From: a virus | Length of the DNA stretch: 64,000 nucleotides | Strand: one strand, 5' to 3' | Virus record (IMG/VR): IMGVR_UViG_3300020190_000010 | Location: 62,001 to 126,000 of that record | Part shown: positions 1 through 64,000 of the stretch, one piece after another | Position numbering within the stretch: position 1 is the first letter of the stretch | How the letters are laid out: every line of letters begins with the position of its first letter | Notes under the pieces: generated by a model | What the model saw: only the letters and a program-made list of their open reading frames with translations | What the model was told of the DNA's origin: nothing | Database searches by the model: none | Program-made: the position numbers and the translations under genes

Positions 1-728
1 GATTTATTGCTCCTGGTGGTATAAACGGTTCTAGAGGAATAACTACTGATCAAGGAACATATGATTTTCCTTTTGCCGGACTAGGAGGCGGATCTCAAGT
101 TAGAGATGTAAATAAATACAATGTATCAGATACACAAACCAATTGGGGGACCATGGGTGTTGATGTATACAGCGGTATTGCTATAGGTGGACTTGGATTT
201 ATTCCAGGAATTGCTGGTGGGACGGGAAGAGTGATTGTATCAGCCAATCAAAACGAAACTCCAAATGATACAAACGCTAACTCTAGACATAATGCTCCGG
301 TATATTTAATTGGTTGCACTGGCGGTGGAGGTGGCGGTGGTTCAACCGGTGAAACGGGTGAAAGAAATGTTGCAGGTGGAAATGGTGGTTCTATAATTGC
401 ATCAAATCCAAATGGTACTATTAATAACAACATTGCATCGCCATTTTATGGATTGGATCAAGTTGGTTTATGGAAAGGTGGATTATCTACAACTACTGCA
501 GCAACTGCTAGTGCAGGTGGAGCATATAGTGGTTCATTATTTGTAAAAATAGGTTTAGGTGGCGGCGGAGGATGGAAACGGAATAATTTAGACGGAGCAC
601 AAGGGGGAGCCGGTGGCGATTTTGGCGGAGGTGGCGGTGGCGGTGGATCTGCAATAAGTGCAAATGGTCGTAAATCTGGTGCCGGTGGTAAAGGCGGTAG
701 TGGTGTAGTTGTTGTTATTTCATATTAA
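1..728 (+). CDS. Glycine-rich tail fibre / adhesin, C-terminal part (5' truncated)
   Basis: The reading frame is open from base 3, so the true start lies upstream of the window; the first ATG at 153 is internal. The visible part is rich in glycine runs (GGGGGGG near 320-345 and 625-650) and ends in a short hydrophobic strand, GSGVVVVISY. Glycine-rich blocks followed by such a beta strand are typical of the distal domains of phage fibre proteins and adhesins, where they pack as polyglycine helices. It probably forms the C-terminal end of a receptor-contacting structural protein, and the next genes are also fibre-like. The receptor cannot be predicted. Confidence 0.7.
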   Translation, partial: FIAPGGINGSRGITTDQGTYDFPFAGLGGGSQVRDVNKYNVSDTQTNWGTMGVDVYSGIAIGGLGFIPGIAGGTGRVIVSANQNETPNDTNANSRHNAPVYLIGCTGGGGGGGSTGETGERNVAGGNGGSIIASNPNGTINNNIASPFYGLDQVGLWKGGLSTTTAATASAGGAYSGSLFVKIGLGGGGGWKRNNLDGAQGGAGGDFGGGGGGGGSAISANGRKSGAGGKGGSGVVVVISY

Positions 729-739
729 AAGAGACATTT

Positions 740-1315
740 ATGGCACAATACGGTATACAAAATATATCAACATTAGATATTATCAATATAATAGAAACCG
801 ATGATACCGGAAGTATTATACTTGAATCTGGATATCAATTGTATTCGGGATCACTATCAATGTGGTCAGAATCGTATGAAAACTATACAGAAACATATCC
901 ATCATATACTGGATCATTTACGGGTTCATTTAATGATTACTCTGGATCTCTTGGGTGGTTAGACAATTTTGCATCTTCATCTAGAACCGGTTCATATACT
1001 GGATCATTTACGGGTTCATTAAATGGCACTGCTTCATATGCAGGAACATCATCGTATGTATCAAGTATAAAATCAGGAGTAATTTCAAGTGGTGAATGGA
1101 TAATTGACATGACAGGTTTTAATTATACCGCTTCTGTTGCATTTTCATCAAGTTACTCGACCATTGGATATTCTATTACATTAACACCTGAAACTGATGT
1201 TCGTTCATTTTCTATAACAAATAAGAGGATAGACGGGTTTAACATTGATAGTAATTCTGCAACACCAATGACCGATGATGTATATTGGATAGTGGTTCCA
1301 TATAATAATCCATAA
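740..1315 (+). CDS. Ser/Gly/Tyr-rich fibre-associated protein
   Basis: This 191-residue protein begins 11 nt after the preceding stop, with AAGAGA as a plausible ribosome site. It has a short N-terminal region and then a low-complexity stretch with repeated YTGSFTGSF segments (residues about 55-100), the same Gly-Ser-Phe pattern found in the fibre genes at 1376 and 2944. A 29-nt exact direct repeat lies inside it (902-930 and 992-1020). It ends in a more ordered domain with alternating hydrophobic residues. There is no signal peptide or membrane segment. I infer a structural fibre component from composition and context; no enzymatic motif is visible. Confidence 0.5.
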   Translation: MAQYGIQNISTLDIINIIETDDTGSIILESGYQLYSGSLSMWSESYENYTETYPSYTGSFTGSFNDYSGSLGWLDNFASSSRTGSYTGSFTGSLNGTASYAGTSSYVSSIKSGVISSGEWIIDMTGFNYTASVAFSSSYSTIGYSITLTPETDVRSFSITNKRIDGFNIDSNSATPMTDDVYWIVVPYNNP

Positions 1316-1340
1316 AAAATTCATGTATTAGCAGTTTTTT

Positions 1341-1350
1341 TATATTTATA
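1341..1350 (+). promoter_or_regulatory. TATTTAT-type promoter candidate
   Basis: TATATTTATA lies in the 60-nt gap before the fibre gene at 1376, ending 25 nt before its TTG start. It belongs to the 23-site set described in the findings. Confidence 0.5.
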
Positions 1351-1375
1351 TGAGAAAACTAATGAGAGAGAATAA

Positions 1376-2920
1376 TTGCCAAGTTCACAAAGAGACCTAA
1401 CCAATCTATTTGTTTCCGAGTCTTATTATAGATTACTTCAAACGGATCCTGTTGATGACTCAACACTTCTTGATGGAACTGGATCTCTTGTTACTTTATT
1501 AGCTGTATCTGGAACTGTTGATGCTTACTATTTTAAGGGTGACGGTTCACAATTAACCAATATCGGTGCGGCATCATTACCTAATGGTGTAGTATCTTCA
1601 TCCGTTCAAACCATTTCACATCTTGTTGGAACAAATGTAATATCAAGTTCTGCTCAAAGAGGAGTGCTTGGTCTTGCTACAACGGATTCACCAATATTTA
1701 ATAACCTTACCCTAACTGGTGATTTAACTGCTAGACAGTTAATTATTTCATCATCGGTAATAAATGTAACCCAATCATTCAGTAGTGGTTCAACTATATT
1801 TGGTAACGATATACTAGACACCCATCAGTTTACAGGTTCTGTACTTGTATCTGGATCATTATATGGAACATTTGTTGGTGATGGTAGTGGTTTGACAAAT
1901 CTTGTTGCTGCTGGCACAATATCATCTTCACAACAAATACAAAACTTTGGATTTATTACTTCAAGTGTTTGGGATGAAATTGTAAATAAACCAAGTGGAA
2001 TTGTATCAAGTTCTGTTCAAGTATTAGGTGGAACGGGAATAGTATCATCTTCTACACAAAGAAGTTCTATTGGATTAGGAACAAGTGATAATGTTGTATT
2101 TGGAAATATATCTGGTAGTAATTTAACAATAGATGGTAATGCATTTATTGATGGAACTCTTACTGCTAGAACTTATGTGGTATCGTCATCGATAGTTGAT
2201 ATACAATCAATTAAGGCATCTGGTTCAACTCAATTTGGTGACACAATAGATGATACACACCAATTTACTGGTTCATTATTTTTAAGTGGCTCACTTACAT
2301 CACAAGGAACAATTACTGCTCCACTTTTTAGTGGTATATTTGGTGGTGGTGTAATTTCATCTTCACAGCAAATTCAAGATTTAGGATTTGTTACTGATGG
2401 TGAATTGAGTGGTAGTGTTTATTGGGATAATATACTCAATAAACCAAGTGGTATAGTATCATCTTCTACACAAACACTTTCACATTTATTTGGAACAAAC
2501 ATTGTTTCTGGATCAGGTCAAAGGAGTGTATTAGGTTTGGCAGAAAGTGATTCACCTAGATTTTCAACATTATATGCAACAAATGCAAATTTTGACGGAA
2601 ACCTTTTAGTAGGCGGAACAATAACGGCAAGAACTTATGTGGTATCATCATCGGTAGTTAATTATCAAACAATTTTGGTATCTGGATCATCAAAATTTGG
2701 TGATAGTTTAGACGATATACACCAGATAACAGGTTCATTGTCTGTTACTGGTAGTTCATTTTTTGATGTAAACACCTTTATATTAACTGGTTCAGCTTAT
2801 GTAACTGGTAGTCTTATCGTTGAAGGAAAATTTGTATTACCATCTATAAATGAACTTCCTATAATAGATTCAACAGGAAGTTTAGTTATTTCAGGAAGTA
2901 ATCTATATTTATTCATATAA
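1376..2920 (+). CDS. Repetitive tail fibre protein (GDGSGLTN type)
   Basis: This 514-residue protein starts at TTG 1376, preceded by a GAGAGAGA ribosome site. It is built from about three diverged copies of a module of about 150 residues. Each copy carries a VVSSS strand, a DDTHQFTGSL segment, an SSSQQIQ segment and an NKPSGIVSS segment. FKGDGSQLTNI and FVGDGSGLTNL match a motif common in tail fibre proteins of T4-like marine phages. The composition is rich in Ser, Gly, Thr and Val with almost no Cys, which suits a beta-structured fibre shaft. The high Ser/Thr content makes it a possible acceptor for the nearby glycosyltransferases; that is inference. Confidence 0.65.
   Translation: MPSSQRDLTNLFVSESYYRLLQTDPVDDSTLLDGTGSLVTLLAVSGTVDAYYFKGDGSQLTNIGAASLPNGVVSSSVQTISHLVGTNVISSSAQRGVLGLATTDSPIFNNLTLTGDLTARQLIISSSVINVTQSFSSGSTIFGNDILDTHQFTGSVLVSGSLYGTFVGDGSGLTNLVAAGTISSSQQIQNFGFITSSVWDEIVNKPSGIVSSSVQVLGGTGIVSSSTQRSSIGLGTSDNVVFGNISGSNLTIDGNAFIDGTLTARTYVVSSSIVDIQSIKASGSTQFGDTIDDTHQFTGSLFLSGSLTSQGTITAPLFSGIFGGGVISSSQQIQDLGFVTDGELSGSVYWDNILNKPSGIVSSSTQTLSHLFGTNIVSGSGQRSVLGLAESDSPRFSTLYATNANFDGNLLVGGTITARTYVVSSSVVNYQTILVSGSSKFGDSLDDIHQITGSLSVTGSSFFDVNTFILTGSAYVTGSLIVEGKFVLPSINELPIIDSTGSLVISGSNLYLFI
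2904..2913 (+). promoter_or_regulatory. TATTTAT-type promoter candidate inside the end of the upstream gene
   Basis: TATATTTATT overlaps the last codons of the gene ending at 2920 and ends 30 nt before the start at 2944, the commonest spacing in this window. Confidence 0.5.
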
Positions 2921-2943
2921 ACAACTTAATTTTGGAGAATTAA

Positions 2944-4260
2944 ATGGCAGCGTGGAAAAAAATCATAGTATCGGGTAGTGTGGCCGAATTAGCATCGGTT
3001 AGTGCTTCGGTTGGTGTGTTAGTCGGTACTAATCAACAAATTCAAACTACATCGGCATCTACAAGACTCTCTGGTTCTTTTTCCGGATCTTTTACAGGCG
3101 ATGGTAGTGGATTATCAGGTGTAACAGCAACACCATCATTCCCAACAACTGCAAAAACAACACTTGCAGGTTCAGACAAATTTTTTGTAAATGATGATGC
3201 CGGTGATGCAACAAGTGGTAATAAGAAAATTACATTATCAAATTTATTAACTGATATTGCTGGTAATGGTTTATCCGCAGTTGGTGGTGAAACACTAAAT
3301 GTTAATTCTGGTTCAATGCAAACTTTCTTTAATTCATCATCATATGCAGGTGTTAGCGGCGATATTCTTATAGATGCATCAACCGGTGTTGCAACAATAC
3401 AAGCCAATTCGGTTGCTCTTGGAACAGATACAACAGGTAATTATGTTGCTACTGTATCTGCTTCTGGTGCTCTTCTGTCATCTGCAACAAGTGGTGAAGG
3501 AAGCACCCCAAACATTACATTAGATACAAACTCAGCAACATTTACAAGTGGTGTTGTATCTGCTCTTCCAAGTGGAACAGTTAGTGGTTCTTCATTCAGT
3601 TCACCGTCACAAGGCACAGTCCGTGCAACAATTAACGGTGTAAATACAGATGTTGATACCGGTCTACAAACAGGAGACAGTCCAACATTTGTTGATGTAA
3701 CTTTAACAGGCGATATTACTGTTGGTGGCAATGATATTAAGATGAATGGTGGCACAACTGCCCTCACATTTAGTGGAACCGGTGATGTAGAAGTTGCTGG
3801 TGATTTGAAAGTTAGTGGTAACGATATTAAGGCAAGTAATGGAACAACTGCAATTACTCTTAATGGCGCTAATGCAACTGTTTCTGGAAGTCTTACTGTA
3901 TCTGGTGATTTAACTGTTAGTGGAACAACAACAACACTGGATACAACAAATCTTTTAGTTGAAGACAAATTTGCTCTTTTTGCATCTGGATCAAATGCAT
4001 CAACCGATGGTGGTATAATTGTTCAACAAGGTTCAACAACCGGCTATGCTTTGGGAGTTGATGCCGATGCAGACCGATGGGCACTTCAAAATAATTTATC
4101 ACCAACTGCAGTTACTATTGCACCTGATGCATTTATGGGTGTAATACAACAATGGACAACTGGTAATGCACCTGCAGCTCCACAATACGGCGGTGCAACT
4201 GCATACGGAACAATCGGTGTTGACATTGACGCCAAAGAGGCGTACATTTGGATAGGATAA
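2944..4260 (+). CDS. Tail fibre protein with shared [10 protein letters not shown]-terminus
   Basis: This 438-residue protein has a strong TTTGGAGAA ribosome site. The first 25 residues contain WKKIIVSGS and closely match those of the collagen-like fibre at 9976, so both probably dock to the same virion site. A SGSFTGDGSGLSG segment follows, then Ser/Thr/Gly-rich beta repeats including SLTVSGDLTVSGTTTTLDT (residues about 315-335). That segment and the following LLVEDKFALF are typical of phage fibre proteins. The C-terminal 90 residues (QQGSTTGYALGVDADADRWAL onward) look like a folded tip. I see no catalytic motif. It is a structural fibre subunit by composition and context. Confidence 0.65.
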   Translation: MAAWKKIIVSGSVAELASVSASVGVLVGTNQQIQTTSASTRLSGSFSGSFTGDGSGLSGVTATPSFPTTAKTTLAGSDKFFVNDDAGDATSGNKKITLSNLLTDIAGNGLSAVGGETLNVNSGSMQTFFNSSSYAGVSGDILIDASTGVATIQANSVALGTDTTGNYVATVSASGALLSSATSGEGSTPNITLDTNSATFTSGVVSALPSGTVSGSSFSSPSQGTVRATINGVNTDVDTGLQTGDSPTFVDVTLTGDITVGGNDIKMNGGTTALTFSGTGDVEVAGDLKVSGNDIKASNGTTAITLNGANATVSGSLTVSGDLTVSGTTTTLDTTNLLVEDKFALFASGSNASTDGGIIVQQGSTTGYALGVDADADRWALQNNLSPTAVTIAPDAFMGVIQQWTTGNAPAAPQYGGATAYGTIGVDIDAKEAYIWIG

Positions 4261-4289
4261 TTTTGCTTTGATATATTATTAAAAATTGT

Positions 4290-4299
4290 TATATTTGTT
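4290..4299 (+). promoter_or_regulatory. TATATTTG-type promoter candidate
   Basis: TATATTTGTT is a G variant of the recurring box and matches the Bacteroidota -7 element TAnnTTTG. It abuts ATG 4300 and lies 24 nt before an alternative ATG at 4324. Confidence 0.4.
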
Positions 4300-4503
4300 A
4301 TGAAAAAAATTATAGGCTATATTATGGGTTTAGTAAATAAAGAAAATTCATTAAAAGAAAGACAAAACGTTTCAGTTCCTCCTTTTACCAAGGAGGAACT
4401 GGAATTTTTATTAAAGTTAGTTTCTGAATGTACTTTTCAAGGAAAAGAAGTACAAGTTGTATATGACCTTGTATACAAACTTCAACAGTTATATGTAAAA
4501 TAA
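4300..4503 (+). CDS. Small protein of unknown function (67 aa)
   Basis: This short helical protein has a core with the pattern PPFTKEELEFLLKLVSE and then a hydrophobic helix ending LYKLQQLYVK-like. The start is uncertain. ATG 4300 touches the upstream promoter-like box, which would make the transcript leaderless, whereas ATG 4324 (MGLVNKEN) would give a 24-nt leader. I do not recognise a function. It is the first gene of the tightly linked run that continues with glycosyltransferases at 4518. Confidence 0.5.
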   Translation: MKKIIGYIMGLVNKENSLKERQNVSVPPFTKEELEFLLKLVSECTFQGKEVQVVYDLVYKLQQLYVK

Positions 4504-4517
4504 TAAAAAGGTTTTTT

Positions 4518-6137
4518 GTGAAAAAAGTTTTGTTTGTGGTGCCACATCTTTCCACAGGTGGTCTACCGCAATATACCTTTAAATTTATAGAAAGTATAAA
4601 AAATAAATACGATGTATATTGTCTTGAATACCAAGATATTACAGGCGGAATTTTAACCGTTCAACGAAATAAGATTGTAAATTTATTAGGAAATAATTTT
4701 TACAGTCTATCCCATCACAACAAAAATATACACGAAGTTATTTTGGAGATAACTCCCGATGTTATTCATTTTCAAGAAATTCCACAATCTTTCATTGTAA
4801 ACGAAGATTTGAACAAAATTTATTCGGATAATAGAAAATATAAAATAGTGGTAACAACCCATGGATCAAATACAAATCCAAAGGAAATAATTTATTCAGC
4901 AGATAAGTTCATACTTGTTTCAAATTGGAGCAAAGATATTTTTATTGAAGAATTTGGAAAAGAACTTTGTGATATTTGGGAATATCCAATAGATAAAAAT
5001 GAATATAATAAAGATGATGCTAAAAAAGAATTAGGATTTGATAGTAATTTTAAGCATATACTCAATGTTGGTTTATTTACTCCGGGAAAAAATCAAGGTG
5101 AACTAATTGAACTTGCAAGAAAACTTCAAGATAAACCAATTAAATTTCATTTTGTTGGAAATCAAGCCGGTAATTTTGAGAATTATTGGAAACCGATAAT
5201 GGATAAATTTCCATCAAATTGTATATGGCATGGTGAAAGAGAAAATGTTGATAAATTTTACAAAGCCGCTGATGTTTTTTATTTTACATCAAACCTTGAA
5301 TTAAATCCTTTGGTTGTAAAGGAAGCATTGTCATACGGATTACCAACTTTCATAAAAAAATTAGAAACATACGGTAATGAATACGATGATAGAGTTAATT
5401 ACATAACAAAAGATATAAATGATAATGTTAAAAAATTATTGCATGTATTAAACATGAATAACAAATTAAAAGAAAAAGTGCATAAAAAAAATATAGTTGC
5501 TATGCACATGATTACTGATATTGATACTGAAAGAGAAGTTGATTCTATGATTTCTTTATCAAAGTTAGAAAACTATGGAATAGAGTATATTCCATGTGTA
5601 AACAGGAGATATACCGAATTACCACCAAAAGAAACGTGTGAATATCCAGATAAAATTAGTTTTGAACCTGGTGGAAAATTGACACCTGGACATTATGGAT
5701 GCTACCTTGCACACAAGAATGCAGTATTAGATGGAATAAATAAAAATGAAGATTATATTCTTGTATTTGAATGTGATGCAATTATTGATGTGAGTTACGA
5801 TGAATTTATTGAAAAATTAAATTTTGCGTGCAAAACGCTAAATGATACAGATTTGTTAATGTTCTCATTTGGTTTTCATAATAATACAAATATAATTGAT
5901 AAGAAAAAAGATTATTGGGTTGTTAATAAATTTTATGGAGCACATGCATATTTGATACCAAAAAAATCATACAATGTATTCAAAAATCTTTTTGAAAATG
6001 AAAAATGGAATGTTACCGATTTATTATATGCTGAAAAATTAGATAATTACAAAATCGGTATTTTTGAAAAACCAATAACAAAACAAGCATCAGGAATTTC
6101 CATATTAGATAAGGTTTACCATGAAGAAAGATACTAA
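4518..6137 (+). CDS. Two-domain glycosyltransferase, GT4-like plus GT25-like
   Basis: The gene starts at GTG 4518 after AAAAAGG. Residues 1 to about 310 look like a GT-B enzyme of the GT4 type: MKKVLFVVPHLSTGG at the N-terminus, VIHFQE, VTTHGS, and a second Rossmann half with GLFTPGKNQGELI, HGERENVDKFYKAADV and the acidic ELNPLVVKEAL motif near 260. From about residue 325 a second domain resembles GT25 (LPS biosynthesis) enzymes: a MHMITD strand, then LTPGHYGCYLAHKNAV, the VFECDAI acidic motif and FYGAHAYLIPKKSY. It overlaps the next gene by 17 nt, so the two are probably translationally coupled. The natural acceptor may be a virion fibre or a host glycan; context favours fibres. Sugar donors cannot be assigned. 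Confidence 0.75.
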   Translation: MKKVLFVVPHLSTGGLPQYTFKFIESIKNKYDVYCLEYQDITGGILTVQRNKIVNLLGNNFYSLSHHNKNIHEVILEITPDVIHFQEIPQSFIVNEDLNKIYSDNRKYKIVVTTHGSNTNPKEIIYSADKFILVSNWSKDIFIEEFGKELCDIWEYPIDKNEYNKDDAKKELGFDSNFKHILNVGLFTPGKNQGELIELARKLQDKPIKFHFVGNQAGNFENYWKPIMDKFPSNCIWHGERENVDKFYKAADVFYFTSNLELNPLVVKEALSYGLPTFIKKLETYGNEYDDRVNYITKDINDNVKKLLHVLNMNNKLKEKVHKKNIVAMHMITDIDTEREVDSMISLSKLENYGIEYIPCVNRRYTELPPKETCEYPDKISFEPGGKLTPGHYGCYLAHKNAVLDGINKNEDYILVFECDAIIDVSYDEFIEKLNFACKTLNDTDLLMFSFGFHNNTNIIDKKKDYWVVNKFYGAHAYLIPKKSYNVFKNLFENEKWNVTDLLYAEKLDNYKIGIFEKPITKQASGISILDKVYHEERY

Positions 6138-7698
6138 AATTGGATTTATATTAACATACTTTCATAATTCAAGAGAAGGTTATGAATTATTGAAAAAAAA
6201 TGTAGAAATTATTAGCAGAGAAAATTATTACTTTGTAATAGCAAGTCATTCTCCTTTACCGGTTGAAATGCAAGAAATGTGTGATTTTTATTTTTATCAA
6301 CAAAAAAATGTAGTTGATGATAAAAGGTATTCACATGGAGTTGCAGAAAATAACTTAATACAAATTTCACTAAATCATTTGAAATCTAATGGAATAGAAT
6401 GGGCGTATAAGATATGTTATGACATAGAATTGAATGATGTTAGTAGGTTCAAGGATTGGATTAAAGAATACAAATATAAGTTTGTTTCATGTAATTGGGG
6501 AAATAACATATTATGTACAAATTCTTTCTTCACAAATGTTAATTTTGTTTTGAAAAACATAGACTTTTATGATTCAATAGATTCTATGTTTAGTGTAAAT
6601 AATGTTCTTGAAAATTGTTGGGAAAAAAATGTAATAGATAAAAATTTGTTACATGAAATATATTCTTTCAAAGACAAAGAAACTTTTTATGGTGATAACA
6701 AAATAGATATTCTTTTCTACAATTATTCTGATATATCGTTTACCTATTCTAAAGAAGAAAACAGATTTTACATATCAAACAATACGAAACATGAAACTAT
6801 AAACAAATTTCGTATATTTGACTATTACAGCGATACCGTAATTGATGTTCAAACCAATACGAATATAACTCCTGGATCTACATGGTGGTTTGTACCACCA
6901 CATTCTGGATATGTTCCAAATGCTAAAAACGGATATTATGTTGAAATTTATTTTCCAGATAGAGTGGTAAGAAAGAACACCGGAATAATAGATTTTGATT
7001 ACAAACACCCGTTACACAAAAAATTCTTAAAACATAAATTTGAAGACATAAAATACAACGAATTTTCAGATTTTTCCGAATATAATCTGTATGATGAATT
7101 TAACATTGAACCAAACGAAATAAAAACATATGTTGATATTGGTGCAAACTATGGTATGTCTAGTATACCATTTATTGCATCAAATTCAAAAGTTTACATG
7201 GTAGATGCGGATTCTACCAACATAAGAATACTTGAAAATTCATACGGAAAAGATAACAGGATAAAGATAATAAATAAGGCAATTCATTCTTATGATGGTA
7301 TTACATCTTTTTATGAAGATATTAACGGATCATGTATTTCAAGTATTTCTAATTCAAATGTATTTGGTTCATCGGATAATAGAATAGAAAAAAAAGTAGA
7401 ATGTATATCACCAAACAATTTGATTGAAAAGTATGTGGATGAATATGAAATAGATCTACTAAAAATAGATATAGAGGGTGCAGAGTATGAATTTTTCAAT
7501 AGTATAACAGATGACAATATCAAAAGGATAAAAAAGTTTGTAATAGAGTTTCATATGAATGAAAATTATCGTGTTATGAATATAATAAAAAAACTTGCAA
7601 AAAATGATTTTAGATTTAGACTTGCAAAATGGGAACGGAATAATGATGATGATTATATTGTATCACATACTTGGGGTATAATTTATGCTTGGAAGTAA
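6121..7698 (+). CDS. Glycosyltransferase-like domain fused to FkbM-type methyltransferase
   Basis: The 525-residue protein has two parts. The N-terminal half (1 to about 180) starts GFILTYFHNSREGYELL and has alternating strands and helices like a GT-A fold; I see CYDIELNDV but no clear DxD, so this part may be degenerate. The C-terminal half is an FkbM-family SAM-dependent methyltransferase. The SAM-binding loop VDIGANYGMSS is at about 338-348, followed by VYMVDAD, then LLKIDIEGAEYEFF near 444-458, the diagnostic FkbM motif. FkbM enzymes O-methylate sugars and small molecules, so this protein may both add and cap a sugar. It overlaps the flanking genes by 17 and 14 nt. Confidence 0.7.
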   Translation: MKKDTKIGFILTYFHNSREGYELLKKNVEIISRENYYFVIASHSPLPVEMQEMCDFYFYQQKNVVDDKRYSHGVAENNLIQISLNHLKSNGIEWAYKICYDIELNDVSRFKDWIKEYKYKFVSCNWGNNILCTNSFFTNVNFVLKNIDFYDSIDSMFSVNNVLENCWEKNVIDKNLLHEIYSFKDKETFYGDNKIDILFYNYSDISFTYSKEENRFYISNNTKHETINKFRIFDYYSDTVIDVQTNTNITPGSTWWFVPPHSGYVPNAKNGYYVEIYFPDRVVRKNTGIIDFDYKHPLHKKFLKHKFEDIKYNEFSDFSEYNLYDEFNIEPNEIKTYVDIGANYGMSSIPFIASNSKVYMVDADSTNIRILENSYGKDNRIKIINKAIHSYDGITSFYEDINGSCISSISNSNVFGSSDNRIEKKVECISPNNLIEKYVDEYEIDLLKIDIEGAEYEFFNSITDDNIKRIKKFVIEFHMNENYRVMNIIKKLAKNDFRFRLAKWERNNDDDYIVSHTWGIIYAWK

Positions 7699-8797
7699 AA
7701 TAAAATGTAAATTTGAAAATGGTTTATTAACTGTAAAAAATATATCAAACATAACATTAAACGATTGTTTGATAAATTTGAAAAATGTTTTTAACCACAA
7801 TGTTGTTTTTCAAATGACAACACTTCAACCAAATGTTGAACAAATTTTTACGGTATCTAATAATAATTTTAATTTGTATTGGATGGATGATGTTGTATAT
7901 TTGAACATCTATCAGAATCACAAATTGATATATCAGAAAAATATAAATGATAAATCAAAGTGCTATGTAATTTACTCAAATGAAAACTTTGAATCATTAG
8001 CCGAGCAATTGATACTTGGATTGGACTCATATTCAACATCGGATGTTATACATTATTCGATAAATTATGAATGTAAATTGGATTATCCAAACTTAAAAAA
8101 TATAAGTTATTATGTCGATGGTGATATAAAAGACGGTCAATATATGCAATTTATGAAACCAAAATTGTTTTTAGATTTGTTAAGCAGGGGATATAAAAAT
8201 GTTGTATTTCTTGATGCAGATATACAAGTTAGACCCAATATAGATGATATGTTTAGGTTTCTTCCAGAATTAGATGCAGGTCCCTTGTTACAAAAACATG
8301 CATGGGATTATACATTGGTTGGTGATCAATATATTCCAGGTCCTTTGTTACAAGAATACATGAAATTACCTACACAAAAATTTCCACAGGGTGTTACAAA
8401 TGTTATGGCATTTAACACTAATCACAAAAGTTTATTTGAAGAATGGGAATCTGTTTGTTTTTCAAACGGTATAGATGAAATAAGAAAAAAAGAATTTTTA
8501 CATGATGAATTGATATTAAATTGTTTATTGTGGAAACTTGGAATACCACCGAAAGAACATAATCTTTTTGTAAACACAGTAAATTTGAATTGTGTACATT
8601 TCTTTTACACACATGATATGGATAACGCCGAAACTGTTAATATGAATGATTACGGTTATGGGTGGGGACATCAATCCTTTATCCCATACGATAAAAATTT
8701 AATAAAAGGATTTCACGGTATAAAAGATTCCATTATTGCTTCAAATGTTAATGAATATGTTTTCATAAATGATTGTGTTAGAGGTAATTATGTATGA
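7685..8797 (+). CDS. GT8-like glycosyltransferase with N-terminal beta domain
   Basis: This protein has 370 residues. Residues 1 to about 95 are strand-rich and carry no motif I recognise. The remainder resembles a GT-A nucleotide-sugar transferase. YKNVVFLDADIQVRPNIDDM (around 173-192) carries the DxD-type metal and nucleotide-sugar motif DAD, and GVTNVMAFNTNH followed by HDELILNCLLWKLG fits the GT8 acceptor region. It overlaps its neighbours on both sides within the glycosylation cluster. Substrate and product are not predictable. Confidence 0.65.
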   Translation: MLGSKIKCKFENGLLTVKNISNITLNDCLINLKNVFNHNVVFQMTTLQPNVEQIFTVSNNNFNLYWMDDVVYLNIYQNHKLIYQKNINDKSKCYVIYSNENFESLAEQLILGLDSYSTSDVIHYSINYECKLDYPNLKNISYYVDGDIKDGQYMQFMKPKLFLDLLSRGYKNVVFLDADIQVRPNIDDMFRFLPELDAGPLLQKHAWDYTLVGDQYIPGPLLQEYMKLPTQKFPQGVTNVMAFNTNHKSLFEEWESVCFSNGIDEIRKKEFLHDELILNCLLWKLGIPPKEHNLFVNTVNLNCVHFFYTHDMDNAETVNMNDYGYGWGHQSFIPYDKNLIKGFHGIKDSIIASNVNEYVFINDCVRGNYV

Positions 8798-9929
8798 CGA
8801 TATTAAGTTTAACAAAAATATAATAAGAAATGAAATTCAAATTATACATCATTTTGTTGATGGTGGATATGTAGAAATAAAATCACCGATTGAAAAAAAT
8901 TTTAGAGTTGAATTTTGGAACAAAAATAATAACTGTGATTACTCTACGGTATTATCTTCAAATTCTTGGGCAAAAACAAGCAAAAAGTATTTTGAAGAGT
9001 ATACTTGTAAAGTTTATGATGAAGAAAATAAAATTATTTTTAATAAAAAATATGATGCAAAAAATAAAAGAGTATTTATATCGCTTGATTCAAAGGCGTT
9101 GGGTGATACTTTGGCATGGTTTCCATATGTAGAGGAGTTTAGAAAAAAATGGGACTGTGAAGTGATTTGCTCTACATTTTGGAATAAACTTTTTGAAAAA
9201 AATTACCCAAACATCCAATTTGTTCAACCTGGATTAGTTGTTCATAATTTATACGCCATGTATAGAATTGGATGGTATTATGATGGTGATAAAGCAAATT
9301 ATGATTTTACACCAATAGATTATAGACATCAAAATTTACAATATACTGCATGTGCACAACTTGGTTTAGATTTCAAACAAATTCGTGCAAAATTAGATAT
9401 ACCTTCTGTTGAAAAATCAAATAAAGTTGCAATAGGTATACATGGAACTGCTCAAACAAAGTATTGGAATAATCCAACTGGATGGCAAGAATTAACGGAC
9501 TATTTAACAGAAAATAATCATCAAACCATAATAGTTTCAAAAGAAAATGATGGTTATATGGGAAACTATCATCCAAATGGCGCAATAAAATTGCCAGAGG
9601 GATCTATAGAAAATCTGATAAAAGAATTATTATCCTGTAAATTTTTTGTTGGAATTGGATCTGGATTAAGTTGGTTAGCATGGACATTGGGCATTCCTAC
9701 AATTTTAATATCAGGTTTTAGTAAACCGTATTCTGAATTTAGTGGTGATAATGTTTATAGAATATTTAATTCAAATGTTTGTAATGGGTGTTTTAATACT
9801 CACAAATTAGATCCAGGAGATTGGAATTGGTGTCCTGAACACAAAGGAACTGAAAGACAATTTGAATGTACAAAAACAATAACATTTGATATGGTAAAAC
9901 CACATATAGAAAAGTTATTGAAATCATAA
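8790..9929 (+). CDS. Autotransporter heptosyltransferase-like (BAHT/TibC-Aah type) glycosyltransferase
   Basis: I choose ATG 8790 (MYDDIKFNK) over an in-frame ATG at 8769, because GTTAGAGGT precedes it and it overlaps the upstream stop in the compact form ATGTATGA. An N-terminal beta domain is followed by a GT9-like GT-B core: VFISLDSKALGDTLAWFPYV, then AIGIHGTAQTKYW and FFVGIGSGLSWLAWTLGIP. Near the C-terminus four cysteines (C331, C334, C348, C360) sit in CNGCF, NWCPEH and FECT. Autotransporter heptosyltransferases such as TibC carry a comparable iron-binding cysteine finger and O-heptosylate Ser residues of beta-helical adhesins. Here the next gene is a Ser/Thr-rich fibre. Family resemblance is firm; donor sugar and acceptor are inferred. 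Confidence 0.75.
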   Translation: MYDDIKFNKNIIRNEIQIIHHFVDGGYVEIKSPIEKNFRVEFWNKNNNCDYSTVLSSNSWAKTSKKYFEEYTCKVYDEENKIIFNKKYDAKNKRVFISLDSKALGDTLAWFPYVEEFRKKWDCEVICSTFWNKLFEKNYPNIQFVQPGLVVHNLYAMYRIGWYYDGDKANYDFTPIDYRHQNLQYTACAQLGLDFKQIRAKLDIPSVEKSNKVAIGIHGTAQTKYWNNPTGWQELTDYLTENNHQTIIVSKENDGYMGNYHPNGAIKLPEGSIENLIKELLSCKFFVGIGSGLSWLAWTLGIPTILISGFSKPYSEFSGDNVYRIFNSNVCNGCFNTHKLDPGDWNWCPEHKGTERQFECTKTITFDMVKPHIEKLLKS

Positions 9930-9934
9930 AATCA

Positions 9935-9944
9935 CATATTTATA
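9935..9944 (+). promoter_or_regulatory. TATTTAT-type promoter candidate
   Basis: CATATTTATA ends 31 nt before the TTG start at 9976 and just after the stop of the glycosyltransferase run. Confidence 0.5.
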
Positions 9945-9975
9945 GAAGTATTCATATAAATCGTGGAGTTACCGA

Positions 9976-11079
9976 TTGTCTAATTGGAAGAAAATAATAG
10001 TAAGTGGAAGTCAGGCACACCTATCATCAGTAACGGCATCAAATGGATCTATAATATCTGGTTCGCTTGGTGTAACAGGTTCCATAGATATAATTGGTAA
10101 TTTAATAATAAACGGAACAAGTTATATCGCAGCACCATCTGGAACAAGTGGAACATCAGGAACATCTGGTGCACCTGGTCCCATTGGTCCTCCTGGTGCT
10201 TCAGGTTCATCTGGTTCATCGGGAACACGTGGAACAAGCGGAACTTCTGGTGCTGCTGGTCATGCTGGTGCCACTGGTGCCACTGGTGCTTCAGGTTCAT
10301 CAGGAACTTCTGGTGCTACTGGTGCAACTGGTGCAACTGGTGCTTCAGGTTCATCAGGAACTTCTGGTGCTGCTGGTGCCACTGGTGCCACTGGTGCTTC
10401 AGGTTCATCAGGAACTTCTGGTGCTACTGGTGCAACTGGTGCAACTGGTGCTTCAGGTTCATCAGGAACTTCTGGTTCATCAGGAACATCTGGTGCCACT
10501 GGTGCTTCAGGTTCATCAGGAACTTCTGGTTCATCAGGAACATCTGGTGCTGCTGGTGCTTCAGGTTCATCAGGAACCTCAGGAACAGGATTCAATACGG
10601 TATCAAATCCTGCAGATAATAGAATACTTACATCCGATGGAACTACAAATGCAGCGGTAGCTGAAAGTAATCTAAATTTTGACGGAACGATATTTAACGT
10701 TACTGGTAGTGCATATATTTCTGCTACCGCTCGTTTAACCGATGTTGAAGAACGAGAAGTAACTGTTTTAATTGGTGGAACACCAACAAGTCTAACATTA
10801 GATTTAAGCACTGCAAATGTATTTGAAGTTAGTTGGAATAATAATGTAAATACATTTACAATTTCAAATCCACCACCAACAGATTATGCAGGAAGTTTTA
10901 CACTCGTTACAACTGGAACTGGAATACCTTATACTTGGCAATGGGGTTCTGCGGTAACTTGGTCTGGCGGTTCTGCTCCTGCGATAACAAGCACAAACGG
11001 TAAAAAAGATATTTACGGTTTTATTACTACAAATCAAGGAACTAATTGGTATGGTTTTATCGGTGCACAAAACGTGTAA
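9976..11079 (+). CDS. Collagen-like tail fibre protein
   Basis: The start is TTG 9976, preceded by GTGGAG. Residues 1-25 contain WKKIIVSGS and closely match the fibre at 2944, suggesting a common anchor. Residues about 55-205 are uninterrupted Gly-X-Y triplets dominated by GTS, GSS, GAT and GAA, a collagen-like trimeric shaft with few prolines. The C-terminal domain (about 225-367) ends in strands with [19 protein letters not shown] and [10 protein letters not shown], a tip type seen in many phage fibres. Ser and Thr are extremely frequent in the shaft, and the gene follows a BAHT-like glycosyltransferase immediately. I infer an O-glycosylated trimeric fibre; modification itself is not visible in sequence. 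Confidence 0.75.
10138..10590 (+). repeat. Tandem DNA repeats encoding the collagen-like shaft
   Basis: In-frame degenerate 9-nt triplet repeats are assembled into larger near-identical blocks containing GCTTCAGGTTCATCAGGAAC. They look prone to expansion and contraction by recombination. Confidence 0.85.
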
Positions 11080-11088
11080 GGTTAAGTT

Positions 11089-13266
11089 ATGATAAAAAAT
11101 ATTATATTAAATGTTTCTAGATCATACAATCCCTACGTTTTTTCAAATGAAATATGGGCATGGGGACTCAATGATACAGGACAACTTGGACTGAATAATT
11201 TGACAAACCGTTCAAGTCCAGTGCAAGTTGGAACTCTTACCAATTGGAAAGATATTTCTGCAGGTAGTTCACATACAATGGCTATAAAAACAGATGGAAC
11301 AATGTGGAGTTGGGGTTCTAATAATGTTGGTCAATTAGGTATTGGAACCGTAGGAACTAAATCATCGCCCGTTCAAATTGGTTATGATACAAATTGGGTG
11401 TCTGGATCAGCAGGTGATGGTCATACTCTTGCCGTTAGAAATGATGGAACAATGTGGAGTTGGGGTTCAAATGGTGCAGGGCAACTTGGATTAAGTAATA
11501 CAACAAATAGAAGTAGCCCAGTTCAAATTGGAACTCTAACTAATTGGAAAGATGTTTCTGCAGGTCGTTCACATACAATGGCTATAAAAACAGATGGAAC
11601 GCTTTGGGGTTGGGGTTTTAATGTTTTTGGTCAATTGGGCGATGGAATCCAGACGAGTAAATCATCGCCCGTTCAAATTGGAACACGAACATGGACAACC
11701 GTTTCCGCCGGTGCAATTCATTCAGCCGCTATTCGTTCCGATGCCACTCTTTGGACATGGGGTAATAATGGAACTGGACAATTGGGCGATGTAACCGTAG
11801 TAAGTAAATCATCGCCCGTTCAAGTTGGAACTAGAACATGGACAGATGTTGCGGCGGGTCTTTCTATGACTATGGCAGTTAGGGGCGATGGAACTCTTTG
11901 GACATGGGGTAATAATGATAATGGTCAATTGGGATTGCTTAGAGACCGCAGTAGACCTAATTATGTAGATACTTATACTACTTTTACAAGTATTACTACC
12001 GGAGATGAAGCTTCACTTGCGATAGCATATGACGGAACTCTTTGGTCCTGGGGATCAAACTCAGGTGGTGTACTTGGTCATAATGATGGCATTTCACGTA
12101 GTAGTCCAACACAAATTGGAACTAGAATTTGGAATAATGTATCAAGGGGAGATCATCTACATACATTAGCAGTCCGTAATGATAATACGTTATGGTCATG
12201 GGGCGCGAATATTTTTGGTTCTTTAGGACAAAACGATGATATATGGAGATCTAGTCCAGTTCAAGTTGGAACTTTGAGTAATTGGTCACAAGTTTCTTCT
12301 GGATATTTACATTCTCATGCTGTTAAAACAAACGGTACACTTTGGGGTTGGGGGTACTTTGCTACCGGTGATGGTACAAGCAACAATAGATCCAGTCCAG
12401 TTCAAGTTGGAACTTTGAGTAATTGGTCTCAAGTTTCATCACTATTCGCAGAGGCATTTGCATTAAAGACGGATGGAACTCTATGGGCATGGGGAATAAA
12501 CTCATACGGAGCCCATGGCGATGGAACTACTACTTTTACGCTTTCTCCAGTGCAAATAGGAACTAGAACATGGTCATTTATTAGTGAAGGTGGTGGTGGT
12601 CTCCCATTAATGCAAACCTTTCATATGATTGCAGTTAGATCAGATGGAACTCTTTGGGCATGGGGACTCAATAATACAGGACAACTTGGACTGAATGATT
12701 TAGCAAACCGTAGTAGTCCAGTTCAAATAGGAACTGAAACAAATTGGGCATCCGGTGCAGTTGGTGGTAGTTCTACAATGGCAATAAAAACAAATGGAAC
12801 TCTATGGGCATGGGGAAGGAACGCAAACGCTATGCTTGGATTAGGTGACACTATAAATCGTAGTAGTCCTGTTCAAGTTGGCACTTTATCATCATGGGTT
12901 TCTGCCAGTATAGGTGAACAACATACAGTATTACTTCAAAATAATGGATACATATTAACTACTGGAGCTGCCAATCAATCCGGTGAACCTGGATTTGAAA
13001 CTAATAGGGCAATAAATCGTAGTTCTCCAGTTCAACTTGGTATCGATACAAATTGGCAAAGGGTAGAGGCAGCAATAAGTACAGGTGGACAATTCATTGC
13101 ACAAAAAACAGATGGAACACTTTGGTTATGGGGATCAAACACATCCGGTAATTTAGGTGACGGAACAGTTATTGCGAGGTCATCGCCAGTTCAAATTGGT
13201 AATGAAACAACTTGGGTTGATTTTAGTGCTAAGGGATTTCATTTTGTTGGTATAAAAAGATACTAA
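11089..13266 (+). CDS. RCC1-repeat beta-propeller protein, 14 repeats
   Basis: The 725-residue protein is built almost entirely of RCC1 repeats of about 52 residues. Each carries a variant of W-x-W-G-x-N-x-x-G-Q-L-G followed by NRSSPVQVGT and a Trp-containing strand. I count 14 copies, from WAWGLNDTGQLG near residue 23 to WLWGSNTSGNLG near 680. Copies 9 and 13 are the most diverged, and the latter has lost its Trp. Canonical RCC1 forms one seven-bladed propeller, so 14 repeats suggest two. There is no signal peptide or catalytic motif. It begins 9 nt after the collagen-like fibre stop, so a virion role such as a fibre tip or receptor-binding platform is likely but inferred. Confidence 0.8.
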   Translation: MIKNIILNVSRSYNPYVFSNEIWAWGLNDTGQLGLNNLTNRSSPVQVGTLTNWKDISAGSSHTMAIKTDGTMWSWGSNNVGQLGIGTVGTKSSPVQIGYDTNWVSGSAGDGHTLAVRNDGTMWSWGSNGAGQLGLSNTTNRSSPVQIGTLTNWKDVSAGRSHTMAIKTDGTLWGWGFNVFGQLGDGIQTSKSSPVQIGTRTWTTVSAGAIHSAAIRSDATLWTWGNNGTGQLGDVTVVSKSSPVQVGTRTWTDVAAGLSMTMAVRGDGTLWTWGNNDNGQLGLLRDRSRPNYVDTYTTFTSITTGDEASLAIAYDGTLWSWGSNSGGVLGHNDGISRSSPTQIGTRIWNNVSRGDHLHTLAVRNDNTLWSWGANIFGSLGQNDDIWRSSPVQVGTLSNWSQVSSGYLHSHAVKTNGTLWGWGYFATGDGTSNNRSSPVQVGTLSNWSQVSSLFAEAFALKTDGTLWAWGINSYGAHGDGTTTFTLSPVQIGTRTWSFISEGGGGLPLMQTFHMIAVRSDGTLWAWGLNNTGQLGLNDLANRSSPVQIGTETNWASGAVGGSSTMAIKTNGTLWAWGRNANAMLGLGDTINRSSPVQVGTLSSWVSASIGEQHTVLLQNNGYILTTGAANQSGEPGFETNRAINRSSPVQLGIDTNWQRVEAAISTGGQFIAQKTDGTLWLWGSNTSGNLGDGTVIARSSPVQIGNETTWVDFSAKGFHFVGIKRY

Positions 13267-13302
13267 TTAAAAATAAAGTTTGTTTATATTGTAAATTATT
13301 CG

Positions 13303-13312
13303 TATATTTGTT
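13303..13312 (+). promoter_or_regulatory. TATATTTG-type promoter candidate
   Basis: TATATTTGTT, the G variant of the recurring box, ends 31 nt before ATG 13344. The spacing equals that of the A variants. Confidence 0.5.
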
Positions 13313-13343
13313 ATACTTTTGAAGAATAAAAAGGTTATATGTT

Positions 13344-14348
13344 ATGGAACAAAAAATTCATCCACTTGATGAAGCACTTTCCTATGCCATTAACGGTGCA
13401 CCCGAAAGAAGTGAGGAGATATTGAGAGACCAACCTCAAAATGACTATCGTGTTCTTTTTAATTTAGGATGGCACGAAATGCGTAAGGGTAATATGCAAA
13501 AAGCATTTGAACATTTCAATTATGGTCGTTTCATTGATGTCTTTGGTCTTCCTGCATTGCCAGGAAACATATGGAAAGATGAACCGCTTGAGGGCAAAAC
13601 ACTTCTTTTCCGTTGTGAAGGTGGTTATGGAGACCAAATTCTTAATTTTCGTTTTGCTAAGAGATTTGAGGAGATGGGTGCAAGAGTTTTGGTGTCTTGT
13701 GCACCAGAATTAAAGGCATTATTCTCTCGTCACGGTTTTATTTGTGTAGACAATGAAGTAATTATGTGTGCACACTATGATTATTGGGTTCCGGCTATGT
13801 CTGCCGCTTATGTTTTGGGTATGGAATACGAAGATTTAGACGGTTCACCGTTTATTTTTCCAACTGAACCAAGAAAATTGTTTTCAAAACCAAATCATCT
13901 TAAAGTTGGTATTCGTTGGAGTGGTTCTCCTGAATTTGAAGATGAACAACACCGAAGATTTCCACCAGAATTGATGATAAACCTACATGATATTCCAAAT
14001 ACAACACTCTATTCACTTCAGCGTGACGAAAATCTAGTTGATGGTCTTCCATTTGGTGATATGCGTGAACAAATGAAGTCTTGGGATGAAACTGCTAACA
14101 TTATTGCAGGTTGCGATGTTATCATTACATCATGCACGTCAATTGCACATCTTGCAGGTGCTATGGGTAAACCCACATGGATTGTTACGCCAATCATGCC
14201 TTACTATTCGTGGGTTGTTCCAGGTAATACTTCTCGTTGGTATGATACTGTTAGACTGTTCAGACAAGAAAAATATGGTGAATGGGAAGCTCCTTTCCAA
14301 AAAATACGTGAAGAACTTACAAAATTAGCAGAAGGATATGCAAAATAA
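13344..14348 (+). CDS. TPR-containing glycosyltransferase (GT9/GT41-like)
   Basis: The protein has 334 residues, with AAAAAGG upstream. Residues 1-60 form helical hairpins resembling a TPR: ALSYAINGAPERSEEIL and VLFNLGWHEMRKGNMQKAFEHF. The remainder is a GT-B-like domain: LLFRCEGGYGDQILNFRFA, KVGIRWSGSPEFEDEQHR, then DVIITSCTSIAHLAGAMGKPTWIV. That last motif is the donor-site signature shared by GT9 enzymes and TPR-fused SPINDLY/OGT-like proteins. TPR-linked enzymes of this kind commonly act on protein Ser/Thr. Its place beside fibre genes supports virion-protein glycosylation; the acceptor is not known. It overlaps the next gene by 1 nt. Confidence 0.7.
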   Translation: MEQKIHPLDEALSYAINGAPERSEEILRDQPQNDYRVLFNLGWHEMRKGNMQKAFEHFNYGRFIDVFGLPALPGNIWKDEPLEGKTLLFRCEGGYGDQILNFRFAKRFEEMGARVLVSCAPELKALFSRHGFICVDNEVIMCAHYDYWVPAMSAAYVLGMEYEDLDGSPFIFPTEPRKLFSKPNHLKVGIRWSGSPEFEDEQHRRFPPELMINLHDIPNTTLYSLQRDENLVDGLPFGDMREQMKSWDETANIIAGCDVIITSCTSIAHLAGAMGKPTWIVTPIMPYYSWVVPGNTSRWYDTVRLFRQEKYGEWEAPFQKIREELTKLAEGYAK

Positions 14349-15133
14349 TGGATTCCAATAGATTGAGCATAGATATTGTTCTACGGACACATAGTTTCAT
14401 AGATATTCATGCTAATCCAACACCAAGATATTGTGGTGTTGATAAAACTACATTGGTTATTAAGTGTATTAAGTCATTGATTCAGTCTGCAGAACAATAT
14501 GATGGAAAGATTCACTTTGTTTGGTTTGATGACCATTCATCACAAAAATTGATCGATGGGTTACATGACATTTTCAAAACATCTAAACACACATATGAGT
14601 TTAACCCATTAGAATTGCGTGGATGGAATGCATCTGGACATGCACAATTTGATAGAGGTCGTTCATCTACTGCCGATTTAGTTTATTTTGTGGAAGATGA
14701 TTACCTACATTATCCGAATGCAATACTTGATATGGTGGACGCTTACATTCGTTTCAAAACGAATTTAGGAACAGAAGTTGCCATTCACCCATACGATGAT
14801 CCAGATAATTACTTACCAAAGTTTATTGATGAAACTCGCGTTGTTCTCGGTAGAGATAGACATTGGAGAACAAACAAGTATTCAACATTTACTTTTATGT
14901 GTAATCCTGAAATAGTCCGTAAGTTCTGGAGTAGATTTTATACTTGTGCAACTGAATACATGACAGAGTGGGGTGAGGCAAATGAAATACAAGAAGGAAC
15001 TACTATCAATCATATTTGGCGTTGGGAAGTGAAGTTATTTACACCAATACCGTCACTTGCTCTTCATATGGGTTATGAAAGACAATTAGATCCTTATATT
15101 GATTGGAAGAAATTGTGGAATTTAATTCAGTAA
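14348..15133 (+). CDS. GT2-like (GT-A) glycosyltransferase
   Basis: The gene starts at ATG 14348, overlapping the upstream TAA by one base. The 261-residue protein has a GT-A-like opening (IDIVLRTHS), HFVWFDDHSSQ, and an acidic motif in VYFVEDDYLHYP near residue 115 that would bind metal and the nucleotide sugar. The C-terminal third contains TNKYSTFTFMCNPEIVRKFW and a conserved-looking HIWRWEVKLFTPIPS segment. It is translationally coupled to the TPR glycosyltransferase, so both probably act on one glycan. It could be a sugar-chain extender; substrate unknown. Confidence 0.6.
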   Translation: MDSNRLSIDIVLRTHSFIDIHANPTPRYCGVDKTTLVIKCIKSLIQSAEQYDGKIHFVWFDDHSSQKLIDGLHDIFKTSKHTYEFNPLELRGWNASGHAQFDRGRSSTADLVYFVEDDYLHYPNAILDMVDAYIRFKTNLGTEVAIHPYDDPDNYLPKFIDETRVVLGRDRHWRTNKYSTFTFMCNPEIVRKFWSRFYTCATEYMTEWGEANEIQEGTTINHIWRWEVKLFTPIPSLALHMGYERQLDPYIDWKKLWNLIQ

Positions 15134-15134
15134 T

Positions 15135-15144
15135 CATATTTATT
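15135..15144 (+). promoter_or_regulatory. TATTTAT-type promoter candidate
   Basis: CATATTTATT ends 32 nt before ATG 15177 in the 43-nt gap after the glycosyltransferase pair. Confidence 0.5.
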
Positions 15145-15176
15145 GATATGATATTTAATGAACAAAGGAATTTCCA

Positions 15177-15638
15177 ATGAGATATGCATTTGTAGAAAAT
15201 GGTATAGTTAAAGAAAGTAATAGACCATTACCTATTATTTGGGCAAATGTTTCAAACTTTCATTTGTTTGATGTTGAAACTCTGAAAACTTATGGTTGGT
15301 ATCCGTATCGTTTTGTTGAAGCTCAAAAAGATGTGGATGATATTATTGATGGTTCTTATTTTTCTGTTGAAGAAAACGAAGTTGTTGAATATCAAACTGT
15401 AAGAAAAAAATCAGAACAAGATATACAAAACGAAATAGATAACCAATGGGGTAATGTTCGTGCTCGTAGGAATATACAATTGATGGAAAGTGATTGGACA
15501 CAAGTTCTTGACAGTCCTTTTACAGACGAACAAAAAGAAGAATGGAAATTATATCGTCAGTTACTACGAGATATAACTTTACAAGTTGATGTTTTCAATA
15601 TATCTTGGCCTGTAAAACCTGGAACAGAAAATGAATAA
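15177..15638 (+). CDS. Tail fibre assembly chaperone-like protein
   Basis: This 153-residue protein has a ribosome site AAAGGAA. The C-terminal half contains VRARRNIQLMESDWTQVLDS, FTDEQKEEWKLYRQLLRDI and a final VFNISWPVKPG. That pattern (ARRN, a Trp-containing SDWTQ motif, EWxxYRQxLRDI, WP.P) is typical of the phage tail assembly chaperone family that accompanies tail fibres. The N-terminal half is a variable beta domain. It probably assists folding or trimerisation of a fibre in the upstream cluster and is not itself in the virion. Confidence 0.75.
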   Translation: MRYAFVENGIVKESNRPLPIIWANVSNFHLFDVETLKTYGWYPYRFVEAQKDVDDIIDGSYFSVEENEVVEYQTVRKKSEQDIQNEIDNQWGNVRARRNIQLMESDWTQVLDSPFTDEQKEEWKLYRQLLRDITLQVDVFNISWPVKPGTENE

Positions 15639-16374
15639 CAAAATTACAAAATTGATTAAGGAAATGAACCTTGCCATATTCAATGAAAATGATTTGGTAG
15701 ATAAGGATGTTCTTGTAATTTATCCTGGTAAATTTCAACCGATGGCAATATATCATAGAGAAGAATATGATAGAATTTGCCGTAAGTTTGATAAAGAAAA
15801 TGTTTATATTGTTACAGACGATACCACTGATCCAATAGAAAAACCACTAACATTTGATGAAAAGTCTGCAATTATGCGTCGTCATAATGTTAAGCGGATT
15901 ATGAAATCAAATACACCATTTCATGCAACAGATGTTATCGAACAATTTGATAACGATAGCACCATTGTAATTTATGCGGTTGATAAAGACGATGTATCAA
16001 AGTTGAAGGATTACAAAAGATTGATGTGTTGGAATGGTAGTAGTCAATTGGCATACAAAGATATTCAAAATCCGTATGTATATTATATGATTGTTAATCA
16101 TGTTCGTTACAATATTCCAAGTTTTGGCGAGATGACACAAAAAAGTATTTTTTCTGCTTTGGCTGATAGAAGTGCTAAATTAGCTGAATTAAAGTCTCGT
16201 TTTATTTCTATATTTGGTTGGTTTGATGTTGAGATATTCAATATGGTTGTTTCCAAGTTCAATACAAAACGTGGAAAAATGAAAGAAGTAAAATCCGATA
16301 AAAATGGTTTAAGACCAATCCACATGATAACAAGAAAATTTTGGAACAAAGTTTACAACGAAATAATAAAGTAA
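15631..16374 (+). CDS. Nucleotidyltransferase-fold protein (NadM/cytidylyltransferase-like, divergent)
   Basis: The 247-residue gene overlaps the preceding one by 8 nt. VLVIYPGKFQPMAIYHREEYDRI near residues 27-49 resembles the GRFQPFHxGH nucleotide-binding signature of NMN adenylyltransferases and cytidylyltransferases, but the HxGH box is altered to AIYH. VYIVTDDT and IVIYAVDKDD fit the following Rossmann strands, and GEMTQKSIFSALADRS sits where the ISxTxIR motif is expected. T4-like phages often carry such genes for NAD salvage or cofactor and sugar activation. The changed motif raises the possibility of another substrate or loss of activity. Confidence 0.55.
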   Translation: MNNKITKLIKEMNLAIFNENDLVDKDVLVIYPGKFQPMAIYHREEYDRICRKFDKENVYIVTDDTTDPIEKPLTFDEKSAIMRRHNVKRIMKSNTPFHATDVIEQFDNDSTIVIYAVDKDDVSKLKDYKRLMCWNGSSQLAYKDIQNPYVYYMIVNHVRYNIPSFGEMTQKSIFSALADRSAKLAELKSRFISIFGWFDVEIFNMVVSKFNTKRGKMKEVKSDKNGLRPIHMITRKFWNKVYNEIIK

Positions 16375-16385
16375 AAGGTTATGTT

Positions 16386-17003
16386 ATGGACATTAAAATT
16401 GATAATTTGAATGATGTAAAAAAACTTCTTGCGGGAGAACACGAAAGTCAAAACAAAATTGCGGTAGGTTATATTGGAGATAATTCAGAAGATAAAATAT
16501 CCCGCAAAATTGGTGACAAGTGGTTCGATGAAGATGGAAATGAGTGGGAACAAAAGAATGGGTATAAAGTAAAACTTGGGAAAGAATGGCAACAAGAGTT
16601 ACATAATTACTTAAATACTTTTCCAAATTGTAGAAAAGAAAATTGTGTATGTATGTTTCCAAAAAAGATAGATGAAAAAATGCGTCGCATTCATGGAATG
16701 TGTTTTGATTGTGTAGTTGAAATGGAACACAAAATTCGATTGGAAGGTAAGTGGGATGAATATGAAAAAAGAAAATTGAAAGAAAACGCAATGGCTTGGT
16801 TAGCAGAAGCTGAAAAAGACAAGGATGCAGTTGCAAACGAATTATCAAACATGGAATTTTCAAATGATTTTGGTGATACTGAAAAATGGAAAACTCCATT
16901 CAACAAAGAAGAAATGTTAGAAAAAATAGAAAATGAATTTGCAGAGTTTAGAAAGAACTTTATTGAAAAGTTAGAAAAGGATTTAGGAGAAAGAGTTGAA
17001 TAA
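16386..17003 (+). CDS. Cysteine-containing protein of unknown function
   Basis: I place the start at ATG 16386 (MDIKIDNLND), 11 nt after the preceding stop with AAAAGG in front; an in-frame ATG at 16341 lies inside the upstream gene. The 205-residue protein has a central cysteine cluster, CRKENCVCMF followed about 25 residues later by GMCFDCVVEMEHKIR, which could bind a metal such as zinc. The last 90 residues are charged and likely helical (MAWLAEAEKDKDAV, MLEKIENEFAEFRKNF). I do not recognise a function. Confidence 0.6.
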   Translation: MDIKIDNLNDVKKLLAGEHESQNKIAVGYIGDNSEDKISRKIGDKWFDEDGNEWEQKNGYKVKLGKEWQQELHNYLNTFPNCRKENCVCMFPKKIDEKMRRIHGMCFDCVVEMEHKIRLEGKWDEYEKRKLKENAMAWLAEAEKDKDAVANELSNMEFSNDFGDTEKWKTPFNKEEMLEKIENEFAEFRKNFIEKLEKDLGERVE

Positions 17004-17316
17004 ACTTAATCCAGTTGCTCAAACTTTTAGTGGTTTTAGTGGTAGAATATCATCCAAGCGTGTGATGATGTTTTTTTCTTTTGGTGTTATGATATTTATG
17101 GCAATAGTATCAACCTTTTATGATAAGAAAGTTGAACAATTTATATTCGATGGTTTTCTTTACATAGTAGTTGGTAGTCTTTTTTCAGTAGCATCAGAAC
17201 AATTTGCAAACAAATTTACAAAGATAGAAAATGGAGAAGGTGATGAATACTATTCAGATTACGATGAGCAAGATATTATTGATGAACCACCAAAAAGAAA
17301 ACGGAGAAATTTATGA
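16996..17316 (+). CDS. Small two-helix membrane protein (holin candidate)
   Basis: This 106-residue protein starts at TTG 16996, overlapping the upstream stop by 8 nt. Hydrophobic segments lie at about residues 24-42 (VMMFFSFGVMIFMAIVS) and 50-68 (IFDGFLYIVVGSLFSVAS), followed by a highly charged tail ending PPKRKRRNL. Small size, two membrane helices and a basic tail fit a holin, but many phage membrane proteins look the same and no endolysin is visible in this window. It overlaps the next gene through ATGA. Confidence 0.5.
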   Translation: MNKLNPVAQTFSGFSGRISSKRVMMFFSFGVMIFMAIVSTFYDKKVEQFIFDGFLYIVVGSLFSVASEQFANKFTKIENGEGDEYYSDYDEQDIIDEPPKRKRRNL

Positions 17317-17888
17317 AAGCGGTAATAATTGAAAGAGCAGTTCCAACTAATAAGAAACTTTATTCGAGAATAAAATCGAGAATTAAAAGTAAATATAAAG
17401 TATGGCCAAGTGCATATGCTTCAGGTGCTCTTGTTAAAGCATACAAAGCTGCAGGTGGTGGATTTCGTAATGTAAAAGAAACTATTGTAAATCCTGGCTA
17501 TCAACTTGAAGGATATGCTACAAATGCTTGTGGTAAAATCACCGAATTACATTTTCGTTTACAAGAAAGTGAACCTAATATGATGAATGAAGCAGAATAT
17601 CGTGGTAGAAAAGTATCATTAGGTAAACCATTCAGAACACCGGGTGGTCCAAAAAAATTTTCCGTGTATGTAAAAAAACCAAATGGTAATATCGTAAAAG
17701 TAAACTTTGGTCACAAGGGCGAAGGTGGTAAGAAAACCATGCGTATTAAAAAAAGTAATGCAGCTCGTAGAAAATCATTTCGTGCTCGTCACAATTGTCA
17801 ATCTCCCGGACCAAGACATAAGGCAAGATATTGGTCATGCCGTTTTGGATGGCCGTCAAGTGGCAAAGGTGCAATAGATAAGACTTAA
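17313..17888 (+). CDS. Basic conserved phage protein (DUF5872-like)
   Basis: This is a 191-residue, strongly basic protein. The N-terminal part has SKYKVWPSAYASGALVKAYK, a motif I associate with small phage proteins of the DUF5872 type. The C-terminal part has PGGPKKFSVYVKKPNGNIVK, then MRIKKSNAARRKSFRARHNC and ARYWSCRFGWP. The paired Cys and Arg/Lys clusters suggest nucleic-acid or scaffold binding. It shares the basic ARRKS/ARKGG style with the gene at 19035. The biological role is unknown. It overlaps the upstream membrane-protein gene by 4 nt. Confidence 0.55.
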   Translation: MKAVIIERAVPTNKKLYSRIKSRIKSKYKVWPSAYASGALVKAYKAAGGGFRNVKETIVNPGYQLEGYATNACGKITELHFRLQESEPNMMNEAEYRGRKVSLGKPFRTPGGPKKFSVYVKKPNGNIVKVNFGHKGEGGKKTMRIKKSNAARRKSFRARHNCQSPGPRHKARYWSCRFGWPSSGKGAIDKT

Positions 17889-17891
17889 TAT

Positions 17892-19016
17892 ATGAACCCA
17901 GCAACTTTCAAGTCGATGCTTACTCCCGAAATGGGAACAAATAATGTTACAGATACAGACCACGCTGCACAAATACTTGCTGATGCATATGATTTGGCAA
18001 ACATAGGTTCTAGTTGCACATTTTTTGGTTCATCAGTTATTAGTGGTGATAAAGATACATTGCAAAAATTTATCAAGTTAGCTTTTGATACCAATAAAAC
18101 TACAAATACAAAAGAAGGTTTTATTTTAATGGCAACTGGATTTTGTGCATATTGGTTGAAAGCTATATTTACACCATTACCAACTTTGCCTCCTACGATA
18201 AGTCCGTTAAAAGGCACAACTGTTCTTTTTCCAGGAGAACCTACGGAATTGGAAAAAGATTTAATAAAGGCATTTGACCAACCAGAATTTGAAATGTTTG
18301 CTGATACATTGTATAATGCATTAGTTGCACATCATACTAAAATAGCAGGAACATATAATGGACTAATACCCGCTTTTCCATCACCAATTCCTGGTATATT
18401 GCCTTGGGTTGCAATTTTAAGTGCACCTTTACCTGATACAGGAACTTCCGGCACAAGTGGAAAGGATGGATCATCTGGAACAAAAGGTAATGGTGGAACT
18501 GGTGGAACATCTGGAACTGGTGGAACATCTGGAACTGGTGGAACATCTGGAACTGGTGGAACATCTGGAACTTCTGGTTCTGGTGGAACTGGTGGAACAT
18601 CTGGAACTGGTGGAACATCTGGAACTGGTGGAACATCTGGAACTTCTGGTTCTGGTGGAACTGGTGGAACATCTGGAACTTCTGGTTCTGATAAAGGTAT
18701 GGGTGGGTTCGATACAAAAGGAGTTTCTGATTATAGAGTAAAGTTAAGATTATCTAATATAGTTCGTAGTGTTGATGGAAAATATAATGCAGATTCTATA
18801 ATAAGATTTGCTTTAAGTGACTTCCAAAGACCTGTACCTAACCAAATAAAATATGATAGTACGTTTAATAAAAAATTGATACCAGAGATTGGAAACTTAA
18901 AAGGACAAGATAGAAATAGATTATTTTACATATTCGATTATATGATTGAACAAAAAAATCTTGAATTAGACAATATAACTGGATATGTAAAATATGGATC
19001 AGTTAAAATAACATAA
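17892..19016 (+). CDS. Structural protein with internal collagen-like segment
   Basis: This protein has 374 residues. An N-terminal helical domain (1 to about 100, including DHAAQILADAYDLANIGSS) is followed by a proline-rich linker. Residues about 183-272 are glycine triplets (GTSGTGGTSGTGG type) forming a collagen-like rod. A C-terminal domain of about 100 residues contains LRLSNIVRSVDGKYNADS and YIFDYMIEQKNLELDN. The architecture of globular head, rod and globular tail resembles an accessory virion fibre. I do not recognise either globular domain. Confidence 0.5.
   Translation: MNPATFKSMLTPEMGTNNVTDTDHAAQILADAYDLANIGSSCTFFGSSVISGDKDTLQKFIKLAFDTNKTTNTKEGFILMATGFCAYWLKAIFTPLPTLPPTISPLKGTTVLFPGEPTELEKDLIKAFDQPEFEMFADTLYNALVAHHTKIAGTYNGLIPAFPSPIPGILPWVAILSAPLPDTGTSGTSGKDGSSGTKGNGGTGGTSGTGGTSGTGGTSGTGGTSGTSGSGGTGGTSGTGGTSGTGGTSGTSGSGGTGGTSGTSGSDKGMGGFDTKGVSDYRVKLRLSNIVRSVDGKYNADSIIRFALSDFQRPVPNQIKYDSTFNKKLIPEIGNLKGQDRNRLFYIFDYMIEQKNLELDNITGYVKYGSVKIT
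18494..18685 (+). repeat. 18-nt tandem repeats (collagen-like coding)
   Basis: Perfect and near-perfect copies of GGTGGAACATCTGGAACT are arranged in three larger blocks, each ending in a TCTGGTTCT variant. All are in frame. Confidence 0.85.
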
Positions 19017-19021
19017 TACTA

Positions 19022-19031
19022 CATATTTATC
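19022..19031 (+). promoter_or_regulatory. TATTTAT-type promoter candidate, nearly touching the start codon
   Basis: CATATTTATC ends only 3 nt before ATG 19035. If it is a -10-like box, the transcript would be leaderless or nearly so. Confidence 0.4.
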
Positions 19032-19034
19032 TAT

Positions 19035-19379
19035 ATGAATAAATGCACAGAAAATATAGTAAGAGAAATAATAAACAAATATCTACGATCAGTAATCATC
19101 GAAGGAAAAAAACCCAGTGGTGGTCTTACTGGTTGGTTTAGAGAAAAATGGGTTGATATTTCTCGTAATAAAAAAAGTGGTGGCCATCCACCATGCGGCG
19201 CCTCTGCTGGTAGTAAGGCAAGAAAAGGTGGTAAAAGAGCATATCCCAAATGTGTTCCTGCATCAAAAGCCGCTTCAATGTCAAAAAAACAAAAAAGAAG
19301 TGCAGTATCACGAAAAAGAAAACACGGTACAACCGGTCGTGGTAAGGCAAAAATGGTTTCAACTTATACAAAAGGTTAA
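19035..19379 (+). CDS. Small basic protein of unknown function
   Basis: This is a 114-residue, very basic protein. A helical N-terminus (ENIVREIINKYLRSVIIEG) precedes GGLTGWFREKWVDISR and then GGHPPCGASAGSKA, AYPKCVPASKAASMSKKQ and VSRKRKHGTTGRG. The two Cys residues and the Lys/Arg-rich tail suggest DNA, RNA or capsid-scaffold binding. The GWFREKWVDI motif recurs in small proteins of many phages. No enzymatic motif is visible. An in-frame start further downstream is possible because the promoter-like box lies so close. Confidence 0.55.
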   Translation: MNKCTENIVREIINKYLRSVIIEGKKPSGGLTGWFREKWVDISRNKKSGGHPPCGASAGSKARKGGKRAYPKCVPASKAASMSKKQKRSAVSRKRKHGTTGRGKAKMVSTYTKG

Positions 19380-19381
19380 TT

Positions 19382-19720
19382 ATGAATGGTGTTTTGGAAG
19401 AAAAAATTGGCAAATATGTGAAAATGTTTGTCATTGGAGTTTTTGCAATACTTTTTGTTTATTTAGTTTATGACAATAATCGTTCAAAAGAACAGATAAA
19501 GACATCAACAAAAACAAAAGATAGTTTAGACGCTTTAATAAACAAATATGAGTTTGATTATACTAATTTGAAAAAAAGAGCTGATGAATTAGACTCACTA
19601 ATTAAAGTTCGTAAGGACAGTATTCTTATCATACGAAAAAAATTCTATGTTTATCGTGATAAAGAAATAAAAAATCCTGATGAAGCCACAAAGTATATTA
19701 TCAACTTTTTGAAAGACTAA
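19382..19720 (+). CDS. Inner-membrane coiled-coil protein, i-spanin-like
   Basis: The 112-residue protein has one N-terminal membrane helix (residues about 15-33, MFVIGVFAILFVYLVY) followed by a predicted coiled coil (about 38-80: SLDALINKYEFDYTNLKKRADELDSL). That layout is the one used by Rz-type inner-membrane spanins. The gene lies 3 nt before another membrane-linked coiled-coil gene and directly upstream of the terminase. Spanin function is inferred from architecture only. Confidence 0.45.
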   Translation: MNGVLEEKIGKYVKMFVIGVFAILFVYLVYDNNRSKEQIKTSTKTKDSLDALINKYEFDYTNLKKRADELDSLIKVRKDSILIIRKKFYVYRDKEIKNPDEATKYIINFLKD

Positions 19721-19723
19721 TCT

Positions 19724-20095
19724 ATGAAGTATTTAATTGCCCTATTATTTTCAGTAACAACTGTGTTTGCAGTTGAAAATGACTCTGTTATATGTTTTAA
19801 GAAAACCGATGTGGTGAAGATGGCAAATCGTATTCAACTAATTCGTGATTCAGTTGAATATCTAACCGCAGTTGTAAATGCTCAAGATACTTTAATAGAA
19901 TTTCACCAAACTCGTTTTGACTTATATCACCAACAATTAAAAAATCGTGACCAAGCTATTGATGCTTGTAAAAAAAGAAGTGTAGAATTGGAAAAAATTA
20001 TTGATGAACTCCAACCAAAATGGTATGATAATAAATTACTTTGGTTCTTTACTGGTGTTGGAACTACTCTTGGGATAGTATTTGCAGTTCAATGA
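19724..20095 (+). CDS. Secreted coiled-coil protein with C-terminal membrane anchor, spanin-like
   Basis: This 123-residue protein has an N-terminal signal sequence (MKYLIALLFSVTTVFA, probable cleavage after AxA-like VFA). A helical coiled-coil region (about 30-95) follows, then a C-terminal membrane helix (LLWFFTGVGTTLGIVFA). There is no lipobox. A periplasmic coiled coil anchored at one end fits a lysis spanin, perhaps partnering the 19382 protein, although u-spanins usually carry a lipid signal. The stop overlaps the terminase start as ATGA. Confidence 0.45.
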   Translation: MKYLIALLFSVTTVFAVENDSVICFKKTDVVKMANRIQLIRDSVEYLTAVVNAQDTLIEFHQTRFDLYHQQLKNRDQAIDACKKRSVELEKIIDELQPKWYDNKLLWFFTGVGTTLGIVFAVQ

Positions 20096-21675
20096 GTAAG
20101 AATCTAAAAGATATTATCAAAGAAGAATACGCAAAGTGTGCCGCTAATCCGGTATACTTTATGAAGCGTTATGCTAAAATTCAACATCCAACCCGTGGCA
20201 AGATATTATTCGACCTATATCCATTTCAGGAAGATGTCCTCAAAGAATTTAACACTAACCGGTGGAACATTGTATTAAAGTCTCGTCAGTTAGGTATATC
20301 CACAGTTATTGCTGGATATTCACTTTGGTTGATGTTATTCAATCAAGATAAAAACATTCTTGTTATTGCTACAAAACAAGAAACTGCTAAAAACTTGGTT
20401 ACAAAAGTTCGTGTTATGTATGATAATATGCCAAGTTGGTTAAAGACTGGTGTTCAAGAAGATAATAAACTTTCACTCCGATTTAAGAACGGTTCACAAA
20501 TTAAAGCCGTTTCTGCTGCAGCTGACTCTGCTCGTTCTGAAGCACTTTCACTTCTTATCATAGACGAGGCCGCCTTTATTGATGATATAGATAGAATATG
20601 GGCATCTGCACAACAAACACTTGCAACCGGTGGTACTGCAATAATCAACTCTACTCCAAATGGTGTTGGTAATTTTTATCATAAACAATGGGTAAATGCA
20701 ATAAACAAAGAAAGTGCATTTAATCCAATAGAATTATTATGGCAAGTTCATCCAGACCGTGACCAAAAATGGCGCGATGAACAAGACAAACTATTGGGTC
20801 CTAATATGGCAAAACAAGAGTGTGATGGAAATTTTCTTACATCTGGTCGTTCCGTAATTGATGGTGAACTTGTCCAATGGTATGAACAAACTTATGTGTG
20901 TGAACCAAAAGAACGGCGTGGTGCAGAGGATGCTTATTGGATTTGGGATTATCCAGAACCAAATAAAACATATATGGTTATTGCTGACGTTGCTCGTGGT
21001 GACGGAAATGATAATTCAGCATTCCATGTGATTGATGTAGAAAATATGGAACAAGTTGCAGAATACAAAGGTAAACTCGATACAAAAACTTATGGTAATA
21101 TGTTAGTATCAGTTGCAACAGAATATAACGATGCTCTTCTTGTAGTTGAAAATGCTAACATTGGGTGGGCAGCAATTCAACAGATTATTGATAGAGGTTA
21201 TCCAAATCTTTATTATACATACCGTGAAGATGGGTATACTGATCCATCCGTTCATATTCCAAAGGGTTATGACTTAAAAGACAAGGCACAAATGATTCCT
21301 GGATTTACTACAAGTGCTAAAACAAGACCACTTTTGATTTCAAAATTGGAAACATATTTTCGTGAAAGATTACCAATAATAAAGTCTTCAAGATTAACAC
21401 AAGAACTATATGTGTTTGTTTGGAATGGTGCAAAGGCAGAGGCACAAACAGGATATAATGATGACTTGGTTATGTCATTTGCAATAGGACTTTGGGTTAG
21501 AGATACTGCTCTAAAACTTCGTCAAGAAGGACTGATGAAGACACGAATGAGTTTGGATTATATGGGGAAATCAACAACACCACTAAAACCTTCATATCAA
21601 TATGGAGATGACCTACATGGTTGGAATATGACAGTCAATGGTCAAAATGAAGACCTTACTTGGTTAATAAAATAG
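20092..21675 (+). CDS. Terminase large subunit
   Basis: The start at ATG 20092 (MSKNLKDIIKEEY) gives 527 residues; an in-frame ATG at 20041 lies within the upstream gene. The ATPase domain shows a Walker A-like SRQLGIST at 64-71, Walker B LLIIDEAAF with D158/E159, and a motif III-like INSTPNG. The C-terminal nuclease has acidic residues in VIADVARGDGND, ALLVVENANIG and NDDLVMSFAIG, matching the RNase H-type nuclease of T4 gp17-like terminases. It translocates DNA into proheads and cuts the concatemer at the portal. No small-subunit gene is recognisable nearby. Confidence 0.95.
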   Translation: MSKNLKDIIKEEYAKCAANPVYFMKRYAKIQHPTRGKILFDLYPFQEDVLKEFNTNRWNIVLKSRQLGISTVIAGYSLWLMLFNQDKNILVIATKQETAKNLVTKVRVMYDNMPSWLKTGVQEDNKLSLRFKNGSQIKAVSAAADSARSEALSLLIIDEAAFIDDIDRIWASAQQTLATGGTAIINSTPNGVGNFYHKQWVNAINKESAFNPIELLWQVHPDRDQKWRDEQDKLLGPNMAKQECDGNFLTSGRSVIDGELVQWYEQTYVCEPKERRGAEDAYWIWDYPEPNKTYMVIADVARGDGNDNSAFHVIDVENMEQVAEYKGKLDTKTYGNMLVSVATEYNDALLVVENANIGWAAIQQIIDRGYPNLYYTYREDGYTDPSVHIPKGYDLKDKAQMIPGFTTSAKTRPLLISKLETYFRERLPIIKSSRLTQELYVFVWNGAKAEAQTGYNDDLVMSFAIGLWVRDTALKLRQEGLMKTRMSLDYMGKSTTPLKPSYQYGDDLHGWNMTVNGQNEDLTWLIK

Positions 21676-21693
21676 AGTTTGTATTTTTTCCTA

Positions 21694-21703
21694 CATATTT
21701 ATA
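21694..21703 (+). promoter_or_regulatory. TATTTAT-type promoter candidate
   Basis: CATATTTATA ends 31 nt before the portal start. Confidence 0.5.
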
Positions 21704-21734
21704 TTAAGTTTATATTACATAAAATAGGTGACAA

Positions 21735-23600
21735 ATGGCACAAAATAAATCATTGTTTGATAGACTAAAAACACTTTTTTCTACTAATGTTGTTGTTCGT
21801 AATGTTGGTGGTAAAAAATTAAAAGTTGTTGATACTGCTCGCTATCAAGGTGATGGAAACCCACACACATCAAAAGTTATTGATAGATATGGCAGATTAC
21901 ATGGAACAAAGGGAACACCAATATCAGTATACAATCAATACAATTCATTCGCAGCAACAAAAATAGATCTTTATACTGATTATGAATCAATGGACACAGA
22001 TGCCATAATATCATCTGCACTTGACATATATGCAGATGAAAGCACACTCAAAAATAATCAAGGTGATGTTTTAACTATCAAAACTGACAATGACAATATA
22101 CGTAAAATTCTTCGTAATCTTTTTTATGATGTTCTTAATATAGAATATAATCTTTGGCCATGGATTCGTAATCTTTGTAAATACGGTGATTTTTATTTGT
22201 ATATGGATGTAAAGGAAGAATTGGGTGTTACAAATGTTGTTCCGTTTTCACCATATGAAGTTCAAAGAGAAGAAGGAACTGATCCGGAACATATCTATAT
22301 GACAAAATTTGTATACGAAGGTCCTCTTGGTAGAGGTGAATTTCAAAATTATGAAATGGCACATTTTAGATTATTAGGTGATACTAATTATCTTCCTTAT
22401 GGTAAATCAATTTTAGAAGGTGCTCGTAAACTTTACAAACAACTAGTTTTAATGGAAGATGCGATGTTGATACATCGTATTATGCGTGCTCCTGAAAAAC
22501 GTATTTTCAAAGTTGATATTGGTAATATACCACCGGCTGAAGTAGACCAATACATGAATAACCTTATGAATAGAATGAAGAAGACTCCCGTTATCAATGA
22601 ACAGACTGGTGACTACAATCTCCGTTTTAATATGCAAAATCTTTTGGAAGACTTTTATCTTCCTGTTCGTGGTGGACAATCTGGTACACAAATTGAAACA
22701 CTTGCAGGTTTACAATATCAAGCAATTGAAGATATTGAATATCTTAAAAGTAAAATATTTGCTGCCCTAAAAGTTCCAAAACCGTATTTGGGCTATGATG
22801 AAAGTATAGAAGGAAAGGCAACACTTGCCGCTCTTGATATTCGTTTTGCTAGAACAATAGAAAGAGTACAGAGAATTGTGATTTCTGAATTGACAAAGAT
22901 TGCTATTGTTCATCTATATTCACAGGGATATGAAAATGCAGATTTGGTAAACTTTGAATTGGGATTAACAGGACCTTCTATCATATATGAACAAGAAAAA
23001 GTTGCTCTTATGAAAGAAAAAGTGGACTTGGCGGGAACACTGATAGAAAAGAAACTATTTTCATTGAAATATATTTATTCAAACATATTTAACCTTTCAG
23101 AAGACGAAGCAGAATTTGAAAAGAATGAAGTTCTTGAAGATATTAAACATATGTTCCGTCAAAAACAAATTGAAAATGAAGGAAATGATCCAGCAGTAAC
23201 AAAGGAGTCATTTGGAACACCACATGATATTGCAAGTATGCAAATTCGTGGTGGTAGTAAAATGATAACCGATAATGAAGTTCCAGAAGGTGGTTGGCCT
23301 GGAGCTGGTAGACCTGCTAAGAATTTAAGTTATGGAACAGATAACAGTCCATTTGGCAGGGATCCAATCGGAAAGAAAGATATTGGTAATACATTGAAGG
23401 TTAATAATTCACCAAAAGTAAATTACAAAGGAAATTCACCGTTATCACTTGAAAACCGTGATATAGGTAAATTGATAGATAGTATGTCCGGTATAAAGAT
23501 TAAAACAAAAAAAATAATATCGGAAAGTCTTAAACCGACTATTAAACACGAAAATGAATCAAATTTGTTGAATGAGAACAATTTATTAGATGAATTGTAA
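21735..23600 (+). CDS. Portal vertex protein (T4 gp20-like)
   Basis: The protein has 621 residues, with AAAATAGGTGAC upstream. The middle of the protein carries the T4-like portal core: DAIISSALDIYADEST, YGDFYLYMD, EDAMLIHRIMRAPEKRIFKVDIGN and KSKIFAALKVPKPYLGYDE. The last 130 residues are low in complexity (GGWPGAG, repeated Asn/Ser) and probably face the capsid interior. It forms the dodecameric DNA channel that docks the terminase and nucleates head assembly. Its position directly after the terminase is standard. Confidence 0.92.
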   Translation: MAQNKSLFDRLKTLFSTNVVVRNVGGKKLKVVDTARYQGDGNPHTSKVIDRYGRLHGTKGTPISVYNQYNSFAATKIDLYTDYESMDTDAIISSALDIYADESTLKNNQGDVLTIKTDNDNIRKILRNLFYDVLNIEYNLWPWIRNLCKYGDFYLYMDVKEELGVTNVVPFSPYEVQREEGTDPEHIYMTKFVYEGPLGRGEFQNYEMAHFRLLGDTNYLPYGKSILEGARKLYKQLVLMEDAMLIHRIMRAPEKRIFKVDIGNIPPAEVDQYMNNLMNRMKKTPVINEQTGDYNLRFNMQNLLEDFYLPVRGGQSGTQIETLAGLQYQAIEDIEYLKSKIFAALKVPKPYLGYDESIEGKATLAALDIRFARTIERVQRIVISELTKIAIVHLYSQGYENADLVNFELGLTGPSIIYEQEKVALMKEKVDLAGTLIEKKLFSLKYIYSNIFNLSEDEAEFEKNEVLEDIKHMFRQKQIENEGNDPAVTKESFGTPHDIASMQIRGGSKMITDNEVPEGGWPGAGRPAKNLSYGTDNSPFGRDPIGKKDIGNTLKVNNSPKVNYKGNSPLSLENRDIGKLIDSMSGIKIKTKKIISESLKPTIKHENESNLLNENNLLDEL

Positions 23601-23607
23601 AATTGCC

Positions 23608-23617
23608 TATATTTATT
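23608..23617 (+). promoter_or_regulatory. TATTTAT-type promoter candidate
   Basis: TATATTTATT ends 34 nt before the gene at 23652. Confidence 0.5.
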
Positions 23618-23651
23618 CTATGAAAGTGCACATAAACAGGTATAAGGAACA

Positions 23652-24494
23652 ATGAAGAAAATTAAACATTCTAAATTCAAAAATACTGCAATGCTGTTTG
23701 AGTTATTGACTCGTCAAATAACATCAGACATCATTTCCTCCAACGAATCTGTTGCCATTCAGATTCTCAAAAAATTCTTTAATAAGAACACAGAACTTAT
23801 TAAAGAATATAAATTGTATAAAACCCTTTGTGATGAAAAATTAAAGTCAGACACAAAGGCAAATATGTTAATAGAGGCAGTATTGAAAGCAAGACGTGGA
23901 TTAAACAAACATAAATTACAGAACGAAAAGTATGAATTGATAAAATCAATCAAAGAAAACTTTGATATTGATACATTTTTTCAAACAAAAGTTCAAAATT
24001 ACAAACTTCTTGCTTCCGTATACAAAGTTTTTGAATATAATGAATTGGATAATCCAGTTGAAATTACAAAGTCTCGTATAACCATACTTGAAAGTATAAC
24101 ATCAAAACAAAATACATCCGTAATAACCGAAGATGTTGCTATTGCACAGGAACCAAAAGAAGTTCGTTTGATGGCTTACAAGTATCTTGTTGAAAAATTT
24201 AATGCAAAATATAGTAATTTAACGGAATCACAAAAGGTATTATTACGAGAATACATAGAAAATGTTAGTAATACAAATAACTTAAAGTCTCTTGTTCAAA
24301 CAGAAGCGGTAACTATAAAAAGATTGTTTACAAAAAATATGCATAGGGTAAAAGACAAATCTCTAAAAATAAAATTACAAGAAGTTGCAGGACTTTTGGA
24401 TGAATATGAAACGATAAAGAAAGTAGAAGAAAATCATATCTCTGCTCTACTTCGTTATTACAGTTTAATAGACGATTTATCATGGAGTAAATAA
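23652..24494 (+). CDS. Conserved head-module helical protein of unknown function
   Basis: This 280-residue, almost all-helical, Lys-rich protein begins KHSKFKNTAMLFELLTRQIT and contains KKFFNKNTELIKEYKLYKTL and YKLLASVYKVFEYNE. It lies between portal and protease, where T4-like phages encode prohead core proteins, so a scaffold or core role is plausible. I recognise no enzyme motif. Its stop shares one base with the next start. Confidence 0.55.
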   Translation: MKKIKHSKFKNTAMLFELLTRQITSDIISSNESVAIQILKKFFNKNTELIKEYKLYKTLCDEKLKSDTKANMLIEAVLKARRGLNKHKLQNEKYELIKSIKENFDIDTFFQTKVQNYKLLASVYKVFEYNELDNPVEITKSRITILESITSKQNTSVITEDVAIAQEPKEVRLMAYKYLVEKFNAKYSNLTESQKVLLREYIENVSNTNNLKSLVQTEAVTIKRLFTKNMHRVKDKSLKIKLQEVAGLLDEYETIKKVEENHISALLRYYSLIDDLSWSK

Positions 24495-24814
24495 TGGCAG
24501 TTAATCAAATACACCCATATAATTTTCCTGCTTCACAGGCAAGTGAATTTGAAAGAAAGGGGCATCCTGGAAAATTCTTTCAATCAATAACTTGTGAAAC
24601 CGGAACTACAACTTTTACTTCCTCTAATTTTGGTGCAGGTGGTATAATTGTACCAAATGGAACTACGGGAACTGCATCATTGTCTTTAGGTGGGACCATT
24701 CCACTTTCTGCTATGGCCAGCACTGCTGCAGTTATACACGAATTATCATTACAGAGTGTAACGGTGGATAGTGGAACCGTATATGTTTTAATTCGTAATC
24801 AAATGATTAGGTAA
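24494..24814 (+). CDS. Small head-module protein, possible capsid decoration
   Basis: The 106-residue beta-rich protein (TGTTTFTSSNFGAGGIIVPN, SLSLGGTIPLSAM) ends in hydrophobic strands (VTVDSGTVYVLIRNQM). There is no signal peptide or helix-rich region. Composition and position suggest a capsid-associated or decoration protein, but I do not recognise a family. Confidence 0.5.
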   Translation: MAVNQIHPYNFPASQASEFERKGHPGKFFQSITCETGTTTFTSSNFGAGGIIVPNGTTGTASLSLGGTIPLSAMASTAAVIHELSLQSVTVDSGTVYVLIRNQMIR

Positions 24815-24817
24815 TAT

Positions 24818-25321
24818 ATGAATGTAGAGTCTTTCATAAAAAAATTAAAAGAATCAGAAGAATACCGTCAGTTTGCAGAAGAATTATCATTAGATGAAAT
24901 GAGCACAACTGCTGGTGTTCCCGGATACCAAACGCCAAATGCTTTTGCTAAGAGTGAAGAAGATTTTGAAGAACACAACAAAGAAACTGCAGAAGTTTAT
25001 GGATATAAACTTGTTCCTAAAACAAAAAAGAAAAATTATGAATCAACCTACAAACAGGCAATGGGTTTAATTTCGGAAGGAACATATAAAGATTTTAGAA
25101 CGGATGAAACAAGAAGTTCAAACAGAAAAATAAATGATTCAATTAAGAATATAAATAGAACAATCTACGAAGTAGAAAGAGTTGTTGAACATGCATTGAG
25201 ATTAAAAACAGAAATGAATGTTGATCAAAGAACTCTTTGGGGTGAATCAATGACTAGATTGAGAAAAATATCCGAAAGAATAAATAGAATTACAAAAAAG
25301 ATTAACGAATTAGGTGCATAA
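24818..25321 (+). CDS. Head-module protein with MSTTAGVPGYQTP motif
   Basis: This 167-residue protein carries EMSTTAGVPGYQTPNAF near residues 27-43, a motif I associate with proteins of T4-like head modules. The C-terminal half is a long helical or coiled-coil region (SIKNINRTIYEVERVVEHAL, MTRLRKISERINRITKK). It is probably a prohead core component or protease substrate. No catalytic motif is visible. Confidence 0.55.
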   Translation: MNVESFIKKLKESEEYRQFAEELSLDEMSTTAGVPGYQTPNAFAKSEEDFEEHNKETAEVYGYKLVPKTKKKNYESTYKQAMGLISEGTYKDFRTDETRSSNRKINDSIKNINRTIYEVERVVEHALRLKTEMNVDQRTLWGESMTRLRKISERINRITKKINELGA

Positions 25322-25323
25322 AA

Positions 25324-25995
25324 ATGAAAGAACTACTCGTAGACACCATACTTTTTAATGTAAATCCAAAAATGATTACCGAATCTGAAAAGAAAAATGA
25401 CGGTAAAGTTATAGTTTCGGGTGTTTTACAAAGAGCTGAAGTAAAAAATCAAAATGGTAGAGTATATCCTAAAAAGATTTTAATGCGTGAAGTTAAGAAG
25501 TATACCGAAAATCAAATAAAAGAAAATCGTGCGCTCGGTGAACTTGATCATCCAGATTCATCGGTTATCAATCTTCGTAATGTTTCACATAATGTTCTCG
25601 GTGTAGATTGGAAAGGTAATGATGTAGTTGGAACAGTTGAGATACTACCAACACCATCCGGAAATATCCTAAAACAACTTCTTGATGCGGGTATTCGTCT
25701 TGGAATATCATCAAGAGGTTTAGGTTCTGTTGAAGAAATAAGTGAAAGCACAGTTGAAGTTCAAGATGATTTTGAATTGATTGGTTGGGATTTTGTTTCA
25801 AACCCATCAACTCATGGTGCATTTATGTATCCACAAGGAATGAAAGAAGGTTTACATGAAGAATTGATTACAGAAGGTATATCAACTTCAACAATTGCAA
25901 AAATAGATCCTAAAATAAATCGCATCCACAATAATATAACAAACATTATTTGTGAAATTGGTAATGTTTGTGAATGTATATTTGATGGAAGATAA
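25324..25995 (+). CDS. Prohead core protease (T4 gp21-like)
   Basis: This 223-residue protein has the gp21 hallmarks: VSGVLQRAEVKNQNGRVYPK at the N-terminus, the catalytic His region GELDHPDSS near 79-87, and LGISSRGLGSVEE carrying the nucleophilic Ser near 131. The family matures the prohead by cleaving scaffold, capsid and internal proteins after Glu. Neighbouring scaffold, capsid and ADP-ribosyltransferase products are candidate substrates. The C-terminal tail beyond residue about 175 is variable and may be auto-processed. Confidence 0.9.
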   Translation: MKELLVDTILFNVNPKMITESEKKNDGKVIVSGVLQRAEVKNQNGRVYPKKILMREVKKYTENQIKENRALGELDHPDSSVINLRNVSHNVLGVDWKGNDVVGTVEILPTPSGNILKQLLDAGIRLGISSRGLGSVEEISESTVEVQDDFELIGWDFVSNPSTHGAFMYPQGMKEGLHEELITEGISTSTIAKIDPKINRIHNNITNIICEIGNVCECIFDGR

Positions 25996-25997
25996 CG

Positions 25998-26594
25998 ATG
26001 CCGGCATTATCACAACAGCAACAGAAGTTAATGGGACTTGCACTCTCTTACAAAAGAGGTAAAGTTGCTTCAAGTGATGTTAGTAAATCTGTAAAGGATT
26101 TGGCGTCATCAATGTCTGAAAAAGAATTAGAAAAATATGCTAGAACATCACATAAAGGTCTTCCTAAAAAAGTTGGTGAAACAAAAACATCAATGACAAG
26201 AGAAGAAATAAATAAACTTGTTTCGGATGCTGTTCAAGAAGTAATGAACGAAAAATTTAGTACAAAAGTTCTTACATCTGAACAAAAACAACAATATATT
26301 GAGGCAATTTCAAAATACAATCAATACAGAGAGGTAGTTCATCGTTCAAAGGCACTACCAGAAATAGTTTCTGAAATAAAAAGACTTGTTGAATTTGCAA
26401 GTAAAAACATGGTTGAGGAGTCTGGCGATTGGTTTGAAGGTGTATCACATAGAAGAAACTCAAAAAGATTGAGAGAATCTGTAAATGAATTTCAAAAAAT
26501 ATCGGAAAAAATTGTTAAATTACAAAGAACCCTGGAGTCTATCTACGAGAACATAGGTAAACAACTCGGAACATTTTACGAAATAAAAAAATAA
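25998..26594 (+). CDS. DUF3008-like head-module protein
   Basis: This is a 198-residue protein. The N-terminus MPALSQQQQKLMGLALSYKRG, followed by VKDLASSMSEKELEKYARTSHKGLP, resembles small DUF3008-type proteins usually found alone; here it is extended by a helical C-terminus (VSEIKRLVEFASK, KISEKIVKLQRTLESIYENI). Function unknown. It lies between protease and bS21 genes. Confidence 0.55.
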   Translation: MPALSQQQQKLMGLALSYKRGKVASSDVSKSVKDLASSMSEKELEKYARTSHKGLPKKVGETKTSMTREEINKLVSDAVQEVMNEKFSTKVLTSEQKQQYIEAISKYNQYREVVHRSKALPEIVSEIKRLVEFASKNMVEESGDWFEGVSHRRNSKRLRESVNEFQKISEKIVKLQRTLESIYENIGKQLGTFYEIKK

Positions 26595-26602
26595 AGGAAA
26601 AA

Positions 26603-26836
26603 ATGGTTATGTCAGACAGAGTTTATACCAGTTCAAAACCTGCTCATGTTAAAGTTAAGGCAGGTGGAATGAATGTAGATACAATGATTAAGGTATTTAA
26701 ACGTAAGGTAAAGGAAGCCGGTATTCTTGAAGAATATAAAAACCGCATGGAATATATTAAACCATCAAAAAGAAAATCTGAAAAAAGAAATGCTGCTGTA
26801 AGAAGACAGAGAAAACTCGATTCAGAAAACATTTAA
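26603..26836 (+). CDS. rpsU-like: Phage-encoded ribosomal protein bS21 homologue
   Basis: The protein has 77 residues, with a strong AAAGGA site. After a short N-terminus, VKVKAGGMNVDTMIKVFKRK followed by VKEAGILEEYKNRMEYIKPS and a basic tail (KRKSEKRNAAVRRQRK) match the bS21 pattern: an N-terminal strand, a helix with FKR, AG(I/V)L, R..YxKPS and an Arg/Lys-rich end. bS21 binds the 30S platform beside the anti-Shine-Dalgarno sequence. Phage copies are known from large metagenomic phages and are thought to exchange into host ribosomes and favour phage mRNA. Its place among late head genes is notable. Confidence 0.85.
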   Translation: MVMSDRVYTSSKPAHVKVKAGGMNVDTMIKVFKRKVKEAGILEEYKNRMEYIKPSKRKSEKRNAAVRRQRKLDSENI

Positions 26837-26846
26837 TGGAGATAAA

Positions 26847-28037
26847 ATGACCTTTGCTAGTATTGAAAAACTAATCCGTGACGAAACACGGAAAGTTATT
26901 GAAAACCTGGAAAGGTCTTTTTCGTTATCAGAAGAAGACGAAAAACCTGCAAGCGAAGATCCTAAAAAAATGCTTGTTGTTAATAAAGAAAGTGGAAAGT
27001 CGTATTACATAAGTAAAAAAAGTTTTGATCCAACAAAACATCAAAAATCTGCTCCAAAAGAAACTACAAAAGAAGAAGAAGAAGAAACTTCTTCAGAAGA
27101 AACATCAACTGATTCTGAAGAAGAAATTAAAACCGATGATTCAAAAAAAGAAGATTCTGCAACTTCTGATGAAGAAAAACCAAAAGGTGATGCGGGTGAT
27201 AAAGCAGAAAAAAAACCAGAACAAAAACCAAAAGAACCAAATGAAGAAAAAACTGGATTAAAAACTGTTGGTTTTTTGAATAAAGTTGATGCAGAAAAAT
27301 TAGATACCAAAACAGACAATCTATATCCAAAAACACGTGAACAACTGTTGGAATATGATTATGAAGATATAATTGATATGTATGATTTAAGATTTGATGA
27401 AGATGGGGTAAATTTTAAAAAGTTATACAAACGAGCAGAAATGATTGCAGTATCAAAGTATTCTTTAATAACACCAAAATCAATAGATAAAGAAACTCTA
27501 ATGGCATTGGGTTATTATTATTTGAATACTGAAAGAATAATTAACATATTGAGATTTGCTAAACCAAGTTTAACAAAACCTGAAATACAAAAACAATTAA
27601 AGTTAGGTAAACCAAAAGAAGGCGATAAAAGGGAAAAACAATATAAAAGTGCAATGAATGCATTTACTATTCGTGAAATGAACTATGCATTTGACGAACA
27701 ATTACAAAAATTAGAATATAATATAGTTTCATATCGTTCCGTAGAAAATGAAAAAGTATTACAAATGTTTATTGATGCAGGACAATGGGTAGATAAATCG
27801 TTTGTAACAACATCATTAAACCCTTTAATTACAGAAGGAACTGGAAAAAAGAGATTGCCATTATTTGAATTTTTAATTCCTGCTGGAACGTCTATACTAA
27901 CATTACCATGTCACTCAAATGATTATTGTCACGAAACAGAGGTAACACTTCCAAGAAATTGTAGATATACTATACAAGGATTTAACGATACCAGAAATAT
28001 TTACAAGATATTAGTGGAGCAAAACTATGGCCGATGA
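26847..28037 (+). CDS. Alt-like mono-ADP-ribosyltransferase, probably virion-borne
   Basis: The protein has 396 residues. Residues 70-135 are a highly acidic low-complexity linker. The C-terminal about 120 residues have the R-S-E signature of ADP-ribosyltransferase toxins: R297 in SYRSVENEK, the STS-like FVTTSLNP (320-326), and E363-x-E365 in HETEVTLPRNCRYTI. IPAGTSILTLP is also typical. Such enzymes transfer ADP-ribose from NAD to proteins. T4 Alt is packaged in the head and processed by gp21; this gene likewise lies between protease and scaffold genes, suggesting packaging and injection. The target is unknown, and host RNA polymerase or a defence protein are possibilities. Confidence 0.8.
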   Translation: MTFASIEKLIRDETRKVIENLERSFSLSEEDEKPASEDPKKMLVVNKESGKSYYISKKSFDPTKHQKSAPKETTKEEEEETSSEETSTDSEEEIKTDDSKKEDSATSDEEKPKGDAGDKAEKKPEQKPKEPNEEKTGLKTVGFLNKVDAEKLDTKTDNLYPKTREQLLEYDYEDIIDMYDLRFDEDGVNFKKLYKRAEMIAVSKYSLITPKSIDKETLMALGYYYLNTERIINILRFAKPSLTKPEIQKQLKLGKPKEGDKREKQYKSAMNAFTIREMNYAFDEQLQKLEYNIVSYRSVENEKVLQMFIDAGQWVDKSFVTTSLNPLITEGTGKKRLPLFEFLIPAGTSILTLPCHSNDYCHETEVTLPRNCRYTIQGFNDTRNIYKILVEQNYGR

Positions 28038-28155
28038 AAAGAAAATAGATACAAAAGACCGAAATAAGAGATACATCTATACAGAAAATGATGCAAAATC
28101 AATCTTTCAGTATGATCCTACAAAAAAACCTATCGAAAAAATAGAAAAAAAATAA
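28027..28155 (+). CDS. Small ORF, 42 aa, unknown function
   Basis: ATG 28027 overlaps the end of the ADP-ribosyltransferase gene by 11 nt in another frame and has GTGGAGC seven bases upstream. It encodes a charged 42-residue peptide beginning MADEKKIDTKDRNK and ending KKPIEKIEKK. The ribosome site and coupled overlap favour real translation; function unknown. Confidence 0.5.
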   Translation: MADEKKIDTKDRNKRYIYTENDAKSIFQYDPTKKPIEKIEKK

Positions 28156-28162
28156 CTTTCCT

Positions 28163-28172
28163 TATACTTATA
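28163..28172 (+). promoter_or_regulatory. Degenerate TATTTAT-type box
   Basis: TATACTTATA differs by one base from TATATTTATA. It lies 91 nt before the scaffold start, ahead of two hairpins. Weak support. Confidence 0.25.
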
Positions 28173-28182
28173 CTTACATAAT

Positions 28183-28220
28183 ACTCTATTCGTTATAGAG
28201 TCCGATATTATTTTTTATTG
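28183..28220 (+). terminator. Short hairpin followed by T-rich tract
   Basis: ACTCTAT pairs with ATAGAGT (28183-28189 with 28195-28201), and TTTTTT follows at 28211-28216, ten bases downstream. A second 7-bp hairpin (28225-28231 with 28238-28244) follows. This may be a weak terminator or scaffold-mRNA leader structure. Confidence 0.35.
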
Positions 28221-28263
28221 CAATTAGTGTTTCAAATAACACTAAAAATAGTTGGAGATTTTT

Positions 28264-29337
28264 ATGAATGATTTATTGAAAGAAGCTATTGCAGATGCAA
28301 AAGCCGTTAAGGAAGTAGCATTAGCAAACGCTAAATTGGCATTGGAAGAAGCATTCACTCCGCGTTTGCAGTCTATGCTTTCCAAAAAGTTGGCAGAGGA
28401 GGCAGAAGCCGAAGAGCCAGTTGAGGAAGGTGAGGGTGAAGAAGAAGCACCCGTAGAAGAATACGGATTTTATAGCGAAGGTGATGATGAAGAACCTGCT
28501 ATGGAAGAAGGTGAAGGCGAAGAAGAAAAGGTTGAAGAAGCCGAAGAAGAAGAAGAAAAGGTTGAAGAAGCTGAAGGTGAAGAAGAAGAAAAAGTTGAAG
28601 AAGGTGAAGATGAAGAAGAACCAATGGATGAAGAATTGATGGAGATTATTCGTCAATTAGAAGAAGACATTGATTCATCCGAAATCGGTGGCGGTGACAA
28701 CAAGAAACCTTCCGCAGTTGCATCTGATGACAGCACAGAAGATAAGGGTGAAAAACTTGTTCAACTTGTTGAAGAAGAAGATGAAGATTCCGAAGAAGTT
28801 GCTGAAATCAAAGAAATTCTCCGTGCTCTTCGTGAAGAAGAAGAAGGTGAAAAGGCAGAAGAAAAAGTTGAAGAAGGTGAAGATGAAGAAGAAGTAGACA
28901 TCAAAGAAGTTCTCCGTGCTCTTCGTGAAGAAGAAGACGAAGAAAAAGTTGAAGAAGCTGAAGAAGAAAAGGAAAAGGAAGTGGCAGAAGCAAAACTTCG
29001 TGAAGCTTATGCTGTAATTTCTTTCTTGCGTTCTAAAATCAATGAAGTCAATCTTTTGAACTCAAAATTGCTCTTCTCTAACAAGTTATTCCGCAAGCAT
29101 TCACTCAATGAAAAACAAAAAATGACTGTTATCGAAAACTTTGATCGTGCATCAAGTCTTCGTGAAGTTAAATTGGTCTATGCTACACTTTGCGAATCGT
29201 TGAGAACAACAAAGATTAAACAAATTAAAGAATCTTTCGCGTCAAAACCAACCGCAAGTACCCGCCCATCAAAACCAATCTTGAATGAAGGTGATGATAT
29301 GGCAAATCGTTTACGTAAATTAGCAGGTTTGAAATAA
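28264..29337 (+). CDS. Prohead scaffold / core protein (T4 gp22-like)
   Basis: I choose ATG 28264 (MNDLLKEAIADAK) because GGAG sits just upstream; a TTG at 28252 would place that site inside the gene. Of 357 residues, about 40-240 are extremely acidic Glu-rich repeats (EEEKVEEAE type) with two copies of an EILRALREEE/EVLRALREEE motif. The C-terminus is a basic helical domain ending MANRLRKLAGLK. Acidic helical scaffold, followed immediately by the capsid gene and preceded by the protease, fits the gp22 core that is degraded on maturation. The Glu richness offers many gp21-type cleavage sites. Confidence 0.8.
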   Translation: MNDLLKEAIADAKAVKEVALANAKLALEEAFTPRLQSMLSKKLAEEAEAEEPVEEGEGEEEAPVEEYGFYSEGDDEEPAMEEGEGEEEKVEEAEEEEEKVEEAEGEEEEKVEEGEDEEEPMDEELMEIIRQLEEDIDSSEIGGGDNKKPSAVASDDSTEDKGEKLVQLVEEEDEDSEEVAEIKEILRALREEEEGEKAEEKVEEGEDEEEVDIKEVLRALREEEDEEKVEEAEEEKEKEVAEAKLREAYAVISFLRSKINEVNLLNSKLLFSNKLFRKHSLNEKQKMTVIENFDRASSLREVKLVYATLCESLRTTKIKQIKESFASKPTASTRPSKPILNEGDDMANRLRKLAGLK

Positions 29338-29355
29338 TTTTTTAAGGAAAAAACA

Positions 29356-30993
29356 ATGAGTATACAAAATTTATTAAATACTTCTGGGAATCCCCACAAG
29401 CAACTTATCAAAGAAAACAAGCAAATTGTCAATAAATGGGCAAAAACTGGTCTTCTTGATAATTTGAAAAACGAATATGAAAAGAACTCTATTGCAGTTC
29501 TTCTCGAAAATCAAGCAAAACAACTTATCGACGAATCAAGCAGAACAGGTACAGCAGCTGGTTCAGAAGAATGGGCAGGTGTTGCACTTCCATTGGTTCG
29601 CCGTATTTTCTCTGAAATTGCTGCGAAAGATTTTGTTTCTGTTCAACCAATGAACTTGCCTTCTGGTCTTGTGTTCTTCTTGGACTTCAAATATGGAACA
29701 GCACAACCTGGTTTCACTGCTGGATCCGGTAAAGATTCACAAGCTGATTCAGTATTTGGTGTAACAGGTAAAGATGCAAAAGATGCTGATCCTTCAGGCG
29801 GTCTTTATGGTGCAGGTCGTTTCGGTTATTCAATCAATGAGGCACAAATAACATCTACAAAAGCTGCTGCATTGTCTTCAACAGAATTTACAACCGGATC
29901 TGTATCACACTCAACACCATCATTGTTCCAACATGACACAGAATTTAAAGATGCTTACTCTGCATCACTCGCAGCTGGTCATATTATGACTATCACAGTT
30001 CAATCTGCATCTTTCACAACACCTGATCTTGAGGCAGTTCGTGCTTTCAAAGTATCTGGCTCAACAATTCTTGGTTATTTCCCACAATACACAACAACTG
30101 CAAACAATGGTTCAACCATTACTTTCGTTGTTTCTGCTTCTGCTGCTCCTGCAACAGTAGGTATTGCTTATGAGAAACAACCAACTTCCACAACACGTAA
30201 TGACTTTGAAGAAGGTTCAGCTGGTTCAGATTTGGGTATACCAGAAATCAATCTTGAATTGCGTTCAGAGTCCATCGTTGCTAAAACACGTAAGTTGAAG
30301 GCAGTATGGACACCTGAATTTGCACAAGATTTGAATGCTTATCACTCAATTGATGCTGAAGCTGAATTGACATCTATGTTGTCTGAATACATTTCACAAG
30401 AAATTGATTTGGAAATTCTTGATATGTTGATTAAGAATGCACAAACAACAGAAAGATGGTCAGCTCGTATTGGTCGCACATATGATGCTTCTACAAGTGC
30501 ATTTGGTGACTATTCATCTGCTCAGGCACAGGCATCCGCTTACAATCAACAAACATGGTTCCAAACACTTGGCACAAAGATTCAAAAAGTATCAAACGTA
30601 ATTCATCAGAAAACACTTCGTGGTGGTGCAAACTTCCTCGTATGTTCTCCACAAGTTGCTACAATACTTGAATCAATGCCTGGCTATGCAGTTGATGGTG
30701 AAGGTATGAAATTCGCAATGGGTGTTCAAAAAGTTGGTCAATTGAATGGCCGTATCACAGTTTACAAGAATCCTTACATGCTTGAAAATCAAGTTCTTGT
30801 AGGTTTCCGTGGAACACAATTCCTCGAAACTGGTGCTGTGTATGCTCCATACATTCCACTTGTAATGACACCGTTGGTATATGATCCAACGAACTTCACA
30901 CCAAGAAAAGGCGTGATGACTCGTTATGCGAAGAAGATTGTTCGTCCAGAGTTCTATGGTCTTATACAAATCGATTCTCTCGGTGACATCTAA
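29356..30993 (+). CDS. Major capsid protein (T4 gp23-like)
   Basis: The protein has 545 residues, with a strong TTAAGGAAAAAA leader. SSRTGTAAGSEEWAGVALPLVRRIF near 61-85 and the C-terminal NFTPRKGVMTRYAKKIVRPE are typical of T4-like HK97-fold capsid proteins. LIDE-S at residues 57-61 fits a gp21-type cleavage after Glu60, close to where T4 gp23 is processed; this is inferred. It forms the hexameric shell. A strong intrinsic terminator follows, as expected for a highly expressed gene. Confidence 0.93.
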   Translation: MSIQNLLNTSGNPHKQLIKENKQIVNKWAKTGLLDNLKNEYEKNSIAVLLENQAKQLIDESSRTGTAAGSEEWAGVALPLVRRIFSEIAAKDFVSVQPMNLPSGLVFFLDFKYGTAQPGFTAGSGKDSQADSVFGVTGKDAKDADPSGGLYGAGRFGYSINEAQITSTKAAALSSTEFTTGSVSHSTPSLFQHDTEFKDAYSASLAAGHIMTITVQSASFTTPDLEAVRAFKVSGSTILGYFPQYTTTANNGSTITFVVSASAAPATVGIAYEKQPTSTTRNDFEEGSAGSDLGIPEINLELRSESIVAKTRKLKAVWTPEFAQDLNAYHSIDAEAELTSMLSEYISQEIDLEILDMLIKNAQTTERWSARIGRTYDASTSAFGDYSSAQAQASAYNQQTWFQTLGTKIQKVSNVIHQKTLRGGANFLVCSPQVATILESMPGYAVDGEGMKFAMGVQKVGQLNGRITVYKNPYMLENQVLVGFRGTQFLETGAVYAPYIPLVMTPLVYDPTNFTPRKGVMTRYAKKIVRPEFYGLIQIDSLGDI

Positions 30994-31015
30994 ACCGTAT
31001 TGGGTTAATAAAAAT

Positions 31016-31060
31016 AAAGGAGTGAGAAAAATCTCACTCCTTTTTTGTTTTTTTTTTTAT
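31016..31060 (+). terminator. Strong intrinsic terminator after capsid gene
   Basis: A perfect 12-bp stem (31016-31027 with 31032-31043) with an AAAA loop is followed by a long T tract. Confidence 0.9.
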
Positions 31061-31067
31061 TTTAATT

Positions 31068-31077
31068 TATATTTATT
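31068..31077 (+). promoter_or_regulatory. TATTTAT-type promoter candidate
   Basis: TATATTTATT lies 25 nt after the capsid terminator hairpin and 66 nt before ATG 31144. Confidence 0.45.
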
Positions 31078-31143
31078 TGTGAGTGTTCAAACGGATCACT
31101 TTTTTTACAAATATGTAATTTTTAGTAATAATGGGAAATTGAT

Positions 31144-32154
31144 ATGAAACAGACTAACAAAAAGAGAAGACTGTTTGAAGACGATGAAATACTTGGAACT
31201 ACCGATGTTCTAGGTTTAAGTAAAGTTCCAAAAGATGCTGCAAAAGCTGCTATTGGTGCCGGAACAAAAGACGGTGATCCAAAAGACGATGTTGCTGCTG
31301 GTAAAAAAGTTTCTATTGCTGCTAGTGCATTGAAAGCAGCACAAACAGAAATTATTCCAGAGAAGGCACTTGGTATGGCAATAGGAATGATAAATAAAGT
31401 TGGAATTTTTAGTGGAGGTCCTGGAGGAGATTTGGAATCCATAATTTCAGCAGATAATTATATTATGGATGGACACCACCGTTGGGCAGCAACATTTCTT
31501 GCGGATCCCGGTGCAAGTATTACTGCAACTCAAATAGAACTTCCAGGTAAAGCACTTGTTAGTGCACTAAATGTTGTAACAGTAGGCCAATTTGGTCGTG
31601 GTGGTAATGCTGGTAAAGGAAATATAGCTGATTTCAAAGGTCCTGTATTTGCAAAAATAATAGACACATGGAAAGAAAAGGGATATAAAGATGATAAAGG
31701 GAATGAAACAAAACCAGAGGATGTAACTAAAGCAATGGAAACTCTTGGTGGTGGTGATTTCGAGGCCGGTAAAAAAGTTGTTATGGCTAATGCAGATAAA
31801 TTACCAAAAGAAATTATGCCTGGTGCTCCTGCAAGAATTGAAATGCCGGTTATCAACGGTAAAGAAGTTGATGGTGTTGCAAAGGCAATTGCAGCTGGTG
31901 AAATAGATATTAAGCCACCATATAGTCCAGATGTAAAAGATAAAATGGAATCGTATTATCAAATGCGTCGTGGATTAAAACCATTAAGAGAATCTGTTAT
32001 TAAAAAACTTGTTGAATATAATACTAAAAATAAAAAAAGATTACAAGAATCTTATGTTAAGAAAGTTAAAAAACAAAGACTTCAAGAAAAATTAACACGA
32101 TTACTTAAACCAATTGTTGCTGAAATTCTGAATAGTAAATTAAAGAAAAAATAA
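31144..32154 (+). CDS. ParB/sulfiredoxin-fold-like protein (DGHHRW motif), copy A
   Basis: The 336-residue protein carries IMDGHHRWAATFL at about 107-119, matching the ParB/Srx-type phosphate-binding motif (GHHRxxA). It is related to the protein at 60681 around this motif and in the preceding helix. The N-terminus is basic (KKRRLFEDDE), and the last 70 residues are a Lys/Arg-rich helical tail. ParB-fold proteins include CTP-binding partition proteins, nucleases and kinases, so the actual activity is open. It forms its own unit between two intrinsic terminators. Confidence 0.55.
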   Translation: MKQTNKKRRLFEDDEILGTTDVLGLSKVPKDAAKAAIGAGTKDGDPKDDVAAGKKVSIAASALKAAQTEIIPEKALGMAIGMINKVGIFSGGPGGDLESIISADNYIMDGHHRWAATFLADPGASITATQIELPGKALVSALNVVTVGQFGRGGNAGKGNIADFKGPVFAKIIDTWKEKGYKDDKGNETKPEDVTKAMETLGGGDFEAGKKVVMANADKLPKEIMPGAPARIEMPVINGKEVDGVAKAIAAGEIDIKPPYSPDVKDKMESYYQMRRGLKPLRESVIKKLVEYNTKNKKRLQESYVKKVKKQRLQEKLTRLLKPIVAEILNSKLKKK

Positions 32155-32175
32155 TTTAAGCTAATATTAAGAAAT

Positions 32176-32212
32176 AAAACCCCATACATTTTTATGGGGT
32201 TTTTTATTTTTG
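32176..32212 (+). terminator. Intrinsic terminator
   Basis: An 11-bp stem AAAACCCCATA/TATGGGGTTTT (32176-32186 with 32193-32203) has loop CATTTT and continues into a T-rich tail. Confidence 0.9.
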
Positions 32213-32215
32213 TTA

Positions 32216-32225
32216 GATATTTATT
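32216..32225 (+). promoter_or_regulatory. TATTTAT-type promoter candidate
   Basis: GATATTTATT directly follows the terminator tail and ends 43 nt before ATG 32269. Confidence 0.5.
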
Positions 32226-32268
32226 TTATGTATGAGATTATTATTATAGAAAGTTGGAACTAATTTAC

Positions 32269-33567
32269 ATGAAATCTAAAATTAAAAAATCAGACTCATT
32301 GAAACATCTTGTAAACGAAGTAATGTCCGAGCAAAACATTACATCTAGATTTAATACTGTAAATAGTGGAGCAGTATCACTTGATGAACAAGCGATAATT
32401 TCATTGTTAAAATCCAATATTTTTACATTAAATGAACAAAAGGCATTAAAAGTATTATTTTCAAAAACAAAAACAAAATCATTAACAGAAACTACTGTTA
32501 AATTATTAGATGAAAATGTCAATATAATATCCAATTCATCGGAAATAGAATTGAGATTGAAAGAAGGATTTTTTGGGGATATATGGGATGGTTTGAAAGG
32601 TTTGGGTGATAAGGCAAAAGAAGCAATAGTAGGTGGTTGGAATAAATTAAAAAGTATATGGGCAGAATTTAAGGAACTTGTCCAAGAAGTAATCAATTCA
32701 GCAAAAAATGGTTTGTTAAAATTATGTAACATGGGCGCAAATGTTGGAAATGTTGGGAAAGAAATGGTAGGCAAACTTAAAGATAAAAAATTAATTGCTG
32801 ATCCAGATTTTATTAAAGAACTCAAACAATTAAGTGATACATGTGGTTGGTGGAAAACAAGTTGGTTTCAAAAATGGGTTGTTGCACCATTCTGGGAAAA
32901 AGATGTATTAGCAGGAAAAGGAACTGTTGATCAAGAACCTAAAATAGATTCAAAGGCGGCAGAACAAGGTTTGACTGCTATACCGGCATTAGAAAGTTTT
33001 ATCAGTAAAAGAAATGAATTACTTTCAAATAATAAAGTTGTAACCGAATTACTGAAAAGAAATCAGAGAAGAAATACTCTAAAAGAAGGATATGCGGTAG
33101 AACATCTTGATGATGCTATAAAAAATCCAGCATTAAAAAAAGTTGTTCATTATGCCATAGAATTGATACAATGGGTTTTTATGCCATTTGCTAAATTAGG
33201 ACAAGTTGTTGCAAAGTGGGTAGGTCCAAAGGCACTTGGAGCTTTTTCAAATTTAACAAAAACAGTTGGTGGTCCTGGTGTTTATGGATTTGAACTACTT
33301 GGAACTCTATTTGGTGAAATAATGGAAATTTTTGTTAAAAAGAAAACTGGAGAAATAACAGTAGAATTAGTTGCAAAGATATTATTTCCTGGAGTTGGTG
33401 TTGGGGTTGATATAATAAAGGCAATACATTATGCATTATTAGCATGGACAGTAGCAAATATATGTATAAATTTAGTAGATAGTGTAGAAAAAGTAAAAAC
33501 AGAATCATATAAATCAACTGGTAAATTCAAAATAAAAGAAGGTAATTTACTTTATATTAAGAAGTAA
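32269..33567 (+). CDS. Amphipathic helical protein of unknown function, possible internal virion protein
   Basis: I choose ATG 32269 (MKSKIKKSD), which has TTGGAAC upstream, over TTG 32254. The 432-residue protein has a helical N-terminus (SLKHLVNEVMSEQN) and a Trp-rich amphipathic stretch (GFFGDIWDGLKGLGDKAKEA, GWNKLKSIWAEFKELVQEV). Two hydrophobic zones follow near 300-335 and 375-405 (ILFPGVGVGVDIIKAIHYAL). It has no signal peptide. Such membrane-active helices between capsid and neck genes could belong to an ejected internal protein, but this is inference and I recognise no family. Confidence 0.5.
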   Translation: MKSKIKKSDSLKHLVNEVMSEQNITSRFNTVNSGAVSLDEQAIISLLKSNIFTLNEQKALKVLFSKTKTKSLTETTVKLLDENVNIISNSSEIELRLKEGFFGDIWDGLKGLGDKAKEAIVGGWNKLKSIWAEFKELVQEVINSAKNGLLKLCNMGANVGNVGKEMVGKLKDKKLIADPDFIKELKQLSDTCGWWKTSWFQKWVVAPFWEKDVLAGKGTVDQEPKIDSKAAEQGLTAIPALESFISKRNELLSNNKVVTELLKRNQRRNTLKEGYAVEHLDDAIKNPALKKVVHYAIELIQWVFMPFAKLGQVVAKWVGPKALGAFSNLTKTVGGPGVYGFELLGTLFGEIMEIFVKKKTGEITVELVAKILFPGVGVGVDIIKAIHYALLAWTVANICINLVDSVEKVKTESYKSTGKFKIKEGNLLYIKK

Positions 33568-33589
33568 TTATACAAAAATAAATTTTAAT

Positions 33590-33618
33590 AAGGGTGACAT
33601 TTGTCACCCTTTTTTATT
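33590..33618 (+). terminator. Intrinsic terminator
   Basis: Stem AAGGGTGAC/GTCACCCTT (33590-33598 with 33603-33611) has an ATTT loop and is followed by a T run. Confidence 0.9.
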
Positions 33619-33626
33619 TTCACTTT

Positions 33627-33636
33627 GCTATTTATT
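33627..33636 (+). promoter_or_regulatory. TATTTAT-type promoter candidate, nearly touching the start codon
   Basis: GCTATTTATT lies between a strong terminator and ATG 33641, ending 4 nt before it. The gene has no other room for a promoter. Confidence 0.5.
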
Positions 33637-33640
33637 ACAA

Positions 33641-34240
33641 ATGGAAACTCAAATTCAATACATAGACATCATTTCTTTGGCGGTATCAAGTATTGCCACA
33701 CTACTTGGTGTGTTTCTTTCTTGGTTTCTCAAATACAAATATGGTGAATACAAACAAAAAAGAATTGACCGAGAGATTTCTCATTCCAAACTTATCCAAA
33801 CCATATTAGATCAACTGTTAGAAGAATATAAATGTCAGCGTGCATTTATACTTCAAAGACATAACGGTGGTAAATACAAGACAGGCAAATCCATGACCAA
33901 ACTCTCAACCTCATTTGAATCACTCGATGAAGGGGTTAGCACAGAGTTTAAGCAATATCAGAACTTACCGATGTCTCTTTACTCAAACTTCGTTGAAGAT
34001 GTAGTAAATCATAAGGCGGTATATCCTGTTGTAGATAATATAGAGGACTTAATTACAAAAGCATTTTTTTCACAGAGAGGGTCTAAATCAGCAGTGGTTT
34101 ATCCGATACGAAAAGGATCGGAATTTATCGCTATTGTAGGTTTTGAATGGACCCATAAAGTTGAGAAATTGGATAACATATTATCCGAAATTGAAGCTGA
34201 CGTAAAATCAATGGGAGATACCCTTTCTAAATTATTATAG
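33641..34240 (+). CDS. Membrane-anchored GAF-like domain protein
   Basis: This is a 199-residue protein. An N-terminal membrane helix (about 10-30, IISLAVSSIATLLGVFLSWF) is followed by a basic juxtamembrane segment and a globular domain: RAFILQRHNGGKYKTGKS, SLYSNFVEDVV, then SAVVYPIRKGSEFIAIVGFEW. The alternation of strands around an HNGG motif resembles a GAF/PAS-like sensor fold, anchored facing the cytoplasm. No output domain is present. It sits just after a terminator with no visible Shine-Dalgarno site, so its translation may be leaderless. Function unknown. Confidence 0.55.
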   Translation: METQIQYIDIISLAVSSIATLLGVFLSWFLKYKYGEYKQKRIDREISHSKLIQTILDQLLEEYKCQRAFILQRHNGGKYKTGKSMTKLSTSFESLDEGVSTEFKQYQNLPMSLYSNFVEDVVNHKAVYPVVDNIEDLITKAFFSQRGSKSAVVYPIRKGSEFIAIVGFEWTHKVEKLDNILSEIEADVKSMGDTLSKLL

Positions 34241-34248
34241 GAGCCATT

Positions 34249-34998
34249 ATGTGTTCTGAATATAACGAAGAAACGAATAACAATGAACATTTGTTGAGTG
34301 AAGAAGAAGTATCAAGTCTTAATACAACTGGTATAAAAAAAGGAAGAAAAACTATTAAGAATAAAATACAGTTCCAACTTACTCTTAATGACGAACAAAA
34401 GAGGATAAAAGCTGATGCTCTTCGTGATACAATTTCAGTATTTGTTGGTAAAGCTGGCTCTGGTAAAACATTACTTGCAACACAAATTGCCCTTGAATGT
34501 TTTTTCTATCGTGAAGTTGAAAGAATAATAATTACAAGACCAACGGTATCGAATGAAGATTTAGGATTTCTTCCTGGTAATATAAAAGAAAAAATGGATC
34601 CTTGGGTATCTCCTATTCAAGCAAATATGAATATGTTATACCATAAAGAAAAAATTGAAAAGTTAATGGCTGAAGATAAGATAGAAATTGCTCCTATCTC
34701 TTTTCTTCGTGGTAGAACATTTGTAAATTCTTGTGTGATAGTTGATGAATCACAAAATGTAACCAAACCACAAATGGAAATGATATTGTCTCGTCTTGGT
34801 ATAAATTCAAAAATGATTTTAACTGGAGATATATCACAAATTGACTTAAAACAGAAAAAAGATTCTGGTCTTCCATATTTATTTAATATGAAAGACAAGA
34901 TAAATGGATTGGGGGTTTATGAGTTAAAAACAAACCACCGTCATCCTATTGTTGATGATATATTGAAGTATTTTGAAGAAACAAAAACCGAGAAGTAA
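34249..34998 (+). CDS. phoH-like: PhoH-like ATPase
   Basis: The protein has 249 residues, with AGGAGC upstream. Walker A GKAGSGKT is at 67-74, Walker B SCVIVDESQN near 161-170, then LTGDISQID and the C-terminal TNHRHP sensor motif. This is the PhoH/NTPase family, common in marine and freshwater myoviruses and linked to RNA or phosphate-stress functions, though its exact job in phages is unsettled. It is followed without a gap by the neck gene. Confidence 0.9.
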   Translation: MCSEYNEETNNNEHLLSEEEVSSLNTTGIKKGRKTIKNKIQFQLTLNDEQKRIKADALRDTISVFVGKAGSGKTLLATQIALECFFYREVERIIITRPTVSNEDLGFLPGNIKEKMDPWVSPIQANMNMLYHKEKIEKLMAEDKIEIAPISFLRGRTFVNSCVIVDESQNVTKPQMEMILSRLGINSKMILTGDISQIDLKQKKDSGLPYLFNMKDKINGLGVYELKTNHRHPIVDDILKYFEETKTEK

Positions 34999-36129
34999 AT
35001 GACAGATATTCCTATTTGGCCTGGTAGTTCAAGTTTTACAACTGGTAGCACACCGTTTGGAACATTTGATAACGATGCTGATTTTCAAGCAGAAGCAGAT
35101 CCTTTTGCGGATTGGTGTGCTAAAAGATTGGGTTATCCACTTGTTGATGTTGAATTGCAAGATGTAAATTTTTATACTTGTTTTGAAGAAGCAGTTTATG
35201 AGTATTCATATCACATAAATCAATTCAACATACAACAAAATCTTTTGAGTATAATAGGTGCATCTACTGGATCAAATTTAACACAACGCAACATTTCAAC
35301 TGGAATGGGTCCACTTGTTCAACTTGCAACCGAATATGGTAGTGAAACTTTTACTAACGGTAATGTTAAATTTTATTCTTCATCTATTGATATTACTGTT
35401 GGAAAACAACGATATGATTTAGATACACTAATACGTGATGTAAAAGTTCCAACCGGTTCAATAGAAATAAAAAAAGTACATCACTATTCCCCACCGGCTT
35501 CAATGAGATTTTACGATCCTTATTTGGGAAATCAAGCAATGCTTGACACATTTGGGTTCGGTGCTTATTCTACTGGTGTATCATTTATGTTGATGCCAAT
35601 GTATGCAGATTTGCTTCGTATTCAAGCAATAGAGTTCAATGATTTAATGCGTAAATCTGCCTTTACATTTGAAATAATAAAAAATGAACTTCGTATATTT
35701 CCAGTACCAACAAAAAATTTCAAATTGTGGATTGAGTATATTGTAAAAGAAGAAAGAAGTAATCCATTAAAATATCCGGGTGGACAGGTTTCTGATATGT
35801 CAAATGCACCTTATGATTATATGGTTTATTCACAAATAAATTCTCCGGGAAAAACATGGATATACAGTTTTGGTTTGGCATTAGCAAAAGAAATGCTTGG
35901 ATATATTCGCGGTAAATATGGAAGTATACCAATACCAAATGGTGAAACAACTCTTAATGCTGCCGATTTACTTTCTGCAGCAACTGCAGAAAAACAGGCA
36001 TTGGTAGAACAATTAAGAACTATGTTAGATACAATGACCAGAAGTAAATTATTAGAAGCAAAAAGATTAGAAACTGAAGCACTTGCAGCTAGTTTGAATG
36101 GAACTCCTTTATCAATTTACATAGGATAA
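34999..36129 (+). CDS. Neck protein (T4 gp13-like)
   Basis: This 376-residue protein begins directly after the PhoH stop. DPFADWCAKRLGYPLVDVEL with the following FEEAVYEYSYHIN resembles the N-terminus of gp13-type neck and head-completion proteins. The middle is beta-rich (VGKQRYDLDTLIRDVKVP) and the C-terminus helical (AEKQALVEQLRTMLDTMTRSK). It likely attaches to the portal and connects to the tail. Gene order (neck, neck, tail completion, sheath, tube) supports this. Confidence 0.7.
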   Translation: MTDIPIWPGSSSFTTGSTPFGTFDNDADFQAEADPFADWCAKRLGYPLVDVELQDVNFYTCFEEAVYEYSYHINQFNIQQNLLSIIGASTGSNLTQRNISTGMGPLVQLATEYGSETFTNGNVKFYSSSIDITVGKQRYDLDTLIRDVKVPTGSIEIKKVHHYSPPASMRFYDPYLGNQAMLDTFGFGAYSTGVSFMLMPMYADLLRIQAIEFNDLMRKSAFTFEIIKNELRIFPVPTKNFKLWIEYIVKEERSNPLKYPGGQVSDMSNAPYDYMVYSQINSPGKTWIYSFGLALAKEMLGYIRGKYGSIPIPNGETTLNAADLLSAATAEKQALVEQLRTMLDTMTRSKLLEAKRLETEALAASLNGTPLSIYIG

Positions 36130-36133
36130 AATA

Positions 36134-36658
36134 ATGCCATTATTTCATGGAACCAGAGATGCTGGACTTGTTCACAAGTTTAATATGGAATTGGTCAATG
36201 ATATAATTGATACAGAGGTTGCAGTTTACAAACTTTCATTGGAAAATACAAAAACAAATTTGTATAATGAATCCGATAAAAAAGTATATCACAGTCCTAT
36301 CAAAGTTCCGTCATTGATAGATTATCAAGCACAGACATATGAAGGAACTGAATTTGGACAAGACTACCAACAGGCGGCAAACTTTGCATTTATACGAGAG
36401 TATTTGAAAGAGGTTGATATTTTTATTGAAGTTGGTGATGTCATAGAATATAATGGTGATTTTTGGGAAGTTGATTCAATTCAAGAAAATCAATTTTTCG
36501 GCGGAAAAAATCCAGATTATTCTTTTGCAACTGAAAAATGGGGTCATAATGTTTCTATTATTGCAAATACACACTTGACAAGACGTTCAAGAATACATAT
36601 TGAAGAATTTAGACCGGCAATTCCAATTGATAATAATGATATACCGAGCAACATATAA
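36134..36658 (+). CDS. Neck protein (T4 gp14-like)
   Basis: This is a 174-residue protein. VGDVIEYNGDFWEVDSIQEN and the aromatic-rich FIREYLKEVDIFIE are typical of gp14-like neck proteins, which form the gate ring below the portal. It shares its final base with the next start, and the order between the gp13-like and gp15-like genes matches T4. Sequence similarity to T4 itself is low, so the assignment rests on motif plus position. Confidence 0.65.
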   Translation: MPLFHGTRDAGLVHKFNMELVNDIIDTEVAVYKLSLENTKTNLYNESDKKVYHSPIKVPSLIDYQAQTYEGTEFGQDYQQAANFAFIREYLKEVDIFIEVGDVIEYNGDFWEVDSIQENQFFGGKNPDYSFATEKWGHNVSIIANTHLTRRSRIHIEEFRPAIPIDNNDIPSNI

Positions 36659-37728
36659 TGAATAATTCTAGCAAATATAGGAAACCACCACTTCGTAGAA
36701 CAAGTGATAGTTTTATAGATGACAAAAATTCTATACAAAACCCAAGAACTGATTTAGGTTATAGGCGAGATTTACAAGTAAGACGGGATAAAGATAAAAC
36801 AAGAAGTCTTGGAATTACTTTATATGATGTTGATTTTGCAATAAAATCGTTTATCGATCAAAAAATGCAATTAAAAGTTGAAGATGGTGGTGAGAATATA
36901 TCGGTTCCAATCATTTATGCAAATTCTGAAAAATGGGCATCTATTCAAAGAGATGGTTTCCTAAAAGATAAAAAGGGAAAAACACTTGCACCATTGATTA
37001 CTTTTCGCCGTTCAAGCGTAAACATTAAATCGGAAATGCGTAGAAATAAAGTTGCTAATGTAAATCAGATTGCGTATTATATGAGACAAAAATATAATGC
37101 AACAACACCATACGATAGATTTAGCACTCAATATGAAAAGAAAAAACCCTCTGAATACTTTATGACTCCTATGCCAGATTATGTTGATATTTCATACGAT
37201 TTTATTGCTTGGTGTGAATATCAAAATCAATTGAATTACATTGTAGAAAATTTTGTGTATTTTAGTGGTCAATCATTTGGTGATAAAAACTTTTTCAAAT
37301 TTTCTACAAATATGGATAGTATTGGAATGGAGAATAGTAATACAACAGGTCAAGATAGAATTGTCCGTGCTTCTTTTCAGATTACTGCTCATGCTTATTT
37401 ATTACCAAAAGATGTTGCTGCTCAAACAACAACAAAGAGATTGGTTACTGCCAATAAAATTGTTTTTACATCCGAGGCATTTAGTGATATAAATTCTATT
37501 CTTGCTAGAGAATCCGCAGAACTTTCTCAAAATAATGATGAATTTGGAATTTCAAATTCCGATAGAAGAAATGTTCTTCGCATTGGTAAAAATGAAAAAG
37601 GATTTGGTAAACTCAATAAACAAACAGATGAAGAATTAATACATTACAGAGAAAAGGTAAAAAGACTAACCGATGTATCTATCAATAGATCTCCGGATGT
37701 TTACCCAACTGAATTTGATGAAACATAA
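36658..37728 (+). CDS. Tail completion / sheath stabiliser (T4 gp15-like)
   Basis: This is a 356-residue protein. After a basic N-terminus, VDFAIKSFIDQKMQLKVEDG and ISVPIIYANSEKWASIQRDG match the N-terminal fold of gp15-like proteins. VDISYDFIAWCEYQNQLNYI and IVRASFQITAHAYLLPKD fit its central strands. The family caps the tail tube and sheath and joins tail to neck. The C-terminal 100 residues are charged and variable. Confidence 0.8.
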   Translation: MNNSSKYRKPPLRRTSDSFIDDKNSIQNPRTDLGYRRDLQVRRDKDKTRSLGITLYDVDFAIKSFIDQKMQLKVEDGGENISVPIIYANSEKWASIQRDGFLKDKKGKTLAPLITFRRSSVNIKSEMRRNKVANVNQIAYYMRQKYNATTPYDRFSTQYEKKKPSEYFMTPMPDYVDISYDFIAWCEYQNQLNYIVENFVYFSGQSFGDKNFFKFSTNMDSIGMENSNTTGQDRIVRASFQITAHAYLLPKDVAAQTTTKRLVTANKIVFTSEAFSDINSILARESAELSQNNDEFGISNSDRRNVLRIGKNEKGFGKLNKQTDEELIHYREKVKRLTDVSINRSPDVYPTEFDET

Positions 37729-37748
37729 TAGTTTTTGATATTTTTTTA

Positions 37749-37758
37749 CATATTTATA
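37749..37758 (+). promoter_or_regulatory. TATTTAT-type promoter candidate
   Basis: CATATTTATA ends 33 nt before ATG 37792. Confidence 0.5.
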
Positions 37759-37791
37759 TTTGTTATTTTATATTTTATTTAAGAGGTTTTT

Positions 37792-38091
37792 ATGGCAGAC
37801 GAAGTTACATCAAATACAACTGAACAAAATTTTTCCGATGATGATGTTGTTGCGGTTAAAAATTTACAATCACAATATGCTCGAACAACTGCACAAATTG
37901 GTCAAGTTGAAATAGAGTTACATTTATTGACAAAGAGATTGGATCAAATGAAAGAATTACGTGAAAAATTATTCACGGAATATACTACATTACAAGACGA
38001 AGAACAAACTCTTGTTAAATCTTTAAATGAAAAATATGGTGATGGTATTTTAGATATAGACTCCGGTAAATTTATTCCGTCTGGTTCGTAG
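37792..38091 (+). CDS. Small coiled-coil tail-module protein
   Basis: The 99-residue protein has AAGAGG upstream. Residues 22-80 form a coiled coil (AQIGQVEIELHLLTKRLDQM, LREKLFTEYTTLQDEEQTLV), ending KYGDGILDIDSGKFIPSG. Similar small coiled-coil proteins accompany sheath genes in marine myoviruses. Role unknown; possibly a tail assembly factor. Confidence 0.6.
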   Translation: MADEVTSNTTEQNFSDDDVVAVKNLQSQYARTTAQIGQVEIELHLLTKRLDQMKELREKLFTEYTTLQDEEQTLVKSLNEKYGDGILDIDSGKFIPSGS

Positions 38092-38104
38092 TTTGGATTT
38101 TTTA

Positions 38105-38122
38105 CTTCATATTTATATGAAG
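38105..38122 (+). repeat. 18-bp palindrome enclosing a promoter-like box
   Basis: CTTCATATTTATATGAAG is self-complementary except for its central TT, and it contains the CATATTTATA box at its centre. Confidence 0.8.
38108..38117 (+). promoter_or_regulatory. TATTTAT-type promoter candidate
   Basis: CATATTTATA ends 37 nt before the GTG start of the sheath gene. Confidence 0.5.
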
Positions 38123-38154
38123 ACTTAATTCTATAATTTTTTTGGAGATAATAA

Positions 38155-40593
38155 GTGGCTAATGAAAGAATTGTAAGTCCTGGAGTGTTTACTAATGAAA
38201 ATGATCTATCATTCCTTCAACAGGGGATTGGTCAAATTGGTGCTGCTCTTATAGGACCAACGCTCAAGGGACCTGCATTTGTCCCTACCGTAGTTCAAGG
38301 ATATGGAGAATTTTTAACAAAATTTGGTGGAACATTTGAGCAATCATATCTTCCATACACAGCAAAAAACTATTTGAATAATGCAGGTAGTGCAACCATA
38401 GTTAGAGTTATGGGCACAGGCGGTTATTCATTGAAACATCCAATTGCACTTGTTGCAACTGGATCATGGGGTAAGAAATTGATTTCTTTCTTACATCCTA
38501 CATTTGTTGTTACAAGTGGTGACTCAACATCATTGTTTGCTGATTCCACTATCACTGCAAATGCAAGTGGTAGTTTTGTAATAACTGTTGCTGGTGACTT
38601 TACAACAGATGTTTCATTCTTTACAAATGCAACAAATGAAGATGGTGTGCCTTTTAGTTCATCTATCAATCCTGAAAATACTTCATATATCGGCGATTTA
38701 TATGGGTATAACCCGTATGGAACACATGCAGTTTACAATTATGTTAATTTTAGACAACAGGCATCTGCATCTATTGCTGCTGATCCCCTAACAACTGTAT
38801 TGATTGAAACTGGATCAAGTGGTGCACCTTGGGACTTTTTGCAAGATTATTTAGAAGCATCTACACCTTGGGTGACATCACAAAAAGTTGGTGCAAGTGC
38901 ATCAGACTTGTTCCGATTCCACACTCTTTCTCATGGTGTTCATTCAAACTATGAAATAAAGGTTGGTATTGCAAACATTCGTCCTGCTGGTTCGATTGCT
39001 GGTTCTGAATATGGTGATTTTGATGTTGTTGTTAGATATGTTGATCAATCTAAATTACCACAAACTCCATTCAATTACGAAGACGAGGATATTCGTCCTT
39101 CTGTTATTGAAACATTTAAGTGTAATCTTGATTCAAATTCACCAAAATATATTGCTAGAGTTATCGGTGATAGATACATAACAATCACAGATGAAGGTAA
39201 AGTTGTTGTTAATGGTGACTATTCTAATAAATCAAAATATATTCGTGTTGAAACAACAGATGCAGTAACTAATGGTGGCGTTTCACCTAACCTAGTTCCA
39301 TTTGGTTTCCGTGCTCTCATATCACCAATACCAAGTGCATTTACACAACCACCTTCTGCATCTTATGTAACAGACCAAACAATTGGCGGTGCTTACAATA
39401 GAAGAGTTTACTGGGGATTCGATTATGATTTCTCAAATACAGATAACTTTAACTATTTAAGACCATTGCCTATTTCTGATAATCAAACAACAGGATCTAA
39501 TGAAGACTTCTACCTTGGCGATTATGAACAAAATGCGGGTGCAAGTTTCCCATCAAGTGCAACTGCTTATAGTTCATCAATTGATTTAACTACAAATACT
39601 GCTCTTGATTCTCGTAAATTTATGTTGCCATTCCAAGGTGGATTTGACGGTAATAAGCCAAATATACAAAAGAAAACAGGAACATATATTGAAGCTGGAA
39701 ACACACAAGGATTTGACATTTCAAATTCATCTGCTGACGGATATGTTGCTTACAAAAAGGCAATTGATGCCGTTTCTAATGCAGACGAATTTGATATTAA
39801 CTTGATTGCTATGCCAGGTGTATTACACTCATTGCATTCTGCAATAACAACATATGGTATTGATATGTGTGAAAATCGTGGTGATGCTTTCTATGTAATG
39901 GATTCAATTGGAATAAATGATAATATTGCAAGTGCAACATCCAATTCAGAAGGTCTTGACACAAATTATGCTGCTACATATTATCCTTGGGTTAAAATTA
40001 TTGACTTCGATAAAAACAAACCTATTTGGGTTCCACCTTCTGTTGTTCTTCCTGGCGTTATTGCATTCAATGACCGTGTTGCCGCTGAATGGTTTGCGCC
40101 TGCTGGTCTTAATCGCGGTGGTTTGACAGAAGTTGTTGAAGTTAAAACCAGATTAACACAAGCTGAAAGAGATACATTATACGAGGCAAGAATAAATCCT
40201 ATTGCAGTATTTCCTGCAACAGGCGTTTGTGTATGGGGACAAAAAACACTTCAAGGTCGCCCATCTGCACTTGACCGTATCAATGTTCGCAGACTCTTGA
40301 TTGCTTCTAAAAAGTTTATTGCTTCTTCTACAAGATACCTTGTGTTTGAACAAAACACATCACAAACAAGAACTCGTTTCTTGAACATTGTGAACCCATA
40401 TCTTGAATCAATCCAACAACGCCAAGGTCTATATGCCTTCCGTGTTATCATGGATGAAAGTAACAATACGCCGGATATTATTGACCGTAACATTCTTTAT
40501 GGACAATTATATCTACAACCTGCAAAGACTGCTGAATTTATCATTCTTGATTTCAACATTCAATCAACAGGTGCGGCATTTCCAGGTGCTTAA
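38155..40593 (+). CDS. Tail sheath protein (T4 gp18-like)
   Basis: The gene starts at GTG 38155 after TTTGGAGAT; 812 residues. The N-terminus SPGVFTNENDLSFLQQGIGQ, with GAALIGPTLKGPAFVPTVV and YLPYTAKNYLNNAG, is the conserved sheath opening. The C-terminus (INVRRLLIASKKFIASSTRY, YLQPAKTAEFIILDFNIQST) matches the conserved subdomain that interlocks neighbouring subunits. The central part carries large variable insertions. It contracts to drive the tube through the envelope. Confidence 0.93.
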   Translation: MANERIVSPGVFTNENDLSFLQQGIGQIGAALIGPTLKGPAFVPTVVQGYGEFLTKFGGTFEQSYLPYTAKNYLNNAGSATIVRVMGTGGYSLKHPIALVATGSWGKKLISFLHPTFVVTSGDSTSLFADSTITANASGSFVITVAGDFTTDVSFFTNATNEDGVPFSSSINPENTSYIGDLYGYNPYGTHAVYNYVNFRQQASASIAADPLTTVLIETGSSGAPWDFLQDYLEASTPWVTSQKVGASASDLFRFHTLSHGVHSNYEIKVGIANIRPAGSIAGSEYGDFDVVVRYVDQSKLPQTPFNYEDEDIRPSVIETFKCNLDSNSPKYIARVIGDRYITITDEGKVVVNGDYSNKSKYIRVETTDAVTNGGVSPNLVPFGFRALISPIPSAFTQPPSASYVTDQTIGGAYNRRVYWGFDYDFSNTDNFNYLRPLPISDNQTTGSNEDFYLGDYEQNAGASFPSSATAYSSSIDLTTNTALDSRKFMLPFQGGFDGNKPNIQKKTGTYIEAGNTQGFDISNSSADGYVAYKKAIDAVSNADEFDINLIAMPGVLHSLHSAITTYGIDMCENRGDAFYVMDSIGINDNIASATSNSEGLDTNYAATYYPWVKIIDFDKNKPIWVPPSVVLPGVIAFNDRVAAEWFAPAGLNRGGLTEVVEVKTRLTQAERDTLYEARINPIAVFPATGVCVWGQKTLQGRPSALDRINVRRLLIASKKFIASSTRYLVFEQNTSQTRTRFLNIVNPYLESIQQRQGLYAFRVIMDESNNTPDIIDRNILYGQLYLQPAKTAEFIILDFNIQSTGAAFPGA

Positions 40594-40603
40594 TTGAATT
40601 AAA

Positions 40604-40643
40604 TGGGGAGATGAAATACTCTTCCCAACATTTTTTGAAATGT
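40604..40643 (+). terminator. Double hairpin after sheath gene, probable terminator
   Basis: Stem 40604-40611 with 40620-40627 (one G-T pair) is followed by ACATTT/AAATGT around TTTG. The next promoter-like box follows at once. Confidence 0.55.
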
Positions 40644-40644
40644 G

Positions 40645-40654
40645 TATATTTATC
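40645..40654 (+). promoter_or_regulatory. TATTTAT-type promoter candidate
   Basis: TATATTTATC ends 30 nt before the tail tube start. Confidence 0.5.
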
Positions 40655-40684
40655 TAAAAGAATAATTTTAATTTGGAGATATAA

Positions 40685-41173
40685 ATGGCTGAATTACTTG
40701 ATCCCACGGAAGTGTTTTTTACTCCGTTTGAGCCGAAATTACAAAATCGTTTTATTATGTATATTGAGGGAGTTCCGGCTTATTTGATAAAAGGTGCTGG
40801 TCGCCCAAATATCAGTTTTAATCCCATAACATTGGATCACATTAACATTAAAAGAAAAGTTAAAGGTAAGGGTGAATGGCAAGATGTTTCTATTAAACTC
40901 TATGATCCAATTGTTCCATCAGCGGCACAGGCAGTTATGGAGTGGGTTCGTTTATCACATGAATCAGTAACAGGTCGTGATGGTTATTCTGACTTTTACA
41001 AGAAAGACATAACATTTCATGTTCTTGGACCTGTTGGTGATAAGGTTGAAGAATGGACACTCAAAGGTGCTTTCATTACTGCAACTACATTCGGTGATAT
41101 GGATTGGTCTTCTGATGCATTTGTTGAGATTTCTCTCACACTTGCATACGATTATGCTATCCTTCAATACTAA
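40685..41173 (+). CDS. Tail tube protein (T4 gp19-like)
   Basis: The 162-residue protein has TTTGGAGAT upstream. FEPKLQNRFIMYIEGVPAYL, KRKVKGKGEWQDVSIKLYDP and the C-terminal TFGDMDWSSDAFVEISLTLAY are typical of T4-like tube proteins. It stacks as hexameric rings inside the sheath. The following gap begins with a perfect short palindrome overlapping the stop codon (41171-41187). Confidence 0.92.
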   Translation: MAELLDPTEVFFTPFEPKLQNRFIMYIEGVPAYLIKGAGRPNISFNPITLDHINIKRKVKGKGEWQDVSIKLYDPIVPSAAQAVMEWVRLSHESVTGRDGYSDFYKKDITFHVLGPVGDKVEEWTLKGAFITATTFGDMDWSSDAFVEISLTLAYDYAILQY

Positions 41174-41214
41174 TACAATTTGTATTATTATATTAATGAT
41201 GAAATAAAAAATAC

Positions 41215-41241
41215 GGGTATGCTGATTTTTTCGGTATACCC
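41215..41241 (+). terminator. Hairpin immediately before a promoter-like box
   Basis: The stem pairs 41215-41224 with 41232-41241 (GGGTAT/ATACCC core, with G-T pairs). There is no clear T tract; its last base is the first base of the CATATTTATA box. Confidence 0.45.
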
Positions 41242-41250
41242 ATATTTATA
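41241..41250 (+). promoter_or_regulatory. TATTTAT-type promoter candidate
   Basis: CATATTTATA ends 47 nt before ATG 41298. Confidence 0.5.
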
Positions 41251-41297
41251 TTAGTAAATTAGAATGTTTTATTACAAACAATGTTATAGGATTAGTT

Positions 41298-42164
41298 ATG
41301 ACAAAAATTCCAACTGGGTATGATTTACCCACAGAAGAAACAGTTTCAGATGCAGATATTAAAGCACAACTTCTTTCAGAACACAAACAAACCGAAGTAA
41401 AGAAATCAAAATTTCCAACAGAAATTATACCTTTGCCTTCAAGAGGTTTATTGTATCACGAAGGGAATCCATTATCTAATGGTGTGATTGAAATGAAATA
41501 TATGACTGCTCGTGAAGAAGATATATTAACATCACAAAACTTGATTAAACAAGGTGTGGTGTTGGATAAGTTGTTTGAGTCTTTGATTGTTACATCAATA
41601 GACTATAATGATTTATATGTTGGTGATAAAAATGCAATTATGGTTGCTGCGAGGATTTTAGGTTATGGTAAAGATTATGTAGTTGAAGTTGAAGATCCAT
41701 TTTCTACTGGAACAAAACAAAAAGTAACAATAGATTTAACTGAAATCGAGCACAAGGAGGTCGATTATAGCTTATTTCAGTCTCGAAAAAATGAATTTGA
41801 CTATGAACTTCCAAATTCAAAAAGAGTTGTAACATTCCGTCTTATGACTCATAGGTTAGAAAAAGAAATTCAATCTGAAATTAAATCGATGAATAAAAGT
41901 TTTGCTAGAACTGGAATTGATAAAGAATTAACAACAAGACTCAAACATCTCATTATTGCAGTTGATGGTGATTCTGGAAGAGCAAATATAAATAATTTTG
42001 TTGATAACGAGCTTTTTGCGGCAGATTCGAGGGCATTAAGACAATATATCAAATCAATATCACCTGACCTTGATTTGACATATACATTTATTTCAGATGT
42101 AACTGGTGAGGTAAAGGAGTTAGACATCCCAATGGGAGTTTCATTTTTTTGGCCTGGGAATTGA
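41298..42164 (+). CDS. Baseplate hub / tail assembly chaperone protein (T4 gp26-like), upstream frame
   Basis: This 288-residue protein contains FPTEIIPLPSRGLLYHEGNP and IEMKYMTAREEDILTSQNLI, the signature of T4-type baseplate and assembly proteins of the gp26 family, then RLEKEIQSEIKSMNKSFART. It lies between tail tube and tape measure, the usual site of tail assembly chaperones. Its 3' end overlaps a second open frame without a normal start, and a TTTTTTT run at 42144-42150 provides a slip site, so a longer fusion product is probable. Confidence 0.75.
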   Translation: MTKIPTGYDLPTEETVSDADIKAQLLSEHKQTEVKKSKFPTEIIPLPSRGLLYHEGNPLSNGVIEMKYMTAREEDILTSQNLIKQGVVLDKLFESLIVTSIDYNDLYVGDKNAIMVAARILGYGKDYVVEVEDPFSTGTKQKVTIDLTEIEHKEVDYSLFQSRKNEFDYELPNSKRVVTFRLMTHRLEKEIQSEIKSMNKSFARTGIDKELTTRLKHLIIAVDGDSGRANINNFVDNELFAADSRALRQYIKSISPDLDLTYTFISDVTGEVKELDIPMGVSFFWPGN

Positions 42165-42375
42165 GTATAAACTAGGTTTACATCAAGAAATTTTTAGTCT
42201 TTGCTATCACGGTCAAGGTGGGTTTACTTGGAATGAGGTATATGAAATGCCTATTCATCTTCGTAGATTTTATATTCAACAAATAACAAAATTTGTTGAA
42301 GAACAAAATAATAAAATGAAAGAAACAAACCCATCTACAAATAAAGTCAATAGACCGGTATTTAGTCCGAAATAA
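42151..42375 (+). CDS. Frameshift extension of the tail assembly chaperone (second frame)
   Basis: A frame offset by +1 from the upstream gene is open from 42124 to the TAA at 42373-42375. It has no ATG, GTG or TTG near its beginning. It encodes GLGIEYKLGLHQEIFSLCYH, then GGFTWNEVYEMPIHLRRFYI and a charged tail. The MPIHLRRFY block is conserved-looking phage sequence, so the frame is not random. A +1 shift (or -2) after TTT TTT at 42144-42149 would give a fusion of about 358 residues, like the paired chaperones of other tailed phages that bridge tube and tape measure. An internal ATG would yield only a fragment. Confidence 0.75.
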   Translation, partial: GLGIEYKLGLHQEIFSLCYHGQGGFTWNEVYEMPIHLRRFYIQQITKFVEEQNNKMKETNPSTNKVNRPVFSPK

Positions 42376-42377
42376 TC

Positions 42378-42414
42378 ATAGTTCGTATATTTATGTATAC
42401 GAACTATTTTTTTT
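42378..42414 (+). terminator. Intrinsic terminator with promoter-like box in its loop
   Basis: A perfect 12-bp stem (42378-42389 with 42396-42407) has loop TTTATG and is followed by a T run. Confidence 0.85.
42386..42395 (+). promoter_or_regulatory. TATTTAT-type promoter candidate inside a terminator hairpin
   Basis: TATATTTATG spans the apex of the hairpin and ends 36 nt before the tape measure start. Confidence 0.55.
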
Positions 42415-42431
42415 AATTTTTCTTTGAATAA

Positions 42432-45400
42432 ATGGCAGATAAAGTAGACAAAAAAACCGCCGAAGAAATTAGCAATTTGCGAAAAATTGAGGCGGAAATT
42501 ACAAAAGAACTCATCGCGTTACGAGAAAGATTAAAAATACTTTCATCGGAAGATGTTGTTAATTTGAAAGAAGCTTCACAAATTCAATTTCAGCTATTAG
42601 ATTTAGAAAAACAAAAAAGGGGTATAACAAAAGAAATAGTAGATATTAACGGAAAAGTTTTAGAGTCTGATGAAAAGAGAGAAGAAATAAGTCAATCTAT
42701 TCTTGATTTGCAAGAAGATTCACTTGATAGAACGCAAGAAATGCTCAAATCAAATAAACAACTTGAAAAAGAAGCCGAAAAAATAAAAATACAACAAAGT
42801 GAAATTCTAAACATTGAAAAAGAATTAAATAGATATGAAGTAGAAATACAAAAAAATAAAGAGTCTGTTGAATCAAAGGGGAAAGAATTACTTAAAAATT
42901 CTTCTGCACAAATAAAACTAGAAGAATACATAAACAACACACTACAATCACGTCAAGATGCTTTAGCACAAGCCGCTACACAAAATGCATCACAAAGATT
43001 AGAAAACCTCAAATTCATAAAATTGGATTATCAGACAAGTGTTTTGTTGTCCGAAGTCCAAGAAGACATGGCAGACGCTACTCAAGCAGCTGTAAAGGGT
43101 TCATATAAACAGTTAGATACAAAACGAGAAGAAATCGGTATCCGTAACATTGAAATGGACATAATGGATGCAACAGCAAAAAGGGATATGGAAGCTGTTA
43201 AATTTTATCAAAAACAAAAAGAAGGATTGGATGCAATTATTTCTGCTAAACAAGAATCCAATGCACTCAATGAGAAAGAAGCCACAAAACAACAAGAAAT
43301 AATAAAAAAAACACAAGAAATGAAAGAACTTGTTGATTCAACTGGTTTCAATAAAGTATTTGATGGGGTTGAAGGTTCTGTTAAAAAAATACCAGGTGGC
43401 GGTGCATTAATAAAAACTCTAGGTTTTGATAAATTCAAAGAAAATATAACAAAAAATTTAGGTGGAGCTCTTACTAATGTAATGACTGGATTTCAAGCGG
43501 GCGGACTTGCTGGGTTTAAGGCATTAGGTCTTGCTGCTAAACAATTTGGCATGGCACTATTGGCGGGTCCTCAAGCTGTTATATTTGGTATTCTTGCTGC
43601 CGTTGGGTTGATAATTGCTGCATTTGCCGGTGTAGATAAAGAGGTTTCAGAAGTCCAAAAGTCCATGGGCGGAAATAAAAAAGAAGCAAGAGAAACCTAT
43701 GAGCTTGCAAAAAAGATGTCTGGTGAAATGAAACTAACAGGATTAAATGCAGGCGAACTTGCTAAATCAATGGCTACTGTTAGTGAATCAATGGGTGGAT
43801 TAGATGTTGCTTCTATTGCAAAAGGAACTGGTGCAGCTAGTCAAAAAATGAAACAACTTGTTCAAGATACGGCAGTATTAACAGAAAAATTTGGTATGAG
43901 TGCAGAAGAGGTTGATAATATAAAAACATTGTCTGCAATTACTGGAAAATCTATTGGTGATTTAACAAATTCAACTGTTAAAATGGGCAAAGGTCTTATG
44001 ACCGATAGAGCTGCAATGAAAGCACTTGCTTCCGTTCCAAAAGAAGTTGCTGTTGCATTTAAGGGTGGATCCGATGCATTGGTTAAAGCCGCTCAAAAGG
44101 CAAAATTACTTGGAACAGATTTGAAAAAAGTTCAAGAAATTGGTGATGGTTTATTAGATATAGAAACATCACTTGCTAAAGAAATGGAAGCCAGAGTATT
44201 AACCGGTAAAAATTTGAATTTGGATAAAGCTAGAGAATATGCATTAAGTGGTGAAATCGGTAAACTGCAAGATACGTTGTTGGAAGAAGCTGGATCATTA
44301 CAAGAATTTACTGAAATGAATCGTATTCAACAAAAGTCAATGGCAGAGGCCATGGGTATGTCTGTTGAAGAAATGACTACTATGCTTACTAAGGCACAAG
44401 AGTTGAAAGATGTTGGGCTTTCTTCTGAAATGCTTGAACAAAAACATCTACAAAATGCAGAAGGATTGAGAAAAGAAGCTGAGGCACAATTAGCTCTTGG
44501 AAAAAAAGGTGCTGCTGATAAATTATTAGCACTGGCTGCTGAAAAAGATTCTGCAACTTTTGCAGAAAAACTCGGCGATGTAATGAAAAAAATCCAGCAA
44601 TCTGCTGAAAAATTGATAACACCGCTTGTTGATATGGTTCATGCAATGTTTGATGCCGAAAGTGGTGGATCTAGTTTAATTGATACATTTGATGGTATTA
44701 TGAGTGCAATTAAACCCGTATTTACTATATTGATTGGTATTGGTAAATTGATATTCAAGTCATTTATGTTTCCATTAAAACTTGTTTTTGCTTTGATACA
44801 ACCTATAATAGATGCAATCCAAGAAGTATTTTCAGTAATGGACACAGGTGAAAAGTCAGGTGCAGGATTGTCTGCCATATTCGATGGTATCGGTAAAGTT
44901 ATGGACTTTATTCAAGGAACAGTTATAGAAATAGGTAAGGGTTTAATAACTAGCTTAATAACTCCTGCTAAACTATTTTGGAAGGCAGTGATAAGTCCTA
45001 TTTGGGATGTTTTTAAGGGTATAAGTGAAACTATATCAAAGGCATTTACTCCATTACAGAGTGCAACTGAAACTGGTAGTAAGTTCGGTGGAATTATGGA
45101 TGGTGTTAAGGCATTGTTTGAAAGACTACAACCTGCAATCAATGCAATCGGTAAATATCTATTATCATTCATATTAAAACCAATAACACTAATAACAGAA
45201 GGTATTGGTTTTGTAGTAAAATTATTTACAGGTGATTTCAAAGGTGCAGCTCAATCCGCAGGTAATTTATTGGTTGAATATTTTCTTGGTGTTCCGAAGA
45301 AAATTTTAGGAATGGTTACTGGTGTAATTGATGCATTATTCGGAACAAATTTGACTGCAGGACTTGATGAAGTATTTAAGTGGATAAAAGAAACAGTTGG

Positions 45401-46688
45401 TAATATTATTTTTGGGGTGGGTGGTAAAATAATTGATTTTATTATGGCACCATTTAACATTTTGAAAGATTTATTTGGTGGAATAATAAAAATGTTCACA
45501 GGTGATTTTGAAGGTGGCTTAAAGCAAATTGGAGATTCCATAATAGATAATGTTATTAACATATTTTTAGGAATACCTAAACTAATTTGGGGCAGTATTG
45601 CAACTGTAATTGATGCGGTTTTTGGAACAAAATTAACTGAACAAGTTGATGGATTTTTCAATAACATTACAGATGTTTTCAAAAAAATTGGTGGTTTCAT
45701 AATGGACATAGGTGGTTCCATTTTGAAGTTCATAATGAGACCATTTGATTTAGCAAAAGGTTTGATAGACGGTATAATAAAAATGTTTACCGGTGATTTC
45801 AAAGGTGGAATAGAAACAATAGGTAAGGCAATTCTTGATTTCATAATGGCACCATTTAATTTAGTTCAAGACCTGTTTGACAAATTTACAGGTATGTTTT
45901 CCGGTTTGGGTGATACGATAAAAGATGCGGCAAAAGGAATGTTGGATTTTCTTCCAGATTCACTAAATCCATTTGCGGGCGGAGGAGATGAAGCCGCTAA
46001 GGGTGCAGAAGGTGAAAAGAAAATTGGTGCGGCGGCAACGGGTGGTACAATAACAAAGGGTGGTGCTACACTTGTTGGTGAAAAAGGACCAGAAGTTGTA
46101 TCTCTACCACAGGGTTCAGTAGTTGCTAGTGCAAGTGCAACTAAACAGATTGGTTCAGCAATGGACTCGATGGGTGGTGCAACCACTGCCGCTGGTGGCA
46201 CAGACTCACAACTTGCAGTTTTACAATCAATTGATGCGAAGATAGGTGCATTACTTGAACCTATACAAAAAGTTGGAGAAACCATAAGTTCAATTGTTGG
46301 TAGTATATCTTCAATGGCAACATCATTGCCAGGAATAGGTGGTGTTGTTTCTGGTATATCATCTCTGTTTGGTGGCGGTGGTGGAGAAAAATCAACACCT
46401 GCTGCTGTACAGGCAACATCGATTCCACAAAGTGCTGCATCACCTGCAACTGGAATGTCATCCTCGCCAATGGCAAATTCAGCTGCTACTGCTGGTAAAG
46501 AAGGAAAGGGTGGTCAAGATCCTGTTGTTGAAAAACTTGAAAAGTTAATCGGAATAATGTCTTCAATAACTTCGCAACCAACTATAATAAAAATTGGTGA
46601 TAAGACTGTTGAGGAAATTCAAAGTAAAATAGATGTAAGAAAAACTTACAATGTAGCAATAGATAATACTTATGGTCGTAGAGTATAA
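42432..46688 (+). CDS. Tail tape measure protein
   Basis: The protein has 1418 residues. Residues 1-320 are predicted coiled coil. A hydrophobic segment lies near 373-402 (GPQAVIFGILAAVGLIIAAF). A helical region to about 740 is followed by three diverged copies of a roughly 95-residue module with FTGDFKGG and DALFGT/DAVFGT motifs (about 930-1150). The C-terminus has TITKGGATLVGEKGPEVVSL, a motif found at the end of many tape measures. It sets tail length and is extruded with the tube. It is much longer than T4 gp29, implying a longer tail or a multi-domain hub. Confidence 0.85.
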   Translation: MADKVDKKTAEEISNLRKIEAEITKELIALRERLKILSSEDVVNLKEASQIQFQLLDLEKQKRGITKEIVDINGKVLESDEKREEISQSILDLQEDSLDRTQEMLKSNKQLEKEAEKIKIQQSEILNIEKELNRYEVEIQKNKESVESKGKELLKNSSAQIKLEEYINNTLQSRQDALAQAATQNASQRLENLKFIKLDYQTSVLLSEVQEDMADATQAAVKGSYKQLDTKREEIGIRNIEMDIMDATAKRDMEAVKFYQKQKEGLDAIISAKQESNALNEKEATKQQEIIKKTQEMKELVDSTGFNKVFDGVEGSVKKIPGGGALIKTLGFDKFKENITKNLGGALTNVMTGFQAGGLAGFKALGLAAKQFGMALLAGPQAVIFGILAAVGLIIAAFAGVDKEVSEVQKSMGGNKKEARETYELAKKMSGEMKLTGLNAGELAKSMATVSESMGGLDVASIAKGTGAASQKMKQLVQDTAVLTEKFGMSAEEVDNIKTLSAITGKSIGDLTNSTVKMGKGLMTDRAAMKALASVPKEVAVAFKGGSDALVKAAQKAKLLGTDLKKVQEIGDGLLDIETSLAKEMEARVLTGKNLNLDKAREYALSGEIGKLQDTLLEEAGSLQEFTEMNRIQQKSMAEAMGMSVEEMTTMLTKAQELKDVGLSSEMLEQKHLQNAEGLRKEAEAQLALGKKGAADKLLALAAEKDSATFAEKLGDVMKKIQQSAEKLITPLVDMVHAMFDAESGGSSLIDTFDGIMSAIKPVFTILIGIGKLIFKSFMFPLKLVFALIQPIIDAIQEVFSVMDTGEKSGAGLSAIFDGIGKVMDFIQGTVIEIGKGLITSLITPAKLFWKAVISPIWDVFKGISETISKAFTPLQSATETGSKFGGIMDGVKALFERLQPAINAIGKYLLSFILKPITLITEGIGFVVKLFTGDFKGAAQSAGNLLVEYFLGVPKKILGMVTGVIDALFGTNLTAGLDEVFKWIKETVGNIIFGVGGKIIDFIMAPFNILKDLFGGIIKMFTGDFEGGLKQIGDSIIDNVINIFLGIPKLIWGSIATVIDAVFGTKLTEQVDGFFNNITDVFKKIGGFIMDIGGSILKFIMRPFDLAKGLIDGIIKMFTGDFKGGIETIGKAILDFIMAPFNLVQDLFDKFTGMFSGLGDTIKDAAKGMLDFLPDSLNPFAGGGDEAAKGAEGEKKIGAAATGGTITKGGATLVGEKGPEVVSLPQGSVVASASATKQIGSAMDSMGGATTAAGGTDSQLAVLQSIDAKIGALLEPIQKVGETISSIVGSISSMATSLPGIGGVVSGISSLFGGGGGEKSTPAAVQATSIPQSAASPATGMSSSPMANSAATAGKEGKGGQDPVVEKLEKLIGIMSSITSQPTIIKIGDKTVEEIQSKIDVRKTYNVAIDNTYGRRV

Positions 46689-46703
46689 CAATCTATCAAT
46701 TTT

Positions 46704-46713
46704 TATATTTATA
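46704..46713 (+). promoter_or_regulatory. TATTTAT-type promoter candidate
   Basis: TATATTTATA ends 20 nt before ATG 46734. Confidence 0.45.
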
Positions 46714-46733
46714 GTAAACAAATAGGAAAAGTA

Positions 46734-49700
46734 ATGCCATTGGTAGATTTAAGATCAGATTTATCCAAATTTCGTTCCGAAGTTTCACGCGAAGATAAAA
46801 TAACTCCTGAGGCATCAAAAGCGAAAGACGGCAAAAATTTTGCAACATTACAACCAATAACTGATAAATTGGCTGAAATGTCACCTGATATTTCTGCACC
46901 TAAAACCCAAAGTGTATCATCATTGCTTAGTAAAACAAAATTTGATGATATAAAACCTTTCAAAACAAAATCATTAGAAAGTAGATTAAGTTCTACTAAA
47001 CTTGATGATACAAAGGCATTTAATACATCTCCAATTGAAAATAGGTTAAGTTCAACAAAATTGGATGATACAAAGGCATTTAATACATCCCCAATTGAAA
47101 ATAGGTTAGAAACAACAAAGTTAGATGATATTCGCACTTTCAAAACACAACCTATTGAGAATTATTTGGAAACCTCAAAGTTTGATGATATTATTAAAAA
47201 TGTTATAGAAAACGGTTTAGTAAATTCTGTATCAAAGTATTCTAGCATAAACAAGACATTCACAGACTTAAATTTTAGTAGAATATCCATTGAACAAATT
47301 GCATCAAAGTTTGGTGAAATTCGCCAGGAACAATTCGTCAGTATGTTGAATAAATCTGAAATTAAAATAGAAAAACAACAACATGGAACAAATAATAATG
47401 ATTCTAATGTCAATCCAGAAGATTCACAATTAACATCAGGATTGGAATTATCATCACCCGAATTAACAAAAAATCCTAATGATGCTTCGGATAATATAGA
47501 AAATCCAAATATACAAATTCAAAGGAAACCTTTATCATTGGATAGGTCTGAACAAAGTCCGGAGTTATTGATAAATCCAGATGATGCATCGGATAATATA
47601 GAAAATCCAAATGTTTTAATAATACGAAAACCTTTATTTGCAGACTTATCTGCACAATCTGTTGTAATAAATTCTGATTTGTTTTCACCGATAAATAATG
47701 TTATCAATCCAAACATAGCATTAGAAAGAAATCCTTTATCAATAGATAGAACTGATCAAACTGTTGAAATACTCACGGAATTGCCAGTTGATGGTTTTGT
47801 TACTATTCCAGATACAAAGATATTGAAAGTTGATTTGTCTTCAAAATTATTGGAAGATACAACATCTCTTAATTTTGATGATGAACCGTTGAGATATGTT
47901 CCAATATCAAGATTGATGGAAATGTCTCCATCACAAATTGTTGATACTATAAAATATGATTTACAATCAATACAACTTGAAGATAATACCATTTACAATA
48001 TAGATTCTATTCAAAAGACAAATCCATCTGGAAGAAATGAAGATCCATCAGTATCAAAATTTTCTGTAATTGGAACACAAGAAGTAAATTTCTTTCAGAA
48101 TAATAATGTAGTTGGTTTTACAGCAAGACAACAAATAGGTGATAGTAAAATAATTGGATCTTCAATATATGGGTGGAATGGTAAAACTGCTGCTGCTCCA
48201 GCAGTTAGTTTTATGGTAGATGATAATGCAACTGGATTTACAACATTTGCTCAACCAAATGTTTCAGAGTATATTCCAAATTCTTCAAAGTTTAGTTTTG
48301 CAAATATACCACAAACAGATTTCTTTGATCAAAATTCAAAGTTTACAACTAGTGGTTTTACAACTTTTGCATTACAGTATGAGACAGAATATAAACCAGA
48401 TAGTTCTATATTTGCTTGGACTGGAAAATCTGATAGTGCTCCTGAAGTAGATTTCTTTGATATAAAAAAATTAAATACAACATCTGGATTTAATAGATTT
48501 CCACAATTGTATGATACAAAATATATCATGGAATCTTCGGTTCACGATTGGGATGGAAATGGTGCAAGTTCTCCAGAAGTAAATTATTTTGATATTACAA
48601 ACAAATATACAACACTTGGATTCGGTAGACTTGCTCAATTGTATGATTCAAAATATATTGCAGATTCATCAGATTTTACTTGGAAAGGGGTAGTCACAAG
48701 TGCACCTGCTGTAAACTATTTTGATAGAGAGGGGCAAAATACTAATACTGGATTTCATACATTTGCTCAATTGTATGATTCAAAATATATTCCAGAAACT
48801 TCTATACATGATTGGGATGGGGATAGAGGATCAGCACCTGCAATAAATTATTTTGATTTGACATCACAAAATACAAATGCTGGTTTTCAAACATTTGCTC
48901 AATTGTATGATTCAAAATATATTCCAGAAACTTCTATCTATGATTGGGATGGAGACAGAACTACTGCACCTGCCGTAAACTATTTTGATTTAACTACAAA
49001 AAATACAAATGTGGGTTTTCATATACTTGCACAATCATTGGAAACAAAATATATTCCAGATTCTTCAATATATGATTGGGATGGAACTAGAGATAATGCA
49101 CCAACTGTAAATTATTTTGATTTGACTGTAAAAAATACAACAGAGGGTTTTCACAAATTTTCTCAATTAGGTATAACCAAATATATTCCAGAGTCTTCAA
49201 TATATGATTGGAATGGTGATAGAAGTCAGGCACCTGCTGTAAATTATTTAGATTTATTGAAACAACACACAACAGAAGGTTTTAATACATTTACTCAATT
49301 TCAAATATCAAAATACATAAAGGATTCTTCTCAATTTAATTGGGATGGATTTAGATCAGATGCTCCTGCAATAAATTATTTTGATTTAACTGGAAAAAAT
49401 ACAACAGTTGGTTTTCATACTTTTGCACAAAAGTTTGATACAAAATACATAAAAGAATCTTCTGAATTTGATTGGGATGGATTTAGATTAGATGCTCCTG
49501 CTGTAAACTATTTTGACCTAAATAGTAGACATTCCACCGTAGGTTTTCATACTTTTGCACAAAAGTTTGATACAAAATACATAAAAGAATCTTCTGAATT
49601 TGATTGGGATGGTGGAAGAAGTCAATCTCCAGAAGTTAATTATTTTGATTTGCCTGGTAAATTTACGACTATTGGATTCCATAGATTAGCTCAAAAGTTT

Positions 49701-52700
49701 GATACAAAATACATAAAAGAATCTTCTGAATTTGATTGGGATGGTGGTCGTAGTTCTGCACCAGAAGTAAACTATTTCGATATAGGTGGTAAATTTACCA
49801 CAAAAGGATTCCATCGTTTAGCTGAAAAACTTGATACAAAATACATAAAAGAATCTTCTGAATTTGATTGGGATGGCGGTCCTGGTTCTGCACCGGAAGT
49901 AAATTATTTTGATAAAGCTGGAAAATTTACAACTGCTGGATTTCATAGAAAAGCTGAAAAATTACAAACAAAATATGTAAAAGATTCATCAGAGTTCGAT
50001 TGGAATGGAGGCAGAGATGCCGCAAAGACTGTTGATTTTTTTGGAAATGAAAGTGCACCTGGTTTTACAAAATTCCCAAAGGCATTAGAGTCCGAATATA
50101 AAAAAGATATTTCAAAATTTACTTTTAAGGGTAGCCAACCTATTCCGGTGAACTATTTTCCCGATAGTTACAACAAAGGTTTTACATTAAAAGCCCCAAA
50201 ACTTGAAAGTGAATACACCGAAGATATTAGTGAATTTACGTGGAAAGGTGGTAGAGATGCTGCTCCCGCAGTAAATTTTTTGGTTAATGATCAAGGTGGT
50301 GGTTTTACAACTTTTGCTGCACCACTTGCATCCGAATATACCCAAGACATATCACAATTTACATTTAAGGGAGCAAGAAGCAATGCTCCTGCAGTTGATT
50401 ATTTTGTAAATCAAAATGCACCTGGATTTGGACTGTTTCCACCATTACTTGAAAGTAAATATAATTCCGAAAGTAGTTTGTTTACTTGGAAAGGTGGTAG
50501 ATCTGAAGCACCAAATGTTGATTATATTACAGATGAAGCTGGTCAGGGTTTCAAAACATTAAGTGCTTTATATCAAACATTTTATACTCCAGATTTTGGA
50601 AACTATAATTGGAAAGGTGCTAGGTCTGAGGCACCAAATGTTAAGTATTTTGGAATAGGACCAATTGTAAGAAATAGTATACCAAATCCAAATGGTGTAG
50701 GTCGTAACACAACTGCGGATGCAGGGTTTGTAACATTTTTTGATAATAAGGCAAATACACAACTTTCTTCGGGTTATTCATCATTATCAACGGAAAGTGG
50801 TCCTAATAAATCACCTGTAAATGATAAACCTACAACTAATTTCTTTGGTTTTACTCCATTTGAAAAAAGTGGATTTATGGTTAAGATGAACTCTTTTGCA
50901 GAGACGCTTTATCCAATAATAAAACCAGAATTAGTTTACAATTCTGATCCAGGATCTAGAACAGGATTAGAAATTAAAAGATCAGCCGGTGGAATATCAA
51001 TATCCGATAGAGAAAAATATGCACCTGTAACTTTTGCTAAAAAGTCATGGTCATCCGCTGGTGTTCTAGCATCACTAACAAATCAAGTTCCTGACTCAAA
51101 AGTTAATGCTGAACCGAGTTATTATGGCAACCCGTATGCAAAAACAATGAAAGATGTTACGGAAAGTAAAGGTTATTTGGCAAAATGGGCAATTACAAAA
51201 AAATCACCAACACCACTTGATGTTCAATATACTAAATTTAATTTAAGGGATGATTCATACAATAAAGATTTTGGTTTTGATCAACCATATGTTTTAAGAG
51301 ATATAGGACAACGATGGGGATTTGGAATAGGATTTGATGAAGGTCTCGTTAGGGGTGGTGCGGTTACTGCTGCGGAAAGAATAGTTCAGGATGTTTTCCG
51401 TATAGGTAAGTTTTTATTATCTGCAAAAGGATTGTTATTTCTTGCAAAACAAGTCGGTTTACAATTGATGAATCCAAGCGTAGATACTAGACCTTCTCAA
51501 GGCATTATAGACACACTTTCATCAATTACAACATTAGGTATGTCTCCAACACAAATATACAATCCACTTGCTTTGATTGCAAATGTTGGTGGATCACCAA
51601 TTGGTTTGAGAATACCAAGACATAGTATTTTGGGTGCAATTGATTCTGCTCAATTAAACAAATATGAAGATACAACAAAAATTCGTGAATATAAGTCTTG
51701 GCCGGATCCAACATCTGATATTTGGAAATCATTAGAAACACCAGACGGTGACGGTGATCAAACAGACTACAACAGATTGATCGGTTTGATGAAAGAATTA
51801 TTACCAAATTCCTTTCAACCGGTGACAAATGTATCACGGGATAATTCATTAGAACCAAACATAGGCAGAATATCTAGTAATTTTGGAGGACCCAATGCTC
51901 CATTAGGAATTGGTGGAACTACAATAAGAAAATCAAGACATCCACATTTAGTTTATTATAGCACAAGTCCACTTCTTCCTGAATCAGATATAGTTAATAC
52001 TGCTGCTGCACCGTCAGAATATGGTCCAACTGCTCCAAGCACAACAACTCCACCTCCAGGTGCAGGTGCTACTGTATCAACTACTGGAACACCACCAACA
52101 AATGGCGCTCCAGCAGCAACTTCACCAACAGGTGGACCATCAACGAGCACACCAACAAGTGCATACACTGCACCACCTTGGAGTATAACAAGCGGTAAAA
52201 ATCCAAAATTTCCTTTAACCGCCAGAAGAAATCAGTATTATAGTTATACAGATTTTACTGGTGAGGATAGTAATACATACTCGCAAGAAATAGTAAATGA
52301 TTTTATTGAAACGGATAAAAAGGTTTTTGGTTCAATAAGAAAATTATCAGAGATATTAAATGGACCGTTAGAAGAATCTTCTTCGCCATCAACTATTTTA
52401 CCAAGTCCTATAAAATTACAAAATCAGTCTATACAAAGAATTAAACAATTGGATCCTTACGATCCTTCAAGAAGAACAATAGTAGATAGAGTTCGTAGAA
52501 CAGATTTTGTAAATGCAGGTGTTGCAACTATTCCTAATGAAAAAATAAATCAATCATCTCCGGATGAATTAAATCCATTAAAAAAGTATTTAACTGCAAC
52601 ATATAGTAATTTGAAAAAAGCAGATCCAAGTGTTCCAAACAGATTTAGAAAATATAATGATTTTAGATGGGATGTATATGCCGGTGGATCAGCAAGCCAA

Positions 52701-54200
52701 GTTACAGGATCAGACGGTCAAGTAACAACTGTTCCAGATACAGCAGATAAAGAATACTTTGTATCTGATCCAAGATTTGCTAAATTTCACTCTAGAAATT
52801 TGGAAAAGTATTTCGGTTTGGGTGCACATGGTGAACCAGGTTCTCAAAGAAATATACCGGCAATTACAAATTTGCTTTATGTTAAAGATTCAAAAACACA
52901 ATCTGGAATAGCAAAATTAAAACCAGGTCGTCAATTCAGAGGAGATAGGATAAACATATTGGATTACAGAAAAGTATCAAAAAATATAACAACCGATTTG
53001 GTATATGAAAAGGGAAAATATAATAATGAATCTATTCCAGGTACAAATGATATGATTGAATTTTATTTCACCGGTTTGAAAATTGCATCCGGTGGAGTAA
53101 ATCGTCCTGCAGAAATAATAGCATTTAGAGCAACTTTTAATAATATAAATGAAAGTCATAATCCAAAATGGAATCCTGTAAAATATATGGGTAGAGGAGA
53201 TCCACTCTATGTTTATGATGGATATGAAAGAAATATAAATTTTGGATTTGTTGTTCATATTGGATCTCGCGATGAAATGAAAGCATCGTGGCGTAAATTG
53301 AACTTTTTATCGTCATGGACTGCACCCGAATATACAAAGGGTGGACTAATTCGTGGACCTATGATTCGTTTGAATATAGGTCATTTGTATAGAAAAATGC
53401 CAGGTTTCATAAGTTCATTATCATATAGTTTTGACAATGTTGGAACTACATGGGAAACTGCACACCTTGAAGGCGATAGAAAATCAAATGTTAAAGCCGG
53501 TAATTTGAATTTATCAAATCCTGGCGTTTTACAATTACCAAAAACAATAGAAGTTTCTGTTGGATTTACTCCGGTTGGTGTTTACAGACCAGAATATAAT
53601 GGTGTTATGTATTCACTATATGATGATAGTGATGCTACACTGGAAACAGGACTTTTACCGAAGGCGGCAAACAAAGTAAATTACTTCAGAGCTTTTGATG
53701 CATCAGAAGATTTACAGAGTGTTCCTGAATTGGATGATACTCAATTGTCATCACCAATGCCAGAAACAGAAACACAAATTCCAGTTGTTGATGAAACAGC
53801 AAGAGAAGATACTCAAAAAGATACAATAGGCGATGTTGGTTTTGTTGCGAAAGAAGAAGTAAGAACAGGCGATGCCGCAAATCAACAAAATGGTGGTTCA
53901 ACAAATGTTCCACAAACAGGAACTCCTAATGCAAACCTTCCGGCTGCAACAGGAACAAATCCTGATGTTAGTGCACAGAATTTGGTTCCAAATTTAACTG
54001 GTCAACAGCAAAATACCGGTGGATTTAGTTTGGCAAGACCAGAAGAACCTATAAATGTACCAGATCCAGGAACATATCCGTCTGGTAATACATCAGATCA
54101 ATTAGATTCTATGCTTGCTGGGACTGCTATGGATCAAACACAAGCGGATGCTTTAGAACAAGCGAATGCTGCTAATGCACAAGTTGGTAACACGCCATGA
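46734..54200 (+). CDS. Giant repeat-containing baseplate/tail protein (2488 aa)
   Basis: Residues about 85-150 contain 20-residue repeats (KLDDTKAFNTSPIENRL). Residues about 470-1310 are some twenty copies of a 44-residue unit with consensus TKYIKESSEFDWDGG, APEVNYFD and GKFTTxGFHRLA. A Pro/Thr/Ser linker lies near 1765-1815. The C-terminal about 350 residues (MIEFYFTGLKIASGG, YDGYERNINFGFVVHIGSRD, RGPMIRLNIGHLYRKMPGFI) look like a folded baseplate-type domain found in other myovirus structural proteins. It lies between tape measure and gp53-like baseplate genes. The repeat array could be a spacer arm or fibre; there is no enzymatic motif. The stop is a TGA followed by an in-frame basic tail. 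Confidence 0.75.
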   Translation: MPLVDLRSDLSKFRSEVSREDKITPEASKAKDGKNFATLQPITDKLAEMSPDISAPKTQSVSSLLSKTKFDDIKPFKTKSLESRLSSTKLDDTKAFNTSPIENRLSSTKLDDTKAFNTSPIENRLETTKLDDIRTFKTQPIENYLETSKFDDIIKNVIENGLVNSVSKYSSINKTFTDLNFSRISIEQIASKFGEIRQEQFVSMLNKSEIKIEKQQHGTNNNDSNVNPEDSQLTSGLELSSPELTKNPNDASDNIENPNIQIQRKPLSLDRSEQSPELLINPDDASDNIENPNVLIIRKPLFADLSAQSVVINSDLFSPINNVINPNIALERNPLSIDRTDQTVEILTELPVDGFVTIPDTKILKVDLSSKLLEDTTSLNFDDEPLRYVPISRLMEMSPSQIVDTIKYDLQSIQLEDNTIYNIDSIQKTNPSGRNEDPSVSKFSVIGTQEVNFFQNNNVVGFTARQQIGDSKIIGSSIYGWNGKTAAAPAVSFMVDDNATGFTTFAQPNVSEYIPNSSKFSFANIPQTDFFDQNSKFTTSGFTTFALQYETEYKPDSSIFAWTGKSDSAPEVDFFDIKKLNTTSGFNRFPQLYDTKYIMESSVHDWDGNGASSPEVNYFDITNKYTTLGFGRLAQLYDSKYIADSSDFTWKGVVTSAPAVNYFDREGQNTNTGFHTFAQLYDSKYIPETSIHDWDGDRGSAPAINYFDLTSQNTNAGFQTFAQLYDSKYIPETSIYDWDGDRTTAPAVNYFDLTTKNTNVGFHILAQSLETKYIPDSSIYDWDGTRDNAPTVNYFDLTVKNTTEGFHKFSQLGITKYIPESSIYDWNGDRSQAPAVNYLDLLKQHTTEGFNTFTQFQISKYIKDSSQFNWDGFRSDAPAINYFDLTGKNTTVGFHTFAQKFDTKYIKESSEFDWDGFRLDAPAVNYFDLNSRHSTVGFHTFAQKFDTKYIKESSEFDWDGGRSQSPEVNYFDLPGKFTTIGFHRLAQKFDTKYIKESSEFDWDGGRSSAPEVNYFDIGGKFTTKGFHRLAEKLDTKYIKESSEFDWDGGPGSAPEVNYFDKAGKFTTAGFHRKAEKLQTKYVKDSSEFDWNGGRDAAKTVDFFGNESAPGFTKFPKALESEYKKDISKFTFKGSQPIPVNYFPDSYNKGFTLKAPKLESEYTEDISEFTWKGGRDAAPAVNFLVNDQGGGFTTFAAPLASEYTQDISQFTFKGARSNAPAVDYFVNQNAPGFGLFPPLLESKYNSESSLFTWKGGRSEAPNVDYITDEAGQGFKTLSALYQTFYTPDFGNYNWKGARSEAPNVKYFGIGPIVRNSIPNPNGVGRNTTADAGFVTFFDNKANTQLSSGYSSLSTESGPNKSPVNDKPTTNFFGFTPFEKSGFMVKMNSFAETLYPIIKPELVYNSDPGSRTGLEIKRSAGGISISDREKYAPVTFAKKSWSSAGVLASLTNQVPDSKVNAEPSYYGNPYAKTMKDVTESKGYLAKWAITKKSPTPLDVQYTKFNLRDDSYNKDFGFDQPYVLRDIGQRWGFGIGFDEGLVRGGAVTAAERIVQDVFRIGKFLLSAKGLLFLAKQVGLQLMNPSVDTRPSQGIIDTLSSITTLGMSPTQIYNPLALIANVGGSPIGLRIPRHSILGAIDSAQLNKYEDTTKIREYKSWPDPTSDIWKSLETPDGDGDQTDYNRLIGLMKELLPNSFQPVTNVSRDNSLEPNIGRISSNFGGPNAPLGIGGTTIRKSRHPHLVYYSTSPLLPESDIVNTAAAPSEYGPTAPSTTTPPPGAGATVSTTGTPPTNGAPAATSPTGGPSTSTPTSAYTAPPWSITSGKNPKFPLTARRNQYYSYTDFTGEDSNTYSQEIVNDFIETDKKVFGSIRKLSEILNGPLEESSSPSTILPSPIKLQNQSIQRIKQLDPYDPSRRTIVDRVRRTDFVNAGVATIPNEKINQSSPDELNPLKKYLTATYSNLKKADPSVPNRFRKYNDFRWDVYAGGSASQVTGSDGQVTTVPDTADKEYFVSDPRFAKFHSRNLEKYFGLGAHGEPGSQRNIPAITNLLYVKDSKTQSGIAKLKPGRQFRGDRINILDYRKVSKNITTDLVYEKGKYNNESIPGTNDMIEFYFTGLKIASGGVNRPAEIIAFRATFNNINESHNPKWNPVKYMGRGDPLYVYDGYERNINFGFVVHIGSRDEMKASWRKLNFLSSWTAPEYTKGGLIRGPMIRLNIGHLYRKMPGFISSLSYSFDNVGTTWETAHLEGDRKSNVKAGNLNLSNPGVLQLPKTIEVSVGFTPVGVYRPEYNGVMYSLYDDSDATLETGLLPKAANKVNYFRAFDASEDLQSVPELDDTQLSSPMPETETQIPVVDETAREDTQKDTIGDVGFVAKEEVRTGDAANQQNGGSTNVPQTGTPNANLPAATGTNPDVSAQNLVPNLTGQQQNTGGFSLARPEEPINVPDPGTYPSGNTSDQLDSMLAGTAMDQTQADALEQANAANAQVGNTP
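46981..47160 (+). repeat. 60-nt tandem repeats
   Basis: Two near-identical 60-nt copies (from about 46981 and 47041) plus diverged flanking copies encode KLDDTKAFNTSPIENRL-type units. Confidence 0.8.
48144..50655 (+). repeat. About twenty 132-nt tandem repeats
   Basis: Units encode 44 residues each. Copies starting GATACAAAATACATAAAAGA recur at 49437, 49569, 49701 and 49833, exactly 132 nt apart; flanking units are progressively more diverged, and some near the end are shorter. Confidence 0.9.
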
Positions 54201-54257
54201 ATTGAAACTCCTGCTACTAATTCCAAAAAGAAAAAGAAAGGAAAGAAGAAGAAATAA
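54201..54257 (+). other. In-frame basic extension after TGA stop (possible readthrough)
   Basis: After TGA 54198-54200 the frame continues for 18 codons (IETPATNSKKKKKGKKKK) to TAA. A lysine-rich tail in the same frame suggests either readthrough or a recent nonsense change. Confidence 0.4.
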
Positions 54258-54277
54258 ATGGTAAATAATACAGTATA

Positions 54278-54287
54278 GATATTTATT
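54278..54287 (+). promoter_or_regulatory. TATTTAT-type promoter candidate
   Basis: GATATTTATT ends 35 nt before ATG 54323. Confidence 0.5.
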
Positions 54288-54322
54288 AAAGTGATATTGA
54301 AATCATTTACATAAGAGGAATT

Positions 54323-54658
54323 ATGTCAAAAAGATATGGTGGAACATATATTGTTCAAAATGCTAGAAAGATAGAATCTGACGGAATAAATAAATTCGTC
54401 AGAAGACTATCTACTGTTTTTTATCCAAATTTTAATAAAGCGGAAGATACACAAATTCTTTCACAAGAAGGTGACAGATTGGATATATTGGCAAAAGAAT
54501 ACTATAATGATGAATCATTGTGGTTTGTTATTGCTAAGGCAAATAATTTAGGTAAAGGTAGTCTTGATGTTCCTGCTGGATTAGTGATAAGAATACCGTA
54601 TTATCAAGAAGATACCGGTATAGCTTCCTTATTAGATGGTTACAATAATTGGAGATAA
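54323..54658 (+). CDS. LysM-containing baseplate wedge protein (T4 gp53-like)
   Basis: The 111-residue protein has AAGAGGAA upstream. An N-terminal segment (VQNARKIESDGINKFVRRLS) is followed by a LysM-like fold: EGDRLDILAKEYYNDESLWF, VIAKANNLGKG and LVIRIPY. Small LysM proteins of this kind join the baseplate periphery to the hub in contractile tails. The neighbours are also baseplate genes. Confidence 0.75.
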   Translation: MSKRYGGTYIVQNARKIESDGINKFVRRLSTVFYPNFNKAEDTQILSQEGDRLDILAKEYYNDESLWFVIAKANNLGKGSLDVPAGLVIRIPYYQEDTGIASLLDGYNNWR

Positions 54659-54664
54659 TATTTT

Positions 54665-56662
54665 ATGCCAAAATGGAGTAGTGGATATGATAATCCCTTT
54701 TATCATAATGTTGGTGGAAGTGTAAAGGGTGAATTGGCTGCTAGAGCAACACAGGTAGGAACTAGAGTTCGTGGTGGAAAAAATACAAAAGCAGTAGAAT
54801 GGTCATATGGAAAAACCGCATATGGTCATGTTGTTGGTGGGGGCATTCCTCTTGGATTTCCAGGTGACAGAGTTATGAGTGATAAAAGTGGTGCATTAAA
54901 ATTATACAACTCAAATAATTTGCCAAGATTTCCTTTATTAACGTCTATTGATGTAACTAATGATGGAACAATTGGATCTCTTTTACGAGGAAACTTTGCA
55001 TTTTCATTTTGGCCGGAAATAAGTGCTGGTGGATTTTCTATGAAAGGGGTTGATAGTGCATATTTTGTTCCAGGAAAAGAAGTTAAAATGTCTTGGGGAT
55101 GGAGCTATGGTGGTCCTGCCTGTAAACAGGCATTTACTGGAATAATAAGTAATTTCAATTGGTCATTCAATGTAGACTTATCATTATCAGCAACAATATC
55201 TATTGTATCGGCCGCAACTATTGCAGTTGGTGCTTCTGGAGATCAATCAACAAAATCAGAGGAAGGTGCTGCTGGTGAAGTAACAGATCCAGCAAAAGTT
55301 GTTGTTGAAGGAAATAATTTGGCATCTATTATTGATGCAGATTTAGGAACTGGAAAAGAAGAGGGAGCAGCAGGAACTGATGGAGATGTGCCAACTCCAC
55401 CGCCAGATTCATCAGGTGGAGCTGGTATACCAACTTGGGTTCCTGCTGCTGCAGGAGAAGTATTTGATCTTGCTGCTGGTAACACGGTTAGCAAAATGTT
55501 AGACTATGTTGGAATTGCATGGCCGTATCAAGAATCCGATGGTGAGGAGGATGAAGTTGAAAACCCAGATCCACCACCACCACCGCCTGAATCAGCTGCT
55601 GTTAAACCATTTTGGTATGTGAATGTTTATAGTCTTGTTGATTTCGCAAATAAGATAATAGAAAAATTTGAAGGTGGCGGCGGTGGTTTGGGAAAAGTAT
55701 TCAAAGTCGCGGTTGAAGGTAATATAACACAAAAATTACCAATACAGTCTGCATTTCCAATTGATGTTGTATTTCCTGATTCAGCTGTTATGGGAAAATA
55801 CGGAGACTGTGTACCACAGTATAAAGATGCTGCATTTGTCAATGGAAATGACATAAACATAGGCGGCATATTGATTGGAACAGACTACATAAAAGAAACT
55901 TTCAAAAATTTTATTCAAGAAAATTCTGCAAATGTTTTCTATAAAAACTTAACAAATTGGTTTGAAACATTATTGAAAAGAATAAATGTTGCTTCTGGAG
56001 AAATGTATCAATTATCACCAGTTTTATGCGAACCACCGAGCAATTTTGATGGAAACGCTGATGGTAAATTGGCAGTGTGTATTCTTTCAATAGAAGATTC
56101 AAATTTATCATCAACTCATACGAATAAAGTTACACCATTAAAATTTACTGCAGATATTTATAGACCACTGATAAAGAATGTTAATATATCGTCAAAACCA
56201 CCTGCACCAATGGCAGCGGCTGCTTATGTTAAAGCTCGTGGTGCAAATAAACCTGCAAATATAGAAGTAAAGGCAGATGCAGCGTCTGGAGGCGATGCAG
56301 CGGCAGTTCAACAAAAATTAGTAAAGGCGGTTGAAAATTTTTCAAAAACAGGATTCAATGATGCATGGTGTGAGGCGTTTAGAGGAAATTTGGCAAAATT
56401 AAAAAAAATGTCCACAAGTCCTGGAAATGCACATTGGTTAAATATGGCATTATATCCAGTTGATTTTTCTATAACGATAGATGGCGTTAGTGGATTTAGG
56501 TTTGGTGATGTAATATCAACAAATCTTGTCCCGAAAACTTATGTTGATAATAAATTAGTATTTGTTATTACAAAAATTGAACATAAAATATCTGGTGGTA
56601 TGTGGGAAACCACATTACATACTGCAGCCAGATTGAAAATGGACGGAAGTGGAACACTTTAA
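54665..56662 (+). CDS. Baseplate hub protein candidate (gp27-like)
   Basis: This 665-residue protein starts 6 nt after the gp53-like gene. It is beta-rich: LPRFPLLTSIDVTNDGTIGS and FVPGKEVKMSWGWSYGGPAC resemble hub N-terminal barrels. Two low-complexity inserts (PTPPPDSSGGAG near 240 and PDPPPPPPES near 302) split the middle. The C-terminus (ITIDGVSGFRFGDVISTNLV, VFVITKIEHKISGGMWETTL) resembles the last barrel of hub proteins. It probably links tube and spike. The alternative is another wedge component. Confidence 0.55.
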   Translation: MPKWSSGYDNPFYHNVGGSVKGELAARATQVGTRVRGGKNTKAVEWSYGKTAYGHVVGGGIPLGFPGDRVMSDKSGALKLYNSNNLPRFPLLTSIDVTNDGTIGSLLRGNFAFSFWPEISAGGFSMKGVDSAYFVPGKEVKMSWGWSYGGPACKQAFTGIISNFNWSFNVDLSLSATISIVSAATIAVGASGDQSTKSEEGAAGEVTDPAKVVVEGNNLASIIDADLGTGKEEGAAGTDGDVPTPPPDSSGGAGIPTWVPAAAGEVFDLAAGNTVSKMLDYVGIAWPYQESDGEEDEVENPDPPPPPPESAAVKPFWYVNVYSLVDFANKIIEKFEGGGGGLGKVFKVAVEGNITQKLPIQSAFPIDVVFPDSAVMGKYGDCVPQYKDAAFVNGNDINIGGILIGTDYIKETFKNFIQENSANVFYKNLTNWFETLLKRINVASGEMYQLSPVLCEPPSNFDGNADGKLAVCILSIEDSNLSSTHTNKVTPLKFTADIYRPLIKNVNISSKPPAPMAAAAYVKARGANKPANIEVKADAASGGDAAAVQQKLVKAVENFSKTGFNDAWCEAFRGNLAKLKKMSTSPGNAHWLNMALYPVDFSITIDGVSGFRFGDVISTNLVPKTYVDNKLVFVITKIEHKISGGMWETTLHTAARLKMDGSGTL

Positions 56663-56673
56663 CGGAGTATGTA

Positions 56674-57360
56674 ATGGCAACAAGAAAAAAGATATTTTAT
56701 TCTGAAAATCAAATTACTAAAAACTTATTTACCAAAGGACAGGAATTGATGTATCTTGATGATTGGAAAGAATATAGTGGTTATTATCATCAGTATTCCA
56801 CAGGTGAAAAATATACAGAAAGAGATTGGGATCCTGTTAAATCAAAAAGATTGATTAGATATAAAGAAGGTAATGCTAGTTATTTCAAGTATCTTGATCT
56901 AAAACATTTTACTGTGTTTTCAAACGGAGAAAAAAGAAAACTGTTGGGAACAAACACACAGTTTTATAGATACAGGTCTCCATCTGTTGTTAAAAGAAGG
57001 CCAACTACAAAAGAGTTGGAAGCGGGTGTTATACAAAGATTTTTTGTGTATAAAAGAAACGAGAAAGATAGAGTTTTATATGAGATTGATCAAGAACAGG
57101 CATCCACTTACAACACAAAAAATGGTGGAATAAACCAATTTCTTTATGGTTTAATAGCTATTCCATGGAAACTATCCGGTCCTGAATACGATGTCTATAA
57201 AAATGATATATTAGTTACTCCTGGAGTAGTTGATACCAATAGAAGAATTGTTTTGCGGCATTCAAAAAAATTTCGTATATTAGCAGAACTATTGCACAAT
57301 TATAGAGAATTTAGTAAATATGATGGTCAATTCAATCCACGACCATGTATTAACTGTTAA
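56674..57360 (+). CDS. Baseplate-module structural protein
   Basis: I choose ATG 56674 (MATRKKIFYSENQI), with ACGGAGTAT upstream; an in-frame ATG at 56602 lies inside the previous gene. The 228-residue protein has a beta-rich, aromatic composition (YYHQYSTGEKYTERDWDPVK, SYFKYLDLKHFTVF) and ends with FNPRPCINC. No enzymatic motif. Its position after hub genes suggests a wedge component or fibre connector. Confidence 0.55.
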   Translation: MATRKKIFYSENQITKNLFTKGQELMYLDDWKEYSGYYHQYSTGEKYTERDWDPVKSKRLIRYKEGNASYFKYLDLKHFTVFSNGEKRKLLGTNTQFYRYRSPSVVKRRPTTKELEAGVIQRFFVYKRNEKDRVLYEIDQEQASTYNTKNGGINQFLYGLIAIPWKLSGPEYDVYKNDILVTPGVVDTNRRIVLRHSKKFRILAELLHNYREFSKYDGQFNPRPCINC

Positions 57361-57375
57361 TATACAAACTTTATT

Positions 57376-58590
57376 ATGACATTTCAAGAAAAACCTTCGG
57401 TTTGCATTCCAATTACAAGCAATCCAAACAAACACCCGTCTGCAGTTGGCATTATTGGTATGTATTTTCTATTTACCGATGGGGAAGAACAATACATAAA
57501 TTTTACACATCCAGATGAAGTAGATACAGACATTAAGTTAAATGAAATAAAATTGCATCCAAAAACACTTGTATTCAATAAGAAAGCATTGGCATATAAC
57601 GGTTTCAATGATGGTATCGATCTAAATTCATATGTACATTATTATACATCAGACTATATCAATCCAAAAGAATTTTATCCGAAGGGTATGGAAACGCTCG
57701 CCAATAAATTTTACAAAATAGAAGATTTAGGTCATGTCATACCACTTTCAAAACAATTGGAATGGGCAAGAAAGATTGCAAAATATGTTATGAGAGTTTA
57801 TACAGAAAACCCAATTGAACAGAGTTGTATAGATTACTGTAATGATTTCATAAATGTATTCCATGAAATAGAAAAGAATGATATTCTTGTTGGCGATGAA
57901 ACGAAGAAACAAAATTATATGTGGTATACTGCAACAGGTAGACCGAGTAATGCTTGGGATGGTTTTAATTTCTCTGCAATGAATAAGAAAGACGGCAGTA
58001 GAGATAAAATTAGTTCAAGATTTGAAGGCGGTAAGATAGTTCAATTTGATTATGATGCGTTCCATATAAAACTACTTGCTAAGATATTGGATTATCAATT
58101 TGAATATCATCCGTATGAGCAGATACAGAGTGATTTGGATATGGACATGGACTATGACCAATTCAAATCAAAAGTATTTCAAAACATATATGGAACAATT
58201 ACGCCTGAATTTATGAACCACACTTTCTTTAGATCAGTTCAGGCACTCATAGATGAAATGTATTCCTTATATGAAACCGATGGCATGGTAAAGTCTTGGT
58301 TTTACGAAAAGAATTTCAGAGATATTCAAGATGCAACACCTAATAAAGTATTCAATTATGTTCTTCAATCATTGGAAACCGAATACAATGTCCGTAAGAT
58401 AAAAAGTATTTTACCACATTTACAAAATAAGAAGTCTGTGTTTATGATGTATCTTTATGATGCTTTTGTTTTTGATATTCATCCAGATGAAATGGATTTA
58501 ATTGACACTCTGCAGTCTGCATTTGAGACAGATAATATGTCAATAAAAATTTATGTTGGCGAGGATTTTGGTAACATTAAACAAATTTAG
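57376..58590 (+). CDS. Compact, divergent family-A DNA polymerase-like protein
   Basis: The protein has 404 residues. The C-terminal half carries a family-A pattern: TGRPSN at 187-192, motif A-like IVQFDYDAFHIKLLA with D225, FKSKVFQNIYG (motif B-like, 263-273), and motif C-like MMYLYDAFVFDI with D362. The usual HDE of motif C is YDA. The N-terminal 170 residues begin VCIPITSNPNKHPSAVG and might be a remnant of an exonuclease domain. It is far shorter than replicative PolA enzymes. The key aspartates suggest activity may persist; the lost Glu and small size suggest an accessory or altered role. Confidence 0.6.
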   Translation: MTFQEKPSVCIPITSNPNKHPSAVGIIGMYFLFTDGEEQYINFTHPDEVDTDIKLNEIKLHPKTLVFNKKALAYNGFNDGIDLNSYVHYYTSDYINPKEFYPKGMETLANKFYKIEDLGHVIPLSKQLEWARKIAKYVMRVYTENPIEQSCIDYCNDFINVFHEIEKNDILVGDETKKQNYMWYTATGRPSNAWDGFNFSAMNKKDGSRDKISSRFEGGKIVQFDYDAFHIKLLAKILDYQFEYHPYEQIQSDLDMDMDYDQFKSKVFQNIYGTITPEFMNHTFFRSVQALIDEMYSLYETDGMVKSWFYEKNFRDIQDATPNKVFNYVLQSLETEYNVRKIKSILPHLQNKKSVFMMYLYDAFVFDIHPDEMDLIDTLQSAFETDNMSIKIYVGEDFGNIKQI

Positions 58591-58593
58591 GAA

Positions 58594-58603
58594 CATATTT
58601 ATA
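58594..58603 (+). promoter_or_regulatory. TATTTAT-type promoter candidate, nearly touching the start codon
   Basis: CATATTTATA ends 4 nt before GTG 58608. Confidence 0.4.
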
Positions 58604-58607
58604 TTAA

Positions 58608-59030
58608 GTGCGGAAATTTACAAAAAATGAGAGAAAATTATTGAAGACACAGCTTGTATGTACTTTTGCAAGAAAATACCAAGTTCAAGAAACTTTGGAT
58701 AATATAAAAGAAAATTTTTCTATATTAAACAACAAAGTATTTCATTTTAAGTCTTTTGATACAAAAGAAGATGTAATACTTTCGTATAATGTCATAATGG
58801 ATAGTTACAAAAAATTTCTCCCAAATTCAATAATGGTTCATCAAAAACGAGAAACAAATACGATATACACAATAAATGCTCTAAATGAATTGATAATGAA
58901 TTTGAATAATGGTATACTTGATAAAAAATATCCTATTGAATGGGAAAGATACCGTAATTGTGCACTTCTTAAAAATAAAGAAGGTTTCCGTGTTGTTAAG
59001 ATATTTTTAGTTAGAGTGTATAATTGGTAA
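58608..59030 (+). CDS. Conserved phage protein of unknown function
   Basis: The gene starts at GTG 58608, 17 nt after the polymerase stop; the 140-residue protein has VFHFKSFDTKEDVILSYNVI, then MVHQKRETNTIYTINALNEL and GILDKKYPIEWERYRNCALL. It is mixed alpha/beta and soluble. I associate the TNTIYTINALN block with uncharacterised proteins in many marine phages. No function is evident. No Shine-Dalgarno site separates the promoter-like box from the start. Confidence 0.55.
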   Translation: MRKFTKNERKLLKTQLVCTFARKYQVQETLDNIKENFSILNNKVFHFKSFDTKEDVILSYNVIMDSYKKFLPNSIMVHQKRETNTIYTINALNELIMNLNNGILDKKYPIEWERYRNCALLKNKEGFRVVKIFLVRVYNW

Positions 59031-59044
59031 TTTAATTTCAATTC

Positions 59045-59054
59045 TATATTTATT
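59045..59054 (+). promoter_or_regulatory. TATTTAT-type promoter candidate
   Basis: TATATTTATT ends 24 nt before ATG 59079. Confidence 0.5.
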
Positions 59055-59078
59055 ATGAGAACAATTAAAAGATAAAAC

Positions 59079-59408
59079 ATGAAAAATAAACACAACAAAG
59101 AAAATTTGATAAATGAAATTACAAAAAAACTTGTAAATGTTTTTTGCAAGTTTAACTTTATCAATGAAGCAAGTGGATTTGATACAATTTTTGATGAACT
59201 AAAAAAGAAACTAACAGATATATCAATGCTTCCGGATAATGTTATAGATGCTAGTAAGTATAAAGAACATGAGATAATAGATGCACTAAAATCAATTGGC
59301 TACGAATATAAAAAGCCAATGTCTGGTAAATTACACTTTTTTAATAAAAAAACAAGTATAAGTGTTTATTTGATCCAAAAAGACTCAAAAATAACTCTAA
59401 TACCATGA
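59079..59408 (+). CDS. Small protein of unknown function (109 aa)
   Basis: A Lys-rich helical N-terminus is followed by a small alpha/beta domain (EHEIIDALKSIGYEYKKPMS, KTSISVYLIQKDSKITLI). No motif is recognised. It overlaps the next gene as ATGA, so the pair is probably co-translated. Confidence 0.5.
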   Translation: MKNKHNKENLINEITKKLVNVFCKFNFINEASGFDTIFDELKKKLTDISMLPDNVIDASKYKEHEIIDALKSIGYEYKKPMSGKLHFFNKKTSISVYLIQKDSKITLIP

Positions 59409-60028
59409 GTAAAAAAATGAAAAGAAAAATCGTAAATGAATCAATATCGCAATCTGCAATTAGTCCTTTTACTTATATTGTATTAATTGATGCATTAAAT
59501 TTGGCAGAAAAGGGGAAGGGTAATATATTGTATATGTTTCCAAAGGAAAGTCCTTCATCTATAAAATTTTTATTTAAGAAATTGTTTAATTCAGATTCAT
59601 ACCGAAGTGGTAAGGACTCGTTACAATCAATATCGTCTAGATTCCATAACAATTCAGATTTAATTACACTCTATAAGGCAGTTAATTCATTAAAAAGTAT
59701 GCCATATACTGAAAGTGAAAAAGAAAAACATGAAAATGATATTCAAAAATTAACAGAAAAAATATCCGGTTTTATTAAAAGAAGATTGACGGCCGAAGAT
59801 GAAGAAGTTATAGAAATGTTTTTGTCAGAATTAAATCATGTTGCTGAGAAAATTTCTTTGAAAATACAAGAAGAAGTAGATACTGCTATTCAGACTAATG
59901 AAGTTCCTCCTGAATCGGAAGAACCACAAAAAAAATCAGATAAGGTTGAAGAAAGATTAAAAAATAAACTTCGTAAGAAGATAAAAGAAATAGTAAGAAC
60001 TCATTTGTTATCAAACAATATAAGATAA
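59405..60028 (+). CDS. Helical protein of unknown function (207 aa)
   Basis: The N-terminal half is a compact helical domain (SPFTYIVLIDALNLAEKGKG, SIKFLFKKLFNSDSYRSGKD). The C-terminal half has charged coiled coils and a basic end (ERLKNKLRKKIKEIVRTHLL). No enzymatic or membrane motif. The closing basic helix resembles the C-termini of several head-module proteins here, which may indicate a capsid-interior protein; speculative. Confidence 0.5.
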   Translation: MSKKMKRKIVNESISQSAISPFTYIVLIDALNLAEKGKGNILYMFPKESPSSIKFLFKKLFNSDSYRSGKDSLQSISSRFHNNSDLITLYKAVNSLKSMPYTESEKEKHENDIQKLTEKISGFIKRRLTAEDEEVIEMFLSELNHVAEKISLKIQEEVDTAIQTNEVPPESEEPQKKSDKVEERLKNKLRKKIKEIVRTHLLSNNIR

Positions 60029-60030
60029 AA

Positions 60031-60675
60031 ATGATTAAGTTAATTGACTTGCTAAAAGAAATTGAAATTGAAAAGGGTGCATTTCATGGATATGGGATGA
60101 AACCAAAAGATATGCGGGTTGATGCGTGTAATGTAGAATGGACAAGTCCAGAACAAGATACAGGATGTCCTGCTTTTTCTGACTCAACAAGTGTAACAAC
60201 CGAAGATATTGAAAAAGCGATATTGTATTTGAATGAAGAAAATCCTAAAACATTGATTGCTTATTCACGTGGTGGAGCAATACTTCTTCAGGCATTATCA
60301 ATGGGTGCAAAAAAGCCAGATACCGTTTACCTTGTTGCTCCTGCATGGAATAGACAATGGCCAACGGTAACTTTAACTGGTTCTGAAATTAGCGGTAACG
60401 GTGCAATTATTCACGGCGGTAGTGATAATATAGTTCCATTAAAACATTCTGTGATGTTGGCAAAAGAAAGTGGTATGCCATTATATGTTTTTCCTGGTGC
60501 AAATCATGTGAACATATTAAAAAATAAAGATAATCCAACATCAGGAAAGTGGATGAAAGATGTTAGAAGTGCTAAGGCATTTCATATAATGTCTGTTCTT
60601 CCAGATTGGGGTAAAACTGGTCAGGCATCGCCAGAAGAACTTAAAATACAAGAAGAATTTGTTAATACGATTTAG
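60031..60675 (+). CDS. Alpha/beta-hydrolase fold protein
   Basis: This is a 214-residue protein. The nucleophile elbow AYSRGGA places Ser79; GGSDNIVP gives the acid D132 and GANHVNI gives H159, a complete Ser-Asp-His triad in the expected order. KPDTVYLVAPAWN is the strand after the elbow. The enzyme is small and cytoplasmic with no signal peptide. It resembles YdeN/RBBP9-like serine hydrolases. Substrate unknown; esterase, deacylase or thioesterase are possible. It is 2 nt from the preceding gene. Confidence 0.7.
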   Translation: MIKLIDLLKEIEIEKGAFHGYGMKPKDMRVDACNVEWTSPEQDTGCPAFSDSTSVTTEDIEKAILYLNEENPKTLIAYSRGGAILLQALSMGAKKPDTVYLVAPAWNRQWPTVTLTGSEISGNGAIIHGGSDNIVPLKHSVMLAKESGMPLYVFPGANHVNILKNKDNPTSGKWMKDVRSAKAFHIMSVLPDWGKTGQASPEELKIQEEFVNTI

Positions 60676-60680
60676 AGAGA

Positions 60681-61523
60681 ATGTTGATGAAAAATTCATT
60701 GAAAAGTTTAGTAAACGAAGTTAAAGTAAAACTAAATGAAGAAGATGCACAAGAAGAATTGAAAAAAATTCTTAAAAAAGATTATGTTTCATTTGTAAAA
60801 GAGCTGGGTGATAATATAAAGGATCCTAAATTTGTTGATGCCATAAAATCTTTATCGTCAGATGCTCCAGTTAAAACATCTGCCGCTTCTCCTGTTTGCA
60901 CAGATTTACAGCCAACTCAAAATGAAGTTGTTATGGATAAATCATTGAGCTATCCGTTAAAAGATGCTGCAAGTGCAGAGGCCTGTTTGAAAGGTGGTGT
61001 AGTTGCACCTGCTGGAAAATCAATTGTAACAGGTGGTGGTGGTAAATTTGTTATTGACGGACACCACCGTTGGTCACAAGTATTCTGTCTTAATCCTGAT
61101 GCAAAGATAAAGGCAGTTGATTTAACGGATATTAAAAAACCACTCGAAGCACTTAAAGCCACTCAAATTGGTATTGCTGCTCAAACTGGAACAGTTCCAA
61201 CTGCAGCCGGTGGTGGTGTAAATCTGTTTCAAGTTGGTGAGAGTGAATTGAAAAAATATGTTATTGATAATATAAAAGAGCCAGTTGTTGAAGTGTTTAA
61301 GAAATATGATAAAGGCGATACACCAGAAGCGATTGCGGACTATATTTGGGGTAATGTAGAAACATTGAAAAAACAAAGTCCTCCAGTTGCAGGTGCTCCA
61401 AAGCGTGATGTTATGCCTCAAACAGATGATGCACCAGCTTGGGTTGATAACACATTCAATGTGGAAAAAATACCAGAAACGATTGTTCGTAGATTAAAGG
61501 AACTTATGAAATACAATAAATGA
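60681..61523 (+). CDS. ParB/sulfiredoxin-fold-like protein (DGHHRW motif), copy B
   Basis: This 280-residue protein carries FVIDGHHRWSQVF at about 123-135, related to the protein at 31144, including an NPDAKIKAVDL continuation. Both have a helical N-terminus and a variable C-terminal region; this copy ends ETIVRRLKELMKYNK. ATG 60681 follows TAGAGAGA; ATG 60687 is an alternative. The fold family binds nucleotides, but the exact reaction is unknown. A strong terminator follows. Confidence 0.55.
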   Translation: MLMKNSLKSLVNEVKVKLNEEDAQEELKKILKKDYVSFVKELGDNIKDPKFVDAIKSLSSDAPVKTSAASPVCTDLQPTQNEVVMDKSLSYPLKDAASAEACLKGGVVAPAGKSIVTGGGGKFVIDGHHRWSQVFCLNPDAKIKAVDLTDIKKPLEALKATQIGIAAQTGTVPTAAGGGVNLFQVGESELKKYVIDNIKEPVVEVFKKYDKGDTPEAIADYIWGNVETLKKQSPPVAGAPKRDVMPQTDDAPAWVDNTFNVEKIPETIVRRLKELMKYNK

Positions 61524-61524
61524 T

Positions 61525-61554
61525 AATATGGGAAATCTTCGGATTTCCCATATT
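61525..61554 (+). terminator. UUCG-capped terminator hairpin
   Basis: A perfect 13-bp stem (61525-61537 with 61542-61554) has a TTCG tetraloop. It ends in a short ATTTATTTAT tract rather than a pure T run. Confidence 0.75.
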
Positions 61555-61558
61555 TATT
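61549..61558 (+). promoter_or_regulatory. TATTTAT-type promoter candidate overlapping the hairpin arm
   Basis: CATATTTATT uses six bases of the terminator 3' arm. It ends 125 nt before the SSB start. Confidence 0.5.
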
Positions 61559-61580
61559 TATAGAATAAAATAAAAATTGC

Positions 61581-61609
61581 TTGCTTATTAAACATTAAAT
61601 TCATATATT
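61581..61609 (+). promoter_or_regulatory. Possible sigma70-like promoter for the SSB gene
   Basis: TTGCTT, a 17-nt spacer and TATATT at 61604-61609 resemble -35 and -10 boxes. The match is moderate and the region is AT-rich, so chance is possible. Confidence 0.3.
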
Positions 61610-61654
61610 AGTATTGTTCTATTAGACATAACATTCTTTTAGTAACGATTAAAC

Positions 61655-61664
61655 ATTATTTATT
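61655..61664 (+). promoter_or_regulatory. TATTTAT-type promoter candidate
   Basis: ATTATTTATT ends 19 nt before ATG 61684, just ahead of its TTGGAGA site. Confidence 0.4.
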
Positions 61665-61683
61665 ACACATTTGGAGAAACATC

Positions 61684-62439
61684 ATGGCTATTAACCTAGA
61701 TGCAATCAAGAGTCGTTTGAACTCTCTAAAAAACACAAACAATCGCACATCTAACATTTGGAAACCCGATCCGGGTGAAACTCAAATCAGAATTGTTCCC
61801 TACATTCATAACAGAGAAAATCCGTTTATCGAATTGTATTTCCATTACAATTTGGGTAAGAGATCTATTCTTTCTCCTGCATCATTTGGTCGTCCTGATC
61901 CAGTGGTTGAGTTTGCAGAAAAACTTAAACAAACTGGTGATAAAGAAGATTGGGTAATGGGTAGAAAATTGGAACCCAAAATGCGTATCTATGTTCCTGT
62001 TATTGTTCGTGGTCAAGAAAATGAAGGTGTAAAGTTTTGGGGATTTGGTAAACAAATTTATGAAGAACTACTTGCTTTCTTTGTTGATCCTGATTACGGT
62101 GATTTGTCTGATGCAAAATCTGGTCGTGACATTGTTGTTACCGTTAAGTCACCAGAAGAAGCCGGTAAGACTTATGCAGAAACAAGTATTCGTGTTAAAC
62201 CAAAAGAAACACCTATTACAGAAAGTGCAGAAGTTCTTGAAAAGATTAAGTCACAACCACAAATTACAGAATTGTATCCAGAACCATCTTATGATGATTT
62301 GAAGATTCAGTTACAAACTTGGATGGGTGCTTCTTCACAAGAAGAAGAATCAAAAGATCTCAATTACAAACAAGAAAAGAGTGACAGCTCAAACACACCT
62401 GCAGAAGATGTCGGTGTTACATTTGATGATTTATTTTAA
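61684..62439 (+). CDS. Single-stranded DNA-binding protein (T4 gp32-like)
   Basis: The 251-residue protein has TTTGGAGAA upstream. A basic N-terminus (LDAIKSRLNSLKNTNNR) is followed by WKPDPGETQIRIVPY and FIELYFHYNLGKRSILSPAS, the core strands of gp32-type OB folds. The last 35 residues are acidic, ending DVGVTFDDLF, as in SSBs that recruit replication partners. I do not see the gp32 zinc cysteines. It has the longest leader in the window (160 nt, AT-rich), which could allow autoregulation as in T4. Confidence 0.88.
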   Translation: MAINLDAIKSRLNSLKNTNNRTSNIWKPDPGETQIRIVPYIHNRENPFIELYFHYNLGKRSILSPASFGRPDPVVEFAEKLKQTGDKEDWVMGRKLEPKMRIYVPVIVRGQENEGVKFWGFGKQIYEELLAFFVDPDYGDLSDAKSGRDIVVTVKSPEEAGKTYAETSIRVKPKETPITESAEVLEKIKSQPQITELYPEPSYDDLKIQLQTWMGASSQEEESKDLNYKQEKSDSSNTPAEDVGVTFDDLF

Positions 62440-62451
62440 TAAGGGTGAGTT

Positions 62452-63600
62452 ATGGCAAAATCAAAGAGTGATCTTTCCGATGAACTCGGTGGGCTCATTG
62501 CCGAAACTATAAACAAACAATTCAAAACTCAAAACATTAAGACTGCTTACTTTCTTGAAGGTGATAGTGATGCACCTACGATAGTAAAAGAATGGGTAGG
62601 AACTGGCTCAACCATGTTGGATTTGGCCATTTCTAATCGTAAGTATGGTGGTTTTCCTGTTGGTCGTGTATCTGAAATAACAGGTCTCGAACAATCTGGT
62701 AAATCTCTATTGGCAGCCCATGCACTTCTTAACACACAAAAGAAAGGTGGTCTTGCTGTTTATATTGATACCGAGAATGCAATATCAACTGAATATCTAA
62801 CCGCAATCGGTTTGAACTTGAAAGATATGTTATACATTCCATTGGAAACAGTAGAAGATATTTTTGAAACCGTTGATGTTATCATTGATAAGGTTCGTTC
62901 ATCCGATAAAGATAGATTGGTAACGATAGTAGTTGATTCGATAGCCGGTGCATCCACTAAAACAGAAATGGCTGCAGATTTTGATAAGGATGGTTATGCT
63001 ACGGCAAAGGCACTTATCATTTCAAAGGCAATGAGAAAGATTACAAATCTTATCGGTAGAGAGCGTATTTGTTTGATTATTACAAATCAACTTCGTCAGA
63101 AACTCAATGCTCCAGCATTTTCTGATCCTTGGACAACACCTGGTGGTAAAGGTATTCCTTTCCATGCTTCTGTTCGTCTTCGTCTTTCTTCAATCGGTGC
63201 CATAAAAGCAAAGAGAGAAGGTCGTGATGAAATTGTTGGTTCAAGGATTAAGGCGAAATTGGTGAAGAACAGAGTAGGTCCTCCGCTGCGTGAATGTGAA
63301 TATGAAGTTTATTTTGATAGTGGTATAGATGATTATTCATCATGGCTAACTGTGATGAAAGAACACAATCTTGTTTCTCAATCTGGTGCATGGTATTCAT
63401 GGACAGACAAAAGAACTGGAGAAGTCATTAAGTTTCAATCAAAGGAATTTGTTGAAAAGATTATGAGTAATCCCCAATTGTATGATATAGTTTATGATGA
63501 AATCGCTGAGAAAGTAATTATGAAATATAAGAAACTGGATGAGGCACGCATAGATGACGTAACACTTTCCGATGAACCATTATTACAAGATGAAGTATGA
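62452..63600 (+). CDS. uvsX: UvsX/RecA-like recombinase
   Basis: The protein has 382 residues, with AAGGGTGAG upstream. Walker A-type ITGLEQSGKS ends at S85, followed by GGLAVYIDTENAIS and VTIVVDSIAGAS (Walker B), and ICLIITNQLRQKLNAPAFSD covering the L2 region. GKGIPFHASVRLRL is typical of phage UvsX. It forms filaments on ssDNA coated by the gp32-like protein encoded directly upstream, for strand exchange and recombination-dependent replication. The stop overlaps the exonuclease start as ATGA. Confidence 0.92.
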   Translation: MAKSKSDLSDELGGLIAETINKQFKTQNIKTAYFLEGDSDAPTIVKEWVGTGSTMLDLAISNRKYGGFPVGRVSEITGLEQSGKSLLAAHALLNTQKKGGLAVYIDTENAISTEYLTAIGLNLKDMLYIPLETVEDIFETVDVIIDKVRSSDKDRLVTIVVDSIAGASTKTEMAADFDKDGYATAKALIISKAMRKITNLIGRERICLIITNQLRQKLNAPAFSDPWTTPGGKGIPFHASVRLRLSSIGAIKAKREGRDEIVGSRIKAKLVKNRVGPPLRECEYEVYFDSGIDDYSSWLTVMKEHNLVSQSGAWYSWTDKRTGEVIKFQSKEFVEKIMSNPQLYDIVYDEIAEKVIMKYKKLDEARIDDVTLSDEPLLQDEV

Positions 63601-64000
63601 ACCGTAAATATCAAAGACTTTTACAAGAAATAGAAACAGAAAAACAAGAACAAGAGAACTATCATCGTGATAGTAAGGTTTTGATTGTAGATGGGATGAA
63701 CCTTTTTATACGCACATTTTCTGCCATCCCAACATTAAACGAAGATGGTATTCATGTTGGTGGATTATCTGGTTTCTTGAAGTCTCTTGGAGCAACAATC
63801 CGTATGGTTAATCCCACACGGGTTGTTGTTGTCTTTGATGGTAAGGGTGGTTCACAGAGAAGAAAAGAAATTTATTCAAACTATAAGGAAGGTAGGGCAA
63901 TCAAGTCACGGTTAAACCGTGTAGTTGGGTTTGAAGATATTGAAGATGAACAATCCTCAATTAAGTATCAACTGTTTCGTGTTTTTTCATACCTACAAAA
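63597..64000 (+). CDS. 5'-3' exonuclease / flap nuclease (T4 Rnh-like), 3' truncated
   Basis: The gene begins at ATG 63597 and runs off the window after about 134 codons. KVLIVDGMNLFIRTFSAIPT carries the first catalytic Asp of the PIN/FEN fold, and RVVVVFDGKGGSQRRKEIYS the second, followed by NYKEGR, the conserved metal-site region. T4 Rnh removes RNA primers and flaps; the link to SSB and UvsX genes fits this. The C-terminal helix-hairpin-helix part is not visible. Confidence 0.88.
   Translation, partial: MNRKYQRLLQEIETEKQEQENYHRDSKVLIVDGMNLFIRTFSAIPTLNEDGIHVGGLSGFLKSLGATIRMVNPTRVVVVFDGKGGSQRRKEIYSNYKEGRAIKSRLNRVVGFEDIEDEQSSIKYQLFRVFSYLQ

What the first reader, a model, noticed from the sequence alone, without database searches (positions are those of the whole stretch)
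8790..9929. Phage-encoded autotransporter heptosyltransferase-like enzyme with four-cysteine finger
The GT9-like core is followed by C331, C334, C348 and C360 in an arrangement recalling the iron-binding finger of TibC/Aah-type enzymes, though the spacing after the second Cys is shorter. The next gene downstream is a collagen-like, Ser/Thr-rich fibre. Known members act on bacterial autotransporter adhesins, so a phage fibre would be a new acceptor class.
Basis: partly seen in the sequence, partly recalled or inferred. Interest (0 to 1): 0.7.

Follow-up and report, generated by a model that had tools for sequence, protein, structure and literature searches.

The report
Phage heptosyltransferase paired with collagen fibres
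This phage gene encodes a close relative of the iron-containing E. coli enzyme that puts heptose sugars on adhesins, but its branch of the family, in phages and bacteria alike, sits beside collagen-like Gly-Ser/Thr-Ser/Thr proteins instead of adhesins, so it probably sugar-coats such fibres, a kind of target not described before for this family in the literature searched.

Summary
Window 8790-9929 encodes a 379-aa protein scoring 286 bits against TIGR04414 (Aah/TibC; cut-off 200). Its best solved match is TibC (E = 1e-60; AlphaFold model TM 0.86), not plain GT9. C331/C334/C348/C360 align with TibC's four iron ligands (spacing x2-x13-x11 versus x2-x15-x11). TibC's D110, T226, K230 and W305 are kept; the adenine-contacting R286 is Leu.

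The main result lies outside the coordinates. All viral relatives plus 19 bacterial ones form one clade (SH-aLRT 99, long stem), separate from the autotransporter-linked enzymes. Around the bacterial clade genes, 15 of 19 loci encode a collagen-like (G-S/T-S/T)n protein, against 0 of 61 other family loci (p = 6e-13); tested partners of the others are AIDA/TIGR04415 autotransporters. In eight bacterial genomes every long G-S/T-S/T repeat lies within about 2.5 kb of the enzyme gene. Viral loci show the same linkage (52 of 61 long loci). Several phages carry HldE-like heptose kinase and nucleotidyltransferase genes directly downstream.

Best reading: a sister subfamily of TibC that O-heptosylates Ser/Thr in collagen-like rods; here probably the 9976 tail fibre. 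Activity, sugar and acceptor are inferred, not measured.

The parts
8790..9929 (+). TibC-like (TIGR04414-scoring) glycosyltransferase, 379 aa: N-terminal beta-barrel, GT-B catalytic domain, four-Cys finger
   Evidence: TIGR04414 285.6 bits; PDB TibC E=1.4e-60; AF2 pLDDT 92.1, pTM 0.89; Foldseek 4rap TM 0.86
9780..9869 (+). Four-Cys finger, C331-x2-C334-x13-C348-x11-C360
   Evidence: aligns with TibC iron ligands C339/342/358/370; invariant in all 55 distinct viral relatives
9105..9107 (+). D106, predicted catalytic base (TibC D110)
   Evidence: alignment; role from PMC4358343
9459..9461 (+). K224, donor beta-phosphate contact (TibC K230)
9672..9674 (+). W295, heptose O4 contact (TibC W305)
9615..9617 (+). 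L276, at the place of TibC R286 (adenine N1 contact): defining residue not kept
9976..11079 (+). Collagen-like tail fibre, 367 aa, predicted acceptor
   Evidence: PF01391 2.4e-22; phrog_5073 4e-26; no TIGR04415 acceptor repeat
10141..10590 (+). 50 consecutive Gly-X-Y triplets, Ser/Thr/Ala-rich: predicted O-glycosylated rod
4518..6137 (+). GT4 + GT25 two-domain glycosyltransferase of the same cluster
   Evidence: PF00534 6.3e-16, PF01755 2.8e-5
6121..7698 (+). FkbM-type methyltransferase, C-terminal part of a 525-aa protein
   Evidence: TIGR01444 68.1 bits
7685..8797 (+). Unassigned 370-aa protein with a DADIQV (DxD-like) motif, perhaps a glycosyltransferase
   Evidence: no family match; motif read from sequence only
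2944..4260 (+). Ser/Gly/Thr-rich protein whose N-terminus (WKKIIVSGS) resembles that of the 9976 fibre; alternative acceptor
1376..2920 (+). Ser/Gly/Thr-rich repetitive fibre-like protein, alternative acceptor
   Evidence: no TIGR04415
17892..19016 (+). Second collagen-like repeat protein (28 Gly-X-Y triplets) upstream of the terminase, possible further acceptor

Best explanation
The gene encodes a cytoplasmic O-glycosyltransferase of a TibC-like subfamily that is dedicated to collagen-like proteins. During infection it takes an activated heptose (most likely ADP-heptose from the host; some related phages bring HldE-like kinase and nucleotidyltransferase genes of their own). Using D106 as base and K224/W295 to hold the donor, it attaches the heptose to Ser/Thr side chains in the (Gly-X-Y)n rod of the neighbouring tail fibre before or during virion assembly. 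The neighbouring GT4/GT25, FkbM methyltransferase and other enzymes then probably extend or cap the sugar. The four Cys bind one iron (or zinc) ion and build the finger used for oligomer contacts and acceptor gripping. Shown here: family, fold, conserved Cys and catalytic residues, and genetic linkage to (G-S/T-S/T)n proteins across phages and bacteria. Inferred: heptose as the sugar, the collagen-like rod as acceptor, order of steps, metal, and benefit (stiffer, protease- or defence-resistant fibres).
For: Family and fold. Conserved Cys and active site. One clade (68 rows, SH-aLRT 99, stem 0.76) holds all viral rows and all bacterial rows with a collagen-like neighbour. Bacterial loci with a Gly-X-Y run of at least 10: 15/19 in the clade against 0/61 outside, Fisher p=6e-13. 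Partners tested outside the clade carry AIDA/TIGR04415 acceptor repeats and no collagen repeat; partners tested inside carry PF01391 collagen and no TIGR04415. Whole-genome test: (G[ST][ST])6 repeats occur in 9/13 clade genomes, in 8 of these only within about 2.5 kb of the enzyme gene among the places listed, and in 0/5 autotransporter-type genomes; by my reading of the matched codons about 5 of some 367 other Gammaproteobacteria have them. Fresh genomes: two of three new clade members have the repeat within 1.5 kb, none of the autotransporter-type ones. Viral loci of at least 14 kb: 52/61 have a Gly-X-Y run of at least 10, against PhoH 2/23, UvsX 0/17, terminase 8/20. Reciprocal: 12/114 viral loci with GTS repeats hold the enzyme against 0/106 with GPA repeats, p=4e-4. 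X and Y positions are 79% and 78% Ser/Thr. Donor: best-matching rfaE_dom_II and rfaE_dom_I genes directly downstream in L015, L034 and (after a small cupin-like gene) L011; nucleotidyltransferase alone in L026. Neighbours: GT4 in 31 and FkbM in 21 of 95 sampled.
Against: No activity, glycan or metal was measured. R286, whose loss abolishes or largely diminishes TibC activity (PMC4358343), is Leu here and V/L/I/T/A in most viral relatives, so the base of the donor could differ. HldE-like matches are below the curated cut-offs, and the window's virus record has none. L015, L026 and L034, HldE-carrying lineages, have no long Gly-X-Y run within the DNA held; 16 of 54 distinct viral loci lack one, not all because they are short. 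The clade is one evolutionary origin, so the bacterial p value overstates independence. Viral controls differ in distance to the tail genes, and the terminase control is itself 8/20. In Methylobacter sp. BlB1 (G021) the purest repeats lie on another contig.
Confidence: 0.7

Rival explanations
1. Same enzyme and acceptor, but the sugar is not heptose or the carrier nucleotide is not ADP: the subfamily changed donor when it lost Arg-286.
For: R286 is Leu here and hydrophobic or Thr/Ala in most viral relatives, while it is Arg in every autotransporter-group sequence and in the basal bacterial clade members L095-L101. The window's virus record has no heptose-synthesis gene.
Against: K230 and W305 (heptose O4 contact) are kept in all, and position 226 is Thr or Ser. 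HldE-like kinase and nucleotidyltransferase genes sit directly downstream in lineages that lack the Arg (L011, L015, L034).
Confidence: 0.25
2. The enzyme modifies another Ser/Thr-rich virion protein (1376, 2944 or 740 fibre-like proteins, beta-structured) rather than the collagen-like rod; the rod is only a frequent neighbour in tail regions.
For: Such proteins are next to the cluster; the known acceptors of TibC are beta-helical; three HldE-carrying lineages have large non-collagen tail proteins instead.
Against: Bacterial clade members have no phage tail and sit alone with collagen-like secreted proteins; no TIGR04415 acceptor repeat in the window proteins.
Confidence: 0.15
3. The enzyme acts on the host (LPS or surface glycan) to change receptors or exclude other phages; linkage to fibres is regional.
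For: GT9 core; phage glycosyltransferases are known for host surface changes (stated in PMC12619734).
Against: TibC fold with protein-acceptor barrel and finger; LPS heptosyltransferases are remote; bacterial two-gene pairing with collagen-like proteins.
Confidence: 0.07

Closest known systems
TibC (E. coli ETEC, PDB 4RAP/4RB4) and AAH: bacterial autotransporter heptosyltransferases (BAHT, TIGR04414)
   Same: Fold (TM 0.86), N-terminal barrel, four-Cys finger, D110/T226/K230/W305 equivalents, Ser/Thr-rich neighbour as acceptor
   Different: 34% identity; R286 to Leu, P300 to Gly; thumb shorter and not predicted as a hairpin (its tip keeps two hydrophobic residues, Y256-M257, in place of F265-V266); collagen-like partner instead of TIGR04415 autotransporter; about 285-327 bits against 575-668 for autotransporter-type members
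Uncultured Caudovirales phage protein A0A6J5SVC1 'Glycosyltransferase Aah/TibC' and Microcystis phage Mel-JY01 WWT39291
   Same: Close relatives; Mel-JY01 carries a GT4-TibC-like fusion next to a structural gene
   Different: Named by automatic annotation only (WWT39291 as FkbM methyltransferase); no acceptor or function proposed in the records
Mycobacteriophage virion glycosylation (Freeman 2023, cited in PMC12619734)
   Same: Phage-encoded glycosyltransferases sugar-coat virion proteins
   Different: Acceptors are capsid and tail-tube C-termini; I know of no TibC-like enzyme in that system
Glycosylated collagen-like proteins (Bacillus BclA; collagen GT25 enzymes of eukaryotes and mimivirus; from general knowledge)
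   Same: Gly-X-Y rods bearing O-glycans
   Different: Other enzymes, other sugars; not TibC-like

Membership tests
TIGR04414 / BAHT (autotransporter O-heptosyltransferases) | Score above curated cut-off of TIGR04414 | tested here: met
   285.6 bits, cut-off 200
TIGR04414 / BAHT (autotransporter O-heptosyltransferases) | Four iron-coordinating Cys | tested here: met
   aligned one to one with C339/342/358/370 of TibC
TIGR04414 / BAHT (autotransporter O-heptosyltransferases) | Catalytic base and donor contacts D110, T226, K230, W305 | tested here: met
   D106, T220, K224, W295
TIGR04414 / BAHT (autotransporter O-heptosyltransferases) | Donor-base contact R286 | tested here: not met
   L276
TIGR04414 / BAHT (autotransporter O-heptosyltransferases) | Beta-hairpin thumb with hydrophobic tip for dodecamer | tested here: inconclusive
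   tip pair Y256-M257 kept, segment shorter, no hairpin strands in model
TIGR04414 / BAHT (autotransporter O-heptosyltransferases) | Partner autotransporter with strand-loop-strand (TIGR04415/AIDA) repeats next to the gene | tested here: not met
   collagen-like partner, no TIGR04415 in the window's fibre proteins tested
TIGR04414 / BAHT (autotransporter O-heptosyltransferases) | Heptosyltransferase activity, bound iron, dodecamer | not testable with these tools
   needs protein
Plain GT9 LPS heptosyltransferase | Best match to WaaC/WaaF-type models | tested here: not met
   19 bits or less; WaaC TM 0.38-0.48
Collagen-linked TibC-like subfamily (proposed here) | Falls in the 68-row clade and lies within 10 kb of a Gly-X-Y protein | tested here: met

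The most novel reading that the evidence does not exclude
A widespread enzyme subfamily, shared by phages and bacteria, O-heptosylates Ser/Thr of (Gly-Ser/Thr-Ser/Thr)n collagen-like proteins: a second acceptor class for the TibC fold, with some phages carrying acceptor, transferase and heptose-activating genes in one locus (L011), giving glycosylated viral collagen fibres.
Probability: 0.6. Interest if true: 0.82.

Novelty: new variant of a known kind. Interest (0 to 1): 0.74.

Why it matters
If true, (1) the TIGR04414 equivalog label is assigning 'autotransporter heptosyltransferase' to a sister subfamily with other targets; (2) phage tail rods of the GTSGTSG type, common in aquatic phages, would be hyperglycosylated proteins, which bears on their stiffness, their lack of proline, host adsorption and immunity; (3) it supplies a simple two-gene system (collagen-like protein plus enzyme, as in Methylobacter) in which sugar modification of bacterial collagens can be tested and used for glyco-engineering of designed rods; (4) it shows phages carrying heptose-activating genes beside a protein glycosyltransferase.

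Tried and rejected
Plain GT9 LPS enzyme: rejected on scores and fold. Acceptor repeat of the known family (TIGR04415) in the window's fibre proteins: none. Heptose genes in the window's own virus record: none. The gene at 15631, a possible cytidylyltransferase by look, matches no NCBIfam family. PHROGs has no family for the enzyme. A sample of 369 Gammaproteobacteria held the enzyme in only two genomes, so a family-level search was used instead. Literature: no paper found linking TibC-type enzymes to phages or to collagen-like proteins; only open-licence PMC papers were searchable.

Full report
Observation. The open reading frame, its coordinates, the four cysteines and the collagen-like gene downstream are all as described. 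The protein scores 285.6 bits with TIGR04414, whose cut-off is 200, and the next models are plain heptosyltransferases at 19 and 16 bits. Against all solved structures the only strong match is TibC (E = 1.4e-60), and residue by residue C331, C334, C348 and C360 fall on TibC C339, C342, C358 and C370, the four ligands of the ferric ion in TibC (PMC4358343). An AlphaFold2 model from 42 related sequences has mean pLDDT 92 and pTM 0.89, and Foldseek returns the TibC chains at TM about 0.86. Coordinates were not exposed, so the Cys distances were not measured; the finger is the least certain part of the ordered model (residues 331-340 at pLDDT 84, 341-350 at 68).

Active site. D110, T226, K230 and W305 of TibC are kept (D106, T220, K224, W295). 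R286, which reads adenine N1 in TibC and is needed there, is Leu276, and P300 is Gly290 (roles from PMC4358343). The thumb that joins TibC dimers into a ring is shorter; its hydrophobic tip pair survives as Y256-M257 but no hairpin is predicted. In the L054/L064/L066/L076/L079 lineage the segment is deleted. Oligomer state is therefore open.

How common it is. One scan of IMG/VR gave 131 relatives; 55 distinct sequences among the best 80 plus Mel-JY01 all keep the four Cys and D, K, W. In more than half of those loci the domain is part of a longer protein, with GT4, FkbM or other methyltransferase domains in front in those scanned. Phage records with it include Microcystis phage Mel-JY01, where the fusion is annotated as FkbM methyltransferase. 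The window belongs to a T4-like phage related to Mel-JY01 and more distantly to Flavobacterium phages; host unknown.

What it is next to. In bacteria a scan gave 513 relatives; the best 80 were studied. They split cleanly. Sixty-one (L102-L162) keep Arg286 in every case, none has a long Gly-X-Y protein nearby, and the four neighbours tested are autotransporters or adhesins with TIGR04415 or AIDA repeats. Nineteen (L083-L101) are closer to the phage enzymes, and 15 of them have a Gly-X-Y run of at least 10 triplets in the locus, often in the next gene: short secreted or lipoprotein-like proteins such as the Methylobacter one reading GTAGTAGTAGTAGTTGTSGTAGTSG. Fisher p = 6e-13. The flanks include housekeeping genes such as queA and smpB, so these are chromosomal pairs, not prophages; gene order and strand differ between lineages, so the linkage has survived rearrangement.

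Whole genomes. A search for six consecutive G-[S/T]-[S/T] triplets found them in 9 of 13 clade genomes and in 0 of 5 autotransporter-type genomes; in 8 of the 9 every listed match lay within about 2.5 kb of the enzyme gene (positions). The exception, G021, has its purest repeats on another contig, although a less pure collagen-like gene adjoins the enzyme. In 369 Gammaproteobacteria the same pattern (which also accepts Cys, Trp, Arg and stop codons) hit 13 genomes, of which about five besides the enzyme-bearing G032 are true Ser/Thr repeats by my reading of the codons. A fresh sample from the Methylobacter family added three clade members, two with the repeat within 1.5 kb (G431, G453), while the autotransporter-like ones had none.

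Viruses. Of 61 viral loci of 14 kb or more, 52 encode a Gly-X-Y run of at least 10, against 2/23 around PhoH, 0/17 around UvsX and 8/20 around the terminase of the same phage group. The terminase control is the fairest, since it lies near the tail genes, and it shows that such fibres are common in this phage group. Counting only distinct sequences, 38 of 54 viral loci have such a run. The reciprocal test starts from repeats: 12 of 114 viral stretches with (GTS)4 hold the enzyme, none of 106 with (GPA)3 collagen repeats (p = 4e-4). Ser/Thr fill 79% of X and 78% of Y positions in the enzyme-linked runs, against 9% and 28% in the GPA set.

Tree. All viral rows and all bacterial rows with collagen-like neighbours form a clade of 68 rows with SH-aLRT 99 and a stem of 0.76 changes per site. 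Phage and bacterial rows are mixed inside it, so genes have moved between the two. The bacterial lineage L095-L101, sister to most of the rest, still has Arg286; most others have lost it. The simplest order is that the change of partner came first and the loss of the Arg later. This is one origin, and p values on counts should be read with that in mind.

Donor. Directly downstream of the enzyme, overlapping its stop, L015 and L034 have a nucleotidyltransferase whose best match is rfaE_dom_II (103 and 109 bits) followed by a kinase whose best match is rfaE_dom_I; L011 has the same pair after a small cupin-like gene and also a 1592-aa (GSS)n protein; L026 has the nucleotidyltransferase alone. 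All are below the curated cut-offs but rank first among the families. These lineages lack Arg286, so loss of the Arg does not by itself argue against heptose. The window's virus record has no such genes and would depend on the host's ADP-heptose. Many other neighbours are GT4 (31 of 95 sampled) and FkbM methyltransferases (21 of 95), which fits a longer, methylated glycan.

Mechanism and limits. The best-supported account is a cytoplasmic enzyme that heptosylates Ser/Thr of collagen-like rods, here the 9976 tail fibre. Shown: homology, residues, linkage. Inferred: sugar, acceptor, metal, order, purpose. Weak points: no biochemistry; the HldE-carrying lineages L015, L026 and L034 have no long Gly-X-Y run in the DNA held, so they may use another tail protein; controls are imperfect.

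Novelty. Phage-encoded Aah/TibC homologues are already named in databases (A0A6J5SVC1), so the bare existence is not new. The split of the family by partner, the pairing with collagen-like proteins in both phages and bacteria, the partial loss of Arg286 and the phage heptose-activation genes were not found in the papers searched.

Noticed in passing
window 11089-13266: 725-aa protein made of RCC1 beta-propeller repeats (13 PF00415 stretches, phrog_7220), next to the collagen fibre; similar RCC1 proteins follow the fibre in L005, L023, L024, L038 and L044. Probably a virion or receptor-binding protein despite the PHROG label.
   Followed up: no
window 4518-6137: GT4 fused to GT25, the family that includes collagen galactosyltransferases; it sits in the same cluster as a collagen-like fibre.
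   Followed up: no
window 13344-14348 and 14348-15133: TPR plus GT9-like protein and a GT2-like protein downstream: further glycosyltransferases of the cluster.
   Followed up: no
L011 8897-17741: One virus locus holds GT4-TibC fusion, cupin-like protein, HldE-like nucleotidyltransferase, HldE-like kinase and a 1592-aa (GSS)n protein.
   Followed up: partly
L054 11480-20833: A 3117-aa fibre with a run of 684 Gly-X-Y triplets next to a TibC-like fusion whose thumb segment is deleted.
   Followed up: no
L096, L098, L099, L100: Gammaproteobacteria with two (GSS)n lipoprotein-like genes near one TibC-like gene; one of each pair also has a conserved IVATGKALINGNV-type domain.
   Followed up: no
L082 4747-8430 (Microcystis phage Mel-JY01 WWT39291): Annotated only as FkbM methyltransferase although its C-terminal third is a TIGR04414 domain (317 bits) and its N-terminus GT4.
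   Followed up: yes

What the first reader, a model, noticed from the sequence alone, without database searches (positions are those of the whole stretch)
26603..26836. Phage bS21 inside the head module
The bS21 features are clear. In Bacteroidota bS21 helps hide the anti-Shine-Dalgarno sequence, yet many genes here carry GGAG leaders. If the host is of that phylum, a phage bS21 could release the anti-Shine-Dalgarno and favour phage mRNAs. The late-gene location is unusual for a translation-takeover factor and may suggest expression with virion genes.
Basis: partly seen in the sequence, partly recalled or inferred. Interest (0 to 1): 0.65.

Follow-up and report, generated by a model that had tools for sequence, protein, structure and literature searches.

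The report
Phage ribosomal protein in head operon
A virus of bacteria carries its own copy of the small ribosomal protein bS21 among its capsid genes, probably to keep the host's ribosomes translating viral messages while particles are built; this arrangement is already known, and the evidence says the proposed unmasking trick is probably not needed in this virus's host.

Summary
The bS21 gene is real: window 26609-26836 (+), 75 aa, PF01165 at 48.8 bits, dN/dS about 0.08. It lies in one operon with terminase, portal, prohead protease and scaffold genes of a T4-like phage (137 kb record). Sixty-seven close homologues, and far more distant phages, keep it in that place and orientation. The sister group of Flavobacterium phage immuto lacks it. 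Its bS21 has Arg where Bacteroidia bS21 has the SD-masking Tyr54. The proposed mechanism (phage bS21 unmasking the anti-SD) is not favoured. The phage's tRNA-Glu matches non-Bacteroidia Bacteroidota (up to 93%), whose own bS21 already has Arg there and whose genes use SDs, and not Bacteroidia (mostly 71% or less). Presumed early genes also carry strong SDs, before any late bS21 could act. Most likely it is a late-made replacement or supplement of host bS21 that sustains SD-led initiation on virion mRNAs. Head-module location and late expression of phage bS21 were published in 2022. New here: the bS21/SD contrast between sister phage clades.

The parts
   Evidence: PF01165, PHROG 21469; second ATG conserved in all homologues
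26593..26598 (+). AAAGGA Shine-Dalgarno-like leader overlapping the stop codon of the upstream gene
   Evidence: sequence; AAGGA at this place kept in relatives
25998..26594 (+). DUF3008-domain protein, directly upstream, kept next to bS21 in relatives
   Evidence: PF11450; synteny
25324..25995 (+). prohead core protease (peptidase S77, gp21 type)
   Evidence: PF03420 111.6 bits, phrog_207
26847..28037 (+). acidic protein downstream of bS21, probable scaffold (position only)
   Evidence: no family match; syntenic in most relatives
29356..30993 (+). major capsid protein gp23 type
   Evidence: PF07068 265.5 bits
20041..21675 (+). large terminase subunit
   Evidence: tblastn to annotated TerL of Mel-JY01 (65%) and immuto (54%)
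21735..23600 (+). portal, gp20 type
   Evidence: syntenic with the annotated gp20 of immuto; tblastn conservation
13280..13310 (+). Bacteroidota-type promoter TTG-N-GTATATTTG at the head of the gene string 13344-28037 that holds bS21
   Evidence: the same place in relative G004
37735..37762 (+). Bacteroidota-type promoter before gene 37792 (leader with AGAGG)
4268..4297 (+). Bacteroidota-type promoter before gene 4300

Best explanation
A phage-encoded bS21 is made with the packaging and head proteins and enters the host's 30S subunits, in place of or beside host bS21, next to the 3' end of 16S rRNA. There it keeps ribosomes competent for fast SD-led initiation on virion mRNAs during the translation-heavy late phase. 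The host is probably a Bacteroidota bacterium outside class Bacteroidia, with an Arg-type bS21 and an accessible anti-SD, so nothing has to be unmasked. Shown: identity, conservation, location, orientation, SD use, promoters, tRNA affinity. Inferred: incorporation into ribosomes (by homology to HTVC008M bS21), timing (operon and published relatives), and the benefit.
For: PF01165 and purifying selection. Same place and strand in all window-like loci that could be scored (65 of 65 downstream of the protease on the same strand) and in all TerL 58-93% loci spanning protease to capsid; none of the roughly 28 immuto-type loci. SD use in bS21-bearing phages 35-60% against controls of 5-10%; immuto type 6.6% against 14.5%. 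Promoter pair 4-18 per phage genome against 0.5-0.9 expected. G000 tRNA-Glu 85-93% to Arg54, SD-using genomes of the class of G041; G005 tRNA-Glu 92% to Arg54 genome G049; Bacteroidia 62-71% except G180 (75-86%); the immuto control picks Bacteroidia only. HTVC008M bS21 enters E. coli 70S ribosomes (PMC6375957); head-module bS21 is transcribed with capsid genes (PMC9723584).
Against: No ribosome or expression data for this phage. HTVC008M bS21 made E. coli ribosomes about 95% inactive (PMC6375957), so inhibition of host translation remains possible. No promoter directly before bS21; its operon starts with a host-type promoter, so expression may not be strictly late. The promoter pair is weaker in the class that fits the tRNA (4 against 1.4) than in Bacteroidia (13 against 1.9). 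Pseudomonadota tRNA-Glu also reach 91% over 65 nt. Related Mel-JY01 is recorded from Microcystis.
Confidence: 0.58

Rival explanations
1. One reading: the host is an anti-SD-masking Bacteroidia bacterium; phage bS21 (Arg in place of Tyr54) replaces host bS21, frees the 16S 3' tail and lets ribosomes choose SD-led phage mRNAs over SD-less host mRNAs.
For: Arg in 35/35 window-like homologues at the Tyr54 column; strong SD use in the phages beside Bacteroidia-type promoters; sister phages of Flavobacterium lack both bS21 and SDs; F. johnsoniae Y54A or C-terminal deletion raises SD-dependent translation (PMC9976891).
Against: tRNA-Glu of two members points to Arg54 lineages outside Bacteroidia. 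Those lineages already use SDs and share TAnnTTTG-type promoters. Presumed early genes carry strong SDs. Other members of the clade have Tyr at this column yet use SDs in 39% of genes.
Confidence: 0.15
2. bS21 is packaged in the head, as T4 internal proteins are, and injected, acting on ribosomes from the first minute. This would remove the timing problem of SD-led early genes.
For: Fixed position between prohead protease and scaffold/capsid genes over deep divergence; the idea was raised for other bS21 phages in PMC9723584.
Against: No recognisable packaging signal noticed in the 13-residue N-terminal extension (inspection only); no proteome; bS21 in other T4-like phages lies by replication genes.
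Confidence: 0.1
3. bS21 lowers host translation: it makes ribosomes that work poorly on host mRNA and serves as a shut-off factor, with no positive role for phage mRNA.
For: HTVC008M bS21 reduced E. coli in vitro translation to about 5% (PMC6375957).
Against: Late-gene placement would also harm capsid synthesis; that assay used a foreign host; SD use and bS21 go together across phage clades.
Confidence: 0.1
4. The host is a cyanobacterium such as Microcystis, as recorded for Mel-JY01, and the protein supplements cyanobacterial bS21.
For: Host line of PP395634.
Against: Bacteroidota-type promoters 18 against 0.8 expected in Mel-JY01 itself; no photosystem gene in its annotation; nearest phages after it infect Flavobacterium and Rhodothermus.
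Confidence: 0.06

Closest known systems
bS21-encoding Bacteroidetes jumbo myophages of freshwater lakes (Chen et al. 2022, PMC9723584)
   Same: bS21 beside terminase, portal, prohead protease and capsid genes; Bacteroidota hosts; late expression proposed there
   Different: There bS21 is on the opposite strand, genomes are 293-331 kb and an aromatic residue is kept at Tyr54. Here it is co-directional in the operon, the record is 137 kb (a fragment or smaller genome), and Arg replaces Tyr54
Microcystis phage Mel-JY01 (PP395634)
   Same: same gene order around an annotated RpsU; MCP 71%, TerL 65%, bS21 51% identity
   Different: more distant bS21 with Lys at the Tyr54 column; recorded host Microcystis
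Pelagibacter phage HTVC008M bS21 (Mizuno et al. 2019, PMC6375957)
   Same: phage bS21 in a T4-like phage, shown to enter 70S ribosomes of E. coli
   Different: lies near clamp and DNA polymerase genes, Alphaproteobacterial host; not found by tblastn with this protein
Flavobacterium phage immuto (NC_055915)
   Same: T4-like head module, TerL and MCP 54%, same gene order
   Different: no bS21 in the head module, hardly any SD leaders, Bacteroidia-type tRNA-Glu

Membership tests
bS21 (PF01165) | profile match above the curated cut-off | tested here: met
   48.8 bits against 27
bS21 (PF01165) | conserved FKR...KPS core and basic C-terminal helix | tested here: met
   invariant F-K-R, K-P-S in 21 phage sequences
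bS21 (PF01165) | present in 30S subunits | not testable with these tools
   needs ribosome proteomics
phage bS21 in a structural gene module (PMC9723584) | bS21 within a few genes of prohead protease and MCP | tested here: met
   2 genes from protease, 3 from MCP; conserved in relatives
phage bS21 in a structural gene module (PMC9723584) | expressed with capsid genes late in infection | not testable with these tools
   no transcriptome; operon structure only
clades a-e of PMC9723584 | bS21 on the strand opposite to the structural genes | tested here: not met
   same strand in all 65 scored window-like loci
Bacteroidia-type anti-SD-masking bS21 | aromatic residue at the F. johnsoniae Tyr54 column | tested here: not met
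   Arg in 35/35 distinct homologues, Lys in Mel-JY01
phage of an anti-SD-masking (Bacteroidia) host | host of class Bacteroidia | tested here: inconclusive
   promoters allow it, tRNA-Glu argues against it

The most novel reading that the evidence does not exclude
Acquisition of a head-module, Arg-type bS21 let one branch of Bacteroidota T4-like phages turn from SD-less to SD-led mRNA by changing what the infected ribosome reads, possibly from the moment of injection if bS21 is packaged, so that the phage brings its own initiation code.
Probability: 0.12. Interest if true: 0.85.

Novelty: new member of a known kind. Interest (0 to 1): 0.4.

Why it matters
bS21 is the ribosomal protein most often found in phages, yet its benefit is untested. 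This clade offers a natural comparison: sister phages with nearly the same head module, where bS21 and SD-led genes come together or are both absent. It also shows that 'Bacteroidota host' does not by itself mean a hidden anti-SD; class matters. A cultured pair (immuto against a bS21-bearing relative) would make the ribosome-substitution idea directly testable.

Tried and rejected
(1) bS21 phylogeny to name the host: phage sequences group apart from all cellular bS21, with few columns and long branches; the best cellular score is an Arg-type Bacteroidota genome at 21 identities over 55 columns, so no host can be read from it. (2) Tyr54 status predicting phage SD use: suggested by two loci but dropped after 15 Tyr-type loci gave 39% SD. 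(3) The promoter pair as proof of Bacteroidia: weakened when Arg-type genomes G007/G012/G022 showed 7 against 1.3 and G049/G065 showed TAnnTTTG enrichment. (4) Capsid gene searched in bacterial genomes to find co-binned hosts: nothing useful. (5) Host promoter just before bS21: none in 65 loci.

Full report
What is there. The window lies at 62001-126000 of a 137,492-bp virus record. ORF 26603-26836 (+) encodes bS21: PF01165 48.8 bits against a cut-off of 27, PHROG 21469, PDB bS21 chains from E 5.7e-7. The probable start is ATG 26609, because many homologues lack the upstream ATG while the second is kept in all. It is preceded by AAAGGA, which overlaps the stop codon of the DUF3008 gene. Sixty-seven IMG/VR loci encode it at 72-100% identity; dN/dS has a median of 0.085 over 470 pairs.

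Surroundings. Upstream are terminase, portal, S77 prohead protease and the DUF3008 protein; downstream are an acidic protein (probable scaffold, by position) and gp23-type capsid. Genes 13344-28037 form one string with no clear break, which begins with a Bacteroidota-type promoter at 13280. No such promoter lies within 700 nt of bS21 in 65 loci.

Conservation of the place. In window-like loci bS21 is on the same strand and directly downstream of the protease in 65 of 65 that could be scored. In all loci with TerL 58-93% identical to the window's that span protease to capsid, bS21 is present on the same strand. In about 28 spanning loci of the immuto type (fetched; TerL 52-57%) it is absent. 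Microcystis phage Mel-JY01 shows the same order. In HTVC008M, Mosig, Melnitz, Paride and Vibrio 2.275 bS21 lies near replication, metabolism or other non-head genes.

SD use. In the whole record 63% of genes have a core SD of four or more bases, against 11% at internal Met codons, with a GGA peak at -10. Pooled: window-like loci 44%, TerL 56-67% loci 48%, controls 9-10%; immuto type 6.6%, control 14.5%. Base composition is alike (GC 0.28-0.36). SDs are not confined to virion genes: small minus-strand genes at 0-4 kb, behind repeated host-type promoters, have the best ones (AGGAGG, AAAGGA), and the head region has the fewest. The same holds in Mel-JY01 and G005, where promoter and AGGA leader sit on the same short genes. 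That these genes are early is inferred from promoter type, size and T4-like habit.

Tyr54. In Flavobacterium johnsoniae Tyr54 of bS21 stacks on A1534 and helps hide the anti-SD; Y54A or loss of the C-terminal part raises SD-dependent translation (PMC9976891). At that column the window-like phages have Arg (35/35 distinct) and Mel-JY01 has Lys. Bacteroidota genomes fall into a Tyr/His group and an Arg group; Pseudomonadota have Lys or Arg.

Host. Nearest phages with a recorded host other than Mel-JY01 infect Flavobacterium and Rhodothermus. Among all 256 possible four-letter endings after TTG-N17-20-TAnn, TTTG is by far the commonest in phage intergenic gaps (47 against 7 for the next). The pair is enriched 7-22 fold in six bS21 phages, 6.8 fold in Tyr/His Bacteroidota, and absent in Pseudomonadota. 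It is also present in some Arg-type Bacteroidota (7 against 1.3 for G007/G012/G022), so it marks the phylum and not the class. tRNA-Glu separates the classes. The immuto gene, whose host is known, matches only genomes of the Tyr/His group (G027 is placed there by likeness to G031). The G000 gene matches Arg-type genomes of the class of G041 at up to 93% (42 of 197 genomes at E 1e-14 or better), against two of 390 Bacteroidia genomes at 86%. The G005 gene matches Arg-type G049 at 92% and everything else at 75% or less. Pseudomonadota tRNA-Glu reach 91% over 65 nt, but that phylum lacks the promoter. Arg-type genomes use SDs to a varying degree (17-49% in those sampled more deeply, none in Chlorobia-like ones), Tyr/His genomes hardly at all (3%).

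How it most likely works. bS21 made with the packaging and head genes enters 30S subunits and supports SD-led initiation when demand is highest. Ribosome entry is inferred from HTVC008M (PMC6375957), late expression from operon structure and PMC9723584. Because the probable hosts already have Arg-type bS21 and SD-led genes, unmasking of the anti-SD is not needed. It stays possible (about 0.15) because the host class is inferred and because bS21 and SD use come and go together between sister phage clades. One bS21-bearing locus with few SDs (L227, 18-23%) and Tyr-type relatives with 39% SDs show that residue 54 alone does not set phage SD use.

Known and new. Phage bS21 is widely described (PMC6375957). 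Its place by prohead protease and capsid genes, its expression with them, and packaging in virions as a possibility are all in PMC9723584, which counted 310 of 900 bS21 phages with a prohead protease nearby. New here, as far as the papers read show: the Arg-type, co-directional head-operon clade, the sister-clade contrast in bS21 and SD use, and the tRNA evidence for hosts outside Bacteroidia.

Noticed in passing
G000 0-13 kb (outside the window), e.g. 3295-3324, 3508-3537, 12354-12383, 12450-12479 minus strand: A repeated strong promoter family TTGATCTTA...GCCTTATATTTG before short ORFs with strong SDs, probably immediate-early genes.
   Followed up: partly
immuto NC_055915 and immuto-type loci L278-L357: The Flavobacterium phage lacks TAnnTTTG promoters and has TTG-N17-20-TAnnTTTA instead (28 copies in gaps of immuto), perhaps a phage-specific promoter.
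   Followed up: no
L463-L477 (marine-type relatives): Phage bS21 with a Tyr54-like residue (KAKYMQK), yet 39% of genes use SDs, unlike Tyr54 bacteria.
   Followed up: partly
L227/L478: A bS21-bearing phage of the same clade with few SD leaders (16-23%), an exception to the bS21/SD pairing.
   Followed up: no
PP395634 (Mel-JY01), L162-L165: Recorded host Microcystis disagrees with its Bacteroidota-type promoters; the phage may come from a companion bacterium of the culture.
   Followed up: partly
window 9976-13266: A collagen-repeat protein followed by a 725-aa RCC1-repeat protein (PF00415 397 bits), unusual for a phage structural region.
   Followed up: no
window 4518-9929: Glycosyltransferase, FkbM methyltransferase and GT9 genes in a row, probably surface or DNA sugar chemistry.
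   Followed up: no
window 42432-54200: Two very long genes (1418 and 2488 aa) in the tail region, not annotated here.
   Followed up: no
L072 6877-7029 minus strand: tRNA-Met and tRNA-Glu genes side by side; tRNA-Glu differs strongly between phages of the clade (55 of 74 columns shared with G005), each close to a different bacterial lineage, so they may serve as host markers.
   Followed up: yes
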